From Cupriavidus oxalaticus (GTDB taxonomy: Bacteria > Pseudomonadota > Gammaproteobacteria > Burkholderiales > Burkholderiaceae), in NCBI RefSeq assembly GCF_004768545.1, contig NZ_CP038639.1:1-64000 (forward strand): a stretch of DNA of 64,000 nt, in the 5' to 3' direction. The notes under the pieces were generated by a model. That model did not search any database, was not told the DNA's origin, and saw only the letters and a program-made list of their open reading frames with translations. This document shows positions 1 through 64,000 of this stretch, one piece after another. The position numbers and the translations under genes are program-made. Each line of letters starts with the position of its first letter. Positions within the stretch are counted from its first letter, which is position 1.

Positions 1-835
1 AAATCGCTTATATCAAGAACGTTGACGATATTGTTTAGCTTTTCTATATGCTTTCGTAACGTTTTTCTGGCTTGAGTTTGTTTCTTCACTACATTCGTAA
101 TGATGCCAAGCTCATCAAGCAACGCAAGGAGTACAGTTCTTTGCGAGTGATCGAGCAAAGTTGCCTTTATTGCACGCAAGGCAACATAAAACGGTTGACT
201 CTTGGAAATATGCTGAGCAATGGCATTGATTAATCTTTTCTTTTCCGACTCCCGACTTTTGTATTCCGATGATTTTATCCAATTTTCCAAGCTTTGACGG
301 TGGCGCTTATTCTTAGCTAGTTGATCTGCCTCAATGTAAGCATCCACGATTTCTTCTATATTTTCGACGATGTCAAATCGCCGGCTAACAGAATTGAATC
401 GATAAGAAACGGCGCTAATAATTCGATTGACAATATCTTCAACATCGGAGAGCTGCAAACTTCTTCTGGGGTGAATATCGAATACCTGCGCAGCGTCATT
501 CAATACTTCAAAATCAAAAATTAAGTTTTCTGCTTTTCTCTTTGGTACGATACTTAAATATCTTCTCCCCCAAGAGAGGGGTCGAGATCAAATGAGTCCG
601 CGCTGTAGTGAATGACTGCCGTCTTTCGTGCTACCTCTACAGGATCGACAGTCTGCTCATCGCCGCTGAGTACGGCATTCGCAAGTGCACGTAGAGTTCG
701 AGTTTTACCTGCGCCATTGTTTCCAACTAGAAGCGTCATTGAAGCTGCAGCAAAAATTGCCAGCCTCTCCCGAGCTTCTGCCTCTGCGGGTATCAGACTC
801 AGAACACGCCCGTCGCATACGAAGCTTTCGATCAT
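1..835 (-). pseudogene. AAA-family ATPase, frameshifted, truncated by window edge
   Basis: The gene reads leftward from an ATG at 833-835. The first 93 residues hold a P-loop, GNNGAGKTRTL, at about residues 38-48, typical of SMC/OLD-like AAA ATPases. The frame stops at 554-556. A different minus-strand frame is then open without interruption from about 580 to position 1 (roughly 190 codons) and contains no ATG. That makes an independent second gene unlikely. Adding one base to the run of five C at 567-571 (five G on the coding strand) joins the frames as ...SLGGRRYLSIVPK... The second part is charged and helical (for example ENIEEIVDAYIEADQL), as expected after a P-loop. The start is supported by the short distance to the Walker A motif. 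It could be a real pseudogene or an assembly error in the homopolymer. Function is unknown; OLD-like ATPases often serve in defence. Confidence 0.6.
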
Positions 836-1017
836 CTTGAAATTTCTATCCCAAAAATTAAATTTGTATTTTTTCTTTTTTCGCCTAGCAATCTGCTTTT
901 TTCCGTGAAAACCATAGGCGAGATAGAATTATCCGACAGATGACTCTGCCGAGCCATCGATTGACATATCGACTCAAACGCTGTCACCGATCGAAGGACT
1001 TAGTCGAGGGTCGGCTC

Positions 1018-1323
1018 GGGATTCGAAGAATATCCACATTTCTGGCAACTCTTTGATTTATCGAGGAAATTCAGCCTTTTCAGCGCCCCGGATTACATCG
1101 CGGCTGTGGCCCCTACCAAAGAGAACTCAAATCGCACAGAGTGCGCAAAGAGGCATATATCGGCAATGATGAGGCTGGAGGCGGGAGCGGTTGGCTAGTC
1201 GATCTGTCATCAAAGCGGGCAAATTCCACTTCCTGGCACGTACGCTGTTCGAGGGTCTCCGATACCGGACCTAAGCGAGATAGCGGATTTGGAAAACAGG
1301 GGGGACCTTTGCTGCTTCAACTG
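1018..1323 (+). repeat. Solo fossil left end of a Tn3-type element
   Basis: This segment aligns base by base, with divergence, to the left end of the complete Tn3-family element at 11621-11935. Both begin GGGATTCG, share CTGGCAAC, CTTTGATTTATCGAG and GCGCCCCGGAT, then GTCGATCTGTCATCAAAG and CGGATTTGGAAAACAGGG, and reach CTTCAACTG. No transposase follows here. The alignment breaks exactly where the miniature element at 1324 begins, so this is an old truncated end of a related transposon. No gene is supported in 836-1595. Confidence 0.75.
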
Positions 1324-1494
1324 GGGGGCATCGTACCTTTCGTGCAAAAAGTGGCGGTAATCAGCCGGACAGCCGCCTGCAGTATGGCTTTGCTCCTTCC
1401 CGCCTTTCGCACGACCAGCGAGATTGTAACCCTTGATTCGTAATGACTTTAGGGACCAGACCGCCAGATTCCACACGAAAGGTACAATCACCCC
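1324..1494 (-). mobile_element. Miniature inverted-repeat element, copy A (171 bp)
   Basis: Imperfect terminal inverted repeats of about 36 bp start GGGGGCATCGTACC on the left and GGGGTGATTGTACC on the right (reverse strand). Both continue through TTTCGTG to TGGCGGT. The GGGG start and length are of Tn3-family type. There is no coding capacity. Copies of the same length (172 bp) with alignable interiors lie at 16301-16472 and 48105-48276. Copy A lies in the opposite orientation to those two. It inserted after CTTCAACTG of the fossil Tn3 end; flanks AACTG and AATTC are at best a decayed target duplication. Confidence 0.75.
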
Positions 1495-1595
1495 AATTCG
1501 AGCGCCACTTCTTGCCACTGGCGGTTGCTAAGGCTCCAGGCCGACCTGTATCCGCCCCCGCTGCGCCCTGCGAGCGATTACCGGCAGCTAGCGGC

Positions 1596-2333
1596 TCAGA
1601 GCCATTTCGGCTTCTTCACCACGATCTTGGGCTTCTTGACGCTGACCTTCACACCGCCAGCCTGCACTTCGACATTCTTTCTGCCGACAGTGACCGATGG
1701 CACGCCGGTGGCCTTGTCGATTACCTTTTTGATTTTGTCCTTGTCCGCCTTCGAGACCAACGGGATGTTGGTCACGACATCCTTAACCATCTTGTTGGCG
1801 ACCGCGTGAGAGACGATCACGCTCGGGCCAAGCGCCGCGAGCACATTGCCCTTCTCGATCTCGTTAGCCAGCGACGCGCACGAGACGTCGGCGTACTGGA
1901 ACGCATAGGTGCCGAGTTCGGTCGCGCCCGGGGTCCCAGTGATGGTGCCGACCACCGCGATGGTGGCGCCGCCGTATGCCCCTGCCGTGGCACACGTCTT
2001 CTGTGCTTCACGCAGCTGCTTTCGCTTTACCAAACCGTAGAACACGCGGTCGTGCTCGCTGGTCGGCGTAGGATTGACGATGATGGTTGGCTGCTCTTCG
2101 CTGTCCTTGGGCGTCTGGCAGCTTTGCCACGTTGCGTCCAAGAACACCCGTTCGGTCGGGTCGAGCGCAACGTAGGCGTCCTTACTGAATTTGATCTTGT
2201 CGGCGTCTTCGCACGAGTAGGCGGTTTGCACGGCGGCAAAGGCGTTCATGTCTTCGGTGGTTGCCGTCGGTTGGACTTGCGCCAACACGGCGCCCGAGCA
2301 TAGCGTCAGAGCCAACGGAATCAACTGCTTCAC
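1596..2333 (-). CDS. Secreted protein of unknown function
   Basis: I choose the GTG at 2331-2333 because an AAGGAG ribosome binding site (2340-2345 on the plus strand) sits six bases upstream. It also places a clean signal peptide at the N-terminus: VKQLIPLALTLCSGAVLA, with likely cleavage after VLA. The mature part of about 226 residues contains four cysteines (YSCED, QSCQT, KTCAT, VSCAS), a Gly/Ala-rich hydrophobic stretch (GGATIAVVGTITG) and a basic C-terminus with VSVKKPK and VVKKPKWL repeats. I do not recognise a family. The paired cysteines and signal peptide suggest a periplasmic or exported protein. It is monocistronic, with no obvious partner. Confidence 0.6.
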   Translation of the reverse strand: MKQLIPLALTLCSGAVLAQVQPTATTEDMNAFAAVQTAYSCEDADKIKFSKDAYVALDPTERVFLDATWQSCQTPKDSEEQPTIIVNPTPTSEHDRVFYGLVKRKQLREAQKTCATAGAYGGATIAVVGTITGTPGATELGTYAFQYADVSCASLANEIEKGNVLAALGPSVIVSHAVANKMVKDVVTNIPLVSKADKDKIKKVIDKATGVPSVTVGRKNVEVQAGGVKVSVKKPKIVVKKPKWL

Positions 2334-2553
2334 GGATATCTCCTTGGTGGTGATTGTTATTGGTGATGGGTGGGCAGGGGTGGCGACGGCCACTCAGTGG
2401 CCATTTTTTTGCCGAGCAATCTGGGCACACAGTTGCCCGGCCGTCTCACGTCACCGGTCGGCTTGCAGTACCGGCGGCTCGCCGCCGTACTGCGTTCAGT
2501 AACGGCATGCCACGGCCCTGCCCGTCCCAGACGTCAGCACCTCGCTTGACCGA

Positions 2554-2889
2554 CTATATGTCGTGCTTACCCGTCAGATGTTCGAGCAGGTCGGCTGCGC
2601 GCTTTGAAATTGCCCCCGAACCATCCTCCGCCGAATCAGCGTAGTACCGTGCAGCCTCGACGACTTGAAGCTGCAGGTACATCGGCGCGACCGCCTCGAA
2701 GGGCTGACCACCTGGAAATGCAACCTGAATGTTTTCGTGTTCTTCATCGTCTGGGTCGGGAATGGCCTGGATGATCGCGCCAGTCAGCACGTTGACTACC
2801 CGATTTTCTTTGTGCGGCTCCAGCGAAGCCGGCATGAACTGAGGCAGCTGCGCAAGCGCATCGATATGGCGTTGACTTTTGGTTCGCAT
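2554..2889 (-). CDS. Hypothetical protein, 111 aa
   Basis: This is a short minus-strand gene starting with ATG at 2887-2889. The product is acidic in the middle (PDPDDEEHENIQ) and ends in a helical stretch, AISKRAADLLEHLTGKHDI. No signal peptide, membrane segment or known motif is visible. The ribosome binding site is weak (GGGTC ahead of the ATG). Its amino-acid composition is protein-like and no better frame overlaps it. Function cannot be assigned. Confidence 0.4.
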   Translation of the reverse strand: MRTKSQRHIDALAQLPQFMPASLEPHKENRVVNVLTGAIIQAIPDPDDEEHENIQVAFPGGQPFEAVAPMYLQLQVVEAARYYADSAEDGSGAISKRAADLLEHLTGKHDI

Positions 2890-3037
2890 TCTTGACCCGG
2901 TAATTTCTATGATTTTGTGTTATTGAGTGGTCGACGGCCCTGAAGTCTCACAAGCGGACCTCCGTGAGGAAACCCTCCATAAGTAGGGCCGCAGGCACCG
3001 ATCCTTCCCCAAGGCGCTGTGCCATTCCGGCGATGCG

Positions 3038-3301
3038 CTATCCAATCCGGAAAAACTCCTTACTCTGCCCCGCATTGACCGCCCGCCGCAGCCAGTCGGG
3101 CATGTCGCCCTGCCCGTCCCAGGTCAGCCCTTCCGCGTTGCGGTAGCAGACCACCGGCGGCGGCGGTGCGGCCGGTGGCGGTGGGGACGGCGGCAGTTCG
3201 AAGCAACCCGCCGCGTCGAGGTCCTCCAGGGTGAGCCCGTAGTCGTCCATCTGCGCCTGGATCCAGCGGATCGCGTCCGCCCGCTCAGTCTTGGCTGTCA
3301 T
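3038..3301 (-). CDS. H-NS-type DNA-binding protein, copy 1
   Basis: The product has 87 residues. An N-terminal helical segment (ERADAIRWIQAQMDDYGLT) leads to a proline-rich linker, then an H-NS C-terminal DNA-binding core with TWDGQGDMPDWLRRAV and an end QSKEFFRIG. The usual long H-NS oligomerisation domain is missing. The ATG at 3299-3301 is chosen by analogy with the intact copy at 52331-52600, where the same ATG overlaps the end of the kfrA-like gene. The reading frame also continues upstream without a stop into the decayed kfrA-like gene (see 3285-4342), so a fused product is possible. Likely role: nucleoid-associated silencing protein or modulator. Confidence 0.65.
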   Translation of the reverse strand: MTAKTERADAIRWIQAQMDDYGLTLEDLDAAGCFELPPSPPPPAAPPPPVVCYRNAEGLTWDGQGDMPDWLRRAVNAGQSKEFFRIG

Positions 3302-4342
3302 CGCTGCCGTCACGGCTGGCGTTGCCATCGTCCTGATTGTCAGGCAGCGCCGCCGTCTCCGGCTCGTTGCCCCGCTCTTCCCCCTGGTCTTCCGGCGCGG
3401 TCGGCGCCCGGCCTTGCGCCGCCTTCCACCACCGCCGTCGCGTTCGCGCGGCGCGACGCGCAGGGTGGCGAGCAAGGCCTGCGCCTCGAGCCGGGCGCGG
3501 ACTTCGGCCTGCGCCACCGCCGCATCGCGGGCCTCGCTGCGTGCCGCCGCCAATTCGCCGCGCAACGCTTCGGCCGTGCGCTCGCTCTGCTGGCGCGCGG
3601 TGCGCTCCGCGTCCAGTTCTCGCAAGCTCCGCCGCTCGCTGGCTTCGGCCCGCTCCTGGGCGAGGGTCACCTGCTCGCGGGCACGCTCGAGCTCGGTCGA
3701 GAATTGAGTGCGCAGTTCCGCCAGTTGCCGCCCGGCGGCGTCCAGTTCCGCTCGCCCCGCTTCCAGCCGGGCCTGGGTCGCCGCGTGCGCCGGCCGATCC
3801 GCGACCAGCGCCGCCTGAACGGCGTCGTGCGCGTCGCGCGCCGCGGCCAGCTGCGCCGAGCGGGCGGCGACCTCCTCGCGCGCGGCCGTGGTCTCTACCC
3901 GCGCGGCGTCGCGCTCGGCCTCGGCGACGCTGGCCGCATGGCGGGCCTCGGCGCGCAGCGTGGCCAGCTCGCCGGTGGCGGCCTCGTTGGCCGCCTGCCA
4001 GATGGTCTGCACCGCCCCGGCTGCGATGTCCTTCAACGCCTCCGGCAGGTCGGGATGGTCGATGGTCACGCGCGTGCACCCGCGCAGTTCCTGCCCGAAC
4101 GCCTGCAGCACCTCGGCGGGCGTGCCCATGCTGCCCTTGCGCACCAGGCTGTAGAGCTTGTTGGCGGTGTGGGCGTGACGCCGTAGCGGAAGAACAGCAG
4201 GCCGCAGATCTCGCGGTACAGCGCGCGGGGTTCGGGGAAGCGGCCGCGCAGTTCGGCTAGGTCGGGCCTGCAGCGCGGCTTCGTGCAAGCCATTCAGCCC
4301 GCCGCCCAGTTCCAGGCCCCTGAGCACACGTATGTATCGCAT
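3285..4342 (-). pseudogene. KfrA-like coiled-coil DNA-binding protein, decayed copy 1
   Basis: This is the counterpart of the intact gene at 52584-53774. Three indels are visible by comparison. After EAALQA an extra C shifts the frame, so the segment [19 protein letters not shown]...GVTPT lies in another frame. A two-base insertion before ANKLYSLVRKG restores the frame. A further shift occurs after LRVAPRER, so the natural tail (ending DGSDDSQD) is out of frame. The first two shifts scramble the KfrA-type DNA-binding domain; the long Ala/Glu/Arg coiled coil survives. The net result is one open frame of 434 codons (3038-4342) that reads from the coiled coil straight into the H-NS domain. Whether that fusion is made is unknown. 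Confidence 0.7.
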
Positions 4343-4466
4343 TGTTCACAAAATAGCCGCCGCGGGCAACGTCTGCCATATACTTCAACCCCTCCAAACA
4401 GGCTACCTTCCAAGCGGATTCCGTCAGGTATCATTTATGCAAACTAACCGGGCGGGAGCAGCGGCT

Positions 4467-5141
4467 ATGGAAGAGAACGGGTTTTCGAGTCAAGTACCCT
4501 TTGGCACTGATAGCTTTGCTGACAACCCGGAGCCTCGCTGTCCGTGCTTGTTGCTTCTCGACACGTCGTACTCGATGAACGGCAAACCTATTAGCGAGTT
4601 GAATGCTGGTCTCGTGGGCTTCAAGGATGAATTGGCCACAGACTCCCTTGCAATGAAGCGTGTTGAAGTCGCCGTAATCTCGTTCGGCCCTGCCAAAGTG
4701 GAGAGTACCTTTCATACTGCTCCGAGCTTCTATCCGCCAACGCTCCAAGCCTCTGGAGACACGCCGATGGGGGCTGCCATAAAGCAAGGGTTGGAGTTGC
4801 TTCGGCAGAGGAAGGAGGAGTACCGCGCTAACGGCATTTCCTTCTACCGACCGTGGGTATTCCTCATTACCGATGGTGCCCCCACGGATGACTGGCAAGC
4901 AGCAGCGACTCTCATACGAGAAGGCGAGGCCTCCAAATCCTTTGCTTTCTTTGCTGTAGGTGTGGAGGGGGCGAACATGGACACGCTCAAGCAAATTTCC
5001 GTGCGGGACCCAATAAAGCTCCAGGGCCTGAAGTTCAGAGAGTTGTTCCAATGGCTTTCTAACTCTATGAAGTCTGTCTCACAGTCAACGCCTGGCACAG
5101 CAGTTCCACTTGCACCTCCTTCCGGCTGGGCGGAGGTGTGA
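4467..5141 (+). CDS. terY: TerY-like von Willebrand A domain protein (TerY-P triad)
   Basis: This is a single vWA domain of 224 residues. The MIDAS metal site is visible as DTSYSM (DxSxS) near residue 32, the threonine in GDTPMG and the aspartate in [10 protein letters not shown]. It has no signal peptide or membrane segment, so it is cytoplasmic, like TerY proteins. The ATG at 4467 is preferred because GGGAG lies about ten bases upstream; ATG 4437 in frame is an alternative without a good site. The stop overlaps the start of the PP2C gene (TGATG), so the two are translationally coupled. With the next two genes it forms the vWA-phosphatase-kinase triad described as the TerY-phosphorylation system, linked in the literature to stress response and phage defence. 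Confidence 0.85.
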
Positions 5142-5905
5142 TGTGGAAAGTTGTTAGCGCATCGGCTGTCGGCACTTCTCATACCTCGAACGGAGCGGCA
5201 TGTCAGGACACCTGCTTCGTCGACGTCATGGAAGGCAATGACTGCCAGAAGTATCTGGTCTGCTTAGTCTCAGACGGTGCCGGCAGTGCAGTGTTCGCCG
5301 AAGAAGGGTCTGACCTAGCATGCTCTACCGCAATGGAGAGTATTGAGGTCTCCGTGCGCGACGACGCAACCTGCTTGGGCTTAGAAGCTACGGTTTCCAA
5401 GTGGGTCACCGATGTACAGGCCGCCATCTCCGCAGTGGCCGTGTCCCGTGGGGCAACTCCCCGCGACTTCGCATGCACCCTGCTGGGAGCTGTCATTGGC
5501 GAAGACATTGCAACATTCTTCCAGATAGGTGACGGCGCAATAGTTGTATCAAACGGTGAGGTACAAGGAGTAGTGTTCTGGCCAGAGGCCGGTCCCTACG
5601 CCAACATGACTCACTTTGTCACTGACGCTGATGCCTGCTCAAGCCTGCAAAGCATCTCTGTGACCGGCCAAATGAAGGAGTTGGCTCTCTTCAGCGATGG
5701 ACTCCAACGTCTCGCCTTGTCGTTTGAGACAAAGTTGCCGCATCATCCATTCTTCGAGCCAATGTTTCGCGTCCTTCGGACCCGAACGCCGGATGAGTGC
5801 GATGGCCTCAGTTCGCAATTAATACAGTTCCTCTGTAGCCCTCAAGTCAACGAGCGAACCGACGATGACAAAACCCTGGTCCTCGCGACTCGACAAACTG
5901 AGTAA
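5141..5905 (+). CDS. PP2C-type serine/threonine phosphatase (TerY-P triad)
   Basis: A PP2C-like phosphatase of 254 residues. Metal-binding and family motifs are present in order: SDGAGSA near residue 44, FQIGDGAIV near 127, LFSDGLQRLAL near 185, and DDDKTLVLA near the C-terminus. The N-terminal SHTSNGAACQD matches the HxxxGxxxQD pattern of prokaryotic PP2C proteins. The start is ATG 5141, sharing bases with the vWA stop; GGAGG sits directly upstream. It should remove phosphate groups placed by the kinase encoded by the next gene, whose start overlaps this stop (TAATG). No regulatory or membrane domain is visible. Confidence 0.85.
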   Translation: MWKVVSASAVGTSHTSNGAACQDTCFVDVMEGNDCQKYLVCLVSDGAGSAVFAEEGSDLACSTAMESIEVSVRDDATCLGLEATVSKWVTDVQAAISAVAVSRGATPRDFACTLLGAVIGEDIATFFQIGDGAIVVSNGEVQGVVFWPEAGPYANMTHFVTDADACSSLQSISVTGQMKELALFSDGLQRLALSFETKLPHHPFFEPMFRVLRTRTPDECDGLSSQLIQFLCSPQVNERTDDDKTLVLATRQTE

Positions 5906-7851
5906 TGGAGCTATTTGATAGCAACGGCCGCCGCATTGCACTGGGGCGCGTCTTAGGAAGAGGCGGTGAGGGAACGGTCCATGAGGTTCCCTCCATCAGC
6001 CAGCACTTGGTTGCGAAGGTCTACCACGAGCCGATTGCTCCGGAGAAGCAGGCGAAGCTAAGAGCGATGGTTGGACGCGTCGACGAGCGCCTAAAGGAAA
6101 TCGCCACTTGGCCACTAGCTACGCTTCATCCGTCAGCAAGTGGTCCAGTTCGTGGCTTTCTCATGCCCAAGGCAGCCCAAGCTGACCCCGTTCACCATCT
6201 ATATGGCCCCGCGCATCGAAAGCAGCGCTTTCCAAATGCAGATTGGTCATTCCTAGTTAATACGGCCCGCAATATTGCCTCCGCCTTCAAGACGGTTCAT
6301 ACCTACCAATGCGTGATTGGAGACGTCAACCCGAATCTCGTCTTTGTTAGCAAGAATAGCATCGTTCGCCTTATAGACTGCGACTCCTTCCAGGTTCCGA
6401 ACGGCAACTCCACATTTTTCTGTGAAGTCGGCGTCCCTCATTTTACACCACCTGAATTGCAGGGGTTATCCAGCTTTCGCGGTATCCATAGGACGGAAAA
6501 TCACGATAATTTCGGACTAGCATTACTAGTTTTCCATCTTCTCTTGATGGGCCGACATCCATTCTCTGGTCGATACAGTGGCCGTGGGGACATGTCACTC
6601 GAGAAGGCGATTGCTGAGTTTCGCTTTGCGTTTGGGTTGTCAGCTAGCAGTAAAGGCATGTCAGCCCCCCCGAACGCAGTCATTCCAGCAATCCTTCCGC
6701 CAGCGATGGCGGCAATGTTCGAACTGGCGTTCACAGAGAAGGGCGCAGGCCCAAATGGCCGGCCGACTGCTGCTAACTGGGTTAGCGCCCTCGACAGCCT
6801 CAAGGCACAGTTGCGCACGTGCCGCCAGGAAGCAGCTCACAAGTACTTCGGTGCATTAGCTAACTGTCCTTGGTGTGCTGCGGAACGTCAAAGCGGTATT
6901 AGTTTTTTCATTGGGATTGGCGTTGCATCGACAATGTCGACATCCAGTGGAGCCGGTGCCTTCAACATCGTAACCGTGTGGGCCAACATACGTGCAGTTC
7001 AGTCGCCGGGCTCTGTCTCACCTCCCGTCATGCCCTCGAGTCATGCCATCAAGGCGAATCCGCTACCCTCCGGCTTACGCGCTGCCAGGACTTGGCGGAG
7101 AGTGCGTCGCTGGGGCGCAGTCCTTCTGCTACTGGTATGTATAGTCACTGCACCAAAGTACTTCTTCGGAGCACTCTTGGTCGCCGCACTTTTATACTTC
7201 CTCGGCAACTCAGATTCGCAGGAAATGCAAGGCCTTAAAGCAGCCTGGGATACCGCAAAACAGGTCCATGCGACCGCCCAGGAGCAATGGAAGGCCGTTT
7301 CCACGGACCAAGAGTTCCAAGCAAAGCTAAACGAGCTCCATAACGCTCGTAAAGAATATGATGCTCTCGCAAGCAGGATGGCAGCCGACAAACAGAAGCT
7401 GCAATCAAATGTCAGGGACTTGCAGCTGAGAAAGTACTTGGACACGTTCTTCATTGCCGACCATGACATTCCGGGCATCGGGCCGACGCGTAAAGCAATA
7501 CTGACCTCGTTTGGTGTTGAGTCTGCAGCAGATATATCTTGGAACAGGGTTAAAGCCATTAGAGGCTTTGGGGACCGCCTGACTCGCGATTTACTCAATT
7601 GGCGACGCAGTCTGGAAGCCAAATTTGTCTTCAACCCCAATCAAGGTTTGGACCCTGCCGACATAGCAACCCTTCACAAACGGTACACTCTATTGAAGAG
7701 CCAGCTCGAGACGCAGATGCAAGCCGGCCCGAGTCAGCTAGCCCAAATCCGCAATCACATCCAGCAGAGACGCGCAATGCTGCATGACATCGTTGTTGCC
7801 GCAGCCCTTCAAGTGGCCCAGGCAGAAGCAGATTTCAAAGCCGCAGCCTGA
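5905..7851 (+). CDS. Protein kinase with transmembrane and helix-hairpin-helix domains (TerY-P triad)
   Basis: The N-terminal kinase domain (about residues 1-300) has a glycine loop GRGGEGTVHEV, the ATP lysine in LVAKVYHE, a catalytic loop GDVNPNLVFV in place of HRDxKxxN, and DCDSF in place of DFG. These variants are typical of kinases in TerY-P triads. A CPWC pair follows at about residue 324. Two hydrophobic segments (WGAVLLLLVCIV and FGALLVAALLYFLG) lie near residues 405-435, then a coiled coil. A helix-hairpin-helix region (IPGIGPTRKAIL, IRGFGDRLTRDLL) suggests nucleic-acid binding. The start overlaps the phosphatase stop, so the three genes form one coupled operon. The likely role is phospho-signalling at the membrane in response to DNA damage or phage. 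Confidence 0.85.
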   Translation: MELFDSNGRRIALGRVLGRGGEGTVHEVPSISQHLVAKVYHEPIAPEKQAKLRAMVGRVDERLKEIATWPLATLHPSASGPVRGFLMPKAAQADPVHHLYGPAHRKQRFPNADWSFLVNTARNIASAFKTVHTYQCVIGDVNPNLVFVSKNSIVRLIDCDSFQVPNGNSTFFCEVGVPHFTPPELQGLSSFRGIHRTENHDNFGLALLVFHLLLMGRHPFSGRYSGRGDMSLEKAIAEFRFAFGLSASSKGMSAPPNAVIPAILPPAMAAMFELAFTEKGAGPNGRPTAANWVSALDSLKAQLRTCRQEAAHKYFGALANCPWCAAERQSGISFFIGIGVASTMSTSSGAGAFNIVTVWANIRAVQSPGSVSPPVMPSSHAIKANPLPSGLRAARTWRRVRRWGAVLLLLVCIVTAPKYFFGALLVAALLYFLGNSDSQEMQGLKAAWDTAKQVHATAQEQWKAVSTDQEFQAKLNELHNARKEYDALASRMAADKQKLQSNVRDLQLRKYLDTFFIADHDIPGIGPTRKAILTSFGVESAADISWNRVKAIRGFGDRLTRDLLNWRRSLEAKFVFNPNQGLDPADIATLHKRYTLLKSQLETQMQAGPSQLAQIRNHIQQRRAMLHDIVVAAALQVAQAEADFKAAA

Positions 7852-7852
7852 G

Positions 7853-7871
7853 GGAGTGACTGAATCACTCC
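7853..7871. terminator. Bidirectional hairpin between convergent genes
   Basis: A perfect 7-bp stem, GGAGTGA and TCACTCC, with loop CTGAA lies between the kinase stop and the convergent cysteine-repeat gene, overlapping the latter's stop codon. There is no strong T-run, so it would be a weak or Rho-assisted terminator. Confidence 0.45.
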
Positions 7872-8800
7872 TGGACGCTGATAGTCTGCCCTGCTTCCTT
7901 GTTCGTCAGCCTACCGATGCACTTCTCAAGCGGCTGGCCACGAAGCCAACCAGCCACTCTGGCCCTGTCGTCGTTTGTGACGGGATTCCATTTGCTGTAA
8001 TCGGACAGCCTGACATAGCTACCCGCGGGTCCGATTTCCCCAACCCAAAAAAGATTGCAGCGCGGAGAGCTCTGGGGAATCCGCTTGGCACGCGAAGTCT
8101 GCGGTGCGCCCGCGCTCGATGGACCCGTAGGGGTGGCCTCCTTTTGTACTAGCGGAGCGGTTCCCGGTTGTACTCGTGGCAACACATTGGCAGTTGTATC
8201 GGCTGCGCCTTGCTGTTGGCTTCCGGCTCGCATATCCGCGTCCTCTGCAAGCCATTCTTTACGGCAAAGACTGGAATTTCCGTACCTCGCGCATATTCTT
8301 TGATTTTCCCGATGCTCTGCTGCACGAACGGCTTGCGCCTCCTCAACAGTGAGGTCTTGATGCCTGCAGAGCGCCGGGTACTTTCCTGCGATACATGTTT
8401 GAAAGTTTGCGCGATGCTCAGCTTCGGCAACCGCTTTGCGTTCCTCTGCTGAGAGCAATTCTCGGCGGCATAACGATGGATAACGACCTTTCATGCACAC
8501 TTGCAGATTCGCACGATGCTCCGCGTCGGCTACGTTCTTGCTTTGTTCGGGTGTCAATAGGTCATGCCTACATAAGCTCGGAAATTTTCCCTGCTGGCAC
8601 CTATGAAAGTTAGCCGCCAATTCGGCTTGATGCACATCAATTCGTTGCTCTGATGTAAGAAGGTCATGATTACACAATGAGGGATACTTCCCGGTCAGGC
8701 ATATCTGAAGATTGCGGTCGGCCGTGACTTGCATCTGAGCGTTGGCCTGGAAGGGCAACGCAAGGAACAACCCAAGTAGCATTGCCAATAAATCTTTCAT
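7865..8800 (-). CDS. Secreted cysteine-repeat protein
   Basis: The product has 311 residues with a signal peptide, MKDLLAMLLGLFLALPFQANA, probably cleaved after ANA. The mature part opens with four full and one partial tandem repeats of 34 residues. Each carries a Cys pair nine apart, in the pattern C-x2-GKYPSLC, followed by a helical LLT-x-EQ-x-AE-x-AN stretch. A Ser/Pro/Thr-rich linker (residues ~200-240) leads to a C-terminal domain with two more cysteines (SSPRCNLFWVGEIG and LEKCIGRL). The ATG overlaps the stop of the J-like gene upstream (ATGA), so the two form an operon. I know no named family for the repeat. Paired cysteines suggest a disulfide-stabilised periplasmic helical repeat, perhaps a binding scaffold. 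Confidence 0.7.
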   Translation of the reverse strand: MKDLLAMLLGLFLALPFQANAQMQVTADRNLQICLTGKYPSLCNHDLLTSEQRIDVHQAELAANFHRCQQGKFPSLCRHDLLTPEQSKNVADAEHRANLQVCMKGRYPSLCRRELLSAEERKAVAEAEHRANFQTCIAGKYPALCRHQDLTVEEAQAVRAAEHRENQRICARYGNSSLCRKEWLAEDADMRAGSQQQGAADTTANVLPRVQPGTAPLVQKEATPTGPSSAGAPQTSRAKRIPQSSPRCNLFWVGEIGPAGSYVRLSDYSKWNPVTNDDRARVAGWLRGQPLEKCIGRLTNKEAGQTISVQE

Positions 8801-10251
8801 CGTGGCTCATTTCGCTCTTGACCTGCATCCACAGCATTGTCGACCGCCTGTTCATTTTCCGCCACACGCGTCACTATATAGCTCTTTCCGCTGTACCGGG
8901 CGACGTATCTGCTATGAGTCGGCAGTGTATCGCCAGTGGCATCCTTCTTCATACCGGATTCCTTTAGCTCGACAGTGTAATAAGTACTCTTTGCATCTTT
9001 CATAAATTGAAGTGAGACTTCATACTTCTCGCAGGCAAGCTTATTCTCCTGGCAGGCAGCGCTTCCACTGCTGTCTCTATTTGTGTCGAAGCGGCCGAGG
9101 CTTTTCAAGCCCTTTGCCTCGATGCTATAAATCTCCACTGAACTCCCGCTGTAGCCCTGTGCCATCCAAGAATAAGGAAATACTAAGCCTGGTCTATTCT
9201 TGCCTACCTCGACCAAGGCGACGCTTGACACGTCATATTTACCCCAAGCACCCATTAGGCCCAGGTCTTGCATTGGCGATATGGTTTTCTCGACACCGTC
9301 GGTTGACTTAGATGTTATGACGGCCGACATGACAACAGCACATGCATGGCAGTCGTACTTGTCCGACTGAATCGGCACGGACTTGAAGAGATAGAGGACA
9401 CGCTGATCACCCGGTAGCGGCTGCCGTAGCGCAACCTCGGTTCGAAATGCCCCAGACTTCATCGTGGGCAGCGTCTCTCCGGCAGGCAACTTGAATGAAC
9501 TCGAATTACGAGTTCCCACACCAGTGTTGGAATCAAAATGCTGGAACGCAGACAGTGCCGAGAACGTCGCAGGATACTCCTGCCTCTCCCCCATTTTCGA
9601 TTCAGCTTCCGCCGTTGGGGCTGACGACTGAGGGTTAACAACAGCCTTAGGGCCAGTGGTCTGCTTTTGCGAGGAAAAAATTGCCGACAGTAGAATAAGT
9701 CCTACAACCGCAGTAGCTACGACCGCTCCTGAATATAGCGCTCCGTGCGCGGAAGGCCTTGCGTTTTTGGCTTGGCCCCCCTGGTTTCCAGTTATCCCCG
9801 TCACCGGTGGATTGGTCGCGGTGTTAGTCGCGATTGAAGAGTTCGACGCGCTGCCGGGAAGGGTCGCCACGATAGCTCGAACGATGGACTCCGGACATAG
9901 AATCGATAGCAATGTGTCTTGAACCGCTTGCCGACCTAGTCCCTGCCCGAGGAGCTCTATTGCATGGCCCATCATGCTTCCGACAAACAATCGATGTGGG
10001 TCAATCTGCTCCGAAACACGTGGGTGCACGCGCCTGTTCGCAACGCCGTGACGATGCGCATCATAGTCGCCACGTGCTGCGTCATCCATCAAGACCCAGT
10101 ATGCCCTCGCCAGCGAGGTGAACTCCTGACCCCTCGCATCTCCCTGGCCATGACGCGGATGCGACCTTGCCGCGGCAAGGCAATATGCGGTCTTGATTTC
10201 TAAGTCACTCGCATCCTCTTTCACTCCAAGGAGAGCGTAATAATCGTCCAT
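8797..10251 (-). CDS. Membrane J-domain-like protein with altered HPD motif
   Basis: The N-terminal ~65 residues match a J domain (MDDYYALLGVKEDASDLEIK ... AYWVLMDDAARGDYDAH). The invariant HPD tripeptide reads HPR (ARSHPRHGQG), so normal stimulation of Hsp70 ATPase is doubtful. A single membrane helix (GAVVATAVVGLILLSAIF) at about residues 185-205 is followed by a large domain of ~280 residues, probably periplasmic, with a CHAC pair and two further cysteines (AACQENKLACEKY). I start at ATG 10249-10251, directly before the J domain and about ten bases after AAGG; an upstream ATG at 10317 would add 22 residues. The stop overlaps the start of the cysteine-repeat gene. Convergent with the TerY-P operon, it may serve the same process, but that is inference. 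Confidence 0.7.
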   Translation of the reverse strand: MDDYYALLGVKEDASDLEIKTAYCLAAARSHPRHGQGDARGQEFTSLARAYWVLMDDAARGDYDAHRHGVANRRVHPRVSEQIDPHRLFVGSMMGHAIELLGQGLGRQAVQDTLLSILCPESIVRAIVATLPGSASNSSIATNTATNPPVTGITGNQGGQAKNARPSAHGALYSGAVVATAVVGLILLSAIFSSQKQTTGPKAVVNPQSSAPTAEAESKMGERQEYPATFSALSAFQHFDSNTGVGTRNSSSFKLPAGETLPTMKSGAFRTEVALRQPLPGDQRVLYLFKSVPIQSDKYDCHACAVVMSAVITSKSTDGVEKTISPMQDLGLMGAWGKYDVSSVALVEVGKNRPGLVFPYSWMAQGYSGSSVEIYSIEAKGLKSLGRFDTNRDSSGSAACQENKLACEKYEVSLQFMKDAKSTYYTVELKESGMKKDATGDTLPTHSRYVARYSGKSYIVTRVAENEQAVDNAVDAGQERNEPR

Positions 10252-10704
10252 TTTCGGGAGCCTTTTAGGAGCAATGGAAGCGCAAATGGCGAAAACTGTT
10301 TTGCGACGACGGATCATCGTCCCAGTGACGAGTCAAATCAGAGGAGCATTCAATAGCTTTTAACAATCATAAAACTCCAATGCATAGCCCAATTGCACAT
10401 CGAACCTGACATGACGTAGCAAAGCCGCCTCATGCATCCATTTCAGCCATTTATGCTTGCTTCGGCGACTATTCACCATCGCCCACAGCCCAACTTTCGA
10501 GGGTGAGACTTATAAACGCTTTTTCTCCTTTTTTTGAACGACCGCCTCGTGGAAACCATGCAGGCGGATGAAGCGAGCTACTAGATGTGACACGCGTGGA
10601 GCTGAGCAGCCGAAGTTGCTGGTCTGGCGCTATTATGGCGCTTGGGCGTCGCTCCGTGCTGAGTGGCATCTCGGTGCTGTGATGTGGGGAGCGGAGGCCT
10701 ACCC
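10252..10704. other. Intergenic region without recognised gene
   Basis: This holds the presumed promoter of the J-like operon near 10252-10400. I see no convincing coding frame or RNA gene in the rest. Confidence 0.5.
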
Positions 10705-11044
10705 ATGGAAGCGCGCAAGAGAGATTTTTTGAAGATGACCGAACAAGTAAAACTAACTAAAGCACTGGTATCCCTCGTCAACTCTCGTCAAAATTATCTT
10801 GGCTGTTCTGCGCGCACGCAAGGGCGGTGCAGTAACTAAGCAAGTGCTTCGAGAAGAGGTAAAGAGCGCCACGACCCGCGATTTTGGCAGCACGGCTATC
10901 GAGCGAGCGATTTCGCCGCTTATGACGGACAAGAAACTACTCGAGAACCCGAGAGAGCAGCGGGTTGGGATGAACTCGAACCTCTCCGGTGTTTATGGGC
11001 GCGGGCCTTATAGCGGTGGTAACCCTGCAATTTGGCCCCCTTGA
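10705..11044 (+). pseudogene. Small helix-turn-helix-like gene, probably frameshifted
   Basis: An ATG at 10705, preceded by GGAGG, opens a frame reading MEARKRDFLKMTEQVKLTKA and ending NSRQNYL. It then loses sense, while a second frame from 10799 continues with AVLRARKGGAVTKQVLREEV and TTRDFGSTAIERAISPLM. Joined near 10797 by one base change they give a winged-helix-like sequence. The C-terminus is poor and no family can be named. It may be a decayed regulator; the alternative is that neither frame is a gene. Confidence 0.3.
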
Positions 11045-11046
11045 CG

Positions 11047-11620
11047 TCAGGAGAAGAAATTGTCGTCGTTCCTTACGATGAAGGGCTTGGTGCACCGCGC
11101 ATGAATCCGGTCACGGTACATCTGCAATTGCGCCGCATCGCCTGTCGCCGCGACCAGCGCAGCCTGCGCTTCTGCAAAGTGCCCTTGCTCCCGCAGCACA
11201 TCAGCCCGCTCCAGATGCGAGCCGTTCGCAGCGGCAATCTGCTCGAGGCGGATCAGGTTTTCCTTCTCGAAACTCTTGCGAAACGCCATCGAGACAATGT
11301 CCATACCGGGGCCGACGATCGGCTTGTCCCGTCGGTACGGCGTGTTCAGATGCGCAGATCTCGCCGGAGGATGCGCTCGCGCTCGACATCGCCGTCGCGC
11401 AGTGATTCCAATGCGGCAATAAACGTGTCGGGGTCGACATCAGGTATGTCGGGCGGATACGGCCAGGATCGCCTCGACGGCTTGATTAGCTCACGCTTGG
11501 GCCAAAACCAGCGACGCTGGGGCCTGGGCGCAACTTCCGAAACCTCATCTTGCACTTCGGGCATATCCGATATCCAAATGATCCGAAGGCAACTGCAGCG
11601 GAAGTAATGGAGGTCCGGCC
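11047..11620 (-). pseudogene. Zinc-ribbon protein gene, 3' part, cut by Tn3 element
   Basis: Reading leftward from the Tn3 insertion, the frame gives PDLHYFRCSCLRIIWISD and continues to ERERILRRDLRI, then stops. One base later in another frame it resumes LNTPYRRDKPIVGPGMDIVS and a tail with LERADVLREQGHFAEAQAALV. The 5' part lies beyond the element at 15025-15180. Joined across the element the text reads ...EGW-PDLHYFRCSC..., which supports one gene with two CxxC/CxC knuckles and a helical TPR-like tail. At least two indels are needed, so it was already decaying or is poorly resolved. Function is unknown. Confidence 0.5.
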
Positions 11621-14600
11621 GGGATTCGCATAAATTCCGCCACATCTCTGGCAACCCTTTGATTTATCGAGAGAATGCACCCTTCCCTGCGCCCCGGATA
11701 ACCTCGTGACTCCGCCCCCGGCCAGAGAGAGCTCAAATTTCTATGTGCGCCATGCAGCACGCATCAGCAAAGATGAGGTTGAAGTCGGGAGCGCTTGGCC
11801 TGTCGATCTGTCATCAAAGGCGGGCAAATTCCACATCCTGGCACGCACGCTGTCGAGGGGCTCCAATACCGGACCCAAGGGAGGTAGCGGATTTGGAAAA
11901 CAGGGGGTGGACCTTGGCAGCTTCAACTGACGACAGAACAATCCGCAATGATGACGAGATCCGGTACATGGGGCACATCAATCTGGATGTCGTGCGGCAC
12001 TAAGGATGCCCTCGATCCACGATACCGCCTATCCGGCGCTGCCGGCTGAGCTTACCGCCGCCGAACTGGAAGCTGCGTTCACACCGACACCGACCGAGAT
12101 CCGCTTCGCGCGCAGCCAGTCCCGTCGCACCTCAACGACGGTCCTGATTCTCGTGCAGCTCAAACTGCTGCAGCGCCTTGGCTACTTCCCCATGCTGGCT
12201 GAGGTGCCTCCTGTCGTGATTGATCACGTGCGCGCAGCACTGCGGGCCTCTGCCCTACCTCGCGCAACAGTCAAGCGCTACGATGCCTCTGGCACCCGGT
12301 CCCGCCATCAGAAGTTGCTACGCGGGTATCTCCACATTCGACCGGTCGAAGCCAACACGCTGAAATGGCTGGAGGCGCTCGCAACCGAGGCGGCGCACAC
12401 CAAGGTCGAATTGCCCGACATTATCAACGTGCTGATCGAAGAGCTGATCCGGCTACGGTGCGAACTGCCGCCATTAGCCAGTCTTCACCGAATGGCCACC
12501 CAGGCCCGCAGCCGGTGCAACGAAGCCATCTATCGTGCCATCGCTGACGCGCTCGACGACTCGCAGATCGCTCGGATTGAGGCGTTGTTTAACGGTCAGG
12601 GCGAGCAATCCGGTTGGAACCAGCTCAAGCGCGAGCCCAAGCGCCCCGCCGCACGCGAAATCGCAAGCTTCCTCAAACACATCCAGACCCTGCGAAGCCT
12701 GGCCGACGGTCTCCCACAGGCACCAGCATTGCTTTCCGTGTCCAAACGCACGCAACTGGTGACGGAGGCCCGGGCGCTTGACATTGCTGAGCTCAAGTCG
12801 CTCAAGCGACCCAAACGATTAACTTTAGCAGTGCTCTTCATTCACGCGCAGTTGCAGAAGGCGCTCGACGATGTGGCCGAAATCTTCATCAAGGTCATGC
12901 GCAAGCTCGGGGGCCTCGCCAGGACCCGACTGCAACAATATCAACTTGCGCATGCGGACTCCTTGGAAGACCTGGTCAGCCAGTTCCGTGATGTGCTGCA
13001 AGTTCTGGAGGATGACGGCATTGCCGATATCTTCCGGCTGGATAAGGTGCGTGAGGTCCTCAGTAACGATGCAGCAGGTGCGCTTGCCCGCTGCAATGAG
13101 CATATCGCGTACGCTGGCAACTTCGATCTCCCATTCATGCTCGCGCCTTACCGCCAGCAGCGCTCCCTGCTCTTTCAGTGCCTTGAGGTCTTGCCGCTCA
13201 AATCCAGTTCGCAGGACAAGACAGTCTTGGTGGCATTGGCCTGGATACAGGGCTTTCGGACCTCGCACCGCGAACATTTGCACCTTACGGACGACGATCT
13301 ACTGAACCTTCCGCTCGACTGGCTCCCGGCCAAGTGGGAGAAGGCCATCTTTCCGGATGGCCGGAGTAGTCGTCTGCTCCATCGTAGGTACTTTGAGTTG
13401 TGCGTGTTCGATCAGGTCATGCGTGAGCTGAGCTCAGGCGATCTTTACGTGGAGGGCAGTGACCGCTTTGACGACTTCCGCCTCCATCAGGTATCCGAGG
13501 AGGTGTTCGAACGGGAGTTACCGCATTACTGTGAAATCGTTGGCCTGCCAACGGATGGCGAGAACTTCGTCAGAACACTATCGGACAGACTGAGCACGGC
13601 ACTCGACGAGGTGGATGCCAACTTCCCCGAGAACGACGGCATCGAATTCGGAGAACAGGGGCTGATTATCCACCGGCCCGGCAAGGCACCTGACCCGCCC
13701 AACATGATGCTGATCGACCAGGCTATCACCGCATCGATGCCGCAGATCAGCATCCTTGACGTGCTGACCGAAACGGAGCAATGGCTCAATCTGCATCGGC
13801 TGTTCGGTCCATTGTCGGGCTTCGATGCCAAGATCGATGACCCTCGCAAGCGAGTTATCTGCACGCTGTTCTGCTACGGCTGCAATCTGGGACCGAGCCA
13901 AACGGCTCGATCCGTCAAGGGATTGAGCCGCAAGCAAATTGCCTGGTTGAACCTGCATCACGTCACGGAAGAGCGGCTCGACAAGGCCATTGTGAAGGTC
14001 ATCAACGCATACAATCAATTCGCGCTACCGAAATACTGGGGCAGCGGCAAACGCGCGTCCGCGGATGGCACGAAGTGGACTCTGTATGAGCAGAATCTGC
14101 TGTCGGAGTACCACATACGTTATGGCGGGTACGGCGGAATTGGCTACTACCATGTCTCCGACATGTACATCGCGCTCTTCAGCAACTTCATTCCGTGCGG
14201 CGTGCATGAGGCGGTGTACATCCTGGACGGCCTCATCAGAAATGGCTCTGAGATTCAGCCGGATACCATTCACGGTGACACCCAAGCGCAGAGTGGCCCG
14301 GTGTTTGGCCTGTCCTACCTGCTGGGCATCAATCTGATGCCGCGCATGCGCAATATCAAGGATCTGGTGCTATACAAGGCGGATCGACGCCGACGATACG
14401 ACCATATCGAGCGCCTGTGCCGCCGGTCCATCGACTGGGATCTGATCCAACGACACTATCCTGACATGATGCGGGTGGCCGTCTCGATCAAGGCAGGTAA
14501 GATGACGCCGTCGACCATCCTCCGCCGGCTGGGTTCGGAGAGCACGAAGAATAAGCTTTACTTCGCGTTCCGGGAACTGGGCCGCGTTATCCGCACGCTG

Positions 14601-15020
14601 TTCCTGCTGAAGTATCTGAGCGACCCGGAGCTCCGGCGCACTATTCATGCCGCGACCAACAAGAGCGAGCAGTTCAATGACTTCGCGCAGTGGCTGATGT
14701 TTGGCGGCGACGGCGTCATTGCCGAAAATCTGCGGCACGAACAGCGCAAGGTGATCAAGTACAACCAGCTGGTCGCCAACATGGTCATCCTCCACAACGT
14801 TCAGTGGATGTCGCGCAAGCTCAAGGATTTGCAGGAGCGCGGGCATCCGGTGAATGCCGACGTCCTCAAGGCGTTGTCGCCTTACCGGCGCGAGCACATC
14901 AACCGGTTCGGCGATTACCTGCTCGACCTGCAGCGGCGCGTGCCGCCACTCGACCCATCGATCGATTTCGTATTCAAATCAGCGGCTTAGCGAAGATGTG
15001 GCGGATTTTTTTCGAATCCC
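11621..15020 (+). mobile_element. Tn3-family transposon, 3.4 kb, transposase only
   Basis: The ends are inverted repeats. The left starts GGGATTCGCATAAATTCCGC and the right (reverse strand) starts GGGATTCGAAAAAAATCCGC; both continue CACATCT. The right end goes on to TCGCTAAG, as in many Tn3-family ends. GGCC flanks both sides, and removing the element with one GGCC restores the frame of the interrupted zinc-ribbon gene, so the duplication is probably GGCC; a clean 5-bp repeat is absent. Only a transposase gene is present: no resolvase or cargo, so it resembles IS1071-like Tn3 insertion sequences. About 380 bp of non-coding sequence precedes tnpA and is conserved in the fossil end at 1018-1323. 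Confidence 0.75.
12006..14990 (+). CDS. tnpA: Tn3-family transposase
   Basis: The product has 994 residues, full length for the family. The N-terminal ~170 residues form the DNA-binding region (DUF4158 type). The C-terminal half is the DDE domain: ADGTKW with HIRYGGYGGIGYYHVSD around residues 680-720, the second acid in HGDTQAQSGPVFGL, and the late region EQRKVIKYNQLVANMVILHN before SPYRREHINRFGDY. The frame is intact from ATG 12006, close behind TAAGG, to 14990, just before the right inverted repeat. It should catalyse replicative transposition and leave cointegrates, as no resolvase is encoded. The absence of stops suggests the element may still be active. Confidence 0.95.
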   Translation: MPSIHDTAYPALPAELTAAELEAAFTPTPTEIRFARSQSRRTSTTVLILVQLKLLQRLGYFPMLAEVPPVVIDHVRAALRASALPRATVKRYDASGTRSRHQKLLRGYLHIRPVEANTLKWLEALATEAAHTKVELPDIINVLIEELIRLRCELPPLASLHRMATQARSRCNEAIYRAIADALDDSQIARIEALFNGQGEQSGWNQLKREPKRPAAREIASFLKHIQTLRSLADGLPQAPALLSVSKRTQLVTEARALDIAELKSLKRPKRLTLAVLFIHAQLQKALDDVAEIFIKVMRKLGGLARTRLQQYQLAHADSLEDLVSQFRDVLQVLEDDGIADIFRLDKVREVLSNDAAGALARCNEHIAYAGNFDLPFMLAPYRQQRSLLFQCLEVLPLKSSSQDKTVLVALAWIQGFRTSHREHLHLTDDDLLNLPLDWLPAKWEKAIFPDGRSSRLLHRRYFELCVFDQVMRELSSGDLYVEGSDRFDDFRLHQVSEEVFERELPHYCEIVGLPTDGENFVRTLSDRLSTALDEVDANFPENDGIEFGEQGLIIHRPGKAPDPPNMMLIDQAITASMPQISILDVLTETEQWLNLHRLFGPLSGFDAKIDDPRKRVICTLFCYGCNLGPSQTARSVKGLSRKQIAWLNLHHVTEERLDKAIVKVINAYNQFALPKYWGSGKRASADGTKWTLYEQNLLSEYHIRYGGYGGIGYYHVSDMYIALFSNFIPCGVHEAVYILDGLIRNGSEIQPDTIHGDTQAQSGPVFGLSYLLGINLMPRMRNIKDLVLYKADRRRRYDHIERLCRRSIDWDLIQRHYPDMMRVAVSIKAGKMTPSTILRRLGSESTKNKLYFAFRELGRVIRTLFLLKYLSDPELRRTIHAATNKSEQFNDFAQWLMFGGDGVIAENLRHEQRKVIKYNQLVANMVILHNVQWMSRKLKDLQERGHPVNADVLKALSPYRREHINRFGDYLLDLQRRVPPLDPSIDFVFKSAA

Positions 15021-15024
15021 GGCC

Positions 15025-15180
15025 ACCCCTCTAATGCGAGCTGCGAAAGAGAAGCAAGCCGGACGAATAGCCATCAGACCATACCGTCATGCCCCCCATG
15101 TGAAACGTGGTCGCATAAGTGCGGCTGTACTCCTTCCCGCAGTGGGGGCACGCGATATAGACAGTCGAGAGACGGGTCAT
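15025..15180 (-). pseudogene. Zinc-ribbon protein gene, 5' part, cut by Tn3 element
   Basis: From ATG 15178-15180 the frame reads MTRLSTVYIACPHCGKEYSR, with a CxxC knuckle, then GGMTVWSDGYSSGLLLF. It stops at 15031-15033 unless one base is adjusted, in which case it continues QLALEGW into PDLHYFRCSC on the far side of the transposon. It is therefore taken as the 5' part of the gene at 11047-11620. No strong ribosome binding site is seen. Confidence 0.45.
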
Positions 15181-15401
15181 GACTCTGGGAGGGGGTGACC
15201 GGCCTCAAATTGTCTCATACGCGGGTTGTCTAATTCCTCCGTTTGCACACATATATTTCTCACGTAGCTCGCTCCACAGGGACGGACACTACGCAAGCAA
15301 CGGCTCTTGTACGATTCCGTACAGTAAAGGCAGGGGTGAGCACAATATAGTCTGTCGACGCCTAGCGACACGCGTCAGATCGCGCCATTTAACTGCCCCC
15401 A

Positions 15402-16250
15402 ATGGAACAGCCCCTGCTCCTTCCAGATGACACTGCATCGGCACGATCGTTACTCGATCAATTGGTCGCAGATTCCCTCCTGTATCGCTGTGGAGAGGAA
15501 TATAAAAAATTGCTCACTTTCGTTATTCGACTGCGAAATTTTGCGCCTTTCAATGCTATGCTATTGCAGGTTCAAAAGCCTGGCCTGATGTACGCCGCAT
15601 CTGCCTTTGACTGGCACACCCGATTTCAGAGACGCCCCAAACCTGACGCGCGTCCGTTGCTGATTCTTTGGCCATTCGCACCGGTCGCGCTTGTATATGA
15701 TGTACAGGATACCACTGGTAATCCCTTGCCCGATGGAGTAAATGTTTTTTCCGCAACAGGTGTAATGACCTCATCTCGAATTGCTGAATTCGCTCATTTA
15801 CTAAATAAACGGAGTATTCTTGTTCACTGGTTCGACGGTGGCGACGGGAACGCTGGTTACATTACATCAATAAAGTCACCTATCGCCCCCGACTTTGTCG
15901 GTCAATATAGATTAGGGCTCAACAGAAACCACACTCATGCAGTAACCTTTGCCACAATTGCGCACGAGATGGCCCATTTGTGTCTCGGGCATCTTGGCAA
16001 AGACAATAAATTAAAGATACCAGCTAGGCGCCTCCTTACGCTCAAAGAGCGGGAGCTTGAGGCCGAATCCGTTGCGTACATCGTTTGCAACCGCAATGGT
16101 GTCACGCCTAATTCGGAACGATATCTTTCAGCTTATCTTAAGAATGAAAGCGATGCTCAGAATATGGACACCTATCAGATCATGCGCGCTGCAGGGCAAG
16201 TAGAAGCACTCCTCGCCCTAACGGCATCAACCAGCTTCGACCATCTTTGA
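15402..16250 (+). CDS. Zinc metallopeptidase-like protein (ImmA/IrrE or ArdC-like)
   Basis: The product has 282 residues. The N-terminal half (FAPFNAMLLQVQKPGLMYAA, RPLLILWPFAPVALVYDVQD) resembles the conserved front part of ArdC-like proteins. The C-terminal half has a gluzincin motif, HEMAHLCLGH, near residue 188, and a downstream glutamate in ELEAESVAYIV that could be the third zinc ligand. The gene is poorer in GC than its neighbours, as expected for acquired DNA. It has no signal peptide and is probably cytoplasmic. Known relatives cleave regulators or act as anti-restriction proteins; which applies here is not evident. It stands alone between the Tn3 element and miniature element B. Confidence 0.6.
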   Translation: MEQPLLLPDDTASARSLLDQLVADSLLYRCGEEYKKLLTFVIRLRNFAPFNAMLLQVQKPGLMYAASAFDWHTRFQRRPKPDARPLLILWPFAPVALVYDVQDTTGNPLPDGVNVFSATGVMTSSRIAEFAHLLNKRSILVHWFDGGDGNAGYITSIKSPIAPDFVGQYRLGLNRNHTHAVTFATIAHEMAHLCLGHLGKDNKLKIPARRLLTLKERELEAESVAYIVCNRNGVTPNSERYLSAYLKNESDAQNMDTYQIMRAAGQVEALLALTASTSFDHL

Positions 16251-16300
16251 GCTTAAAAATTGACCCATTGCACGTCCACGTGATGTTTGGGCTGCGCTTT

Positions 16301-16472
16301 GGGGTCATCGTACTTTCCGTGCATTTTCTGGCGGTATGCACAGAAAATGGCTTATCTATCAAGAGCTTACGAATACTCCGGCGGCGTGTGATTTATTGCG
16401 CCGAAAAGCCTTGCTAGAGGCGGGTCTGCGGTCTGCTACCGCCCTTTTTTTCACGGAAAGTACGATGACCCC
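16301..16472 (+). mobile_element. Miniature inverted-repeat element, copy B (172 bp)
   Basis: The ends are nearly perfect inverted repeats, GGGGTCATCGTACTTTCCGT on both, each reaching GGCGGTA about 30 bases in. The interior aligns with copy C, including CCGAAAAG and the final GCTACCGCC, and with the reverse complement of copy A. It has no coding capacity. Flanks GCTTT and GAGTA show no target duplication. It sits just downstream of the metallopeptidase gene. Confidence 0.8.
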
Positions 16473-16566
16473 GAGTACTGGAAAGCGACAAACGCGCGTC
16501 CGCGGATTGGGAAATCGCCTGCGACGAAGGCTCAGGGGGTAAATGACAGAATGACATACGCCTCGA

Positions 16567-17811
16567 TTAAGATTTTCCGTGTGGTTGATCATCAAAAACT
16601 CCATTACCCTCAGCTTTAGGGAGTAGACCGACATAGTTTGCCCGTGCCCGGATATGAGGACCTTGGTGATATTGCTCACTAGCATGTGCAATCCAACCTA
16701 CCATCCGACCCAATCCCACAATTGCCAACTCGTTGCCGTGCATCTCGAACTTCCTACCCAAGAAGGCCGCCAGGAGAACAAAGGCTGGTGGTTGGTCTGT
16801 CAAGTCGCGGACCAGATCAATCACTGCCGTAAGTCGCCGGAAGTCCGCGTCATGTGCGAAGACATCCATCATGTGCTTCATCAAGTGAGCTGCGCGAGGG
16901 TCCTCGACACCATGAACGTTTCGATCGAATCCTGCGATGGCCTCGCCCTCTCGAAAGCGCGCGAGTACCGGCTCGCAGGGGTCCTTCGCCCCGGCAATCT
17001 CGCTGAGAAGTCGCACGGCCTGCTCTACGCGCCCAGCACTAATCCGTCGCCCCCTCGACGCTAACAGCCCGCACACCGCTGCTGCGTAAGGTGTAATTCC
17101 GGTGTTTGCCGTCGTGCGCACCGCGTACGTCATAGGGGTAAATTCGTGGTCCACGGAAAGCACGAGCATTCGTCGCACCATATCTTCGTACTTTGGTGCA
17201 ATGCGCAGCCCTTTGGTCAGGTGCTGATGTAGTGGCCCGGCGACAGGTTCGCTTTGGGTGAGCACTGCGGCGTATGACCGTAGCGTGTCCGCGCCAGTGC
17301 GAGCGTAACCCGTTTTGCTTAGGTCGTACGCATGCGGATGCATCTGCTCAAGGATCGGGAACAACGCAAGTGCCTGAGCCATGGGTCCTAAGTGCTGTAA
17401 ATCGGCGATCACTCTCCGCGCGACCTCAGGAAAGGGGAGTGCTTTTCTGTCAAAAGCGCCGGGTGTCTCCCACATCCATTCGGCAACCTCCTCAAGGGTT
17501 GCATGATCTGCCAAATCGGTTGCCGGACGACCTCGATAGTAGAGACCTTTCTCCGTTAGCAGCGTGATTGAGGTGCTAATTGCCGGCCAATGGGGCGTTG
17601 AGGACTGTGCGGCGGTGCCGCGCTCCGCGAGAAGCCGCTCAATGTCGGCAGCCCAATATCGTCGGCTGCGAGAACCGTCCACCTTCGACGACCGAATTCC
17701 CTTCCTACCGACGTAGGCATAAAGCGTCGCCACGTTGATGTTGAGCAGCGACGCTGCCTCCTCCGCACTGAGGTATAGGGCGTCGTTAGTTACGGCATGT
17801 TCCGCTTTCAT
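16567..17811 (-). CDS. HTH-citrate synthase-like protein 1, active-site residues missing
   Basis: The product has 414 residues in two parts. Residues ~12-60 are an excisionase/MerR-like helix-turn-helix (LSAEEAASLLNINVATLYAY, then SRSRRYWAADIERLL). Residues ~80-400 follow the citrate-synthase fold (LLTEKGLYYRGRPATDLAD, LSVDHEFTPMTYAVRTTAN, DPRAA). The DHE histidine and the DPR aspartate are kept. The loop that carries the catalytic histidine (GPxHGGANE in true enzymes) reads ASRGRRISAGRVEQAV, and GFGH reads GFDR. Enzyme activity is therefore doubtful. A DNA-binding sensor of a CoA ester or carboxylate is a reasonable inference. It is divergent from a porin gene, with an 18-bp palindrome between them. 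Confidence 0.75.
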   Translation of the reverse strand: MKAEHAVTNDALYLSAEEAASLLNINVATLYAYVGRKGIRSSKVDGSRSRRYWAADIERLLAERGTAAQSSTPHWPAISTSITLLTEKGLYYRGRPATDLADHATLEEVAEWMWETPGAFDRKALPFPEVARRVIADLQHLGPMAQALALFPILEQMHPHAYDLSKTGYARTGADTLRSYAAVLTQSEPVAGPLHQHLTKGLRIAPKYEDMVRRMLVLSVDHEFTPMTYAVRTTANTGITPYAAAVCGLLASRGRRISAGRVEQAVRLLSEIAGAKDPCEPVLARFREGEAIAGFDRNVHGVEDPRAAHLMKHMMDVFAHDADFRRLTAVIDLVRDLTDQPPAFVLLAAFLGRKFEMHGNELAIVGLGRMVGWIAHASEQYHQGPHIRARANYVGLLPKAEGNGVFDDQPHGKS

Positions 17812-17883
17812 ATTGACTCGACTCGTACAGATTTACATAGCTCAGCCTCGAGTATACAGTCAACACCATCGCCATGTTAGTAC

Positions 17884-17901
17884 ATATATGGATCCATATA
17901 T
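17884..17901. promoter_or_regulatory. 18-bp perfect palindrome in divergent promoter
   Basis: ATATATGGATCCATATAT lies between the HTH-citrate synthase-like gene 1 and the porin gene. It is a candidate operator for the encoded HTH protein. AT-rich surroundings and further partial repeats (TTGACT at 17814, AGTCAA at 17868) fit a regulatory region. Confidence 0.45.
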
Positions 17902-18042
17902 CTATATAGCCGACGTTGGGCCGTCGGCGCCAAAGTGGTCGATAGGAGGCCTCACTCCCGCGCAGCGCATACGGGAGCAGCCACATGTACATCACACTGC
18001 ATCCGGACGCTGCGATGCAAAAAACTACAGAGGAGACGAGTT

Positions 18043-19152
18043 ATGAAGAAGGGACTTGCCATCGCGGCAGGATGCATGGCATTCGCGAACGAAACTGCGC
18101 TAGCGCAGGACGGCGTAACGTTGTATGGCGTTATGGACACGAACATTGAGTACGTCAGCAACGTCTCGCAACTTGACTCGACTCAGAGAGGCTTCCCTGG
18201 TCCAGGAAAGAGTCGATTTGGACTGACTTCTGGCGGACTTTCTGGGTCTCGTTGGGGAATTCGCGGGACTGAGGACCTTGGCAAAGGACTCAAAGCTATC
18301 TTTGCACTAGAGAGCGGCTTTGAGGCAGACACAGGGAAGATGGCTCAGTCCGGCCGTCTGTTTGGGCGCCAAGCTTACGTTGGGCTCCATCAGAAAGGCT
18401 TGGGTCAATTGTCATTTGGACGGCAGTACAGCGCCATGTTCGACACATTCTCCAATTTCTCCCCCACCGGGTACACGAATCAATATGAGCCGATTGCGTC
18501 CATGGTCGGACTGGATCTTCGGTCAGACAACACAGTGAAATACAAGGGAGAGTTCGGTCCCGTCACCGCTATCGCAAACTGGTCCTTCGGAAATGGCGTT
18601 GCAAGCAGTGGGGAGGTGGCCGGTCAATTCCGGCGAGACAGCGGCTATGGGTTCGGCGCCTCGTATCTCGGTGGGAAAGTTGGTCTCGCTATGGCGTTTG
18701 AACAATTCAATCCGACCCTGGCTGCCGGGGCCGCACCAGCGAGATTCCAGAAGGCAGGAGCGGCGGCTACTTACAACTTCGAAAATATTAAATTGACGGG
18801 CGGGTACCGTTGGGGCTTGAACAAATCAGGGAGCGATGCCACGCTGGCGCGAGATAACCTCTATTGGGTCGGTGCAAACTATTCTCTAGCCGCGCTTAGG
18901 CTAACGCTCGCGTACTACTACGATGATCTGAAGAATCTGAACGGCGTTGACGTAAAAAACCCATGGCAGGTTTCATTTATCGCCGACTATAACCTGTCGA
19001 AGCGAACCGACGTCTACTTGTCTTTGGCCTACGTAAAGAACTCGGGCCTAAATTTCGACAATACAGCTGTCTTTTACTCAGGCGGAAATCCTCTCGGGGC
19101 AGACAAGCAAAGCATGCTAGGAGCTGCCGTCGGCATCCGACACAGATTCTAA
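18043..19152 (+). CDS. Gram-negative porin, trimeric type, 1
   Basis: The product has 369 residues. The ATG at 18043 follows GAGGAG and starts a signal peptide ending ALAQ. The mature protein begins DGVTLYGVMDTNIEY, the standard opening of Burkholderia OmpC-like porins, with the conserved SRWGIRGTEDLGKGLKAIF and GRQAYVGL segments. It ends with the outer-membrane signature GAAVGIRHRF, terminal Phe included. It is closely related to the porin at 40020-41132. The position next to catabolic regulators suggests uptake of the carboxylate or aromatic substrate handled here. Confidence 0.9.
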   Translation: MKKGLAIAAGCMAFANETALAQDGVTLYGVMDTNIEYVSNVSQLDSTQRGFPGPGKSRFGLTSGGLSGSRWGIRGTEDLGKGLKAIFALESGFEADTGKMAQSGRLFGRQAYVGLHQKGLGQLSFGRQYSAMFDTFSNFSPTGYTNQYEPIASMVGLDLRSDNTVKYKGEFGPVTAIANWSFGNGVASSGEVAGQFRRDSGYGFGASYLGGKVGLAMAFEQFNPTLAAGAAPARFQKAGAAATYNFENIKLTGGYRWGLNKSGSDATLARDNLYWVGANYSLAALRLTLAYYYDDLKNLNGVDVKNPWQVSFIADYNLSKRTDVYLSLAYVKNSGLNFDNTAVFYSGGNPLGADKQSMLGAAVGIRHRF

Positions 19153-19371
19153 GGGCATAGGACAGTCACCCAAGTTCGTTGATGTCCCTCAGTAGAAGCC
19201 GGTTCCACCAAGCAGACGCCGGAACCAGGAATGGCGCGCAGCCACTTCCAGGGAGTAATGGGGGACATCTCCAGCCTAACGAAAGACGACGCTACCATTT
19301 CAAGTTAATCCGAAGGACTGTGACTACACAACTCTCGGTTTTGGAAGCCGAATCGGAAAGGGATTTGCACA

Positions 19372-20661
19372 GTGAGCAGCAGTCAAAACGGTCTAAGCAT
19401 CAAAAATTCGTCAACCAAAGGTGACGCGTTTAGTGCATGCAGCCGGACTAAATTTTCTACTTCGGCAGCACTATTAACATCGTTGGCTGTCTTTTCTCAG
19501 GAAGTCGTTTGGAACTTCTATGAGGCCCAGGTTCCACCGGCCCTACGGCATTACACCAACAGTGCCGCCCTGATCGGCTTACTTATGGGTATCGACAATC
19601 TACTCGGCCTGTTTATTCAACCATGGATGGCGCACAGGTCCGATAACACCAATAATCGCTTTGGTCGAAGAGTTCCGTATCTATTGATTGGTGTTCCGAT
19701 AGCGGCCACTTTCTATATCCTTATTCCCTGGGCGGAAAGTCTACCAGCCCTCATTGCATCGATGCTCTGCTTTGCCTTAGTAGCAAACTCATTTAAATCA
19801 ATCACCGAAGCATTGGTGGCAGATTTTCAGTCAGCGGAAAACCGAGGAAAAGCGAACGCGATGGCGAAATTAGCCGCAGCGCTGACGATATCAGTTGGTT
19901 CTGGTATTAGTTATTTCGTCATAGATAAGAGCACCAAGGTTGCATTCGCCATACCTGCTTTTCTACTTGTTATTGGCATGGCGATAGCATGTTGGGGCTT
20001 GGACGAACGAAAGCTCCATTCCGTAACCTCCGAAAAGGGCCGCGCACAACAAAGCCAAAGCTTTCGAAATCTAATTATGGATATTCTGCGCTCGAGCAAT
20101 CGGAGCAGAGCCTCTATGCTTCTTGCCGTCTTTGCGACAGCGGGGGCTTGGTCCGCAATGCGGTCGCAGCTAAGTCCTTACGCAATTGAGATCCTTGGTT
20201 TGACGCGCGGCCAAGCTGGCTCGCTTTCAATGCCGGCTGGAATAGCATTTATCCTTGCGGTGTTTCCACTTGCAATACTATCTGATCGGTCGAGCCGCCT
20301 CAGTATATGCAAAATCGGCGGGCTTGTGTTTTCTGTCGGCTGCTTTGTGGCATTCATATCAACTAGCGTTCAAGCTACCATCATTGCATTGGTGATTGCC
20401 TCGGTGGGGTATGCCGCATTTGCAATAAATGGCGTCGTCATTATGTGGAACTTGGCCCCCAACAGTAAATGTACTGGAGCATACACGGGACTTTACACAA
20501 TGGCCTTCGCTTGTGGTGCGACCATTGTTCCGGCACTGATCGGGCTACTGGTCGACGCGACCGGCTGGCGTTATTTGATGCTATATGCGGGCATTGCTGG
20601 ATTAGTTGCTTTTTTGCTCTTTTCGCGCATCCGAAATGAATGCTCAATTAATAGACCATAA
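19372..20661 (+). CDS. MFS transporter
   Basis: The product has 429 residues with about twelve hydrophobic segments. The loop after helix 2 reads MAHRSDNTNNRFGRRVPYLL, the D-x-x-x-RxGRR signature of major facilitator proteins, and a second-half copy is LSDRSSRLSICKIGG. The start is GTG 19372, in frame with the first helix (TSLAVFSQEVVWNFYE); no better ATG precedes it. GC content is lower than in the catabolic operons. The substrate is unknown. It lies between a porin and a TetR regulator in the same direction, so it may import the same compound. Confidence 0.75.
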   Translation: MSSSQNGLSIKNSSTKGDAFSACSRTKFSTSAALLTSLAVFSQEVVWNFYEAQVPPALRHYTNSAALIGLLMGIDNLLGLFIQPWMAHRSDNTNNRFGRRVPYLLIGVPIAATFYILIPWAESLPALIASMLCFALVANSFKSITEALVADFQSAENRGKANAMAKLAAALTISVGSGISYFVIDKSTKVAFAIPAFLLVIGMAIACWGLDERKLHSVTSEKGRAQQSQSFRNLIMDILRSSNRSRASMLLAVFATAGAWSAMRSQLSPYAIEILGLTRGQAGSLSMPAGIAFILAVFPLAILSDRSSRLSICKIGGLVFSVGCFVAFISTSVQATIIALVIASVGYAAFAINGVVIMWNLAPNSKCTGAYTGLYTMAFACGATIVPALIGLLVDATGWRYLMLYAGIAGLVAFLLFSRIRNECSINRP

Positions 20662-20749
20662 GCTCCATTTACCATGATCTTCAAGTGTGATCACTATATA
20701 AAGGCTTGTGCGCGCTATTGTTGAATGATGGCTATGATAAAGAGGCCGC

Positions 20750-21589
20750 ATGGGTATTAATCGTCGAAATGATTCCCGTCTTACGAGAAATCGCATTCTC
20801 GAATTCTCACTGCGCCAGCTCAATGAACTCGGGGCGCCCAGCGTAACCACGACTTCAATAGCGGAAGGAATGGGAATCAGCCCTGGGCTACTGTATTATC
20901 ACTTTCGCAATAAGTACGACATTATAAACTCACTGTTTGAAAGCTTCGAGCAAGAGATGGATCGCCTTTTGACGTGTCCGCAAGGCCATGCCGTCACATT
21001 AAAATGGAGCTGGAGCCACATACAGTATTTGTCAGAGTTTATGTGGAGTTATCGATTCTTATATTTGGACATCAACGACCTTTTATTACATAGCCGAACG
21101 CTGGAAGTCAAATTTAAGCGCATTGTCGAAAGGAAAAAGGACTTTGCGCTAGAAATTTGTGGGCAGCTTTTAGAATTCGGCGAAATGGAGGCCACGCCGG
21201 AGCAACTGGATGCCATGTGTACTAGCATCGTAGTTGTGATCACCTACTGGCTGTCTTTCCAGTTCCTGCAGCACGCTCGCCATTACAACGACGCAGAGCG
21301 AATTCGCGCTCACCTGCACGGGAGTAGCTACCATATCATTTCGATTCTCGCGCCTCATCTACGGGGCGGTGCGCGTGAAGCCTATAACCAATTGATCTGC
21401 GAGTACGAGGTCAGCACCCAAGGAAGGCCATTTGAAACAGGTGATGGCCATCGGCCCCTCTCGATTGCTGACGCGGCCATCGCACTGGACGATGGAGGAG
21501 ACTTGGCGTCAATCCACGCGGCGATAAGGCACGGTCGAACACGTGCGGTCGAACACGTCATGGTGGATCAGAAAGACGTACAAAAGTGA
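20750..21589 (+). CDS. TetR-family regulator 1
   Basis: The product has 279 residues. The N-terminal HTH is clear (TRNRILEFSLRQLNELGAPS, then TTTSIAEGMGISPGLLYYHF). The next ~150 residues match the regulator at 45413-46141 closely (for example SEFMWSYRFLYLDIN and VVITYWLSFQFLQHAR), so the two are paralogues. This one has a C-terminal extension of about 60 residues that the other lacks. A GTGATCAC palindrome at 20687-20694, within a short promoter region, may be its operator. The ligand is unknown; it probably controls the upstream transporter or its own gene. Confidence 0.85.
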   Translation: MGINRRNDSRLTRNRILEFSLRQLNELGAPSVTTTSIAEGMGISPGLLYYHFRNKYDIINSLFESFEQEMDRLLTCPQGHAVTLKWSWSHIQYLSEFMWSYRFLYLDINDLLLHSRTLEVKFKRIVERKKDFALEICGQLLEFGEMEATPEQLDAMCTSIVVVITYWLSFQFLQHARHYNDAERIRAHLHGSSYHIISILAPHLRGGAREAYNQLICEYEVSTQGRPFETGDGHRPLSIADAAIALDDGGDLASIHAAIRHGRTRAVEHVMVDQKDVQK

Positions 21590-21842
21590 ACCACTGAACG
21601 CGACGACTTCGTGACGACCGTGGCTCGAAGGGAAAAGAGGGCGTGGGCTGTCGCTCAGAATATTGGTGACGAAGCCCTGCCCTCGCAGCTGCCAGCCAAT
21701 TGTGAAAGGGCGACCCGATGGTCTTCGCCCCAACCACCGGCAGCCGACACTACGCGGTACGCCACGACATATCATCTCACCAGAGTGGGCGTCCTTATTT
21801 GCCGCAAAGTCATCCTGGACGCACCCATTTCACCAAAGAGGT

Positions 21843-22871
21843 CTAAACCGTTGCGACGGGCGTCACCGGTGATCCAGCTGCGCCTGGCAGGCGCAACGGG
21901 GGCGCCGTCAACAGAAACCGACTGCGGTTGTGTTCGCGCAACCATCGGTTTAACGGCGACAGAAGCCATTGTTCACCCAGCGGCACGCCCAGTTTAAAAA
22001 GACAGTGTTCATGCAAAGTGCTGGGGGCGCCTGGGACCGGAGGAAGGATCTCAACGGCACGATTGTCAGAGATAAGTGCAACCACCCCAGAGTCCGTGAT
22101 CCACTGCAACAAACGGGCGTCCGCGCCATCGAGTCCAGCGCAACTGTTGTGCATGCGCCAAGAGTCGGGCTGTTTATTCATTTCGAGCAGAATCTCGTCG
22201 AAGCCGGTCCACAGACACAGCATGTCGCCCGATTCCACACAAACGCCGTCCTCGTCCAGGATGCGCATGAGGGCGTCGTAGCCTACACGTTGGTGTTCCC
22301 GACCAAAATGCCGAAACAGGTCCACCATAACTCCGCGACCTTGGACGCACGTAGCGGCCATCGTGTCGATTCCAAGCGGCCCTGCAGTCACACCCTCGAA
22401 TTGCTCCCAGTCCTGTGCGTCAAGACGCGGCGGTGGCGTTACGACGTCCACACCGCCGCGCCATCCGTTGTAGTAAACGATTTCTGCGACACCGTCGCCG
22501 TCCGCATCGAATTCGGTACCCACATGCGCAAGGCTATCCCATTGTGTCGAATACTGGGTCGATAAAAGGACGGCGTCGTCGCAGACCACCGAGCGAATCC
22601 TGCCATCAGGCGATCGCCTAACGTGGTTATGAAAACACTGTCCGCCATGCACTGCGCCGAATAGCCGCGGCGGATGACGTCTCGGATTACCCACCGTTCC
22701 GCCCGGGAAGTCGAGAGGCAGGCTCAGGCAGAACGCGATGCCCTCCCGTGCTTCCGCTAATCCCTGTTTAACCTTGTCAGGAGTGAGAAGGTTCAGTCGC
22801 CCGATCTTGTCGCTGTCGCCGAACTCGCCCCAGTTGGATCCTTCTGGTCGGTGCACCCATCGTTTTCCCAA
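21843..22871 (-). CDS. Cyclase-family metal hydrolase (PF04199 type)
   Basis: A product of 342 residues resembling the large cyclase/kynurenine-formamidase-like family. Family marks are QWDSLAHVG (metal ligand region), VSG-like GVMVDLFRHFG, an acid-rich GDMLCLWTGFDEI, and a C-terminal HEHCLFKLGVPLGEQWLL. I start at TTG 22869-22871, six bases after AAGGAG; an in-frame TTG seven codons earlier (22892) is possible. The enzyme probably opens a lactone or amide, or dehydrates a hydroxy acid. An inverted repeat ATGTCGAC-N7-GTCGACAT lies directly upstream (22945-22967), matching one before the AtuA operon, so both are probably controlled by the HTH-citrate synthase-like protein 2 encoded between them. 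Confidence 0.75.
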   Translation of the reverse strand: MGKRWVHRPEGSNWGEFGDSDKIGRLNLLTPDKVKQGLAEAREGIAFCLSLPLDFPGGTVGNPRRHPPRLFGAVHGGQCFHNHVRRSPDGRIRSVVCDDAVLLSTQYSTQWDSLAHVGTEFDADGDGVAEIVYYNGWRGGVDVVTPPPRLDAQDWEQFEGVTAGPLGIDTMAATCVQGRGVMVDLFRHFGREHQRVGYDALMRILDEDGVCVESGDMLCLWTGFDEILLEMNKQPDSWRMHNSCAGLDGADARLLQWITDSGVVALISDNRAVEILPPVPGAPSTLHEHCLFKLGVPLGEQWLLSPLNRWLREHNRSRFLLTAPPLRLPGAAGSPVTPVATV

Positions 22872-22944
22872 TTTTCGCTCCTTGGTCGACAAGCCAAAGC
22901 TGCTCGCCGTCGCAAAGAATAGAGACCTCCAGGTCTATCCGTCA

Positions 22945-22967
22945 ATGTCGACTGTTGTGGTCGACAT
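22945..22967. promoter_or_regulatory. Operator candidate, ATGTCGAC-N7-GTCGACAT
   Basis: This is a perfect 8-bp inverted repeat with a 7-base spacer, located between the end of the HTH-citrate synthase-like gene 2 and the start of the cyclase gene. The same motif, with one mismatch and identical spacing, is at 24207-24229. A spacing of about two helical turns fits a dimeric HTH protein. Confidence 0.65.
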
Positions 22968-22973
22968 ATTTCA

Positions 22974-24191
22974 TCAAGGCGGGAGGATGCCGTTGTAGTT
23001 CACCTTCCAGCGCACCAATGGCATCTCGTTTTGCTGCTCCCATGCGTGTGCGATCCAACCAGCGATTCTTGCCAGGCGTACCAAGTTGGCATCCGGCTCT
23101 GCGCCGATGCGACGGTTCACAAACGCAGCCAGGAACGCGAAGTCCGGTTGCTGGCCGGTCAGTTCACTGGCCAAATCAATGGCCCGCTCAAATCGCGCGA
23201 AATGGCGATCGGCGGCAAGTAGCGTGCGCAGGGAGGACAAGAGTGCTGCGGATCGCGGGTCAGGCACGGCGAAAGGGGAAAATCCAAAACCTGGTACATC
23301 CTCGCTCCCTCGCACTCGGGTCTTCACGGGCTCGGTCGGATCCGAAGCCTTCTCGATCTCTGCCATGAAGCGGGCAAACGAACTGACGCGAACCGCCGGC
23401 AGACGTTTTCCCATGACCGCTGAGAGGCCCGCTATCACACAGCGGTACGGTGTCGCGCCGGTGCTCGCAGCAGCGCGCGCGACATAGGTCGCGGGGTGAA
23501 GGGCCTGATCGGCAGAAAGCACGAGTACGCGCCGCACTGCATCCTCGAGTTTCGGCCCACACTTGGTGGTCTGGCCGATATAGCGGTGCAGAGGCCCTTT
23601 CGCCGGTGTGGCCTGGCGCAACATCCAAGCGGCGAACCAGCGCATCACGTCCGCACCCGAGCGCAAAAAGCCTTGCTTACTGAGGTCGTGCGCGCGCGGG
23701 TTGCTTGCCTCGATGGCGGGCAGCAGCATCATGGCACGGTCCAGCGCACTGTAGCTCGCACAGGCTTTGAGCAGCACATCTAGGTTCGCCGGGGTTGTGA
23801 TCGGCATCAAGCCATCGAAAGGGTCGAAGTCGCCGGCATCCCACAAGAGGCGAGCGACTTCCTCCAAGGTCGCATGTTCAGCCAAATGAATCGCGCTGGT
23901 ACCACGATAGAAGGAGCCTTTCTCCGTCATCAATGTGATCGCCGAGGTCCCTGTGAGCCCCGGTGCGGCTTCTCGTGACGAGGCCGGTGCTATGCCCGTT
24001 TTGATCTGTTCGATGTCCGAGCGGAGATATCGGCTGACCCGGCTGCCGCGCGTCTTGTGCGTGCGGATGTTCTTGCGGCTGACGTACGTGTATAGCGTGG
24101 ACACGCTCACGTTCAACATTCCTGCTGCTTCTTGCGCTGTCACGTAGATGCCGTCGCTGGAACCCAGCGGTGCGGTCGTATCGATGGCCAC
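22974..24191 (-). CDS. HTH-citrate synthase-like protein 2, active-site residues missing
   Basis: The start is GTG 24189-24191, seven bases after AGGAG, giving 405 residues. The N-terminal HTH (VTAQEAAGMLNVSVSTLYTY, SRVSRYLRSDIEQI) is close to that of the protein at 16567-17811. The citrate-synthase fold follows (LMTEKGSFYRGTSAIHLAEH, TYVARAAASTGATPY, VPDPRSA). Three enzyme motifs are changed: DHE reads DQA, the HGGANE loop reads KRLPAVRVSSF, and GFGH reads GFGF; DPR is kept. It should therefore not be a working citrate synthase. Identical inverted repeats on both sides of the gene, before the AtuA operon and before the cyclase, point to a repressor or activator that senses a related acyl-CoA or acid. 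Confidence 0.8.
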   Translation of the reverse strand: MAIDTTAPLGSSDGIYVTAQEAAGMLNVSVSTLYTYVSRKNIRTHKTRGSRVSRYLRSDIEQIKTGIAPASSREAAPGLTGTSAITLMTEKGSFYRGTSAIHLAEHATLEEVARLLWDAGDFDPFDGLMPITTPANLDVLLKACASYSALDRAMMLLPAIEASNPRAHDLSKQGFLRSGADVMRWFAAWMLRQATPAKGPLHRYIGQTTKCGPKLEDAVRRVLVLSADQALHPATYVARAAASTGATPYRCVIAGLSAVMGKRLPAVRVSSFARFMAEIEKASDPTEPVKTRVRGSEDVPGFGFSPFAVPDPRSAALLSSLRTLLAADRHFARFERAIDLASELTGQQPDFAFLAAFVNRRIGAEPDANLVRLARIAGWIAHAWEQQNEMPLVRWKVNYNGILPP

Positions 24192-24206
24192 GATAGATCT
24201 CCTAAT

Positions 24207-24229
24207 ATGTCGACGATTATAGTCGAGAT
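24207..24229. promoter_or_regulatory. Operator candidate, second ATGTCGAC-N7 repeat
   Basis: ATGTCGAC, spacer GATTATA, GTCGAGAT: the same inverted repeat as at 22945-22967 with one mismatch. It lies in the divergent promoter between the HTH-citrate synthase-like gene 2 and the AtuA operon, 15 bases upstream of the former's GTG, so it could serve autoregulation and operon control. Confidence 0.65.
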
Positions 24230-24295
24230 TGACCGATAAAATCGGGCCGTCTACATTTCGGATCAAGGAGCAATTCTCAGACCGATGGAGACGAC

Positions 24296-25693
24296 GTGAA
24301 CGAATGCAGATTTATTGCCGCGAGCGGGATGCTAGGCATTGGTGTGCCGGAAGACAGCCTGCGCAAAGCCTTGGAGATCAAGCCACATTTCGTGGCTGCC
24401 GATGCGGGTACCACGGATGCGGGTCCCTTCGCACTTGGCAAAGGGGTGTGTGCCTTTCCACGCGAGGCCATCTTGCGCGACATGACCATCCTGCTGCGCA
24501 ACACGGTGCCGGCGAAGATCCCTCTGTTGATTGGCTCGGTAGGCACAGGCGGCGCCGATGTGCACGTGGACTGGTTCATGGAAATCGTCCGCGAAGTAGC
24601 CACTGCCGAAGGGCTGCAGCTCAGGGTGGCGGAGATTCGCTCGGAGCAGTCAAAGGACTTCCTTCGACAAAAATTCAGGGAGGGCCGCATTCGCGCTCTC
24701 GATCCGGCACCGCACTTCGACGAAAGCACGATAGAGCGCAGCGTGCGCATCGTCGGCATGATGGGTGTCGAGCCGTTGCAAGCGGCGCTCGAGACAGGCG
24801 TCGACCTAGTGGTTGCTGGGCGCTGCAGCGATCCGGCGCTTTTTGCAGCCATGCCCATCATGATGGGACTGCCCCACGGATTGGCATGGCATGCGGGCAA
24901 GGTCGTCGAATGCGGTGCATCGGTCTGTGAGAAACCGAGCCACGGAATGATCGTTGGCTATGTGCGCCCCGACGAGGTTGTGATCCAGCCAATCGGACCG
25001 GGGCTGCGCTGCACCCCGCAGACGGTAGCGGCACACAGCCTCTACGAGAATGCCGATCCCTTCTTTTTTACTGAAGCCTCGGGCGTGTTGGATATCAGCG
25101 GTACCACATACGAGCAGATGGAAGACGACATCAGCGTCCGGATGCGAGGCAGTCGATTCCGAGCCGCCGATCAGATCACCATCAAGCTTGAGGGTGCCGA
25201 ATTGGTTGGCTACCAAAGCATCTTGATTGGCGGCATTCGCGACCCGTTCATTCTCGGCGAGTTCGATGCATGGCTCGGCAGGGTGCAGCTGCGTGTACGT
25301 GAATCGGTAGAGAAGGTCTTCGGACGCTCGCTGGAGGCGTTGAATGCAAGGATTGACTACCACGCCTACGGACGCAACGGCGTGATGGGAAACCTAGAGG
25401 CCGACCGCGCTCACGTACCACACGAAGTGGGGCTTGTCGTCGAGGCGACTGCGAGCGACCAAAAGACTGCAACCGCATTGGTGCAATTGACACGGCAGCC
25501 GCTGCTCCATCAGCCCACAACCAAATGGAAGGGCTCGATTACTGGCTTTGCATGCCTGCACAACCCATCGCACATCGAGCGCGGCCCAGTCTATACATTC
25601 AACGTTAATCATGTCGTCTTGCCGGAATCCCCAGTCTCGATGTTCCGTACCACCTTCACCAACATCGAAGGAGCTGCGCATGCAACTGTCTGA
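24296..25693 (+). CDS. AtuA-family protein (DUF1446) 1
   Basis: The product has 465 residues over the full AtuA/DUF1446 length. Conserved family segments are visible: ADAGTTDAGP, PLLIGSVGTGGADVHVDW, VVAGRCSDPALFAA, GLAWHAGKVVECG, and ERGPVYTFNVNHVV at the end. AtuA is encoded in the acyclic terpene utilisation cluster of Pseudomonas, but its reaction is not established. The start is GTG 24296 behind GGAG. The stop overlaps the DUF4387 gene by 14 bases. It opens an operon with DUF4387 and two Bug proteins, so a role in degrading an imported carboxylate is likely. Confidence 0.8.
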   Translation: MNECRFIAASGMLGIGVPEDSLRKALEIKPHFVAADAGTTDAGPFALGKGVCAFPREAILRDMTILLRNTVPAKIPLLIGSVGTGGADVHVDWFMEIVREVATAEGLQLRVAEIRSEQSKDFLRQKFREGRIRALDPAPHFDESTIERSVRIVGMMGVEPLQAALETGVDLVVAGRCSDPALFAAMPIMMGLPHGLAWHAGKVVECGASVCEKPSHGMIVGYVRPDEVVIQPIGPGLRCTPQTVAAHSLYENADPFFFTEASGVLDISGTTYEQMEDDISVRMRGSRFRAADQITIKLEGAELVGYQSILIGGIRDPFILGEFDAWLGRVQLRVRESVEKVFGRSLEALNARIDYHAYGRNGVMGNLEADRAHVPHEVGLVVEATASDQKTATALVQLTRQPLLHQPTTKWKGSITGFACLHNPSHIERGPVYTFNVNHVVLPESPVSMFRTTFTNIEGAAHATV

Positions 25694-25985
25694 TCTGGCG
25701 GCCATGGTCCGCAGCAAGAATGCCGGTCCCTTTGTGCTGACGTTCGACATCCTGTTTAGCGACGAAGAGAATTACCTGCGCGTCAAGCGCTCAGGTGCTT
25801 TAAACGTTGAGATGTTTGCCAAGCTCTATCACACCGCACCATCGAAGGTGCGCTTCTTCGAATGCGACAAGGCGCTGGCCCTCAAGTTCAGCATTCCACA
25901 TCCCACGACGCAGGGCGCGCTCGGCAGCGCGGATCTGCACGGAGGCCAGCAGTTCATTCCGTTGCTCGCTATTCAGATTCCTTGA
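25680..25985 (+). CDS. DUF4387-type AtuA partner protein 1
   Basis: The product has 101 residues: MQLSDLAAMVRSKNAGPFVL at the front, SDEENYLRVK in the middle and the tail GSADLHGGQQFIPLL. It shares the pattern RSKNAGPF...FD...HxGQQ with the protein at 33300-33608, and both follow an AtuA gene with overlapping ends. The start ATG 25680 follows AAGGAG inside the AtuA gene. The constant coupling suggests a small subunit of an AtuA complex; the biochemical role is unknown. Confidence 0.75.
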   Translation: MQLSDLAAMVRSKNAGPFVLTFDILFSDEENYLRVKRSGALNVEMFAKLYHTAPSKVRFFECDKALALKFSIPHPTTQGALGSADLHGGQQFIPLLAIQIP

Positions 25986-26023
25986 AGAAATGCGGCTATG
26001 TACCGCTTCGATGGAGACAACTC

Positions 26024-27022
26024 ATGCGCATTTTTTTCCAAGCGGCTCGGGCCATCGGCCTGACTGTCTGCCTGGCGGCCGGAACTTCCGCCGCGATCTC
26101 TCAGACGCGGAATGACGACGCCGCCAATTGGCCCCGTCGCGTCGTCAAGCTGGTTGTTCCGACTGCGCCAGGCCAAGCCTCGGACGTGCTCGCGCGTCTG
26201 CTGGCGGACTATCTGTCGAAGGCTTTCGGTCAGCCCTTCATTGTGGACAACCGCAACGGGGGCGGTGGTTTCATCGGCCTTTCTATCGCGGCCAAGTCGC
26301 CGCCGGACGGTTATACGCTCGTTATCGCCTCCAGCGGACCGCTTACCGTGTCACCGGCGGTGCTTTCCAAGGTGCCGATGGACACAGTTAAGGATCTCGA
26401 GCCCATCGCCAATATTGCTCTGACTCCTCAAGTCATTCTGGTGGCGAGCAAGGGGCCATACAAATCGCTATCGGACCTGATCGGCGCTGCAAAGAAAAAG
26501 GATCTCGCCTTCGCGATTCCGCCGCTCGGATCGACGAGTCATTTGGCCTATGCGGCATTCGCCAGATCGACCAACACGAATTTCACCCTCGTGCCATTCA
26601 AGGGGAATGTCGATAGCGCTACGCAAGTCATTGGCGGCGATGTGGCAGCCATGTACGACACCGTGCCTGGCGCATTGAACTTGCTCAAGGCAGGGAAGTT
26701 GCGTCCACTGGCTGTCGCAGCCTCGCAGCGCTCCCCGTTCCTTCCAGACACGCCTACGCTGGGTGAACTGGGCATTCAGAACTCCGAGGCGGTGGGCTGG
26801 ATTGGCCTGGCTGCCCCGGTGAAGACACCACCTGAAATCCTGGAGAAGCTTGCTTCGCAGGTGCAGCGCTTTCTGGCGGATCCTGCGGTCCGCGCGAGCA
26901 TGAAGGCCCAAGGGTTCGCGCCCGTGGACAGCGCCACACGCGAATCGTTTAAGACCACCATTCGTTCCGACCTTGCGCACTGGTCAAAGGTGGCGAAGGA
27001 GGCGAACATCCATGTCGACTGA
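26024..27022 (+). CDS. Bug-family periplasmic binding protein 1
   Basis: The product has 332 residues. The ATG at 26024 follows GGAG and opens a signal peptide (IGLTVCLAAGTSAAIS). Family marks are VVKLVVPTAPGQASDVLARL, FIVDNRNGGGGFIG, KSPPDGYTLVIAS and the C-terminal DPAVRASMKAQGF. Bug proteins bind carboxylates for tripartite tricarboxylate transporters or act as sensors. No membrane subunits are encoded in the window. It is in the AtuA operon and overlaps the next Bug gene by 11 bases. Confidence 0.85.
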   Translation: MRIFFQAARAIGLTVCLAAGTSAAISQTRNDDAANWPRRVVKLVVPTAPGQASDVLARLLADYLSKAFGQPFIVDNRNGGGGFIGLSIAAKSPPDGYTLVIASSGPLTVSPAVLSKVPMDTVKDLEPIANIALTPQVILVASKGPYKSLSDLIGAAKKKDLAFAIPPLGSTSHLAYAAFARSTNTNFTLVPFKGNVDSATQVIGGDVAAMYDTVPGALNLLKAGKLRPLAVAASQRSPFLPDTPTLGELGIQNSEAVGWIGLAAPVKTPPEILEKLASQVQRFLADPAVRASMKAQGFAPVDSATRESFKTTIRSDLAHWSKVAKEANIHVD

Positions 27023-28049
27023 CTACATGAATCGAGAAAGGGACGCTGCTGTCGGTCGATGGATGATATCGCGCCGCAGTATTATTACCCAAAGCGCGCT
27101 GCTGGGGCTTAGCTTGATGCTTCCGGCTTACAGCAAGGCTGCGGGTGAGCCCTTTGCATCGAAGCCTTTTCAGGTCATCGTGCCGTATCCACCCGGCGGT
27201 TCAAACGATAGCTTAGCACGCCTGATCGCTCTTCAATTGGCGCGCAAGTTTCAGCAACCTGTACTCGTTGACAACAGGCCCGGCGCCGGAGGAGGTATTG
27301 GAATCAGGGTACTCGCCAAATCTGTGGCCGACGGCCATACGCTTGGTCTAGTTTCGTCATCGTTCGCCACGTCGGCTGCTGTAAGCGCCAAGCTGCCATT
27401 CGATCCGATCAAAGATTTCGAGCCCGTCGCAAGGATTACATCGAGTGCACTACTGGTTCTCGTGTCACCGCATCTGGGCGTGCGAGATCTGCAGGGTTTC
27501 ATCGCCCTCGCACGGCAGCGGCCAGGAATGCTCAGCTACGGGTCGTCTGGTGTTGGTAGTCTCAATCACTTCGCAGCGGAGTTGGTCATGGACGCTGCAG
27601 GTGTTCGGCTCGTGCACGTACCGTACCGCGGCATGGCTCCGGCAATGGCGGACCTGGCCGGTGGCCACCTGGACTTGGTGATAACCAGTGAGTCCTCCGC
27701 GCGCGCTTTTCTCAACAAGCGCAACGTTGTTGCGATTGCAACGACGTCGGCACAGCGCCTTCCCCACCTGAGCACTGTGCCCACTTGTCGAGAATCCGGT
27801 CTTTCAGAAATTGTGATCGACGCGTGGGCGGGCTTTCTTGCGCCAGCCGGGACGCCGGCGGACAAGCTGGCGCTCTTGAACGGTGCGATCAACGAAGCCA
27901 TGACCAGCCCGGAACTATCCAAGGCTTTAAAGCTTGAGGGGGCGTCAGCCTTTGAGCCGCTGACTGCAACTGAATTTAAGTCATTGGTACAAAGTGACAT
28001 AGCGCGCTGGCGCAAAATCGCAAGGGCAAAAAGAATTGAGGCTGACTGA
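27012..28049 (+). CDS. Bug-family periplasmic binding protein 2
   Basis: The product has 345 residues. The ATG at 27012 is nine bases after AAGGAGG and lies inside the end of the preceding gene. The export signal contains twin arginines (ISRRSIITQSALLGLSL), so Tat export is possible. The binding-protein core includes FQVIVPYPPGGSNDSLARL, VLVDNRPGAGGGIGI, LSYGSSGVGSLNHF and VHVPYRGMAPAM. Having two different Bug proteins in tandem suggests two related ligands or separate transport and sensing roles. Confidence 0.85.
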   Translation: MSTDYMNRERDAAVGRWMISRRSIITQSALLGLSLMLPAYSKAAGEPFASKPFQVIVPYPPGGSNDSLARLIALQLARKFQQPVLVDNRPGAGGGIGIRVLAKSVADGHTLGLVSSSFATSAAVSAKLPFDPIKDFEPVARITSSALLVLVSPHLGVRDLQGFIALARQRPGMLSYGSSGVGSLNHFAAELVMDAAGVRLVHVPYRGMAPAMADLAGGHLDLVITSESSARAFLNKRNVVAIATTSAQRLPHLSTVPTCRESGLSEIVIDAWAGFLAPAGTPADKLALLNGAINEAMTSPELSKALKLEGASAFEPLTATEFKSLVQSDIARWRKIARAKRIEAD

Positions 28050-28146
28050 TGCTCCGCCTCCAGCGGCGCCAGCGCGGTTGTCCGGTATAGCCTTTATGCG
28101 GGCCTATGCGCGTAGTGAAGATAGCGATGATGGGAGGAACGAAAAT

Positions 28147-28457
28147 GTGAGTTGTGAACCTGCGGTGCCTCCCCATCTCGGTTCTGTACCCGCGGATGAC
28201 CGCTTTCCATCTAAAGCAAATGGACGATTCATATTGGCCGAACAACAATGTCTCTGTGCACACTGTGCCTGTCTCAACTTGATCGCCCCGGCTATTTTCC
28301 GCCGCATTCTAAGTTGGTGAAGTCCGAGACGCTGCGTACTAAAAGCGGCGCAAATGCCTTCGCGTATTACTGCAAGCAATGCGGAGAGACGCTGCTGCTA
28401 ACAGCGGCCGACTGCGAGGCGCCAGACCGCTGGACTCGCCTGGCTGCGGCCGACTGA
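28147..28457 (+). pseudogene. Small zinc-ribbon protein gene, possibly frameshifted
   Basis: A GTG at 28147 lies nine bases after GGAGG and opens a 57-codon frame with CLCAHCACL. A second frame (ATG 28248 to 28457, 69 codons) overlaps it and reads SLCTLC, then ANAFAYYCKQCGETLLL, ending DRWTRLAAAD. Two CxxC pairs make a zinc ribbon in either reading, and one base shift near 28270 would join the good ribosome binding site to the good C-terminus. It may be one decayed gene or a genuine 69-residue protein. Confidence 0.35.
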
Positions 28458-28954
28458 ATTATGTCCGCCGCGTTGCTCGCGAGGTCCAAGAGCGCCTGAG
28501 GCCCCGCGAGCCAGCAGCCGCTCGCTTCCGGAACGCCCGCTACACACGCGTCAAACTGTTGATGCATGATGGCTTTGGCGTGTTGTGCGCCGCGCGCCGC
28601 CTTAACCAGGGGCGCTTTGCCTAGCCTGCCGGTACCACCGGCGCACAACCGACGCAGGCGCAGTTCGACGCCCCGGTGCTCGGCCTGCCCTGGCAGGGGT
28701 GATCGTGCTTTCGCTGCATGTATGGAGCCGACGCCTTTTGCAAGCTTCTTGTTCGTGATGTTGAAACGGTCTGCATGCATGTATCCGGCTTGCCCGGTGG
28801 GCGCTTGCCGACACGCGCGCCGGTCGGCGCCATGGAGCTGGTCGGGTAGCAGTAGCGCATTGCCACCATGGTGTGGCACCGAACAACTTGACAGAACGTT
28901 TCGCAGTTCGACGACGGGAGAAGTAGCTAGCCCACGCCGGATCGAATGGGGTGG
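28458..28954. other. Region without supported gene
   Basis: Several overlapping GC-rich frames exist on both strands but none carries a recognisable motif or ribosome binding site. This stretch follows the 3' side of the group II maturase fragment and may hold intron debris; no domain V hairpin was recognised. Confidence 0.4.
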
Positions 28955-29512
28955 TCAGTCCTCGGATTTTGACGGTCTCGTAATCGGGATCGTCATCGCG
29001 CGGAAGAGCCGAAATCCGCTGGTACCGCTGTCAGCCGAACCCTTCGTTGCAAAATCCCAGGACCGGTGTCCGTCAGCCTGGAAGTAGCTCCTCCTGACCC
29101 ACCGTGCTCCTTTATTGGGATGTCGACGCCTAGCCCACTTCCAGAGCAGATGCCAGATGTGCGAGTCTATAAATGAGAAGCTTGCTTTCGCCACGACGTG
29201 ACGGTGATACATGGCCCAGTCCCGGATGACCGGGTTCAGTTTCTGTATCAACGCCTCCTGCGTTACGCTCGCGTTGCCTTTGATGATCTCCCTGACCTTG
29301 GCGAGCAGCGATTTGACGCTTTTCGTCGCTGGTTTGGCCAGCAGCTTGCCAGCATATTTGCGCACGTTCTGACCAAGGAAATCGAAACCCTCCGCAATGT
29401 TCGTGATCCGAGTTTTCTCCTCCGAGAGTTCCAGCCTTCGGGCGGCCATAAACTGTCTGACCGCAGGAAGTACTTTGGATTCGAGCACCTCTTTCGATAT
29501 GCCGGTGTGCAA
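28955..29512 (-). pseudogene. Group II intron maturase, C-terminal fragment
   Basis: The 185 residues match the end of group II intron reverse transcriptase/maturase proteins. The last part of the reverse transcriptase (LSEEKTRITNIAEGFDFLGQ) precedes the maturase domain X (KSLLAKVREIIKGNASVTQ, LNPVIRDWAMYHRHVVAK, HLLWKWARRRHPNKGARWV). The catalytic YADD region and everything before it are missing, and the last ~20 residues look unrelated. It is a dead remnant of an intron. Confidence 0.8.
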
Positions 29513-29530
29513 AGCGCGGAAGCGTCACGC

Positions 29531-29552
29531 GACTGCCCCGATCGGGGCAGTC
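29531..29552. terminator. 22-bp perfect palindrome, possible terminator
   Basis: GACTGCCCCGA and its exact complement form an uninterrupted palindrome 26 bases past the stop of the leftward Bug gene at 29578. A GC-rich hairpin here could end that transcript, though no T-run follows. It also marks the edge of the intron fragment. Confidence 0.4.
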
Positions 29553-29577
29553 TGCAGCCGATCCCTAATTTCGGCGA

Positions 29578-30570
29578 TCAACCCAATTGGAGACCCGCCT
29601 CCTTCACCAGTTCCGAGTATCTCCGCTGCTCGCTGCTCAGGAAGCGCACGGCTTCCTCTCGCGAACTGACGCGAATGATCGAACCGAGCTTGGACATGGT
29701 CTCTTTGACAGCCGGCGTACCGTAGGCCTGAACGATGGCACTGTGAATTCGATCGGCTTGGGCCGGCGGCAGGCCCTTGGGCGCGATCATCGCGCTCCAA
29801 CCTTCGATCTGGAAATTTGGTATGCCCTGTTCCGCAAACGTTGGAAGGTCGGGCGCGGTGGGCGCCCGATTTAGACTGGCCACGCCGATGCCGCGCAGCG
29901 TTCCGTCGGCTATGTATTGCTGGACGGAAGGTAGTGCACTGACGCACCAGTCGATTTGCCCCCCAATCAGGTCGGAGATCATGGGCCCAACGCCCTTGTA
30001 AGGGATGTGGTTGGCCTTTGCCCCGACTTCCTTCAGGAATAGTGCACCGCCCAGGTGCAACTGCGTTCCATTACCGGACGACCCAAAATTCAACTTTCCG
30101 GGGCGTTCTTTCATCAAGGCTACAAGCTCCCGCGCGTTTTTCGCCGGGAGCTTGGGATTTCCCACGATGACGAGTGGCGCCGCGCCGATGATCGCGATGG
30201 GTGTGACATCGCGGACCGGATCGAATGGCACGGCCTTGTACAGGTTGGGAAAGATTACGAGGTTGACGGAAACCAGGGCGAGCGTTGTGCCATCGGGAGC
30301 GGCTTTTATCAGGGCCAACGTGCCGAGCAAACCACCCGCTCCTGGCACGTTCTCGATGACGACGGGAGAACCGAGCGCCCTTGCCAGCTCCGGCTGAACT
30401 GCACGGGCGCCAATGTCGACGCTCGAGGCGGGGGCCACCGGCAATATCAGCCGAACCGGAGTGGGGCCGGCCAATACCCGGTGATTCGCGATATCCAGCG
30501 CCAGCACCGGAGCTATAGCAATGGTGCGCATGGCGTTGCGGCGAGCGGCATTGTGGCTTTCTCTCATCAT
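29578..30570 (-). CDS. Bug-family periplasmic binding protein 3
   Basis: The product has 330 residues. The ATG at 30568-30570 follows GGAGAC, and the N-terminus is a signal sequence of unusual make-up (MRTIAIAPVLALDIANHRVL). The core has VRLILPVAPASSVDIGARAV, VVIENVPGAGGLLG, LNFGSSGNGTQLH and NHIPYKGVGPMI, all Bug-family marks. It is transcribed away from the LysR gene at 30858, the usual arrangement for a regulator and its target. The target ligand may be that of the AtuA-Hyu operon downstream of LysR. Confidence 0.85.
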   Translation of the reverse strand: MMRESHNAARRNAMRTIAIAPVLALDIANHRVLAGPTPVRLILPVAPASSVDIGARAVQPELARALGSPVVIENVPGAGGLLGTLALIKAAPDGTTLALVSVNLVIFPNLYKAVPFDPVRDVTPIAIIGAAPLVIVGNPKLPAKNARELVALMKERPGKLNFGSSGNGTQLHLGGALFLKEVGAKANHIPYKGVGPMISDLIGGQIDWCVSALPSVQQYIADGTLRGIGVASLNRAPTAPDLPTFAEQGIPNFQIEGWSAMIAPKGLPPAQADRIHSAIVQAYGTPAVKETMSKLGSIIRVSSREEAVRFLSSEQRRYSELVKEAGLQLG

Positions 30571-30857
30571 GTCTCCATCTTTATATGTCTTGTCAAGTTG
30601 CCGAGTATGGCGAGGCGATATTTCGGGTACAAATCTTTTTTTTCGATGCCCGCCTTCGGCTTCTTCGATGCCTGCTGTAGCCGAACACCCTCGTGTCGCC
30701 GCTCGATATTTGTGGGCAACGGGGCGCTGGTGGGCTAGAGCCTTCGTGTACTATCGGGCTACGCTGCTATCGGTAGTTCATGACGGGCCTGACACCCGTC
30801 CTCACCGGCGGGCAGCCAGTTCGGCCTGTACAGCAGTTTTCAGATTCTAGAAAGTCA

Positions 30858-31784
30858 ATGAGGCTCGAGGACCCACAATCGCTACGACTGTTCATTGCCG
30901 TTTGTGAAACCGGAAGTATCGCAACGGCTGCGGCACGAGAGGCCATCTCGCCGTCCGCCCTAAGCAAGCGGATATCCGACCTCGAGGAGTCGCTTGGCAC
31001 AGCGCTGCTGCATCGTGGCCAGCGCGGTGTCAGGCCCACAGCGGCGGGTGAGGCGCTTATCATTCATGCACGGAGCATCCTGGACGGGCTTCAGCGTATG
31101 CGCTATGAGGTGGGCGAGTACGGCGATGGCGTGCGCGGGCATGTTCGCGTACTGGCCGTCTCAACCTCCATAGTTGAGTTCTTGACGGAGGATCTGACTT
31201 CGTTTCTCGCCGCCTATCCTCACGTTCGGGTCAGTTTGGACGAACGGGTAACCGAAGACGTAGTGCAAGGCATCGAAAGCGGGATGGCAGACATCGGGAT
31301 TTGCCGCAAAGTGGCAGTGGCCGGGATTGATGTCTACCCCGGCGGCGCCGATCGCTATGCTGTCGTCGTCAGTGGACACCATCCACTTGCGTCCCGGACC
31401 AGTGTCAGGTTCGAGGAAACGCTTGCCTACGAACACGTCGGTCTACCGCAAAATGCCGCAATGCGCGTCATCGAAGATCGCGTCGCCAGCGAATTGGCGC
31501 GAGAGGTGCGGATGCGCTTTTTCGTTTCGAGCTTTGACGCCGCGCTGTGCGTGGTGAGTTCGGGCCTGGCACTGAGCATCTTGCCCGTGGAAGCCATCGA
31601 GCGATTCCGCTCAATCTACAATCTGCGCATCCTCGCGCTGACCGAACCGTGGGCCACGCAAGAGTTCATCGTGTGCGCGCGCGAGGCCGCGCTGCTCTCA
31701 CCGGCAGCGCGGCAATTGCTCAACCATCTCGTGGCGTGCAGAGCCGGTAGCCCAAGCAGCGGTAAAGGCTCTGCGACTAAGTAG
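30858..31784 (+). CDS. LysR-family regulator
   Basis: The product has 308 residues. The HTH is MRLEDPQSLRLFIAVCETGS, then SPSALSKRISDLEESLGTAL, and an effector-binding domain follows (GHVRVLAVSTSIVEFLTEDL, GMADIGICR). I start at ATG 30858, where the HTH begins; frames extend further up but add no motif. Genes on both sides, the divergent Bug gene and the AtuA-Hyu operon 100 bases downstream, are the obvious targets. Confidence 0.85.
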   Translation: MRLEDPQSLRLFIAVCETGSIATAAAREAISPSALSKRISDLEESLGTALLHRGQRGVRPTAAGEALIIHARSILDGLQRMRYEVGEYGDGVRGHVRVLAVSTSIVEFLTEDLTSFLAAYPHVRVSLDERVTEDVVQGIESGMADIGICRKVAVAGIDVYPGGADRYAVVVSGHHPLASRTSVRFEETLAYEHVGLPQNAAMRVIEDRVASELAREVRMRFFVSSFDAALCVVSSGLALSILPVEAIERFRSIYNLRILALTEPWATQEFIVCAREAALLSPAARQLLNHLVACRAGSPSSGKGSATK

Positions 31785-31885
31785 TCTGCCATCGCCGTTG
31801 ACGACGGCAACCATCCAAAAAGATCGCTTCAGGACTGTAGAGGGTGTCATCACAATGATGTGAGTTTCTTCACATCGACGTAGAG

Positions 31886-33307
31886 ATGACAACTTCTATG
31901 AATGTTTCGGGTAGCGTCAATGTACTGGTCCCTTGCGGCTCGCTGGGCGTTGGCGTACGGGCCGATGAAGTCCGATACGGAATCGCGCAGGGTGCCCACG
32001 TAATCGCAACCGATGCAGGCTCCACCGACAGCGGCGCGGCCTATCTCGCTCTGGGTATCTCCAAGAACACGCGCGAAGCCGTCATGGCGGACCTGACGGT
32101 ACTGATGTCCGCGCAGGCGGAGCGGAAAATCCCATTGCTGATCGGCACATCTGGCCAAGCGGGTGGCGATGCCGGTGTGGATTGGACCCGCGACATCGTG
32201 GTCGAGGTCGCGCGCAAGCTTGGAGTGAAGCCGCGCGTTGCCATGCTCTATTCTGAACAAAGCAAGGAGGAACTAAAGCGCAAACATGCGCAAGGCAAGA
32301 TTCGCCCATTGTCCCCCTCGCCGGAAATCGATGATGCGCTCATCGAATCCTGCGACCACATCGTTGCGGTAATGGGGCCGGAACCATACATTGCCGCCTT
32401 AAAGGATGGCGCGGATATTGTCGTGGGTGGACGGACATCCGACCCGGCTGTACTTGCAGCGCTCCCGTTGATGCTTGGGGCGCCTCCGGGCGTCGCTTGG
32501 CATGCGGGAAAGACTGGTGAGTGCGGTGCCCTCTGTTCGGCGGATCCGACCGCTGGATCGGGCGTTCTACTTCGCATCGATGGCGGCGGCTTCCAAGTTG
32601 AAGCGCTTTCGCCGAACAACCGCTGCACGCCAACCAGCGTGTCGGCGCACATGCTGTACGAGAACAGCAATCCGTTCAGTTTGGTCGAGCCGGGTGGGCA
32701 ACTGGATGTCCGCGAGGTGCAGTATGCATCGACCGACAACCGCACGGTACGGGTGTCGGGGTCAAAGTGGGAGCCGAAGCCCTACACCATGAAGCTAGAA
32801 GGCGCTGCCACGGGCAAGTTCCAGACCCTGATGCTGGTGGGCATTCTCGATCCCGAAGTATTGGCCGACGCCGACCGATTCCATGACAGCCTGCTCGCCA
32901 AACTGCACGAGCGGGTCGGGAAGGTTATTGGTAGTGCTGCGGGTGACTACCACCTCTCCCTTCGCATGTACGGCTGGAACGGTGTCTCGGGACAGCCAGG
33001 ATCCGGCGGCGGCCATTTGCCCATGGAGATCGGGATGATGTTTGTGGCAACGGCGAGTACCCAAGCGATGGCCACACGTATTGCGAAGGCCTGCAATCCC
33101 ATCTTCTTTCACTTTCCCGCAAAGACCGGCACTGAACTGCCGAGCTATGGGTTTCCGTTCTCGCCGGCGGAAGTCGAGCGCGGTCCCGTGTACGAGTTCC
33201 GCCTGAACCATGTGGTGGAAGTCGATGATCCGCTCGAACTGGTGCGCATCGGTTGGGTAGACCTGTCCCATGGAGCGTCGGTCCTGGAGGAGAGCCAACA
33301 TGACTAA
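31886..33307 (+). CDS. AtuA-family protein (DUF1446) 2
   Basis: The product has 473 residues and is a paralogue of the protein at 24296-25693. It shows ATDAGSTDSGAAYLALG, PLLIGTSGQAGGDAGVDWTR, VVGGRTSDPAVLAALP, GVAWHAGKTGECGAL and the ending VERGPVYEFRLNHVVEVDD. ATG 31886 is the first start after the LysR gene. It overlaps the DUF4387 gene by eight bases. It begins an operon of five to six genes (AtuA, DUF4387, HyuB, HyuA, dehydrogenase, transporter), most with overlapping or close ends. Its exact reaction is not known. Confidence 0.8.
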   Translation: MTTSMNVSGSVNVLVPCGSLGVGVRADEVRYGIAQGAHVIATDAGSTDSGAAYLALGISKNTREAVMADLTVLMSAQAERKIPLLIGTSGQAGGDAGVDWTRDIVVEVARKLGVKPRVAMLYSEQSKEELKRKHAQGKIRPLSPSPEIDDALIESCDHIVAVMGPEPYIAALKDGADIVVGGRTSDPAVLAALPLMLGAPPGVAWHAGKTGECGALCSADPTAGSGVLLRIDGGGFQVEALSPNNRCTPTSVSAHMLYENSNPFSLVEPGGQLDVREVQYASTDNRTVRVSGSKWEPKPYTMKLEGAATGKFQTLMLVGILDPEVLADADRFHDSLLAKLHERVGKVIGSAAGDYHLSLRMYGWNGVSGQPGSGGGHLPMEIGMMFVATASTQAMATRIAKACNPIFFHFPAKTGTELPSYGFPFSPAEVERGPVYEFRLNHVVEVDDPLELVRIGWVDLSHGASVLEESQHD

Positions 33308-33608
33308 GCTTCGCGATGTCACCAGAAACGTTCGCTCGAAAAACGCCGGCCCCTTTTGGGTGACGATCGATATCAGCTTCGACGGCTCCGAGAACTTCCG
33401 CGCCTATCACGAAAGCAGCGCGATCGGCGCGGCGGCGATCGGGGCGGCGTTTGGCGTCGATCCTGCACTGGTTAAGCATTTTCCCGTTCCAGATCTCAAC
33501 GTCCTGAAGATCTCGTATCCACGGCAGAGTCCTCAGGGCGGCATCGAGGAACGGGACATGCACTGCGGCCAGCAATATGCGCGGTTGCTCGAGGCGGACC
33601 TCGGATAG
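33300..33608 (+). CDS. DUF4387-type AtuA partner protein 2
   Basis: The product has 102 residues: MTKLRDVTRNVRSKNAGPFW, then VTIDISFDGSENFRAYHES, with the tail ERDMHCGQQYARLLEADLG. It has the same pattern as the protein at 25680-25985. The start ATG 33300 follows GGAGGAG within the end of the AtuA gene. Two independent AtuA-DUF4387 pairs within 9 kb argue that the pair is one functional unit. Confidence 0.75.
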   Translation: MTKLRDVTRNVRSKNAGPFWVTIDISFDGSENFRAYHESSAIGAAAIGAAFGVDPALVKHFPVPDLNVLKISYPRQSPQGGIEERDMHCGQQYARLLEADLG

Positions 33609-33650
33609 TGGAAGGTGGCGGCACGATAACAAGTAGCAAGGAGACAAGTA

Positions 33651-35318
33651 GTGGAAAGAAGTGCTATTGACCCGATCACGTTGGAGATCTGGTGGAGCAG
33701 AGTGGTGGCCATTGCCGACGAGGCTGCGACCACGCTGGTGCGCACCGCCTTCTCGACGATTATCCGGGAGTCGAATGACTACTGCGTGGTACTGCTGAAC
33801 GCTGTCGGTGAGACCATTGCAGAATGCCGGGCGGGTATTCCGGCATTTGCCGCAATCATGGGCGTCATGACGCGAAGTGTCCTGGCGAAGTATCCCGTCG
33901 GGACCTGGCAGCCTGGTGATTGCGTCATTACTAACAATCCGTGGATCGCGACCGGCCACTTGCCAGACGTCGCCATGGTGACTCCGATTTTCAGGGAGGA
34001 TGTGCTGGTTGGATTTTGCGCGACGGCCGCCCACGTTCCCGACATCGGTGGGACGCCCAATATGGGCGTCACTGAGCTGATTTCGGAGGGGGTGCTGGTC
34101 CCCCCGATTCGCATGTACCGGGCCGGCGAGCGCAACGACGACATGCTGAATCTCTTCCTCAGTAATGTCCGGCTGCCGGACCAGGTGCTGGGTGATCTCA
34201 ACGCCCAAATTGCCGCGCACGACGTCTGCCGGCGCCGCGCTCTCGAGTTCCTGAGCGACACCGGCAACGCCGACTTTACAGCGCTTTCGGCAGCCGTACA
34301 GGCCAAGGCGGAGAAAGTGATGCGCCTGGCCATCGCCGCGATTCCTGATGGTGTCTATCGTTCGGAAATGCGGGCCGACGGCGTGGAAGGGCAAGAGACG
34401 GTGATTGCGTGCGCCATTACCGTGGCTGGCGACTCGATGACGGTCGACTACTCGGGCAGTTCGCCCCAGGTTCAGCACGGCATCAATTGCACGATCAACT
34501 ACACCACGGCCTATACGATTTACCCGATCAAGATCCTGCTCGATCCGCAGACGCGTCGGAACCACGGCTCGTACGCACCGATCCAGGTGGTTGCCGAGCA
34601 CGGGTCGATTCTCAATGCGAAGTTCCCCGCGCCCGTGATGGCCCGGCATCTTACCGGCCACCTTTTGAGTTGTGCTGTATACCAGGCGCTCGCTGAGGCG
34701 CTGCCTGATCGGGTGATTGCGGACTCCGGAGGCTCTCCTGCCCTGCGGGTGCAATTCGCAGGCCGGGGACCGGACAAGGAGCCGTTTTCCCTGATTCTCT
34801 TCGCCAGCGCCGGCATGGGAGCGTCCGCACGAGCGGACGGCCTGTCGACCACGGCGTTCCCGTCGAACTCTGGCGGAGGCAGCATCGAGGCGTTGGAGGT
34901 CACAGCGCCGCTCCTCTTCAACAAGAAGGAATATCGCACTGATTCCGGGGGCGCAGGCCGCCACCGCGGCGGGCTGGGGCAAGACATCGAGGTGCAGAAC
35001 ATCGCGGGATCGCCGCTGCGTGTGGCATTGCTGGGAGACCGGGAGCGCAATCCCGCGCTGGGTGTATTGGGCGGCCGCCCAGGAGAGCTGTCGCGAGTCG
35101 TGTTCGATGATGGCACCAAGGCATCGTTGAAGTCCGTCCGGGCCCTTGCGGCGGATGGGCGCGTGACGTTGTCTTTCGCAGGAGGCGGCGGCTTCGGCTC
35201 GCCAGGTAAGCGAGCCACCGAAGCAATTGCTTCGGATATCACGAATGGATTTATTACGCCCGAGCGCGCGCTGGATGACTACGGCTTTCACCTCGGGGCG
35301 AGGACGGACGCGGAATGA
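33651..35318 (+). CDS. Hydantoinase B/oxoprolinase-type subunit
   Basis: The product has 555 residues of the HyuB family: PITLEIWWSRVVAIADEAAT, GDCVITNNPWIATGHLPD, VDYSGSSPQVQHGINCTINY, and GGAGRHRGGLGQDIEV near the C-terminus. GTG 33651 lies behind AAGGAG. The stop overlaps the HyuA start (ATGA), so equal amounts are made. HyuA/HyuB pairs use ATP to hydrolyse cyclic imides and lactams or, in acetophenone carboxylase and acetone carboxylase relatives, to carboxylate ketones. The AtuA partner and absence of a carbamoylase point away from a classical hydantoin pathway. Confidence 0.85.
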   Translation: MERSAIDPITLEIWWSRVVAIADEAATTLVRTAFSTIIRESNDYCVVLLNAVGETIAECRAGIPAFAAIMGVMTRSVLAKYPVGTWQPGDCVITNNPWIATGHLPDVAMVTPIFREDVLVGFCATAAHVPDIGGTPNMGVTELISEGVLVPPIRMYRAGERNDDMLNLFLSNVRLPDQVLGDLNAQIAAHDVCRRRALEFLSDTGNADFTALSAAVQAKAEKVMRLAIAAIPDGVYRSEMRADGVEGQETVIACAITVAGDSMTVDYSGSSPQVQHGINCTINYTTAYTIYPIKILLDPQTRRNHGSYAPIQVVAEHGSILNAKFPAPVMARHLTGHLLSCAVYQALAEALPDRVIADSGGSPALRVQFAGRGPDKEPFSLILFASAGMGASARADGLSTTAFPSNSGGGSIEALEVTAPLLFNKKEYRTDSGGAGRHRGGLGQDIEVQNIAGSPLRVALLGDRERNPALGVLGGRPGELSRVVFDDGTKASLKSVRALAADGRVTLSFAGGGGFGSPGKRATEAIASDITNGFITPERALDDYGFHLGARTDAE

Positions 35319-37456
35319 GCAGCATGAACAAGACAACTCGAATTGGCGTTGACATCGGTGGCACTTTCACTGACTTTGTATTGCACGATGAGGCTCGCGG
35401 CCTGACGTGGACCGGGAAGCGCCTGACCACGCCGGAGGCGCCCAGCCGGGCGATTCTCGAAGGCATTGAGCGCTTGATGTCAGAAACTGGTACTACGCTG
35501 GGGCAGATTCACAGCATCGTTCACGGCACCACACTGATTACCAATACGGTGCTCGAACGGACCGGCTCCAGGGTTGGCCTACTCACGACCGATGGCTTTC
35601 GGGACGTACTTGAAATGGGGCGTGAGATTCGCTTCGATGTGGATGACCTCTATGCGCGCCCAGCGCCGGTGATTGTTCAGCGACCGCTGCGCCTGGGCAT
35701 TCCCGGTCGAATCCGCGCTGACGGCAGCGAGCACCAGCCTCTCGACGAAGAAGCTGTCCGGATCGCCATACGTGAACTGGTGGAAAGACAGAATATCGAG
35801 GCGCTCGCCATTGGCTTCCTGCATTCCTATGTCAATCCCGCCCATGAGTTTCGTGCCCGCGAGATCGTAAGCGAGATGTATCCACACCTGCGGGTGACCC
35901 TGTCGGCAGAGGTTGCGCCCGAGATTCGGGAGTATGAGCGGATCACTACGGCCTGTGTCAACGCCTATGTGCAGCCGCGTGTCCATGCCTATCTCGACAG
36001 CCTCGAGCGCGACCTGGGTCGCATCGGCTTTGACGGGCAACTTTATATCATGCTCTCCAGCGGCGGCATTACGACGATCGACGAGGCCAAGGCTTTTCCG
36101 GTGCGCCTTCTCGAGTCAGGGCCCGCTGCTGGCGCCATGGCAGCGGCATACATCGCTCGCGAAGCCGGCGAGAGCCGGGTCATATCGTTCGACATGGGTG
36201 GTACGACTGCGAAGATGTGCCTTGTCGAGGACGGCCAGCCCCATATCAAGCACGAATTCGAGGCGGGCCGCCTAGACAAGTTCAAGCCAGGCTCCGGGCT
36301 ACCGCTCAAGCTTACCGTTGTCGACATGATCGAAATCAGCGTCGGCGGGTGTTCCATTGCCTCGGTCGACGACATTGGACTGCTCAAGGTGGGCCCACGC
36401 AGCGCCGGATCGGTGCCGGGCCCGGTGAGCTACGGTCTGGGAGGCACCGAACCCACGGTGACGGACTCGGACCTTCTCGTCGGCTATCTCGATCCACGCG
36501 CATTTCTGGGGGGCGAAATGCAGTTGTCGGTCGATCGCGTCGAAGCTGCAATTCTGACGCGCTTGGCCCAGCAGCTCGATATGGATACCCGGCCCGTTGC
36601 CATCGGCATACAAGCAGTGGTGACCGAGACGATGGCGGCCGCGACCCGCGTTCACATGGCCGAGAAGGGCAAGGATCCACGTGCCTACTCCATGATTGCC
36701 TTTGGTGGCGCCGGTCCGGTGCACGCTTATGCCCTTGCGAAGCTGTTGAAGGTCCGTCGCATCATCATCCCAATGGGAGCTGGTGTGATCTCCGCCTTCG
36801 GCTTCCTGATCACGGCCCCCGCAGTCAATGACGTCCGGGGTTACGTTGCGCCACTGAAGAAGGTCGATTGGGCCCGTGTTTCCGGTCTCTACGCGGAAAT
36901 GGAAGCCCGCGCGGTGGAACTCCTTCGCAAGGCGGGGGGAGATGAGTTGGAGATCGAGCTGACCCGTTCGGCGGATATGCGCTATCTTGGGCAAGGTTTC
37001 GAGGTTGAAGTGATCGTGCCGAACGGTGAACTCGCCCCGACGCGGGAGCGGGCGATCAGCGAGGCATTTTCGACCGCCTACGCTTCACAGTTCGGCCGTG
37101 TCATCAACGACGTCCCTGTCGAGATCGTCAACTGGCGACTCTCGGCTCGGGTGCCCGGCTCCAGGATCAATCTGGCTTACTCGCTGATCGAAATGTCTGC
37201 CGAGCGAGGCAAACGGAACATCCACTTTGCTGAGTTCGGTGACGTGACCGCGACAGTGTACGACCGCTATGCGCTCCGCCCGGGCGCAGTGATCGCGGGG
37301 CCGGCGGTGTTCGAGGAGCGCGAGTCATCATTCAGCGTCGGTCCGGACTGCACGGTGACAGTGGATCAGAACTTCAATTTGGTTGCTGACATCGAGGCAT
37401 CTGAGCCGCACGACGCTTCAACCCACACCACCGAGGCAGCGGTCTTAGCATGCTGA
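35315..37456 (+). CDS. Hydantoinase A/oxoprolinase-type ATPase subunit
   Basis: The product has 713 residues. The first ATP-binding motif, GVDIGGTFTDFVL, is near residue 11, then HGTTLITNTVLERTGSRVGL. The second half has the ASKHA repeat SFDMGGTTAKMCLV and FGGAGPVHAYALAK. These are the marks of HyuA/OplA. It should form the ATP-dependent enzyme with HyuB (33651-35318). The end overlaps the dehydrogenase gene by seven bases, indicating one pathway. Confidence 0.85.
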   Translation: MSSMNKTTRIGVDIGGTFTDFVLHDEARGLTWTGKRLTTPEAPSRAILEGIERLMSETGTTLGQIHSIVHGTTLITNTVLERTGSRVGLLTTDGFRDVLEMGREIRFDVDDLYARPAPVIVQRPLRLGIPGRIRADGSEHQPLDEEAVRIAIRELVERQNIEALAIGFLHSYVNPAHEFRAREIVSEMYPHLRVTLSAEVAPEIREYERITTACVNAYVQPRVHAYLDSLERDLGRIGFDGQLYIMLSSGGITTIDEAKAFPVRLLESGPAAGAMAAAYIAREAGESRVISFDMGGTTAKMCLVEDGQPHIKHEFEAGRLDKFKPGSGLPLKLTVVDMIEISVGGCSIASVDDIGLLKVGPRSAGSVPGPVSYGLGGTEPTVTDSDLLVGYLDPRAFLGGEMQLSVDRVEAAILTRLAQQLDMDTRPVAIGIQAVVTETMAAATRVHMAEKGKDPRAYSMIAFGGAGPVHAYALAKLLKVRRIIIPMGAGVISAFGFLITAPAVNDVRGYVAPLKKVDWARVSGLYAEMEARAVELLRKAGGDELEIELTRSADMRYLGQGFEVEVIVPNGELAPTRERAISEAFSTAYASQFGRVINDVPVEIVNWRLSARVPGSRINLAYSLIEMSAERGKRNIHFAEFGDVTATVYDRYALRPGAVIAGPAVFEERESSFSVGPDCTVTVDQNFNLVADIEASEPHDASTHTTEAAVLAC

Positions 37457-38463
37457 ACACAGTCCTTGTCACCCAACGCCACTTCGACGAGGCAGCCATT
37501 GCCTACTTGCGCGAAGGTGGCTGTGAAGTCGTCATTGCCGATCTGCCGCCTGGGCGCGCCGATGGCGACATTTCCCACGAGACGTTGGTGCAGTGGCTGC
37601 AAGGGGCATCTGGGTGGATCGTAGGCCATGCTCACGTAACCCGAGAATTGCTGGCCGCGCTGCCCGATCTGCGGGTGATCGCGCGCCGGGGTGTGGGATA
37701 CGAGCGTATTGACACACAAGCGGTGCGCGATCTGGGCCGTGTGGCGACCATTGCCGCTGGTACCAACGACGCTACTGTCGCGGATCTGACCATCGGCTTG
37801 ATGCTGGGTCTTGGGCGTCGCTTTCGCGAGTGCGGCGAGGGCCTCAGCAAGGGGGCGTGGAGCATCCCGTTGGGCTCGGATCTGTATCGGAAGACCGTGG
37901 GCATTGTCGGCCTAGGTCGTATCGGACTAGCGGTCCTGCGCCGTCTCAGAGGTTTTGACGTCAACGTTCTCGTGCATAGCCTCTCGAAGCCCACTGCGCA
38001 TGAAGCATCCGAAGGTGTGAAATACGTGGAACTCGATACGCTTCTTGCCGAATCCGACTATGTCACTTTGCACGCGCCCCTGACAGACCAGACGCGGTTT
38101 CTCATCCGTGAGAAGACCATCAGGCGCATGAAGCCGACGGCCTTTCTGATCAACACCGCGCGCGGCGGATTGGTCGAGGACCGTGATCTACTCGCCGCGC
38201 TGAGGGTCGGCCGGCTTGCAGGCGCGGGGCTCGATGTGTTTGTGAGCGAGTCGGATCCGGGTTACGAAACAGTGACAAATGCGTTGGTGAACCTGCCCAA
38301 CGTCATCGCCTTGCCGCACGCTGGTGCGTCTACGCGCGAGGGACTGGCGCGCATGAACCTGATGGCCGCGCGCTGCATCGTGGCTGCTCTGGACGGCAAC
38401 GATCTCCCACCCGGCTGTGTCATTGCTGACGGTCGTCGGCGCGGCGAGGCTCAAGCAGCATAG
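37450..38463 (+). CDS. D-2-hydroxyacid dehydrogenase
   Basis: The product has 337 residues. The NAD-binding fold GIVGLGRIGLAVLRRL lies at about residue 155. Catalytic residues are visible: Arg in INTARGGLVED and His in IALPHAGASTREG, with the acidic partner between them (DVFVSESDPG). It should interconvert a 2-keto acid and a D-2-hydroxy acid, like phosphoglycerate dehydrogenase relatives. As the last enzyme of the operon it may act on the acid released by the Hyu enzyme. Confidence 0.85.
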   Translation: MLNTVLVTQRHFDEAAIAYLREGGCEVVIADLPPGRADGDISHETLVQWLQGASGWIVGHAHVTRELLAALPDLRVIARRGVGYERIDTQAVRDLGRVATIAAGTNDATVADLTIGLMLGLGRRFRECGEGLSKGAWSIPLGSDLYRKTVGIVGLGRIGLAVLRRLRGFDVNVLVHSLSKPTAHEASEGVKYVELDTLLAESDYVTLHAPLTDQTRFLIREKTIRRMKPTAFLINTARGGLVEDRDLLAALRVGRLAGAGLDVFVSESDPGYETVTNALVNLPNVIALPHAGASTREGLARMNLMAARCIVAALDGNDLPPGCVIADGRRRGEAQAA

Positions 38464-38508
38464 CCAGCGCGAGCATGTACTCATAGGAATTATCCCGGAA
38501 CAATTGGC

Positions 38509-39813
38509 ATGACTGACCAGAAGCTGACTCCACAGGAGACGAGGCGAACTGTTCGCAAGATCATTGCGAGGACGCTGCCGTTTGCCTTTTTTTTATACGC
38601 GATAGCGTTTCTGGACCGGGTTAACCTGGGATACGCTGCGCTGCAGATGAATCATGAACTCGGCTTGACGAGCGAGGCATTCGGCTTCGCCGCTGGGCTG
38701 TTTTTTATCGGCAACGTTCTGTTTGAAGTGCCGAGCAATTTCGCAATGATGCGCTACGGGCCGAGGATATGGATCGCGCGGATCATCATCACGTGGGGCC
38801 TAATTGCGGCACTGACGGCGTTCGTGCAATCGGCGACGCAACTCTATCTGCTGAGATTCCTTCTCGGGGTGGCGGAAGCAGGATTCATCCCGGGCATGGT
38901 CTACTACTTCTCCCTGTGGGTGCTTGAGCGGGACCGTGCACTGGTGATGGGCGCGTTCCTAGTTGCTATGCCAGTGACTTACCTGGCCGGCGCCCCGCTC
39001 AGCACGGGGCTCATGGCGGCCTTTACGGCAGTCGGACTTTCCGGCTGGAGATGGATGCTGTTTGTGGAAGCCGTGCCTGCGATATTTGGTGGCATTGCAT
39101 GTTATTGGCTCCTTCCCGAGAGGCCGGCGGCGGTGTCGTGGTTGAGCCAGCGGGAAAAGCAATGGCTGGAGCATGAGTTCGAACGTGAACAGATTGCTCG
39201 TCCACAGGTGCAACATCTCAGTCCGCTGCAGGTGCTGGTGAATCCGATTGTTCTGTTCCTATCTCTTATCTATTTTCTGTCGCAGATGGGCGCCCTCGGC
39301 ATCGGATTCTGGCTGCCGCAGATCGTGCGGGAGTTTTCCAGGGAGTTCTCGCTGACGACTGTCGGCCTCTTGTCAGGCCTTCCTTACGCGGTCACCACGG
39401 TAGGGGTTCTGGTCTGGGCCCGCCTTTCCGACGTCAGGCGCGAGCGCAAGTGGTTCACTGTTGTTGCACTGGCCATCGGCGGAGTCGGCCTGCTAATTGC
39501 CGGAACGTCGACGATCCCGGTGGCAGCGCTGGTCGCGATAACGGTAGCGTTGCTCGGCATTTTTGCCAATAAGCCGACGTTCTTTGCCATGCTCAATGAT
39601 CTGTTCTCCAAGCCGACCCTGGCGATCTCGGTTGCGGTCATCACGGCAATCGGCAACATGGGCGGCTTCGTCGGTCCGTACCTGGTCGGGATCGCCAGCC
39701 ATCTTCATGGCGCGGCGAAGGGGGGGCTGTTCGTGATGAGCGGATCGTTGCTTGTCGCCGCCTTGCTGACCGCCCTATTGCGGGTCGAACGTCCCCCGCG
39801 CGGGAGGCGCTGA
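38509..39813 (+). CDS. MFS transporter, anion:cation symporter type
   Basis: The product has 434 residues with twelve predicted membrane helices. The start of the first helix (FFLYAIAFLDRVNLGYAALQ) and the R-x-x-G region (MMRYGPRIWIARIII, LRFLLGVAEAGFIPGMVYY) are typical of the ACS family that takes up tartrate, phthalate, hydroxy- and keto-acids. The start ATG 38509 lies 45 bases after the dehydrogenase gene. It is the likely permease for the operon's carboxylate. Confidence 0.85.
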   Translation: MTDQKLTPQETRRTVRKIIARTLPFAFFLYAIAFLDRVNLGYAALQMNHELGLTSEAFGFAAGLFFIGNVLFEVPSNFAMMRYGPRIWIARIIITWGLIAALTAFVQSATQLYLLRFLLGVAEAGFIPGMVYYFSLWVLERDRALVMGAFLVAMPVTYLAGAPLSTGLMAAFTAVGLSGWRWMLFVEAVPAIFGGIACYWLLPERPAAVSWLSQREKQWLEHEFEREQIARPQVQHLSPLQVLVNPIVLFLSLIYFLSQMGALGIGFWLPQIVREFSREFSLTTVGLLSGLPYAVTTVGVLVWARLSDVRRERKWFTVVALAIGGVGLLIAGTSTIPVAALVAITVALLGIFANKPTFFAMLNDLFSKPTLAISVAVITAIGNMGGFVGPYLVGIASHLHGAAKGGLFVMSGSLLVAALLTALLRVERPPRGRR

Positions 39814-40019
39814 GCGGACCGCCCGGGAAGGCAGCCGCGCCCTCCTCTCGCCGCGGCGCGAAAAGAAGCCGCTTCATTTGATTCATCGGAGTACCACTAC
39901 ACGAGAGATCGACATATGGTCGGACTCAAGGGGTTGTTGTCTTTAAGAAAACATGAAGGCCGGTCAGCGCGCGTAAGAATACTGGCCCAAATAAGAATTC
40001 AAATTAAGGAGACGGAAAA

Positions 40020-41132
40020 GTGAAAATGAAAAGAATCTATGCAGCGGTTCTCGGCGCAATCGTATCGAATTTCGCGTTCGCCCAATGCAGCGTCATCCTG
40101 TACGGCGTGGTGGATGAGAACATTGAGTACGTGAGCAATATGTCGAACATCGCGCTGGGCCAACCGGGCTTTCCCGGTAATGGAAAGACCAGGGTAGGAC
40201 TGACGTCAGGTGGACTGTCCGGGTCTCGCTGGGGCTTGCGAGGCATTGAGGACCTCGGCGGTGGGCTAAAGGCGCTATTCGTCCTGGAAAGTGGCTTTGG
40301 GGCGGACGACGGCAAGCTGCAGAATAGCGGTCGGTTGTTCGGGCGCCAGGGATTCGTCGGTCTAGACAGTGCCGGGATAGGCCGGGTGACATTCGGGCGT
40401 CAATACACGGCGATTTTCGATGCGTTCAGCAACTTCTCGCCCACCGGCTTCTCCACGCAGTATGAGCCCATCGCGGCTGAATTGGGGCTGGATTTCCGAT
40501 CGGACAATATGGCCAAGTACACCGGCACCTTCGGCCCGGTCACTGCGATTGCCGACTGGTCATTCGGGAACGGCGTGGCTGGCGCAGGCGAGGTGCCGGG
40601 GCAGTTCCGTCGCGATAGCGGCTACGGCGCGGCGGTCACGTACTTGGGAGGGAACGTTGGCGTGGCAATTGCATTCAATCAGTTCAATCCCACCCTTGCG
40701 CAGGGTGCGCCTACCGGAAACTTCAGGAAGGCCGGGGCTGCAATGAGCTATACCGCTGGCCCTGCCAAGGTTATGGCGGGCTACCGCTGGGGCCTCAACA
40801 AGACGGGCAGCGGCGCCACCGTAGTACGTGACGATATGTATTGGGTTGGTGCGAACTACGATGTCGGTAGTGCGCTACGTCTGACACTGTCCTATTTCTA
40901 TGATGATGTTAAAAACTTGGCCGGTGTGAATGTAACCAATCCCTGGCAAGTCGCATTTGTCGCTGACTACAATTTTTCCAAGCGGACGGACGTCTACCTG
41001 ACCACTGCCTATGCGAAGCATTCCGGACTGAACTTTGATACCTCCGCAGTCAGCTTCGCCAATGGCTATTACCTTGGCCGGGACAAGAACGGGATGTTGG
41101 GGGTCGCGCTCGGAATTCGTCACAAGTTCTAG
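40020..41132 (+). CDS. Gram-negative porin, trimeric type, 2
   Basis: The product has 370 residues with a signal peptide (RIYAAVLGAIVSNFAFAQ). It has the same architecture and many identical stretches as the porin at 18043-19152: LYGVVDENIEYVSNMSNIAL here against LYGVMDTNIEYVSN there, ending GVALGIRHKF. GTG 40020 lies behind AAGGAG; ATG 40026 is also possible. It closes the AtuA-Hyu-dehydrogenase-MFS set, so substrate entry through the outer membrane is the likely job. Confidence 0.9.
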   Translation: MKMKRIYAAVLGAIVSNFAFAQCSVILYGVVDENIEYVSNMSNIALGQPGFPGNGKTRVGLTSGGLSGSRWGLRGIEDLGGGLKALFVLESGFGADDGKLQNSGRLFGRQGFVGLDSAGIGRVTFGRQYTAIFDAFSNFSPTGFSTQYEPIAAELGLDFRSDNMAKYTGTFGPVTAIADWSFGNGVAGAGEVPGQFRRDSGYGAAVTYLGGNVGVAIAFNQFNPTLAQGAPTGNFRKAGAAMSYTAGPAKVMAGYRWGLNKTGSGATVVRDDMYWVGANYDVGSALRLTLSYFYDDVKNLAGVNVTNPWQVAFVADYNFSKRTDVYLTTAYAKHSGLNFDTSAVSFANGYYLGRDKNGMLGVALGIRHKF

Positions 41133-41181
41133 TGCGTTGGCTTGCGAAACATCTCTTCAACCAAAAAAATGGGGGCGTCGT

Positions 41182-41274
41182 ATGCAAAAGCGTTGGCTGA
41201 AAAGCTATCCCGACGACGTGCCGGAGAGCATCGACGTTGATCGCTACAACTCGCTAGCTCGCCGACTTGCTTGA
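41182..41274 (+). pseudogene. Acyl-CoA ligase (FadD-like) N-terminal fragment
   Basis: ATG 41182 opens a 30-codon frame: MQKRWLKSYPDDVPESIDVD, then RYNSLARRLA and a stop. This matches the first residues of long-chain acyl-CoA ligases (WLKxYPxxVPxEID). Nothing of the AMP-binding domain follows. It is a remnant of a lost ligase gene that once followed the porin. Confidence 0.5.
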
Positions 41275-41622
41275 GGCATCGTATGCAAGATTCGGAGAGC
41301 GTAGTGCCGCGGAATGCATGGGGGTATCCCTGATCGGAAGAAAGACATAATCTTGGTGTCGGGCTTCAATGTCTCAAAGCGACCACCTGCTCGATTTCGT
41401 TGGGATAGTCTACATTTCGTACAAGCGACCCAGGCATATCGAGCTTCGATTCGACCTGCCAAAGTCAAATGTGGGTAAGATGCTGCGCAGGGAACTCCGA
41501 GTTTGACAATACGTTGTATGGATTTCATTGCGGAAGTAATTAAAGATTGAGCTAGCCTTTCCAACTGGAGAGAGACGGCTTCCGATTGCCGCATCCAAGC
41601 AAGCACTGCGTCGCGCTAGCCT
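41275..41622. other. Region without supported gene
   Basis: No frame with a recognisable motif was found. The composition is lower in GC than the upstream operon, and the stretch probably holds decayed sequence at the junction between the catabolic operon and the insertion cluster. Confidence 0.4.
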
Positions 41623-42036
41623 ATGATAGAAAACCCAAGAAATGTTGATCGCCTGCTTTTTGGGTTCAATAGGCTAGATTTTCTGGATAAAATTTGGCTG
41701 CAGGAGCGGTTCAAAAATTGCTATATTGCTTTCGATGCGACTGCTGGGACGCGGATCAAGAGAGTTTTTCCGGAATTGAAGTTTCCGACAGAGTTGCTAG
41801 CGCAAGCGTGGGCACTCTACGAGCGTTATGCTGAGCACGGCAGAAAAAATCAATTGCGCCGAGAGCTTCCCTTCCTGCTTTTCATGCTCGGGCTCAAGAG
41901 CGCTTGGCCGATGCAAACAGAGTTCTCGCACGACATCTGGGAAATCGCCATGGAAGATGGGACGGCCCGCGCGAAGAATATGCTCATGATTGTTTACATT
42001 TTTCACGAGCATGGTGGGTCTTTGCCTAGCATTTAG
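41623..42036 (+). CDS. Hypothetical protein, 137 aa
   Basis: This is a low-GC gene encoding a mostly helical soluble protein (FNRLDFLDKIWLQERFKN, LELKFPTELLAQ-like stretch, FLLFMLGLKSAWPMQTEF). It has no signal peptide, membrane helix or known motif. ATG 41623 has no strong ribosome binding site. Composition unlike the neighbouring catabolic genes suggests recent acquisition. Confidence 0.4.
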   Translation: MIENPRNVDRLLFGFNRLDFLDKIWLQERFKNCYIAFDATAGTRIKRVFPELKFPTELLAQAWALYERYAEHGRKNQLRRELPFLLFMLGLKSAWPMQTEFSHDIWEIAMEDGTARAKNMLMIVYIFHEHGGSLPSI

Positions 42037-42076
42037 ATAGAACACCATTAGGCTGTCATTACATAAGTTATATCCC

Positions 42077-42210
42077 ATGATGACAAACAACGAACGCGCG
42101 TCTAAGTTCGACATTCATTTTCAACCGGACGAAGACTGGCTGGCATTGGCCCGGCCGAACCGATTATCGATCCTGATCTCGTCATCATTGATACGCATCA
42201 TCATCTCTAA
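42077..42210 (+). pseudogene. Amidohydrolase N-terminal fragment
   Basis: The frame from ATG 42077 reads MMTNNERASKFDIHFQPDED, then WLALA. One base later, in another frame, it continues EPIIDPDLVIIDTHHHL, the signature start of amidohydrolase-2 enzymes with the metal-binding HHH. The IS5-type element at 42211 then cuts the gene. It is a frameshifted and truncated remnant of a catabolic hydrolase. Confidence 0.6.
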
Positions 42211-42418
42211 CAGGCTGCTGAAATACCGGCAGCGGATGTCCGCGCAACGACTAGCTGAAGCGTTAATCTGAGGACTCCATACAACCCCACATTCATGCGC
42301 GGCGCTGACACCTTCACCGAAAGTTTGTTCACCATGCGGCGGCTGGAAGTGAGGTAGCCTGATCGAGGCGGACACGCTTGGTCCTTAGATTAAGATCGTG
42401 GATCAGGAGTGTGCACAG

Positions 42419-42730
42419 ATGAGCAAGGCAAGACAGACGTACGGGGAAGAGTTTCAGGCAGAGGCCGTGAGACTGGTGCTGGAACAGGGACTGACGCTGC
42501 AGTCGGCCGCGCAGCGTCTGGGGATTCCGAAGGGCACGTTGACGAATTGGGTGTCGAAAGCCAAGGCGCCTGGAACAGCAGCGGCACCAGGGGGCGTGAC
42601 AGTGGCAGAGTTGGCGGCGGAGAATGCGAGGCTGCGCAAGGAGCTGGCCGAGGCGAGGCTGGAGCGCGATATTGTAAAAAAAGCCGCGGCGTACTTCGCC
42701 AGGGAATCACTGCCCGGTACGCGTTCGTGA
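42419..42730 (+). CDS. IS3-family transposase OrfA (copy 1)
   Basis: The product has 103 residues. It has a helix-turn-helix (YGEEFQAEAVRLVLEQGLTL, RLGIPKGTLTNWV) and a C-terminal leucine-zipper-like helix (ELAAENARLRKELAEARLER). The start ATG 42419 is preferred, nine bases after AGGAG. It binds the element ends and, by a -1 slip at seven A (42676-42682), is fused to OrfB. Confidence 0.9.
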   Translation: MSKARQTYGEEFQAEAVRLVLEQGLTLQSAAQRLGIPKGTLTNWVSKAKAPGTAAAPGGVTVAELAAENARLRKELAEARLERDIVKKAAAYFARESLPGTRS

Positions 42731-43584
42731 GTCAATGGCGAGAAGTGTATCCGGTGAAGTTGATGTGCCGGGTATTGGGGGTCTCGCGCAGTGGCTACTA
42801 CGACTGGACACACAGACCTTACGGGCTCAGTCCGGAACAGGAGCGGCTGCGTCTGGCGATCCGGGCAGCCCACAAGCGCACGCGTCAGACGTACGGTACG
42901 CGGCGCCTGCAGCGCGAGCTGGCTGGCGATGGATTCGTGGTCGGCCGTGATCGGCTGGCCAGACTGCGCAACGAGATGGGGATTCGGTGTCGGCAAAAGC
43001 GTCGATTCGTAGCGACAACTCGCTCGGCTCATAATCTGCCAGTGGCGCCCAACCTACTGGAGCAGAAATTTGAAGCCGACAGGCCAAATGCCGCGTGGGT
43101 GACAGACATCACGTATATCGCGACCGATGAGGGTTGGTTGTACCTGGCAGGAATCAAGGACCTGTACACGTGCGAGATCGTGGGCTACGCGATGGGGCCC
43201 AGAATGACACAGGAATTGGTGGGCGAGGCGCTGTTCCGGGCGGTGCGCAGCAAGCGGCCACGGCCCGGCCTGATTCATCATTCAGACCGGGGCAGCCAAT
43301 ACTGTGCTCACGGCTATCGCAGGTTGCTAGCGCAGTTCGGCATGCTGGCTTCGATGTCACGCAAGGGAAACTGCTACGACAATGCGCCCATGGAAAGCTT
43401 CTGGGGCAGCCTGAAAGCAGAGTTGGTGTACCACCATCGGTATGCCACCCGGCTGGAAGCCATGGCCTCTGTCCGTGAGTACATTGAGATTTTTTACAAT
43501 CGCCAACGGCGCCATTCGAAGTTGGGGTACCGAACGCCAGGCGAAGTCGCTGCAAGCTACCTCAGTCGACTAGCTGCAGCATGA
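42676..43584 (+). CDS. IS3-family transposase OrfB (copy 1), DDE integrase
   Basis: This frame is in the -1 phase relative to OrfA and entered at the A7 slip. It has an IS150-type front (VSQWREVYPVKLMCRVLGVS, SGYYDW) and a DDE core: Asp in WVTDITYIATDEGWLYLAG, Asp in LIHHSDRGSQYCA, Glu in MESFWGSLKAELVYHHR. The ending YNRQRRHSKLGYRTPGE is standard. The coordinates give the frame from the slip site; a separate start codon is not needed. Confidence 0.9.
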   Translation, partial: KKSRGVLRQGITARYAFVSQWREVYPVKLMCRVLGVSRSGYYDWTHRPYGLSPEQERLRLAIRAAHKRTRQTYGTRRLQRELAGDGFVVGRDRLARLRNEMGIRCRQKRRFVATTRSAHNLPVAPNLLEQKFEADRPNAAWVTDITYIATDEGWLYLAGIKDLYTCEIVGYAMGPRMTQELVGEALFRAVRSKRPRPGLIHHSDRGSQYCAHGYRRLLAQFGMLASMSRKGNCYDNAPMESFWGSLKAELVYHHRYATRLEAMASVREYIEIFYNRQRRHSKLGYRTPGEVAASYLSRLAAA

Positions 43585-44813
43585 ACCAGACGTGTCCGCG
43601 CTGGACAGAACACCTCAAAGATTTCGTGCCGAAGTCCCACCCCTTGCGCTCGATCCGCACCATGGCGAACCAGGCGCTGGCGAAGATGGATCGGCTGTTC
43701 GCGCAAATGTACGAGGCCGATATCAAGGGTGGCCGGCCCAGCATCGCGCCGGAGAAGTTGCTGCGGGCCATGCTGTTGCAGGTGCTCTACAGCGTCCGGT
43801 CGGAGCGCCAGCTCATGGAACAGACGCACTACAACTTGCTGTTTCGCTGGTTCATTGGCCTGGCGATGGATGATGTGGTCTGGGTGCCCAGCGTCTTCAG
43901 CAAGAACCGGGAACGGCTGATCAAGCACGATGCTGTGATCGACTTCTTCAACGAAGTGCTGGCCATCGCGCAGAAGAAGGACTGGCTGTCGGGCGAGCAC
44001 TTCAGCGTCGACGGCACGTTGATTAAGGCGTGGGCTGGCCACAAGAGCTTTGTACGCAAGGATGGCGACGACAAAGACGATAACGACGGTGCTGACTTCA
44101 AGGGTGAAAAGCGCAGCAACGAGACGCACGAGTCCAAAACCGATCCCGATGCCAGGCTGTATCGCAAGGGCAAAACCGCCAGTGAACTGCGCTACATGGG
44201 TCATACCTTGAGCGACAACCGCCACGGCCTGGTGGTCAGCGCCATGGTGACCAATGCGGACGGACACGCCGAGCGCGAGGCCGCGAAGGTCATGCTTAAC
44301 GATGCCAGGCAGGTGATTGAGGACCTGAATGTGGAAGTCACCGTGGGTGCGGACAAGGGCTACGACGCGCACGAGTTCATTCAAGCCTGCCTGGAGATGA
44401 AGGTGACGCCGCACGTCGCACAAAACACCTCTGGCCGGCGCTCGGCCGTTCCCGACGCCATTGCAGGCACCAAGGGTTATGCCATCTCACAGCAAAAGCG
44501 CAAGCTGATTGAACAAGGCTTTGGATGGGCCAAGACCGTTGGGCGCATGCGCCAGGTAATGGTGCGCGGTCGAAAGAAGGTCGACCAAATGTTTGTGCTG
44601 AGTATGGCCGCCTACAACCTTGTGCGCATGCGCTCGCTGGGACAAATCCGCCCACAGTTGCAGTAATCGCGGTAATGAGGCCCGAAACGGTCGTCAAATC
44701 AACGAAAAAGTCGGTGAAGTGACGCCGCGCTTCCGGATTGTGAAAAATAGCGAGCCCATCAGGCTTGTAGAGGGAAGCTTCGCTTTTTACGCGGCTAGTA
44801 CTTCAGCAGCCTG

Positions 44814-45412
44814 CTAAGCCATTTGGCGCCGCGCCGACCGGTGGCTACCGGGCCGCGAAGGCGTGATTCATCTGGCGAGCCCGCTTGATAGGTCGTGGCC
44901 GCCGAAGCGTGACGGGTTGTCGCGCACGCTGGTCAATTCCGCGGCGCGGGCCAGGGCATGTGTGGCATGGGTATGCCGCCCAGTGGGAGCTAGCCCGGCG
45001 CAGCTTATCGGCCACTGTTGGGTTGTCTAGTGCAATCACATCGGCAGCCTAACCCAAGAAGCGCCAAATCACGTGCCAGAGGGGACAGTAATGCTAGCCG
45101 CGCTATCCGGTTCCAGGCTGGACCGAGCAGAGTGGTTCCTTCCCATTGAGGCACGTCTGGATCCGTTTGCGCCGTCAGGTGAAGCAGGCGGGCGACCAGT
45201 TGCTTTGGTCGGCGCATGGGCGCGATCAGTGCCACGAGTCGAGGCCACTGCAGCACGCCTTCGATCTCGTCAAGAAGGCGCTTGCACCTGCGCCGATTGC
45301 TCAAGTAGAGACCAAGTCTGTCTGGTTCATACGATCGCTCTGACTCGGATGGCACCGCCTTGCTACGGGTTTTGGGCAACACCCTCTCTAACTTCCCGAA
45401 TTACCGCCGCCC
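44814..45412. other. Region without supported gene
   Basis: This follows the IS5-type element. The start may be the continuation of the amidohydrolase remnant, but I could not find a convincing frame. The remaining GC-rich frames on both strands lack motifs. The last ~60 bases should contain the promoter of the TetR gene. Confidence 0.4.
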
Positions 45413-46141
45413 ATGGAACCCAAACCGCAAATCGGCTCCCGCCGCACCCGTGACCGAATCCTCGACATCTCGCTGCGCTTGTTCAACGAGGTCGGTGCGC
45501 CCAACGTCACCACCACCACCATTGCGGAAGCAATGGGGATCAGCAACGGCAATCTCTACTATCATTTCCGCAACAAGGACGACATCATCAACTCCATCTT
45601 CGTGCAATTCGAGCAGGAGATGGAGCGGCGCCTAAAGCTGCCGGGCGACCATAGGCCCACCCTTGGGCAGAGCTGGGGCTACCTACAGCACATGTCCGAG
45701 TTCATGTGGAGTTACCGCTTCCTCTACCGCGACATCAACTACCTACTGGCGAGCAACCGCATGCTGGAGACCAACTTCAAGCGCGTCGTCGACCAAAAGA
45801 AGCGCTTCGCCAGCGAGTTATGCCGGCAGTTCCTAGAAAGCGAAGAGATGGAGGCCTCGGCCGAACAGGTCGACGTCATCACCACCAATATGGTGGTGCT
45901 GGTCACCTACTGGCTGTCCTTCCAGTTCATTCAGCATCCGCGCCAGTACAATGATTCCAAGCAGATTCGAAGCTACCTGCACAGCGCCAGCTATCACATC
46001 CTCTCTGTCCTGGCACCCTATCTGAGAGGCCAAGCGTGGCAATCCTTCGAACAGCTCGCGCGCGAATTCGCTGCCGCCATGGCACAGAACGACCAGGGGA
46101 CAAGAAGCCTTGAAGGTGGCGCTGCAAAACGCGGAAAATAA
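45413..46141 (+). CDS. TetR-family regulator 2
   Basis: The product has 242 residues. The HTH is TRDRILDISLRLFNEVGAPN, then TTTTIAEAMGISNGNLYYHF, and the ligand domain has SEFMWSYRFLYRDINYLLAS and VTYWLSFQFIQHPRQYNDSK. It is a clear paralogue of the regulator at 20750-21589. The gene sits alone among insertion elements; the genes it once controlled, possibly the fadD and amidohydrolase remnants upstream, are largely gone. Confidence 0.85.
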   Translation: MEPKPQIGSRRTRDRILDISLRLFNEVGAPNVTTTTIAEAMGISNGNLYYHFRNKDDIINSIFVQFEQEMERRLKLPGDHRPTLGQSWGYLQHMSEFMWSYRFLYRDINYLLASNRMLETNFKRVVDQKKRFASELCRQFLESEEMEASAEQVDVITTNMVVLVTYWLSFQFIQHPRQYNDSKQIRSYLHSASYHILSVLAPYLRGQAWQSFEQLAREFAAAMAQNDQGTRSLEGGAAKRGK

Positions 46142-46725
46142 TGCATGCGAACGCGCGGAGATCGGCTTCCAGCAAAGGGCCTGGCCCGCCGTGCCGAACT
46201 GACCAGTGTGCGCGACACCGGCGGTCGGCCGCGCTTGCTATGGCTTAGCGTGCAAAATTCTCCATTTTCTGAAGCGACCCTAAAGTAACCTCAGTTTGGT
46301 CACAACACTGCCGGCTATCGATTCGCAATCTCATGGCTACTGTCACGAATGCGAGAGTATCCTTGTCTGAGATTTTTCCAACCCCTTGTTTTTATTGAGA
46401 TGAAAATCTCACTTCATGTGTCCGTGAGCGGCAGCGGAAAGCTATCCGCAATACGTCGAGGAAAAGGAGAAGACAAGCGTAGGTATGCTCACCCTCAAAG
46501 GCTAACCCGCAAGCGAACAGTGAGCCTTGTGGTCAATCGCGCTTTGAGGTCGGAAGCGTCGGCGCCGGGCTGGTAGCCTATGACCGCTCATGGGCCGGGA
46601 AGCGCCTGATAGAAAACCGCGGAAGAGTTAGACCCCCGAGCTCGGTCCAGCCGGCAGGAGCCGCCCCTGCGCTGTCGGCAAGGCGGCTAGCCTTACGCCC
46701 CTGCATCGGCAGGCCGATAGACGAT
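46142..46725. other. Region without supported gene
   Basis: No convincing coding frame, RNA or element was recognised between the TetR gene and the integrase remnant. Confidence 0.4.
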
Positions 46726-46828
46726 TCACGAATGGTTCGGCAAGCGCCGGTTGTAGCACTCTAGCCAGGTCTGCAGGCCGCGCCGGAACTGAGCTTGAGG
46801 TGTTCTGTCCAGCGCGGACACGTCTGGT

Positions 46829-47737
46829 TCATGCTGCAGCTAGTCGACTGAGGTAGCTTGCAGCGACTTCGCCTGGCGTTCGGTACCCCAACTTCGAATG
46901 GCGCCGTTGGCGATTGTAAAAAATCTCAATGTACTCACGGACAGAGGCCATGGCTTCCAGCCGGGTGGCATACCGATGGTGGTACACCAACTCTGCTTTC
47001 AGGCTGCCCCAGAAGCTTTCCATGGGCGCATTGTCGTAGCAGTTTCCCTTGCGTGACATCGAAGCCAGCATGCCGAACTGCGCTAGCAACCTGCGATAGC
47101 CGTGAGCACAGTATTGGCTGCCCCGGTCTGAATGATGAATCAGGCCGGGCCGTGGCCGCTTGCTGCGCACCGCCCGGAACAGCGCCTCGCCCACCAATTC
47201 CTGTGTCATTCTGGACCCCATCGCGTAGCCCACGATCTCGCACGTGTACAGGTCCTTGATTCCTGCCAGGTACAACCAACCCTCATCGGTCGCGATATAC
47301 GTGATGTCTGTCACCCACGCGGCATTTGGCCTGTCGGCTTCAAATTTCTGCTCCAGTAGGTTGGGCGCCACTGGCAGATTATGAGCCGAGCGAGTTGTCG
47401 CTACGAATCGACGCTTTTGCCGACACCGAATCCCCATCTCGTTGCGCAATCTGGCCAGCCGATCACGGCCGACCACGAATCCATCGCCAGCCAGCTCGCG
47501 CTGCAGGCGCCGCGTACCGTACGTCTGACGCGTGCGCTTGTGGGCTGCCCGGATCGCCAGACGCAGCCGCTCCTGTTCCGGACTGAGCCCGTAAGGTCTG
47601 TGTGTCCAGTCGTAGTAGCCACTGCGCGAGACCCCCAATACCCGGCACATCAACTTCACCGGATACACTTCTCGCCATTGACTCACGAACGCGTACCGGG
47701 CAGTGATTCCCTGGCGAAGTACGCCGCGGCTTTTTTT
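46829..47737 (-). CDS. IS3-family transposase OrfB (copy 2)
   Basis: Identical in layout to OrfB of copy 1, with the DDE residues preserved (DITYIATDEGWLYLAG, HHSDRGSQYCA, MESFWGSLKAELV). One residue differs (Ser in GSRMTQ). It is read by a -1 slip at the A7 run on this strand (47731-47737). Confidence 0.9.
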   Translation of the reverse strand, partial: KKSRGVLRQGITARYAFVSQWREVYPVKLMCRVLGVSRSGYYDWTHRPYGLSPEQERLRLAIRAAHKRTRQTYGTRRLQRELAGDGFVVGRDRLARLRNEMGIRCRQKRRFVATTRSAHNLPVAPNLLEQKFEADRPNAAWVTDITYIATDEGWLYLAGIKDLYTCEIVGYAMGSRMTQELVGEALFRAVRSKRPRPGLIHHSDRGSQYCAHGYRRLLAQFGMLASMSRKGNCYDNAPMESFWGSLKAELVYHHRYATRLEAMASVREYIEIFYNRQRRHSKLGYRTPGEVAASYLSRLAAA

Positions 47738-47994
47738 ACAATATCGCGCTCCAGCCTCGCCTCGGCCAGCTCCTTGCGCAGCCTCGCATTCTCCGCCGCC
47801 AACTCTGCCACTGTCACGCCCCCTGGTGCCGCTGCTGTTCCAGGCGCCTTGGCTTTCGACACCCAATTCGTCAACGTGCCCTTCGGAATCCCCAGACGCT
47901 GCGCGGCCGACTGCAGCGTCAGTCCCTGTTCCAGCACCAGTCTCACGGCCTCTGCCTGAAACTCTTCCCCGTACGTCTGTCTTGCCTTGCTCAT
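47683..47994 (-). CDS. IS3-family transposase OrfA (copy 2)
   Basis: The 103-residue sequence is the same as OrfA of copy 1 (YGEEFQAEAVRLVLEQGLTL at the front, ERDIVKKAAAYFARES at the end). The start is ATG 47992-47994, nine bases after AGGAG. It supplies the DNA-binding part of the OrfAB transposase. Confidence 0.9.
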   Translation of the reverse strand: MSKARQTYGEEFQAEAVRLVLEQGLTLQSAAQRLGIPKGTLTNWVSKAKAPGTAAAPGGVTVAELAAENARLRKELAEARLERDIVKKAAAYFARESLPGTRS

Positions 47995-48104
47995 CTGTGC
48001 ACACTCCTGATCCACGATCTTAATCTAAGGACCAAGCGTGTCCGCCTCGATCAGGCTACCTCAGCTGGATCCGGCGGGCGATTTACCTGGGTGAAGCGGT
48101 AGTA

Positions 48105-48276
48105 GGGGTATTCGTACTTTGCGTGCGAAAACTGGCGGTCTGACTCTGAAATCTGTTCTGAATCAAGTGGTTGGAAAGCTAAGGGCAGAATGAATCATTC
48201 ATGGCCGAAAAGTCTTATTGGGAGCTGGACCCAGAGCGGCTACCGCCAGATTTCGCACGCAAAGTACGATCACCCC
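48105..48276 (+). mobile_element. Miniature inverted-repeat element, copy C (172 bp)
   Basis: The left end is GGGGTATTCGTACTTTGCGT and the right end (reverse strand) GGGGTGATCGTACTTTGCGT; both continue GCGAAA and CTGGCGGT. The interior shares TGAATCAAG with the reverse complement of copy A, and GGCCGAAAAG plus the final GGCTACCGCC with copy B. Flanks TAGTA and TTGAA show no duplication. It lies at the broken edge of the integrase remnant. Confidence 0.8.
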
Positions 48277-48612
48277 TTGAAGGTCGCCCTCGCAGCCGGT
48301 AAGTCGGCACGCAGGCTTTGCGCGAACCTCCGTTGCGAAGTCGCAGCACGACAGACGCTTCAACTATCCATCGAACTCTCCCGCAGACTTCGCCGGTGCA
48401 TGAGCCCCGAAAAACACCCGCACGAGGCTGCGGACCTCGCCCACCACGGGTTCGATCTTGCACAACCTTCACGAAGCGCTCGTTGTCTGCGCTGGTAGAA
48501 TTGGCCATGGCTCCGCCGCTTTTAGGGGTAATCTGTATGAACGCGTTCCGTTGGCGCCAGGCTTTCGCTCCAAGCACTCTCACAAGCTAATGTGCGCTAT
48601 ACGACGCAAAAG
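48277..48612. other. Spacer with one weak small frame
   Basis: A minus-strand frame starts at ATG 48506-48508 behind GGAG (MANSTSADNERFVKVVQDR) but loses protein character and runs into miniature element C, ending at 48215. It may be a gene truncated by that element. Nothing else is supported before the cyclase gene. Confidence 0.3.
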
Positions 48613-51600
48613 CTAGTCATCGGCTACGGCTTTACCGCAGCCTTCCAGCAGTTCCCTTGCCCGGCGTGAATCCACGGTTTCTTCACCAGCCGTGAAAGCA
48701 GACAAGATGTCGACCAGAAGGCGTTTTGCCGCATCGTTTTCCTTTTGGCTCATCCAAAGGGCGGCGAGACTCAACACGCATTGCAACTCGATCGACCGGG
48801 CTCCTTGGTGACGCGCGAGCGTTAATGCTTGCTGGATCAGCGCTTCCGCCTCTCTGGCTACGACAGACGATCCTGCTTTTTCGCCACGCGACTGCAGAAT
48901 CAACTCCCCCTTGAGGCGAACCAGCGTCGCTTCATCAAAGCGTTCATCCGTGTTGTTTACCAGCGCCAGCGCGTCATCCAACACGGAAAGCGCCTCTTCT
49001 GGCTGCCCCGCTCTTCCGTATGCATCGGCAAGCAATCCCAGCAGGGACGGTCGTCCCAGTGCCGCGCCGCTGGTTTCGTGGGCATCAAGACCCTGGTGTA
49101 TTAGTGAGACACCTTCTTCGTGGCGGCCTTGTCGGGCAAGCGCCCAGCCCCGCAGGATCGATGCCCTGGCAAGATAGAAGGGAAAGCCGCGCTCGCTGGA
49201 TAGCTCGACCGCCGCGTTGGCATATTCCAGCGCCTGTTCCGGCTCGCCGCGGCGCTGATATAGCTCAGCCGCGAACATCAGGCTGAGGACAAGGGAAAAT
49301 GGGTCGGAAGATTTTCGGGCAATCGCTAGTGCTTCCTTGCTGCGTACCCCAGATTGGTCAGATAGGCCCAAATACCAGAGAATCAAACTCAACGTGCAGC
49401 GAATATGAACGGCAGGGTTGTGCGCATAGCGGAGCAAATGCCCGTAAGACTGGCCGTCTGGACGATGCAGCGCTAGGGCCTGCTCCATGTGAGTACGCGC
49501 CTGAGTGAGCTCTCCAAAGCGGAAGAGGGTCGACCCGAGCACGCGGTGGCCCTCCGCTAACTGTTCCGGGTCTTGCGTGTGCTGCGCGAGGCTGAGTAGC
49601 CGTTCGGCCAGTGTGCGCGCTGTTTTGAGTTGAGAACGCAGCAGATAGAAGGACCACAGACCAAGTTGTGCAGAGAAGTATTCCGGCGTTTCCCCGCCCT
49701 GTTCGCTCAGGGCGAGGGCCCGTGTGTAGGTTGCCTCAACCTCTGGCGCGCCGGAGCCTCGCGCGGCCATCCATGCCGGACCAAGGGTCAGGAGCAGAGA
49801 CAGTTCCTTGCGCTGGCGTTCCGGGGTGTCTGCCTGGCTTTTCAGTAGATCGAGGGCCGCACTGAGATGCCGGATTGCTTCGGTTTGCGCCGAACGCTGG
49901 AGTGCTTGCTTTCCAGCGAGCTGTAGGTAGTCGACCGCCTTCGGCACATTGCCGCTTTGGCTGTAGTGGTGCGCCAGCTCGCTGCAATATTCGCTCAGCC
50001 TGTCAGGGAACAGTGCCTCAATGGCTTGGGCGGCACGCTCATGCAGAAAGCTTCGCTGTTCCGAGAGCAAGGAGTTGCTCGCCACCTCTTGGGTCAGGGC
50101 ATGCTTGAACGCGTACGCCACCTCGGGGAAGGCGGGGCGCTCATAGATAAAATCACCGATCTGCAGGTCAGTCAGCAGCGGTTGAAGCGATACTTCAGAC
50201 TGGCCCGTGACATGCCGGATCAAGCTGGACGGGAACTCCGCGCCAATGACTGCCAGCGTCTGCAGCAGTTCCTTTTGTGGCACCGGCAGCCGATCGATAC
50301 GCGCCGCCAACACGCCTTGCACGGTCGTCGGAATATGGAGTGCCAACGGCGCCTTCTCGACGCTGTAGTTTCCGGGCTGGCCGAGCAGCGCGTTCTCCTC
50401 GGCCAGGGTATGAACAACTTCCTCCATGAAAAACGGGTTGCCCTCGGTCTTTGACAGAATCAGTTGCTTCAGTGAAACAAGGGACGGGTCTGCACCCAGC
50501 AGCGCAGAAAGCAAGCCGTGCGCCTCCGCCTGGCCCAGCGGTTCGAGCTGCAACTGCGTGTAGAAGGCGTGTTGCGCCCAATCATGCCGGTACTCGGGGC
50601 GGTAGTTGACCAGCAGCAGGATCTTGGCACGCGGCACCTCGGCGATGAGCACATGCAGGAAAGCTTCCGTCTCGCTATCCAGCCATTGCAGATCCTCGAA
50701 CAGGACCATGAGCGGCTGGTTCTGGCTCTCGCGCACCAGCAAGCGCGCGATCGCCTCGAAGGTGCGCTGACGTCGGATGGCCGGATCCATCGTCGGCAAT
50801 GCCGAGCCCGGCTCAACGATGCCCAGCAGGTAGAGCAAGTAAGGCAGCTGATCCTCCAGTGCGCGATCCAGAATCAAGAGTCGGCCGGTGGCCTTCTCGC
50901 GATAGCGGCGTTCGTCATCCTGCGCCGTAATCTGGAAATAGTTGCGCAGCAGTTCGATCAGCGGCAAGTAAGGAAACGCCTTGCCATGCGACACCGAGAA
51001 GGTCTCGAGCACCATGCAGCCTTGCTGCGCGCGCGCCTTGAATTCGTGGAACAGGCGCGACTTGCCCACGCCCGCCTCGCCCACCACGCCGACGATCTGC
51101 CCCTGCCCCGCCCTGCCCAGTTCGAGCGCCTCGCCCAGGCGCTTCACTTCGGCCTCGCGACCGACAAACCGCGCCAGGCCACGTTGCGCCCCCACCTGCA
51201 AGCGCGTGCGCAAAGCGCCCAGGCCAAGCACCTCGTACACCGCCAGCGGCTCGCGCAGGCCCTTGATCTGTGTGCGCCCCAAGGCCTTGAACTCGAAATA
51301 CCCCTCGGCCAGCTTGTGGGTCGATTCGCTGACGAGGATCGATGAGGGGGTCGCGACCCCTTCCATCCGCGCGGCGATATGGATCGTGTGGCCGACTGGG
51401 TCATAGTCCGTGCGCAAGTCATCCTTGCGGATCGAGCGCACCACCACTTCGCCGGTATGGACGCCAACCCGGATCTGTAGCGGGATGCCCTGCTCCAGCC
51501 GCACCTTGTCGCTATGGCCACGCATGGCCTGCTGCATCCGCAGCGCCGCAAACAGGGCCCGCAACGCATGGTCCTCGTGGGCAATTGGCGCGCCGAACAA

Positions 51601-52068
51601 GGCCAGAATTCCGTCGCCGAGGGATTTGGCCACGTACCCCTCGTAGTGATGCACCGCTTCCATCATCAGCGCCACGACCGGATCGATCAGGCTGCGGGCT
51701 TCCTCGGGGTCCAGGTCCTGGATCAATGCCGTCGAGCCGGCCATGTCCGCGAACAGGGCGGTGATGGTCTTGCGCTCGCCGCCAGCGCCCCCGCCCTTTG
51801 CCTCCATGGCGGCCTGCTCCGCGCGGATCCGTTCCGCCAGATGGGGCGGCGTGTAGATAATCGGTGCCGGCAGAGGCGGCACCGGGGGCGACAGGCGCGG
51901 GGGCGCTGCCGCCGTGTCCGCCAGCAGCGCGCCGCACGCGCCGCAGAATTTTTCAGTGGGACTGCATGCGTGGCCGCATTGCGAGCAGATTAGCGCAAGC
52001 CTTTGCCCACACTCCTGGCAGAACTTGGCTCCCGAGGGGTTCTCGAACTGGCAATTTGTGCAGCGCAT
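48613..52068 (-). CDS. Class III adenylate cyclase-AAA-TPR signalling protein
   Basis: The product has 1151 residues in four parts. (1) Residues 1-50 hold two zinc ribbons (CTNCQFENPSGAKFCQECGQ, CSQCGHACSPTEKFCGACG). (2) A class III cyclase spans about 95-285: FADMAGSTALIQDL, the metal site SLGDGILALFG, RVGVHTGEVVV, DPVGHTIHIAARM. (3) A STAND-like AAA ATPase from about 310 has Walker A GEAGVGKSRLF and Walker B LMVLFEDLQWLD. (4) About 400 residues of TPR-like repeats finish the chain. Such proteins convert ATP to cAMP under control of the ATPase/TPR sensor. It has no membrane segment. It is followed downstream by miniature element C and preceded by the hns-kfrA pair on the same strand. Confidence 0.85.
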   Translation of the reverse strand: MRCTNCQFENPSGAKFCQECGQRLALICSQCGHACSPTEKFCGACGALLADTAAAPPRLSPPVPPLPAPIIYTPPHLAERIRAEQAAMEAKGGGAGGERKTITALFADMAGSTALIQDLDPEEARSLIDPVVALMMEAVHHYEGYVAKSLGDGILALFGAPIAHEDHALRALFAALRMQQAMRGHSDKVRLEQGIPLQIRVGVHTGEVVVRSIRKDDLRTDYDPVGHTIHIAARMEGVATPSSILVSESTHKLAEGYFEFKALGRTQIKGLREPLAVYEVLGLGALRTRLQVGAQRGLARFVGREAEVKRLGEALELGRAGQGQIVGVVGEAGVGKSRLFHEFKARAQQGCMVLETFSVSHGKAFPYLPLIELLRNYFQITAQDDERRYREKATGRLLILDRALEDQLPYLLYLLGIVEPGSALPTMDPAIRRQRTFEAIARLLVRESQNQPLMVLFEDLQWLDSETEAFLHVLIAEVPRAKILLLVNYRPEYRHDWAQHAFYTQLQLEPLGQAEAHGLLSALLGADPSLVSLKQLILSKTEGNPFFMEEVVHTLAEENALLGQPGNYSVEKAPLALHIPTTVQGVLAARIDRLPVPQKELLQTLAVIGAEFPSSLIRHVTGQSEVSLQPLLTDLQIGDFIYERPAFPEVAYAFKHALTQEVASNSLLSEQRSFLHERAAQAIEALFPDRLSEYCSELAHHYSQSGNVPKAVDYLQLAGKQALQRSAQTEAIRHLSAALDLLKSQADTPERQRKELSLLLTLGPAWMAARGSGAPEVEATYTRALALSEQGGETPEYFSAQLGLWSFYLLRSQLKTARTLAERLLSLAQHTQDPEQLAEGHRVLGSTLFRFGELTQARTHMEQALALHRPDGQSYGHLLRYAHNPAVHIRCTLSLILWYLGLSDQSGVRSKEALAIARKSSDPFSLVLSLMFAAELYQRRGEPEQALEYANAAVELSSERGFPFYLARASILRGWALARQGRHEEGVSLIHQGLDAHETSGAALGRPSLLGLLADAYGRAGQPEEALSVLDDALALVNNTDERFDEATLVRLKGELILQSRGEKAGSSVVAREAEALIQQALTLARHQGARSIELQCVLSLAALWMSQKENDAAKRLLVDILSAFTAGEETVDSRRARELLEGCGKAVADD

Positions 52069-52330
52069 CTCGTCTCCCGACTACCTGTGCCTGCCACGCA
52101 GCCATTAGAGGCGCAATCCCGGCGGTTCGCAAGGCGGCGCTGTGCGATAGGGTCTCCTGATTCCACCGCAGTTAGCTGACCGTAGCCCCCGACGCGACCT
52201 TTCGGCCCGCGCCAGGCTTGAAAACTGCAAACGCAATCAAAGGGTCGAGCATTCGAGAAAAATCCGCCAGACCGTCCTGTAATCCTATGATTGACAAGAC
52301 AATTCATCGCTGGCAGCAACTGGGCTTCGT

Positions 52331-52600
52331 TTATCCGACCCGGTAAAACTCCTTGCTTTGCCCCGCATTGACCGCCCGCCGCAGCCAGTCGGGCATGTCG
52401 CCCTGCCCGTCCCAACTCTGCCCCGCGGCATTGCGGTAGCAGGCCACTGGCGGTGATGCGGGTGGCGGCGGGGGCGGTGGCGGAGGAGGCGGCGGATCGA
52501 AGCACCCGGCCGCTGCCAGCTCCTCCATGGTCAGCCCGTAGTCGGCCATCTCCGCCTGGATCCACCGGATCGCCGCCGCCCGCTCATTGATTTCTGTCAT
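52331..52600 (-). CDS. H-NS-type DNA-binding protein, copy 2
   Basis: The product has 89 residues: helical front AAAIRWIQAEMADYGLTMEE, a run of twelve prolines, then the H-NS core SWDGQGDMPDWLRRAVNAGQ and ending KEFYRVG. The start ATG 52598-52600 overlaps the end of the kfrA-like gene by 17 bases, so translation is coupled. It lacks the usual H-NS dimerisation helices; it may borrow oligomerisation from the coiled-coil partner. It is probably a local silencer or modulator. Confidence 0.75.
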   Translation of the reverse strand: MTEINERAAAIRWIQAEMADYGLTMEELAAAGCFDPPPPPPPPPPPPASPPVACYRNAAGQSWDGQGDMPDWLRRAVNAGQSKEFYRVG

Positions 52601-53774
52601 CGGTGCTGTCGTCACTGCTGTCGCTGCCGTCTTCCGGGGTGAAGGCGGCCGTTGGCGCGCCCGGCTTGTCGTCTTGCTGTGCGTCCAGTGTTTCGCCCGG
52701 TGCCGCCTGCTCCGTCGGCACCGGGCCGCCGGCCTTGCGCCGCCGCCCACCACCACTCTCCCCCCGCCGCTCGGGTGGCGCCACCCGCAATTCTGCCAGC
52801 AGCTGTCGCGCCAGCGCCGCTTCGGCCTCGGCGCGCTCGGCGCGGCGCTGCGCCGTGCCCAACTCCGCCTGCACCGCGTCCAGGTCGTGCGCCGCTTTGC
52901 GCTGCGCTTGCTCGGCGGTCGCAAGCCGATCGGCGAGCGCCGCGGCCTGGGCCTCGAGCCGGGCGCGGAGCTCGGCCGCCGCCACCGCCGCGTCGCGGGC
53001 CTCGCTGCGCACCGCCCCCAGTTCGCCGCGCAGCGCATCGGCCGTGCGCTCGCTCTGCTGGCGCGCGGTGCGCTCCGCGTCCAGTTCGCGCAAGGCGCGG
53101 CGCTCGCTGGCCTCGGCCCGTTCCTGCGCGAGGGTCACCGCCTCGCGGGCGCGCTCGAGCTCGGTCGAGAATTGGGTTCGCAAGGCGTCCAGCTGGCGCC
53201 GTCCCGCCTCCAGTTCCGTCCGCCCCGCCTCCAGCCGGGCCTGCGTGGCGGCGTGCGCCTGGCGCTCAGCGGCCAAAGTCGCATGCCCCTCCTCGATGGT
53301 TTGGCGCGCGGCGTCCAGTAGCGCGACGAGCGCCGCGGCTTCCTCGCGCGCGGCAGCCGTCTCCGCGCGCGCCGCATCGCGCTCGGCTTCCGCTTCGCTC
53401 GCGGCGTGACGCGCCTCCGCGCGCAACGTGGCCAGCTCGGCGGACGCGGCCTCGTTGGCCGCCTGCCAGATGGTCTGGACCGCCCCGGCCGCGATGTCCT
53501 TCAACGCCTCCGGCAGGTCCGGATGGTCGATGGTGACGCGCGTGCGCCCGCGCAGCTCCTGCCAGAACGCCTGCAACACTTCGGCGGGCGTACCCATGCT
53601 GCCCTTGCGCACCAGGCTGTAGAGCTTGTTGGCGGTGGGCGTGACGCCGTAACGGAAGAACAGCAGGCCGCAGACCTCGCGGTAGAGCGCGCGGGTCTCG
53701 GGAAAGCGGCCGCGCAACTCAGCCAGGTCGGCCTGTAGCGCGGCGTCGGTCAGATCCAGGTCGGCAGCGGCCAT
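52584..53774 (-). CDS. KfrA-like coiled-coil DNA-binding protein, copy 2
   Basis: The product has 396 residues. The N-terminal ~100 residues match the KfrA-type DNA-binding domain (GVTPTANKLYSLVRKGSMGT, PAEVLQAFWQELRG). The middle is an Ala/Glu/Arg-rich alpha-helical coiled coil of over 200 residues (TLRAEARHAASEAEAERDAA, SERRALRELDAERTARQQSE). The tail is low-complexity and acidic (DGSDSSDDSTDD). KfrA is known from IncP plasmids as an autoregulated nucleoid-like protein. A TATTAC-ACC-GTAATA palindrome 30 bases upstream fits autoregulation. The coupled hns gene follows. This is the intact version of the decayed copy at 3285-4342. Confidence 0.75.
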   Translation of the reverse strand: MAAADLDLTDAALQADLAELRGRFPETRALYREVCGLLFFRYGVTPTANKLYSLVRKGSMGTPAEVLQAFWQELRGRTRVTIDHPDLPEALKDIAAGAVQTIWQAANEAASAELATLRAEARHAASEAEAERDAARAETAAAREEAAALVALLDAARQTIEEGHATLAAERQAHAATQARLEAGRTELEAGRRQLDALRTQFSTELERAREAVTLAQERAEASERRALRELDAERTARQQSERTADALRGELGAVRSEARDAAVAAAELRARLEAQAAALADRLATAEQAQRKAAHDLDAVQAELGTAQRRAERAEAEAALARQLLAELRVAPPERRGESGGGRRRKAGGPVPTEQAAPGETLDAQQDDKPGAPTAAFTPEDGSDSSDDSTDDRNQ

Positions 53775-54075
53775 GGGGGCAAAAACGAGAAAGTGATGAT
53801 AAATATTACACCGTAATACGTAGCAAAGCTAATTTCAGCTGGCTTACTTTAGACATAACTGCGCTTATGTCTACAAACTAAGCCACACATGGGTCCCTCT
53901 TCCCCACAGATCCATTCCACTGGCCGAAGGACCCTCGAAGGCAACGCATAACCTCCCCGTTCTTATAGTGACCTCTCCTGTCTGTAACCACAGTAGATTA
54001 CAATTTGGATTACAAAATGGTTTACTGTCTCGGCACAGCGGCCTATAGTCGATCCAACACAACGAGGTGAGCAAC
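53775..54075. promoter_or_regulatory. Divergent promoter region, kfrA-like and GntR genes
   Basis: This AT-rich spacer separates the leftward kfrA-like gene from the rightward GntR gene. On the GntR side are two direct repeats ATTACAAT (53997-54004) and ATTACAAA (54009-54016), flanked by TGTAACCA (53983) and TGGTTTAC (54018). They may form a GntR operator. No gene is seen. Confidence 0.45.
53804..53818. promoter_or_regulatory. Palindrome TATTAC-ACC-GTAATA, KfrA-like operator candidate
   Basis: A perfect 6-bp inverted repeat with a 3-base spacer, starting 30 bases upstream of the kfrA-like ATG at 53774. KfrA proteins bind operators in their own promoters, so autoregulation is likely. It was not found upstream of the decayed copy. 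Confidence 0.55.
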
Positions 54076-54789
54076 ATGGGCGTGGCAGCAAGAACTATTC
54101 GAAAGCAGGAACTACCGGGTCAGAAAGCCGAGCGAGGCACGACCAAGGCAGGCTCCCCGATCGATGTCGCGGCGGAACTGCGCGCGCGTATCGCGCGGCA
54201 CGATCTATTGCCAGGAACGAAACTGGTTGAGCAGGAACTGGCGCAGGAGTTCGGCACGACGCGCCCGCGCATCCGCGAGGCGTTTGCCGCGCTGGAACAG
54301 CACGGACTGGTTGAGCGGATTCCAAACCGAGGGGCGATCGTCACCCGCATCAGCTTCGAACAGATCCTGCAGATCTACTGTGCGCGTGAAGCGCTGGAAG
54401 GCATGAGCGTACGGCTCGCCGCGCAACTCGCCCCCCCCGGCGAATGGGACGACCTGATTGAACTGTTCGGCGCCCCGATGGAAACGGCGCTGGACAATGG
54501 CGATTTCGACTTCTATCTGGAGGGCTACGACCGCTTCCGGCAGCGCGTCGTCAAGAACGCCGGCAATCCCATTATTCAAGGCATGCTGGATTCCATTATG
54601 GAGCGCACACAGGCGGTGATCCGCCGCGCCATCGTGCTGCCTGGCCGGGCCAAGCTGGGCTTGGCGCACCACAGGGCAGTGCTGGCCGCGCTTCGGGAGC
54701 GCGATGCAGAAAAGGCGGAGGCGATTCGCCGGCAAAGCCTGCGCGAAGCCGCGGAGTATCTCAGCAAATACCGCAAGTTCATCGTTTGA
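54076..54789 (+). CDS. GntR-family regulator (FCD type)
   Basis: The product has 237 residues. It has a winged HTH (LRARIARHDLLPGTKLVEQE, LAQEFGTTRPRIREAFAALE, VERIPNRGAIV) and an FCD ligand domain (IYCAREALEGMSVRLAA, LAHHRAVLAALRERDAEKAE). ATG 54076 lies behind GAGGTGA. It is 38 bases upstream of the Bug gene and reads with it, so it probably controls the acyl-CoA operon that follows, in response to a carboxylate. Confidence 0.85.
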   Translation: MGVAARTIRKQELPGQKAERGTTKAGSPIDVAAELRARIARHDLLPGTKLVEQELAQEFGTTRPRIREAFAALEQHGLVERIPNRGAIVTRISFEQILQIYCAREALEGMSVRLAAQLAPPGEWDDLIELFGAPMETALDNGDFDFYLEGYDRFRQRVVKNAGNPIIQGMLDSIMERTQAVIRRAIVLPGRAKLGLAHHRAVLAALRERDAEKAEAIRRQSLREAAEYLSKYRKFIV

Positions 54790-54827
54790 CCACAAAAAGA
54801 ACATAAAAGGAAAAGGAGACCTGCCCG

Positions 54828-55823
54828 ATGCTGTCATTCGTCCATCGCGCCGTAGGCGCGGCCGCCCTCGCGCTCGCCGGGCTGGCACTTTCCCCCTTGC
54901 CGGCACATGCGCAAGACAAATACCCGAGCCGCCCCATCAAGATGTATGTCGGCTTTTCCGCAGGCAGCGCGACGGACATCGTGGCCCGCGTGGTGGCGCA
55001 GCATCTCTCGGAGCGCCTCGGGCAGTCCATCGTGGTGGAAAACAAGACCGGAGTGGGCGGCAGCCTGGCCGCGGAAGCGGTCGCGCGCTCCGCGCCGGAT
55101 GGCTACACCCTGCTGACAGTTTCCAGTGCTATTGCCGTCAACCCAGCGGTCTACCCCAAGCTTTCCTTTAACGTCGAAAAGGACCTCACGCCAATCGTAC
55201 TGGTGGGTCGCCTGCCAACTGTTCTACTGGTCAACAACAACTTTCCCGCAAAGTCCCTGCCGGAATTCCTCGCATATGCACGTAGCCATCCCAAGAAAGT
55301 CAACTATGGCTCGTCCGGCGTAGGGGGGTCTACCCACCTGAGTACCGAGTATCTGGCGACCCTCACCGGCACGTCGTACACCCACGTGCCGTACCGCGGC
55401 AACGCGCAGGCAATCGCCGCGCTATTGGGCGGCGAGATCGACATGGTGACCGATACCATCCTGCTCGCCGCGCCGAACATCCAGGCCAAGCGCGTACGCG
55501 CACTCGCCATTTCAAGCCAGTCACGTTCTCCGCTCGCGCCCGATGTCCCGACCTTCGCGGAGGCAGGCCTGCAAGGCTACGACGGCAGCCTGTTCTTCGG
55601 CCTGATGGGTCCCAAAGACATGCCACCAGAGGTCGTGGCACGACTCAACCGCGAACTCAACGAGTTGCTCAAGTCCTCCCCCGAGCTGCGCCAGCGACTA
55701 CAGTCTGCCGGTGGGCTCGACCTGATCGGAGGCAGTACGACGGCGTTCCGCGACATGCTGCACAAGGAGGTGGCGTTGTGGCGCGATGTCGTCAGGAACG
55801 CCAACGTAACCGCCCCGCAGTGA
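54828..55823 (+). CDS. Bug-family periplasmic binding protein 4
   Basis: The product has 331 residues with a clear signal peptide ending PLPAHAQD. The core has IKMYVGFSAGSATDIVARVV, SIVVENKTGVGGSLAAE, VNYGSSGVGGSTHLSTEY, THVPYRGNAQAI and LAPDVPTFAEAGLQGYDG. It is next to a CaiB-type CoA-transferase and carboxylase genes, so the ligand is probably a dicarboxylate or related acid that is then activated to its CoA ester. Confidence 0.85.
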   Translation: MLSFVHRAVGAAALALAGLALSPLPAHAQDKYPSRPIKMYVGFSAGSATDIVARVVAQHLSERLGQSIVVENKTGVGGSLAAEAVARSAPDGYTLLTVSSAIAVNPAVYPKLSFNVEKDLTPIVLVGRLPTVLLVNNNFPAKSLPEFLAYARSHPKKVNYGSSGVGGSTHLSTEYLATLTGTSYTHVPYRGNAQAIAALLGGEIDMVTDTILLAAPNIQAKRVRALAISSQSRSPLAPDVPTFAEAGLQGYDGSLFFGLMGPKDMPPEVVARLNRELNELLKSSPELRQRLQSAGGLDLIGGSTTAFRDMLHKEVALWRDVVRNANVTAPQ

Positions 55824-55844
55824 TGCGCTCCGGAGAGCCCCGAC

Positions 55845-57068
55845 ATGCAACGCGATGCAATGCTCAAGCCCCTTTCGGGCTACACGGTGATCGAACTGGG
55901 ATCCACCGTTGCGGGTCCCTTCTGCGGCAGGCTGCTGGCCGATTTCGGCGCCAGCGTCATCAAGGTGGAAACACCCGAGGGAGATGCCCTGCGCTCGATG
56001 GGCAGCCATAAGGACGGCGTCTCGCTCTACGCCCTGTCGATGTTCCGCAACAAGGAACTGATCTCGGTTGACCTGCGCAACGAGGAGGGGCAATCGCTGC
56101 TGCGTCAGCTGGTGGACAAGGCAGACTTCGTCATCGAGAACTTCCGGCCCGGCACGCTGGAACGCTGGGGCCTGTCCTACGAGACGCTGAGCGCGTCCAA
56201 CCCGGGCCTCATCCTGATCCGCATCAGCGGCTACGGCCAAGATGGCCCGTACAGCCGGCAGCCAGGCTACGGCGTCATCGGCGAAGCCCTCAGCGGCCTC
56301 CGCTCCATCACGGGCGATCCGGACCGGCCGCCCGCACGCGTCGCCACGTCCCTGTCGGACTACGTCACCGGACTGTATGGTGCTTTCGGCGGCATGCTTG
56401 CGTTGGAGGCACGGCACCGCACCGGCAAGGGCCAGATCGTAGACACCGCCTTGGCGGAATGCGCGTTCAGCTTCATGGAGCCCCACGTAATGGCTTACGA
56501 CCAGCTCGGGGTGATCGCGGAGCGTGCCGGCTCCCGCCTCCCAGGATCCAGCCCGAACAACCTGTACCAATCAGCCGATGGCTGCTTCATCCACGTGGCA
56601 GCATTGGCCGATCCCATCTTCCGCCGGCTGTGCACCGCACTTGGCGATCCCGGGCTGGCAGACGACCCGCGCTACGTCAGCAACCGGCTGCGCAGTCAGC
56701 ACAGCGATGACGTGGATGCCCTGGTGCAGGAATGGGTCGGCGCACGCAGCTATGAGGAAGCTCACCGCCTGCTCACCGCGCACGATATTCCGCACGCGAA
56801 GATCTACAACATCGACGATGTCTTTGCCGATCCGCACTTTTGCGCTCGTGAAACCATCACGCGGCGCCCACATGACAGTCTTGGCATGGTGGCGGTGCCG
56901 AACGTGACGCCGCGCCTGTCCGATACGCCAGGTCAAGTGGACACGCTAGGTCGCGATACCGGCGCCGACACGGCATCGGTGCTGGGTCGCATGCTCGGCA
57001 TAAGCGAGGAAGCGCTTGCGGGCCTGCACTCACGGGGCGTCATCTTCGACGAGCGCCTCGCCCGTTGA
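55845..57068 (+). CDS. Class III (CaiB/BaiF) CoA-transferase
   Basis: The product has 407 residues. Family marks are GYTVIELGSTVAGPFCGRLL, ADFGASVIKVETPEGDALR, VIENFRPGTLERWGL, and the catalytic aspartate in GQIVDTALAECAFSFM near residue 200. It should move CoA from a donor such as succinyl-CoA to a carboxylic acid, the first step of the pathway. It starts 22 bases after the Bug gene and precedes the biotin-dependent carboxylase genes. Confidence 0.9.
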   Translation: MQRDAMLKPLSGYTVIELGSTVAGPFCGRLLADFGASVIKVETPEGDALRSMGSHKDGVSLYALSMFRNKELISVDLRNEEGQSLLRQLVDKADFVIENFRPGTLERWGLSYETLSASNPGLILIRISGYGQDGPYSRQPGYGVIGEALSGLRSITGDPDRPPARVATSLSDYVTGLYGAFGGMLALEARHRTGKGQIVDTALAECAFSFMEPHVMAYDQLGVIAERAGSRLPGSSPNNLYQSADGCFIHVAALADPIFRRLCTALGDPGLADDPRYVSNRLRSQHSDDVDALVQEWVGARSYEEAHRLLTAHDIPHAKIYNIDDVFADPHFCARETITRRPHDSLGMVAVPNVTPRLSDTPGQVDTLGRDTGADTASVLGRMLGISEEALAGLHSRGVIFDERLAR

Positions 57069-57124
57069 TCCCGGCATCCTCAAACCTCTGTACTTTCTCT
57101 CTGCCAAAAGAAAAGGATGGACTC

Positions 57125-57346
57125 ATGAGCGTCAAAGTGAAATCCGAAGTGGTCGGTTCTGTGTGGAAATGCGAATGCGCATCGGGGCAGACCGTGGATG
57201 AAGGCGACGTGCTCTTCATCATCGAATCCATGAAGATGGAGATCCCGGTCGAAGCCACACATGCAGGTAAGGTTTCCGAGGTGCTGGTCAAGGAGGGCGA
57301 ATCCATCGCCGAGGGACAAATACTTGCCGTGGTCGAACCGGCCTGA
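57125..57346 (+). CDS. Free-standing biotinyl carrier protein
   Basis: The product has 73 residues making a single biotinyl/lipoyl domain. The biotin lysine is in IIESMKMEIPVEA near residue 36. ATG 57125 follows AGGATGG. It should be the carboxyl carrier for the carboxyltransferase directly downstream. Its small size and separate gene differ from the usual acyl-CoA carboxylase design, where the carrier is the tail of the biotin carboxylase. Confidence 0.85.
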   Translation: MSVKVKSEVVGSVWKCECASGQTVDEGDVLFIIESMKMEIPVEATHAGKVSEVLVKEGESIAEGQILAVVEPA

Positions 57347-57356
57347 GGAGATGGCG

Positions 57357-58937
57357 ATGGACATGAGTCAAACAATTCCGTCGGAAGATCTGTTCGAACT
57401 CGAACGGCGGCGGGAACTTGGCCTTGAGCTGGGCGGCCCCGAGGCAATCGAGCGGCATCATGCGGCCGGGAAGCTGACCATCCGCGAGCGTATCGATACG
57501 CTCTCTGATGCCAATTCGTTTCATGAGGTCGGCCGGCTGACCGGCCAGGGCCACTACGACGAGAATGGCAAGCTGGTCAAGGTCACCCCCGCACCATATG
57601 TCATGGGCCTGGCAACGGTGGACGGCCGTTCGGTCGCCATCGGCGGCGAGGACTACACCGTTCGGGGCGGTGCCAGCTGGAGCGGAGACCGCAAGAAAGG
57701 CGGGCAAGGCGGCTTCGTGGAGGAACTCGCCCTCCACTACAAGATTCCGCTGATCAATCTCATCGACGGCGTCGGTGGCAGTGTCACCTCCGCGCAGCGG
57801 CGCGGCCATACGGTGTTCCCAGGCGTTCATGGCTTTGAGACCTCCGCTGCGCTGCTTGGCCAGGTCCCGGTGGTATGCGCCGTGCTAGGCACCGCCGCCG
57901 GCGGCCCGGCGGGGCGAGCCATCCTTTCGCACTGGTCCGTGATGGTCAATGGCACTAGCCAGATCTTCGCAGCTGGCCCGCCGGTGGTGAAGCGCTCGCT
58001 TGGCCAGGACATTTCCAAGGACGAACTAGGGGGCGCGAAGCTTGCCGTCGATGTGGCCGGATCCGTCGACAATGCCGTCGAGAGCGAGGCGGACTGCTTT
58101 GACATGATCCGGCGCTACCTGTCGTACATGCCGCAGAACGTGTGGGAATTGCCGCCCGTGACCGCCTGCGACGACCCGCCCGACCGGCGGGAGGAGGCAC
58201 TCGCGACGATCGTGCCTACCGACCGCCGCAAGGCCTATGACATGCGCAAGGTTATTCGCATGGTCTTCGACCGCGGCTCTGTCTTTGAGATCCAGCCCAC
58301 CTACGGCAAAGCTGTCATTACGTGCCTGACCCGGCTGAATGGCAAAGTGGTGGGCGTGGTTGCCAGCAACCCGATGGCCTATGGTGGCGCCATCGATGCC
58401 AAGGCGGCCCGCAAGCAAACGCATTTTATTGAACTCTGCGACACCTTCCATATTCCCCTGGTGTTCCTGGTGGACGTGCCAGGCTTCATGGTGGGCCGTG
58501 ATGCCGAGGCACAAGGAACGTTGCGAGACGGCATGCGCAGCGTTTTCGTGAGTCTGCAGGCCACCGTCCCGATCGCTACCGTGGTAATCCGCAAGTGCTA
58601 CGGCATGGCTGGCATGGCCGCCACCGACAAGAACGGTCTTGGTCTCAAGCTGGCGTGGCCGACTGCGGAATGGGGATCTCTGCCGATCGAAGGCGGCGTG
58701 GCTGCGGCATTTCGCCGTGAGATCGCCGCCGCTCCGGATCCTGCGGCCAAGGAGCGGGAGATCGAGCATCGGCTGCGCCAACTGGCCTCGCCTTTCCGCA
58801 CGGCAGAAGCGTTTGGCGTGGAAGACATCATCGATCCGCGCGAAACCCGCTATACCCTGAGTCGGTTCATTGACGCGGCGCAGATTACACTAAAGACGAC
58901 GCTTGGCCCCAAGTTGAAAATGGGGGTACGGCCTTAG
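57357..58937 (+). CDS. Acyl-CoA carboxylase carboxyltransferase 1
   Basis: The product has 526 residues, close to PccB/AccD5 proteins. It has an N-terminal crotonase-like half with IRERIDTLSDANSFHEVGRL, LINLIDGVGGSVTSAQRRG and GTAAGGPAGRAILSHWSVMV. The C-terminal half has SNPMAYGGAIDAKAARKQT, PLVFLVDVPGFMVGRDAEAQ and YGMAGMAATDKNGLGLKLAW. ATG 57357 has GAGGAG six bases upstream; ATG 57351 is in frame but too close. It is followed by a strong hairpin. It transfers carbon dioxide from biotin to an acyl-CoA. Confidence 0.9.
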   Translation: MDMSQTIPSEDLFELERRRELGLELGGPEAIERHHAAGKLTIRERIDTLSDANSFHEVGRLTGQGHYDENGKLVKVTPAPYVMGLATVDGRSVAIGGEDYTVRGGASWSGDRKKGGQGGFVEELALHYKIPLINLIDGVGGSVTSAQRRGHTVFPGVHGFETSAALLGQVPVVCAVLGTAAGGPAGRAILSHWSVMVNGTSQIFAAGPPVVKRSLGQDISKDELGGAKLAVDVAGSVDNAVESEADCFDMIRRYLSYMPQNVWELPPVTACDDPPDRREEALATIVPTDRRKAYDMRKVIRMVFDRGSVFEIQPTYGKAVITCLTRLNGKVVGVVASNPMAYGGAIDAKAARKQTHFIELCDTFHIPLVFLVDVPGFMVGRDAEAQGTLRDGMRSVFVSLQATVPIATVVIRKCYGMAGMAATDKNGLGLKLAWPTAEWGSLPIEGGVAAAFRREIAAAPDPAAKEREIEHRLRQLASPFRTAEAFGVEDIIDPRETRYTLSRFIDAAQITLKTTLGPKLKMGVRP

Positions 58938-58959
58938 CGCGCCGATTGGTGTGCGGCAC

Positions 58960-58992
58960 GCAGGCAGGGCGATTGTCATCCGCCCTGCCTGC
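58960..58992. terminator. Strong 12-bp hairpin between convergent genes
   Basis: GCAGGCAGGGCG pairs perfectly with CGCCCTGCCTGC across a 9-base loop. It lies after the carboxyltransferase gene and overlaps the end of the leftward MarR gene, so it can stop transcription from both sides. No long T-run. Confidence 0.65.
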
Positions 58993-59440
58993 CGTACGCC
59001 ATCAGTTCAAGTGTACGACGCACGATTTCCATCTCGGCAGTCCCGATACTCTGGGCAATCTCCTGCTCAATCTGATCAATCACGGCATGCATCTGCACAA
59101 GGTAGTCCAGACCAGCGGGCGTGAAGGCAACGATCAATGCGCGCGCATCTGCCTCATCGACTTGCTTGCTGACCAGGCCGAGTTGCTCCAATACGGCCAC
59201 GACCTGCGAGACGGCCTGGCGCGTCGTGCCGGCGCGCTGGGCGATCACGGTGCTGCGTGTGCCTTCCAGGTCAATATAGGGCAGCACCATCACGCAGGCA
59301 TCGGGCACGGCTGGTAGGTCGCAGGCCTCGAGGGAAGCAGACACGCGGGCAAGGAAGTTGCGCCGCGCCAGCAGAAGCAGGCGGCTCAAGCCGCGCTGCC
59401 GTGAGCGTTGAAGCTGTGCGAGTTGCTTATTACCGATCAT
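58976..59440 (-). CDS. MarR-family regulator
   Basis: The product has 154 residues. The winged HTH is TVIAQRAGTTRQAVSQVVAV, then LEQLGLVSKQVDEADARALI, with the dimer helices at both ends (LSRLLLLARRNFLARVSASL and MHAVIDQIEQEIAQSIG). I prefer ATG 59438-59440, six bases after GGAG; ATG 59471-59473 would add 11 residues. It is divergent from the hydratase gene with very little space between them, so it probably controls that gene and the operon behind it. Confidence 0.8.
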   Translation of the reverse strand: MIGNKQLAQLQRSRQRGLSRLLLLARRNFLARVSASLEACDLPAVPDACVMVLPYIDLEGTRSTVIAQRAGTTRQAVSQVVAVLEQLGLVSKQVDEADARALIVAFTPAGLDYLVQMHAVIDQIEQEIAQSIGTAEMEIVRRTLELMAYGRQGG

Positions 59441-59492
59441 CGAATCTCCGGAAACCGAATGATGCGTGCTCATGGTAAAGCAGGTTGACAGA

Positions 59493-60530
59493 ATGTCCTC
59501 AGAACTTTTTCGTCCGGGTACCGCCCTCCCCCCGCTCGATAAGGGCGCGCTCACATCAAGCCACATCGTCCGCTGGTGCGCCGCACCGGAAAACTGGGAC
59601 AAGATTCACTATGACAGGTCCTATGCCCAGAACGTTGCTGGCCTTCCTGATACCGTCATCAACGGCGCGCTGAAGCAGCAATTCCTATCCCAGCTGGCCA
59701 CACAAGCCTTTGGTGAACGGAGTTGGCTTTGGCGGCTGACTTGCCGCTTTCGCGGCCCGGATCTGGTCGGCCAGCGGCTGCGCGGCGAAGGCTGGATCAG
59801 AACAGTGGATTATCAGGCGAACGTGACAGCGCTTCATCTCGACCTGCACCTGTTCAATGTGGATATCGGCAGCGCGACCACCGAAGGCTCTGCCGTAGTC
59901 CTGCTGCCCGTCAGCGACGCAGACAATCCGCATGAGGTTCCGTCACGGTATATCGAGCCAGCCGCGTCACAGACAACCGATGTGACCCCGCGTGGACTCG
60001 ATGAGAATGTCCCTGCATCGATCCGTCGCCACATCGGCACCGAGATCGAGCACATAGATTCCTTCAACACCGTCGAGGCCGGCCGACTCCGCCTCTTTGC
60101 CGATGCCGTGATGGGCCTTCCCGCGTATCACCATGACACGCACGCCGCGCGCAGCAGTGTCCATGGCGGCCTGGTCGCTCCCCCTTTGTTCCCGCTGCAT
60201 GCGATGTCCTGGCCAGCAGACACGCACGAACTCGACACCGAGCCCACTGCACTAGGTCGGGAGGCGGTATGCGAAGTAGGCCGTGCGTTCGCCAAACGTT
60301 TCGGTTTGCCGCCCCAGGGATTACTTAATGGTGGCACTAACGTCTGCATCTACGCCTTGGCCAGGCCAGGCGACACTGTCAAGGCAAGCAGTCGGCTGGC
60401 CGGCGTGCGCTGCAAGACAGGCCGTCACGGCGAACGAATATTGGTCTTTGATACCGAAAACCGCTACCAAACGACAGCCGGCCAACTACTGGTGCATGAG
60501 CACCAGACCATTTTGCATCGGTTGATTTAG
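59493..60530 (+). CDS. MaoC-like double-hotdog acyl-CoA hydratase
   Basis: The product has 345 residues forming two hotdog halves. The first has HIVRWCAAPENWDKIHYDRS, the ENWDxIHYD pattern of MaoC-type hydratase fronts. The second has ADAVMGLPAYHHDTHAARSS and VHGGLVAPPLF. Relatives hydrate or dehydrate branched or dicarboxylic acyl-CoA esters, such as mesaconyl-C4-CoA hydratase. Together with CaiB and carboxylases this suggests breakdown of a branched or dicarboxylic acid. ATG 59493 is chosen because the family starts here; an upstream frame overlaps the MarR promoter. Confidence 0.7.
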   Translation: MSSELFRPGTALPPLDKGALTSSHIVRWCAAPENWDKIHYDRSYAQNVAGLPDTVINGALKQQFLSQLATQAFGERSWLWRLTCRFRGPDLVGQRLRGEGWIRTVDYQANVTALHLDLHLFNVDIGSATTEGSAVVLLPVSDADNPHEVPSRYIEPAASQTTDVTPRGLDENVPASIRRHIGTEIEHIDSFNTVEAGRLRLFADAVMGLPAYHHDTHAARSSVHGGLVAPPLFPLHAMSWPADTHELDTEPTALGREAVCEVGRAFAKRFGLPPQGLLNGGTNVCIYALARPGDTVKASSRLAGVRCKTGRHGERILVFDTENRYQTTAGQLLVHEHQTILHRLI

Positions 60531-60634
60531 CCAACTCGCCGTGCCATCAGAAAACTCGCGCGATATTAGTCAAGTAACTTAACATTACCAAAGGCAATTT
60601 CTACGCTGGCCTTCACCATCTGGGAGACATCAAC

Positions 60635-61594
60635 ATGAGGATGCGATTCTGGGGAATTGCGGCATTGCTCGTTGCCAGCCTGGCAACGGGACACGTAGCC
60701 GCGCAAGACTGGCCGGCGAAACCCATTCGCCTTGTCGTGCCATACGCACCGGGCGGGACCAATGACAGGTTGGCACGCGAGTATGCGGAGTTCCTGCGTA
60801 AAAGGCTCGCGCAGGCCGTAGTGGTGGAAAATCGCCCGGGCGCCTCGACCAACATCGGCAGCGAGCTCGTCGCCAAGGCAGAGCCGGACGGCTATACCTT
60901 CCTGATCGGCATCGACGGCTTGGCTACCAACCGGTTTACCGGACCCGTCCCGACATTTGACCCGCAGAAGGAACTGGCGCCGGTGAGCCTGCTGACGCGC
61001 GTGCCCTGCTTGATCGCCGCCAACAACAATTTCGCGGCGTCAAATATCGCCGAAATGATCACGCTGGCCCGCAGCAATCCCGAGCGCTACTCGATCTCCA
61101 GCGCCTCGTTGGTGCTACAGGTTGGCCTGCTTAACTCAGGCTCGAAGATCCGCCTTAACCATGTTCCTTACAAAGGTGGCGCGCAAGCTTCTGGCGATGC
61201 CATGGGCGGACAAGTGGATATGGTAATCGCCAATGTGCCGGTGCTCGCCCCTTTCGTGCGTGGCAACAAGTTGCGCCCCCTTGCGGTGAGTTCGGCAATG
61301 CGTAGCGCTGCGTTTCCAGATGTCCCAACGCTGAAGGAAAGCGGTATGTCGGATGCCGTGTTCTCGAATTGGTATGGCGTATTTGCTCCTGCTGGAACAC
61401 CGGAGCGAATCATCTCGCGCATGGCAACCCTGTCACGGCAGTTTGTTGAGGATCCTGCCATCAACAAGCAACTGACCAGCGAGGGCTACCAGCTTGAGGC
61501 GTCGACGCCGGCGGAGTTGGGCGCGTTGCTGGTTACCGAAGGTGCCTCTGCGAACCGGTTCGTCGCAGCAAATCAGGCACTTTTCAAACGATAG
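60635..61594 (+). CDS. Bug-family periplasmic binding protein 5
   Basis: The product has 319 residues with a signal peptide ending HVAAQD. The core has IRLVVPYAPGGTNDRLAREY, VVVENRPGASTNIGSELV, LNHVPYKGGAQASGDAMGG and AFPDVPTLKESGMSD. Upstream, AAGTAACTT at 60572-60580 is a small near-palindrome in an AT-rich promoter and may bind the MarR protein. It starts the second carboxylase cluster. Confidence 0.85.
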   Translation: MRMRFWGIAALLVASLATGHVAAQDWPAKPIRLVVPYAPGGTNDRLAREYAEFLRKRLAQAVVVENRPGASTNIGSELVAKAEPDGYTFLIGIDGLATNRFTGPVPTFDPQKELAPVSLLTRVPCLIAANNNFAASNIAEMITLARSNPERYSISSASLVLQVGLLNSGSKIRLNHVPYKGGAQASGDAMGGQVDMVIANVPVLAPFVRGNKLRPLAVSSAMRSAAFPDVPTLKESGMSDAVFSNWYGVFAPAGTPERIISRMATLSRQFVEDPAINKQLTSEGYQLEASTPAELGALLVTEGASANRFVAANQALFKR

Positions 61595-61615
61595 CGACAG
61601 AGGGGAGACATAGGA

Positions 61616-63148
61616 ATGGGATTCGAATCGTTGATCGACGAACTGTCAAAGCGCGAGGCGCGCGCCAAGCAAATGGGGGGCCTGGAAAAGCTGGCGCACC
61701 GCAAGGCTTCAGGGGTCCTGAATGCACGGGAGCGCATCGACTACCTGGTAGACGGGGATAGCTTCCTGGAGTCTGGCTTGCTCGCCACCTCGTACCGGCC
61801 GGAGGACCGCGACCGCTCCCCTGCCGATGGCAAGATTGCCGGCTACGCGCGCGTGGATGGACGTGAGGTTGCCGTAGTCTCAAACGACTTCACGGTGCTA
61901 GGCGCGTCCAGCAGCACTGTCAATGGCAACAAGGTCGCGCATATGAAAGCTGTCGCGACCCGGCGTGGGCTGCCAATGGTGTTTCTCGGTGAGTCGACCG
62001 GCGCCCGCATGCCTGACACCATGGGTGCGCGCGGGATCGGCTCGGGCGACCGGCCAACGCAATACCTGCGTACGCGCGAAACTCCGTGGGCGTCGGCAGT
62101 GCTGGGCCATTGCTATGGCTCATCAAGCTGGTATGCGGCACTGGCTGACTTCGCGGTGATGCGAAAAGGCGCCGTCATGGCCGTATCCAGTGTCAAGCTT
62201 ACCTCGATGGCCATCGGCGAGGAAGTCGACCCTGAGGCCCTCGGTGGATGGGAAATTCTGACTGGCGTATCGGGCCTCGTCGACATGGCTGTCGATACAG
62301 ACGAGGAAGCGCTGGACGCGGTCAAGCGCTTTCTTTCCTACCTCCCAAGTCACCACAACGAGGCTCCGCCCTTGCACCCGGTGCCGGTTGGCTCAGGTAG
62401 CGAGGCACACCGCATTCTCGACATCGTGCCTGAATCGCGCACCAAGGTCTATGACGTGCGCAAGATCATTCCCCTGATCGTCGACAAAGGCAGCACATTC
62501 GAGCTAAAGGCCCGCTACGGAAAATCGGTTGTGACTGCACTAGCCCGCATTGATGGCCGCAGCGTCGGGATCATCGCCAATAATCCGATCGCCAAAGGTG
62601 GTGCTATCGATGTCGATGCCTGCAACAAGGCAACCAGCTTCATGGTGCTTTGCGATTCGTTCAATATCCCACTGGTGTTCATGACCGACCAGCCTGGATT
62701 TCTGATCGGCATTGAGGGCGAACGCCGCGGCGCTGTTGGTAGGGTGATGAACTGGATGAACGCCCTTTCGCTGGTCACCGTGCCGAAAATCGCCATCATC
62801 ATGCGCAAGACGTATGGCCAAGCCGTGCTCAACATGGGCGGTGCCGGCAATGCGGACGAGTTGATCGCCTGGGTATCCGCGGAGGTCAATTTTATGGATC
62901 CACGCTCTGGCGTCACCATCGTGCATGGCGTGAAGCAAGAAGATGACCCCGAGCGATATGCCGCGCTTCTCCAGAACATGGAGCGCGACACTTCCGCCTG
63001 GGACATGGGCGCCGCCTACTCGGCTCACATGGTCATCAATCCGGTCGACACGCGCCAGACACTGTCTCGTTTGCTCGACGTGCACCGACTGCGACTCACC
63101 AACGGCGTGGGACAGCACCTCATGCGAACCTGGCCGACCAGCTACTGA
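61616..63148 (+). CDS. Acyl-CoA carboxylase carboxyltransferase 2
   Basis: The product has 510 residues. It has ARERIDYLVDGDSFLESGLL, VSNDFTVLGASSSTVNGNKV, PMVFLGESTGARMPDTMGAR, IANNPIAKGGAIDVDACNKA, PLVFMTDQPGFLIGIEGERR and GQAVLNMGGAGNADELIAW. It is a second, clearly different carboxyltransferase from that at 57357-58937. It lies 13 bases before the biotin carboxylase gene, so these two form one enzyme. Confidence 0.9.
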   Translation: MGFESLIDELSKREARAKQMGGLEKLAHRKASGVLNARERIDYLVDGDSFLESGLLATSYRPEDRDRSPADGKIAGYARVDGREVAVVSNDFTVLGASSSTVNGNKVAHMKAVATRRGLPMVFLGESTGARMPDTMGARGIGSGDRPTQYLRTRETPWASAVLGHCYGSSSWYAALADFAVMRKGAVMAVSSVKLTSMAIGEEVDPEALGGWEILTGVSGLVDMAVDTDEEALDAVKRFLSYLPSHHNEAPPLHPVPVGSGSEAHRILDIVPESRTKVYDVRKIIPLIVDKGSTFELKARYGKSVVTALARIDGRSVGIIANNPIAKGGAIDVDACNKATSFMVLCDSFNIPLVFMTDQPGFLIGIEGERRGAVGRVMNWMNALSLVTVPKIAIIMRKTYGQAVLNMGGAGNADELIAWVSAEVNFMDPRSGVTIVHGVKQEDDPERYAALLQNMERDTSAWDMGAAYSAHMVINPVDTRQTLSRLLDVHRLRLTNGVGQHLMRTWPTSY

Positions 63149-63160
63149 GGAGCGTTATCT

Positions 63161-64000
63161 ATGCGAACCGTACTAATTGCCAACCGGGGAGCCGTCGCTG
63201 CCCGTGTATTGCGCACCCTGAAACGCATGGGGCTGCGCTCGGTCGTAGTCTATTCCGAAGCCGACCGCGATCTGCCATATGTGCGGCAGGCGGACGAAGC
63301 CTACTGCATTGGCCCCGGGCCGGCGGTGCAAAGCTATCTGAGCGAAAGCGCCCTCTTCGACATCATGCGCCGCTCGCGTGCAGATGCCGTGCATCCCGGA
63401 TATGGCTTCTTGTCCGAGAATGCAGGCTTCGCGCGCCGCGTCGAAGCCGCCGGCCTGACCTTCATCGGCCCAAGCCCCCGCTGGATCGACGCCATGGGCC
63501 ATAAGACGCGCGCGCGTTCATTGATGGCCGAGCACGGCATGCCAATGTGCCGGTCCTCCGAAATCATCGGGGAAGATCCCCGAGAAATCGAGGCAGCCGG
63601 CACAGCCGTTGGCTACCCGGTACTGGTCAAGCCCGCCGGCGGCGGAGGCGGCATCGGCATGGTTGCGGCTCAGGATGCCCCATCGCTGATCGAGGCGGTA
63701 ACGCGGGCACGGGCCCTGGCGCAACGCAGCTTCGGCAACGGCGACGTGTATCTCGAACAGTTGTTCGAGCGGCCCCGGCATATCGAATTCCAGATTTTAG
63801 CCGACCGGCATGGCAACGTACGTCATCTCTTTGAGCGCGATTGCTCGGTCCAGCGCCGTCACCAGAAAGTCATCGAGGAGGCCTGTGCGCCAGCCTTGCC
63901 CCTCGGTGAAGCGGATGAGATCGGCAACCGGGTGGCCCGCTTGCTGGGCAAGTTGGGCTACGACGTCATTGGTACGGTGGAGATGCTGCGCGGCAGCGAT
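63161..64000 (+). CDS. Biotin carboxylase subunit, cut by window edge
   Basis: The first 280 residues are visible. They include the front domain VLIANRGAVAARVLRTLKRM, HPGYGFLSENAGFARRVEAA, the ATP-grasp glycine loop VLVKPAGGGGGIGMVAA and the metal and bicarbonate region EFQILADRHGNVRHLFERDC, SVQRRHQKVIEEACAP. It carboxylates biotin with ATP and bicarbonate for the carboxyltransferases. Whether it ends in its own biotinyl domain lies beyond the window; the free carrier at 57125-57346 may serve it. Confidence 0.95.
   Translation, partial: MRTVLIANRGAVAARVLRTLKRMGLRSVVVYSEADRDLPYVRQADEAYCIGPGPAVQSYLSESALFDIMRRSRADAVHPGYGFLSENAGFARRVEAAGLTFIGPSPRWIDAMGHKTRARSLMAEHGMPMCRSSEIIGEDPREIEAAGTAVGYPVLVKPAGGGGGIGMVAAQDAPSLIEAVTRARALAQRSFGNGDVYLEQLFERPRHIEFQILADRHGNVRHLFERDCSVQRRHQKVIEEACAPALPLGEADEIGNRVARLLGKLGYDVIGTVEMLRGSD

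Follow-up and report, generated by a model that had tools for sequence, protein, structure and literature searches.

Two genes in the window, by which we mean the whole 64,000-nucleotide stretch of Cupriavidus oxalaticus DNA analysed here, encode proteins in which an HTH_17 head is fused to a complete citrate synthase fold that has lost its catalytic residues. We consider it probable that these proteins represent a family of one-component regulators derived from citrate synthase, which would sense a citrate-like acid, probably repress their own expression and activate uptake and catabolic operons; DNA binding, the ligand and the sign of control are predictions from sequence, structure models and the distribution of a DNA motif.

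Regulator 1 (P0001; 16567..17811, minus strand) starts with ATG and is 414 aa long, with its HTH_17 head at residues 13-64, while regulator 2 (P0002; 22974..24191, minus strand) starts with GTG and is 405 aa long, with its head at residues 16-62; the two are 43% identical. Both domains score above the Pfam cut-offs of 27 bits, HTH_17 with 30.5 and 35.1 bits and Citrate_synt (PF00285) with 106.5 and 108.7 bits for regulators 1 and 2, respectively. The fusion and its coordinates had thus been described correctly in an earlier note on this DNA, which gave no strand. That note also called the head MerR-like: a helix-turn-helix head is indeed present, but the MerR_1/MerR profile stays below its cut-off of 21.6 bits in both proteins (18.8 and 16.8 bits), and a general MerR label was therefore discarded. 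Some relatives are named 'xis' or 'protein Xis'; a function as excisionase was rejected because the genes lie in a neighbourhood of conserved catabolic operons. A sequence search of the PDB with the HTH head alone gave a single match, a CAP REPEAT chain (1.2e-05). Among plasmids, a search by DNA similarity returned short pieces only, and every plasmid protein resembling regulator 1 was less than 60% identical to it.

To describe the active site we use the numbering of E. coli citrate synthase, in which we take the catalytic triad to be His264 (HGGANE), His305 (GFGH) and Asp362 (PNxD). In the alignment all three are replaced in both regulators. The losses of HGGANE and GFGH, and the change of DHE to DQA in regulator 2, are as noted earlier; the Asp of DPR, however, had been taken as catalytic, whereas the catalytic Asp is Asp362, which is gone in both proteins, and the loss is therefore more complete than was proposed. 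Three arginines that presumably bind oxaloacetate through the substrate carboxylates, R314 (of DPR), R387 and R407', are all retained in both, in regulator 2 as R313, R375 and R394. Of the 287 alignment rows, 5 were incomplete and 2 were reference enzymes; with these left out, we counted residues in 197 rows of this catalytically depleted type (hereafter pseudo), some of them closely related to one another. His264 and Asp362 are missing in 197/197, bearing out the active-site loss expected of homologues, and the same loss across all these rows argues against chance. The arginines R314, R387 and R407' are retained in 197, 197 and 191 of the 197, and the HTH is better conserved than the sensor domain (entropy 1.25 versus 1.78 bits). 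The model for 2-methylcitrate/citrate synthase, TIGR01800, gives the two regulators 80.3 and 82.6 bits against a curated cut-off of 421.3. Of the two ligand classes suggested earlier, a CoA ester or a carboxylate, the latter is favoured by the retention of all three arginines that bind carboxylate; weaker evidence speaks against a CoA ester, in that the loop from GFG to DPR varies in sequence, but this loop still has the enzyme's length in 157/197 rows. The proposed ligand is a guess from the pocket residues and the neighbouring genes.

In a tree built with the active-site columns removed, the pseudo members form one clade (support 100/100) placed among HTH-citrate synthases whose active sites are intact, and both regulators fall among these fusions; the pseudo HTH-citrate synthases thus have a single origin. 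For comparisons of gene context, 103 rows were reduced by 4 duplicates to 32 unique pseudo and 67 unique intact loci, with L151 counted as intact since its alignment shows His264 and Asp362 together with Asn at 305. At 49/66 loci, intact fusions, which carry database names such as 'citrate synthase family protein', are arranged head-to-head with the gene for a plain citrate synthase; this partner is absent beside the 36 pseudo rows checked. A 'citrate synthase family protein' also appears as a table row in PMC12542777. Genes for AtuA and DUF4387 proteins lie near 29/32 pseudo versus 0/67 intact loci, as judged with neighbour models seeded from pseudo loci, so that the neighbourhood is conserved in the way the earlier note had asked about; AtuA is missing at 3/32 pseudo loci. 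The literature on DUF1446 and DUF4387 yielded no function, and an excerpt of PMC4682846 mentions DUF1446 merely as an unknown gene downstream of a methylaspartate ammonia-lyase gene.

The two regulator genes share a 26-bp motif, RTMAATCTNKAYN7RTCNAYA, which is our candidate operator. Allowing at most 2 mismatches, it is found at the gene's own start at 29/32 unique pseudo loci (missing at the other 3) and at 60/67 unique intact loci, with 0 and 0 for a reversed-pattern control. The C. oxalaticus genome (7.97 Mb) holds only two exact copies, each preceding one regulator gene, the pattern being partly derived from these two. The copy of regulator 1 (17811..17836, minus strand) abuts the start codon, and its end overlaps a -35-like TTTACA (promoter-like match 17832-17860, plus strand) that faces the divergent porin gene (Porin_4; 18043..19152, plus strand, in an ORF spanning 17935-19152, with the start picked by a simple script). 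An MFS transporter gene downstream of the porin (19372..20661, plus strand) is a possible co-target. Upstream of regulator 2, the other exact copy (24208..24233, minus strand) overlaps with its end a -35-like TTGACC (24229-24257, plus strand) facing the divergent gene for an AtuA-family protein (PF07287; 24296..25693, plus strand). This gene is followed on the plus strand by that for a DUF4387 protein (PF14330; 25680..25985), which overlaps its end, and by two ORFs for Bug/TctC-type solute-binding proteins (25862..27022, with the true start probably later, and 26973..28049). A third copy, with one mismatch (22941..22966, plus strand), lies between regulator 2 and the downstream putative cyclase gene (PF04199; 21843..22871, minus strand), its end overlapping a -35-like TTGACG (22945-22916, minus strand) that faces the cyclase; equivalents are present in L009, L010 and L132. 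L010 is a locus of Paraburkholderia xenovorans LB400, whose protein is 81% identical to regulator 2 and whose gene is preceded by an exact copy of the motif. The motif thus precedes these genes in the window and equivalent genes in relatives, which gives strong in silico support to the proposal that an enzyme fold has been reused as the sensor of a regulator steering porin, AtuA and cyclase genes.

Further copies nearby (at most 2 mismatches) are concentrated at the pseudo loci, with 39 in 527 kb versus 2 in 1,057 kb at intact loci (control 0). They precede CitMHS, AtuA and DUF1302 genes, and the end of the motif is often the -35 box. When L132, L136, L139, L140 and L151 were left out, 27/36 further copies lay at a cluster gene's 5′ end and 9/36 had no assignment by the script. 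A matrix trained on intact sites missed 19/37 pseudo promoters. Since target genes have the motif in front of them in the opposite orientation, it fits a DNA element, and an RNA element by the start codon was ruled out. Coding sequence was ruled out as well, because several Bradyrhizobium copies contain a TAA in frame. The promoter layout was assessed with L132, L136, L139 and L140 left out and L151 taken as intact. At 64 pseudo sites a -10-like hexamer follows the TTGAC/TTTAC of the motif end after 17 or 18 bp in 22 and 6 cases, compared with 19 hexamers for the other 26 spacings combined and 2/66 intact sites at 17 or 18 bp; it is missing at these spacings in 36/64 pseudo sites. Promoter-like matches in the region are not enriched over shuffles (5 versus 4.5).

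Taken together, we favour a regulator in which a dimer on the citrate synthase scaffold would bind the 26-bp motif through its HTH heads, with a citrate-like di- or tricarboxylic acid occupying the old oxaloacetate/citrate pocket, and in which closure of the citrate synthase domains would alter the HTH geometry. The bound protein would cover its own promoter, resulting in autorepression, and, with its centre at about -43 relative to the target promoter, could recruit RNA polymerase in a class II-like manner. Besides its own gene, each regulator would have neighbouring targets: the divergent porin(-MFS) genes for regulator 1, and AtuA-DUF4387-Bug together with the cyclase for regulator 2. The same family could act with the opposite sign, repressing the transport and catabolic operons until the ligand releases it; the overlap with the -35 box makes this possible, if doubtful, since protein bound there could equally keep RNA polymerase off the promoter. 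The 26 bp are situated mainly upstream of the -35, as is usual for class II activators, and the orientation is fixed away from the target gene in 24/28 and 24/24 pairings (4/28 point towards it), which argues for activation.

It is unlikely that the proteins are trigger enzymes, combining DNA regulation with catalysis on a citrate-like substrate by other residues. His229 is retained in 144/197 pseudo rows (kept in regulator 1, Gln in regulator 2), many pseudo relatives have a P-D-F with an Asp two positions ahead of the canonical one, which could in principle act in catalysis (P-A-F in regulator 1, P-D-F in regulator 2), and intact HTH fusions exist alongside; against this, the three catalytic positions are all altered jointly, F383 survives in just 16/197 rows and a His occupies the H305 column in just 19/197. 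Alternatively, another regulator would bind the motif, with the HTH-citrate synthase gene as just one target. Genes for a TetR and a LysR protein lie nearby in the window, and motif binding is a prediction, but the HTH-citrate synthase is itself the gene shared by motif loci of several proteobacterial orders. Moreover, exact copies number 0 in the 22 genomes from the two relevant genera that lack a pseudo-type match (at one mismatch, 12 versus 2 for the control), compared with at least 1 in 15/17 genomes carrying a pseudo or intact fusion, so we regard such a scheme as very unlikely. Active sites are shared within the citrate synthase dimer, and the head-to-head arrangement of intact fusions with a plain citrate synthase could point to a regulatory subunit of the active enzyme rather than a promoter regulator. 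To this we give hardly any credence, as the pseudo rows lack that partner, their HTH is highly conserved and the motif accompanies them.

The citrate synthase-derived regulator would have originated by fusion of an HTH to citrate synthase, followed by loss of catalysis. On balance, we think the steps are still visible: an active HTH-citrate synthase and the plain citrate synthase head-to-head with it would have used one motif in common, and the former would have given rise to a catalytically dead descendant that kept the pocket arginines and the motif, which then spread to the -35 boxes of operons for AtuA/DUF4387, CitMHS, porin and DUF1302 proteins. The ligand read by this descendant would be a polycarboxylate resembling citrate, perhaps with alkyl or hydroxy substituents. 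As the supposed intermediate and the end state both exist in nature with the same motif, the order 'fuse, lose catalysis, rewire' is directly testable. Our analysis also ties the AtuA/DUF4387 pair to a likely inducer class, corrects the public naming as 'citrate synthase', which is misleading, and points to a possible new scaffold for organic-acid biosensors.

Regulators derived from enzymes are known in principle, BzdR and MocR among them; as the earlier note had supposed, no HTH-citrate synthase regulator or other citrate synthase-derived regulator was found in full-text literature searches. Similar to citrate synthase and 2-methylcitrate synthase (PF00285, TIGR01800), the two proteins have the complete fold and the three substrate-carboxylate arginines; unlike these enzymes, they have an extra HTH head, no triad and scores far below the enzyme-model cut-offs. 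With the intact fusions they share the architecture and the motif at their own start, while the intact proteins keep the triad, usually face a plain citrate synthase and have 2 further motif copies and no AtuA/DUF4387. MocR/GabR regulators fuse a GntR-type winged HTH to an aminotransferase (PLP-enzyme) fold as effector domain, and thus resemble our proteins in combining an HTH with an enzyme fold while differing, by description, in the type of both. BzdR, which according to PMC3602430 has been studied experimentally, joins an HTH-XRE to a shikimate-kinase-like effector domain and responds to benzoyl-CoA. As in BzdR, an enzyme domain without catalysis would serve as effector under an N-terminal HTH to control a catabolic operon, as predicted here; unlike BzdR, going by that description and by the domains that Pfam reports, which are HTH_17 and Citrate_synt rather than those of the BzdR type, the fold is citrate synthase and not shikimate kinase, and the head is HTH_17 and not XRE.

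The two proteins that the earlier note had placed at 16567-17811 (regulator 1) and 22974-24191 (regulator 2), each joining an HTH head to a citrate synthase domain, were confirmed on the minus strand, with HTH_17 and Citrate_synt domains above the Pfam curated cut-offs in both. The head had been called excisionase/MerR-like; HTH_17 passes its Pfam cut-off and MerR_1 falls under its own. When the regulators were aligned with the PrpC-like enzymes of the same genome (L002 and L003), the equivalents of His264, His305 and Asp362 (E. coli numbering) were all absent from both proteins, in line with the claimed loss of catalytic residues, and regulator 2 has Gln at the His229 position. The DPR motif does remain, but its Asp is not the catalytic one. 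The three arginines that bind substrate carboxylates in the enzyme, including that of DPR, are all retained in both regulators.

Searches returned 84 relatives for regulator 2 and, for regulator 1, 493, of which 120 were listed; a genome scan added 80 loci kept of 554 confirmed. After leaving out two reference enzymes and five incomplete rows from the 287-row alignment, the remaining 280 rows, which are not independent, were classified by the joint state of H264 and D362 into 197 pseudo rows (fusions without catalytic residues) and 83 intact rows (active site kept), with no mixed rows. In the pseudo group H264 and D362 are kept in 0/197 rows, His is found on the H305 column in 19/197 and F383 is kept in 16/197. 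R314 and R387 are each retained in 197/197 rows and R407' in 191/197, and the H229 position is His in 144 rows and Gln in 47. Conservation is higher in the HTH (mean column entropy 1.25 bits) than in the sensor domain (1.78 bits). Judged from sequence, such a residue pattern would be expected of a sensor that can still hold a carboxylate but for which catalysis is no longer required. Pseudo-type matches (A2 at E <= 1e-105) were found in 3/398 sampled genomes of the phylum, 2/398 of the family (G000 and G582, two copies in each), 1/369 of the class sample, this being the genome under study, and 12/298 in the genus of G054.

In trees with plain enzymes as outgroup, the pseudo rows were monophyletic, both in a rapidly built 71-row tree (SH-aLRT 100) and in a more careful 63-row tree from which active-site columns had been left out (bootstrap/SH-aLRT 100/100). 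Since the pseudo clade sits among intact HTH-fusions (the branch setting it inside has 88/95; the sister group is not pinned down), fusion came first, and catalysis was most simply lost a single time thereafter.

The expected neighbourhood conservation was also borne out. With neighbour models seeded from pseudo loci, many loci being related Pseudomonas, some ending at contig ends and both window regulator genes sharing a single AtuA cluster, AtuA (PF07287) and DUF4387 (PF14330) each lie within 9 kb of 29 of the 32 unique pseudo genes and of none of the 67 intact loci. Over the same distance, CitMHS (22/32 versus 0/67), the PrpD family (22/32 versus 3/67), D-2-hydroxyacid dehydrogenase (20/32 versus 0/67) and the large (12/32 versus 4/67) and small (11/32 versus 0/67) subunits of aconitase/LeuC type follow the same direction. 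The CitMHS protein of locus L012 exceeds the citrate:proton symporter cut-off (486.9 versus 259.7 bits). PF07287 and PF14330 are absent from 14 control genomes; in the C. oxalaticus genome, PF07287 has seven matches, which fall at six genes, and PF14330 is confined to two places that both lie within the window. A second AtuA/DUF4387 cluster (29578-39813), with hydantoinase A/B-type, D-2-hydroxyacid dehydrogenase, MFS, Bug and LysR genes, contains no copy of the 26-bp motif described below at <=3 mismatches. The regulator 1 region has a Tn3-family transposase immediately upstream (12006-14990), which raises the possibility that the regulator cluster travelled with mobile DNA. A stretch at ~28860-29510, probably a remnant, resembles regions for group II intron maturases on plasmids of Burkholderiaceae and Mesorhizobium. 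Elsewhere in this genome, two more short citrate-synthase-fold ORFs (L006 on contig C1, beside a CoA-transferase-like ORF labelled by eye, and L007 on C2) are, by eye, possibly of citryl-CoA-lyase type.

Upstream of the pseudo genes we found by eye a repeated element of pattern RTMAATCTNKAYNNNNNNNRTCNAYA, made up of an inverted pair (GTCAA/TTGAC-like) and another GTCAA 19 bp further. At <=2 mismatches it occurs at the gene's own start in 29/32 unique pseudo and 60/67 unique intact loci, always in sense orientation; read backwards, the pattern occurs at none of these starts. Because it was spotted in these same promoters, independent checks were needed. A matrix trained on 28 distinct intact sites only, and scored over 200-bp windows, ranked the regulator promoter top in 18 of 37 pseudo rows (among them L132, whose start was misplaced, a further three duplicates, and L151), where chance predicts well under one row (46 to 318 windows per locus); it failed in the other 19, mainly of the GTAAATCTGTAC subtype. 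A pattern search of the 7.97-Mb genome at <=1 mismatch gave four matches and none for the reversed control: exact copies at the starts of regulator 1 (17811-17836) and regulator 2 (24208-24233), a copy before the cyclase gene (22941-22966) that was not used in deriving the pattern, and one elsewhere. At <=3 mismatches the window holds six matches versus 1.53 expected, a number reached in 0/100 shuffles. In seventeen genomes picked because a fusion, pseudo or intact, is present, 32 copies occur at <=1 mismatch (control 2), with an exact copy in 15/17; 22 genomes of two genera without a pseudo-type match, which may hold intact fusions, have 12 (control 2), none exact.

Intact fusions face a plain citrate synthase gene at 49/66 loci (four examples by Pfam), as in the head-to-head pair L029:8826-9980 and 10001-11224 (set L028-L088). 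The same motif lies between the two genes at the loci examined. Such an intact fusion may be an active enzyme that also controls the gene it faces.

Outside regulator promoters and within 9 kb, 39 motif copies were counted around pseudo genes over 527 kb, those in the window being counted from both regulator genes, versus two around intact genes over 1,057 kb, and the control gave none. Three more copies, within the frames annotated for intact genes, fall outside this count. With each site taken once, 27/36 further copies could be assigned to the 5' end of an open frame of recognised family: DUF1302 (10), CitMHS (9), AtuA (4), cyclase (2), MipA, AbrB and aconitase-large (1 each), one copy being counted for two genes. 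Nine have no assigned frame, and three of these (L012, L021 and L023) precede a lipase/hydrolase gene, read by eye. Further copies are oriented away from the paired gene in 24/28 pairings, and regulator-promoter copies away from the divergent gene in 24/24. Among 64 pseudo sites, those of related loci not being independent, a -10-like hexamer follows the motif-end TTGAC/TTTAC at 17 bp in 22 and at 18 bp in 6, versus 19 at all other 26 spacings combined; at intact loci it occurs in 2/66 sites. In the window, -35-like hexamers overlapping the motif face the porin (17832-17860, plus strand), AtuA (24229-24257, plus) and cyclase (22945-22916, minus) genes; promoter-like matches as a class are not enriched in the region (5 versus 4.5 in shuffles). 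A motif centred near -43 in fixed orientation would suit class II activation of the targets, and autorepression would fit a motif that covers the start of the regulator gene itself, the sign being predicted in both cases.

In the mechanism we propose, the three arginines would hold a citrate-like polycarboxylate, around which the citrate synthase bodies of a dimer would close, and closure would shift the HTH heads on the motif. The change from H229 to Gln may have been accompanied by a joint shift of ligand and regulon, since the three Gln loci on which this is based (regulator 2, L009 and the Paraburkholderia xenovorans LB400 copy L010) have AtuA and a cyclase gene adjacent and lack CitMHS. 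CitMHS is also absent at two His loci, regulator 1 and L133.

Taken together, these results show that the pseudo HTH-citrate synthases form a genuine, conserved family, for which a candidate operator has been mapped. Searches of the open-access PMC literature yielded no citrate-synthase-derived regulator. The MocR/GabR regulators provide a general comparison. Among one-component regulators derived from enzymes, the pseudo family is most likely a new variant, with predicted binding, ligand and sign. Its nearest precedent is BzdR, in which a shikimate-kinase-like sensor lies beneath an HTH-XRE head and chimeras showed that loss of catalysis matters (PMC3602430). The principle is common to both, and the two are unlike in fold, head and ligand class.
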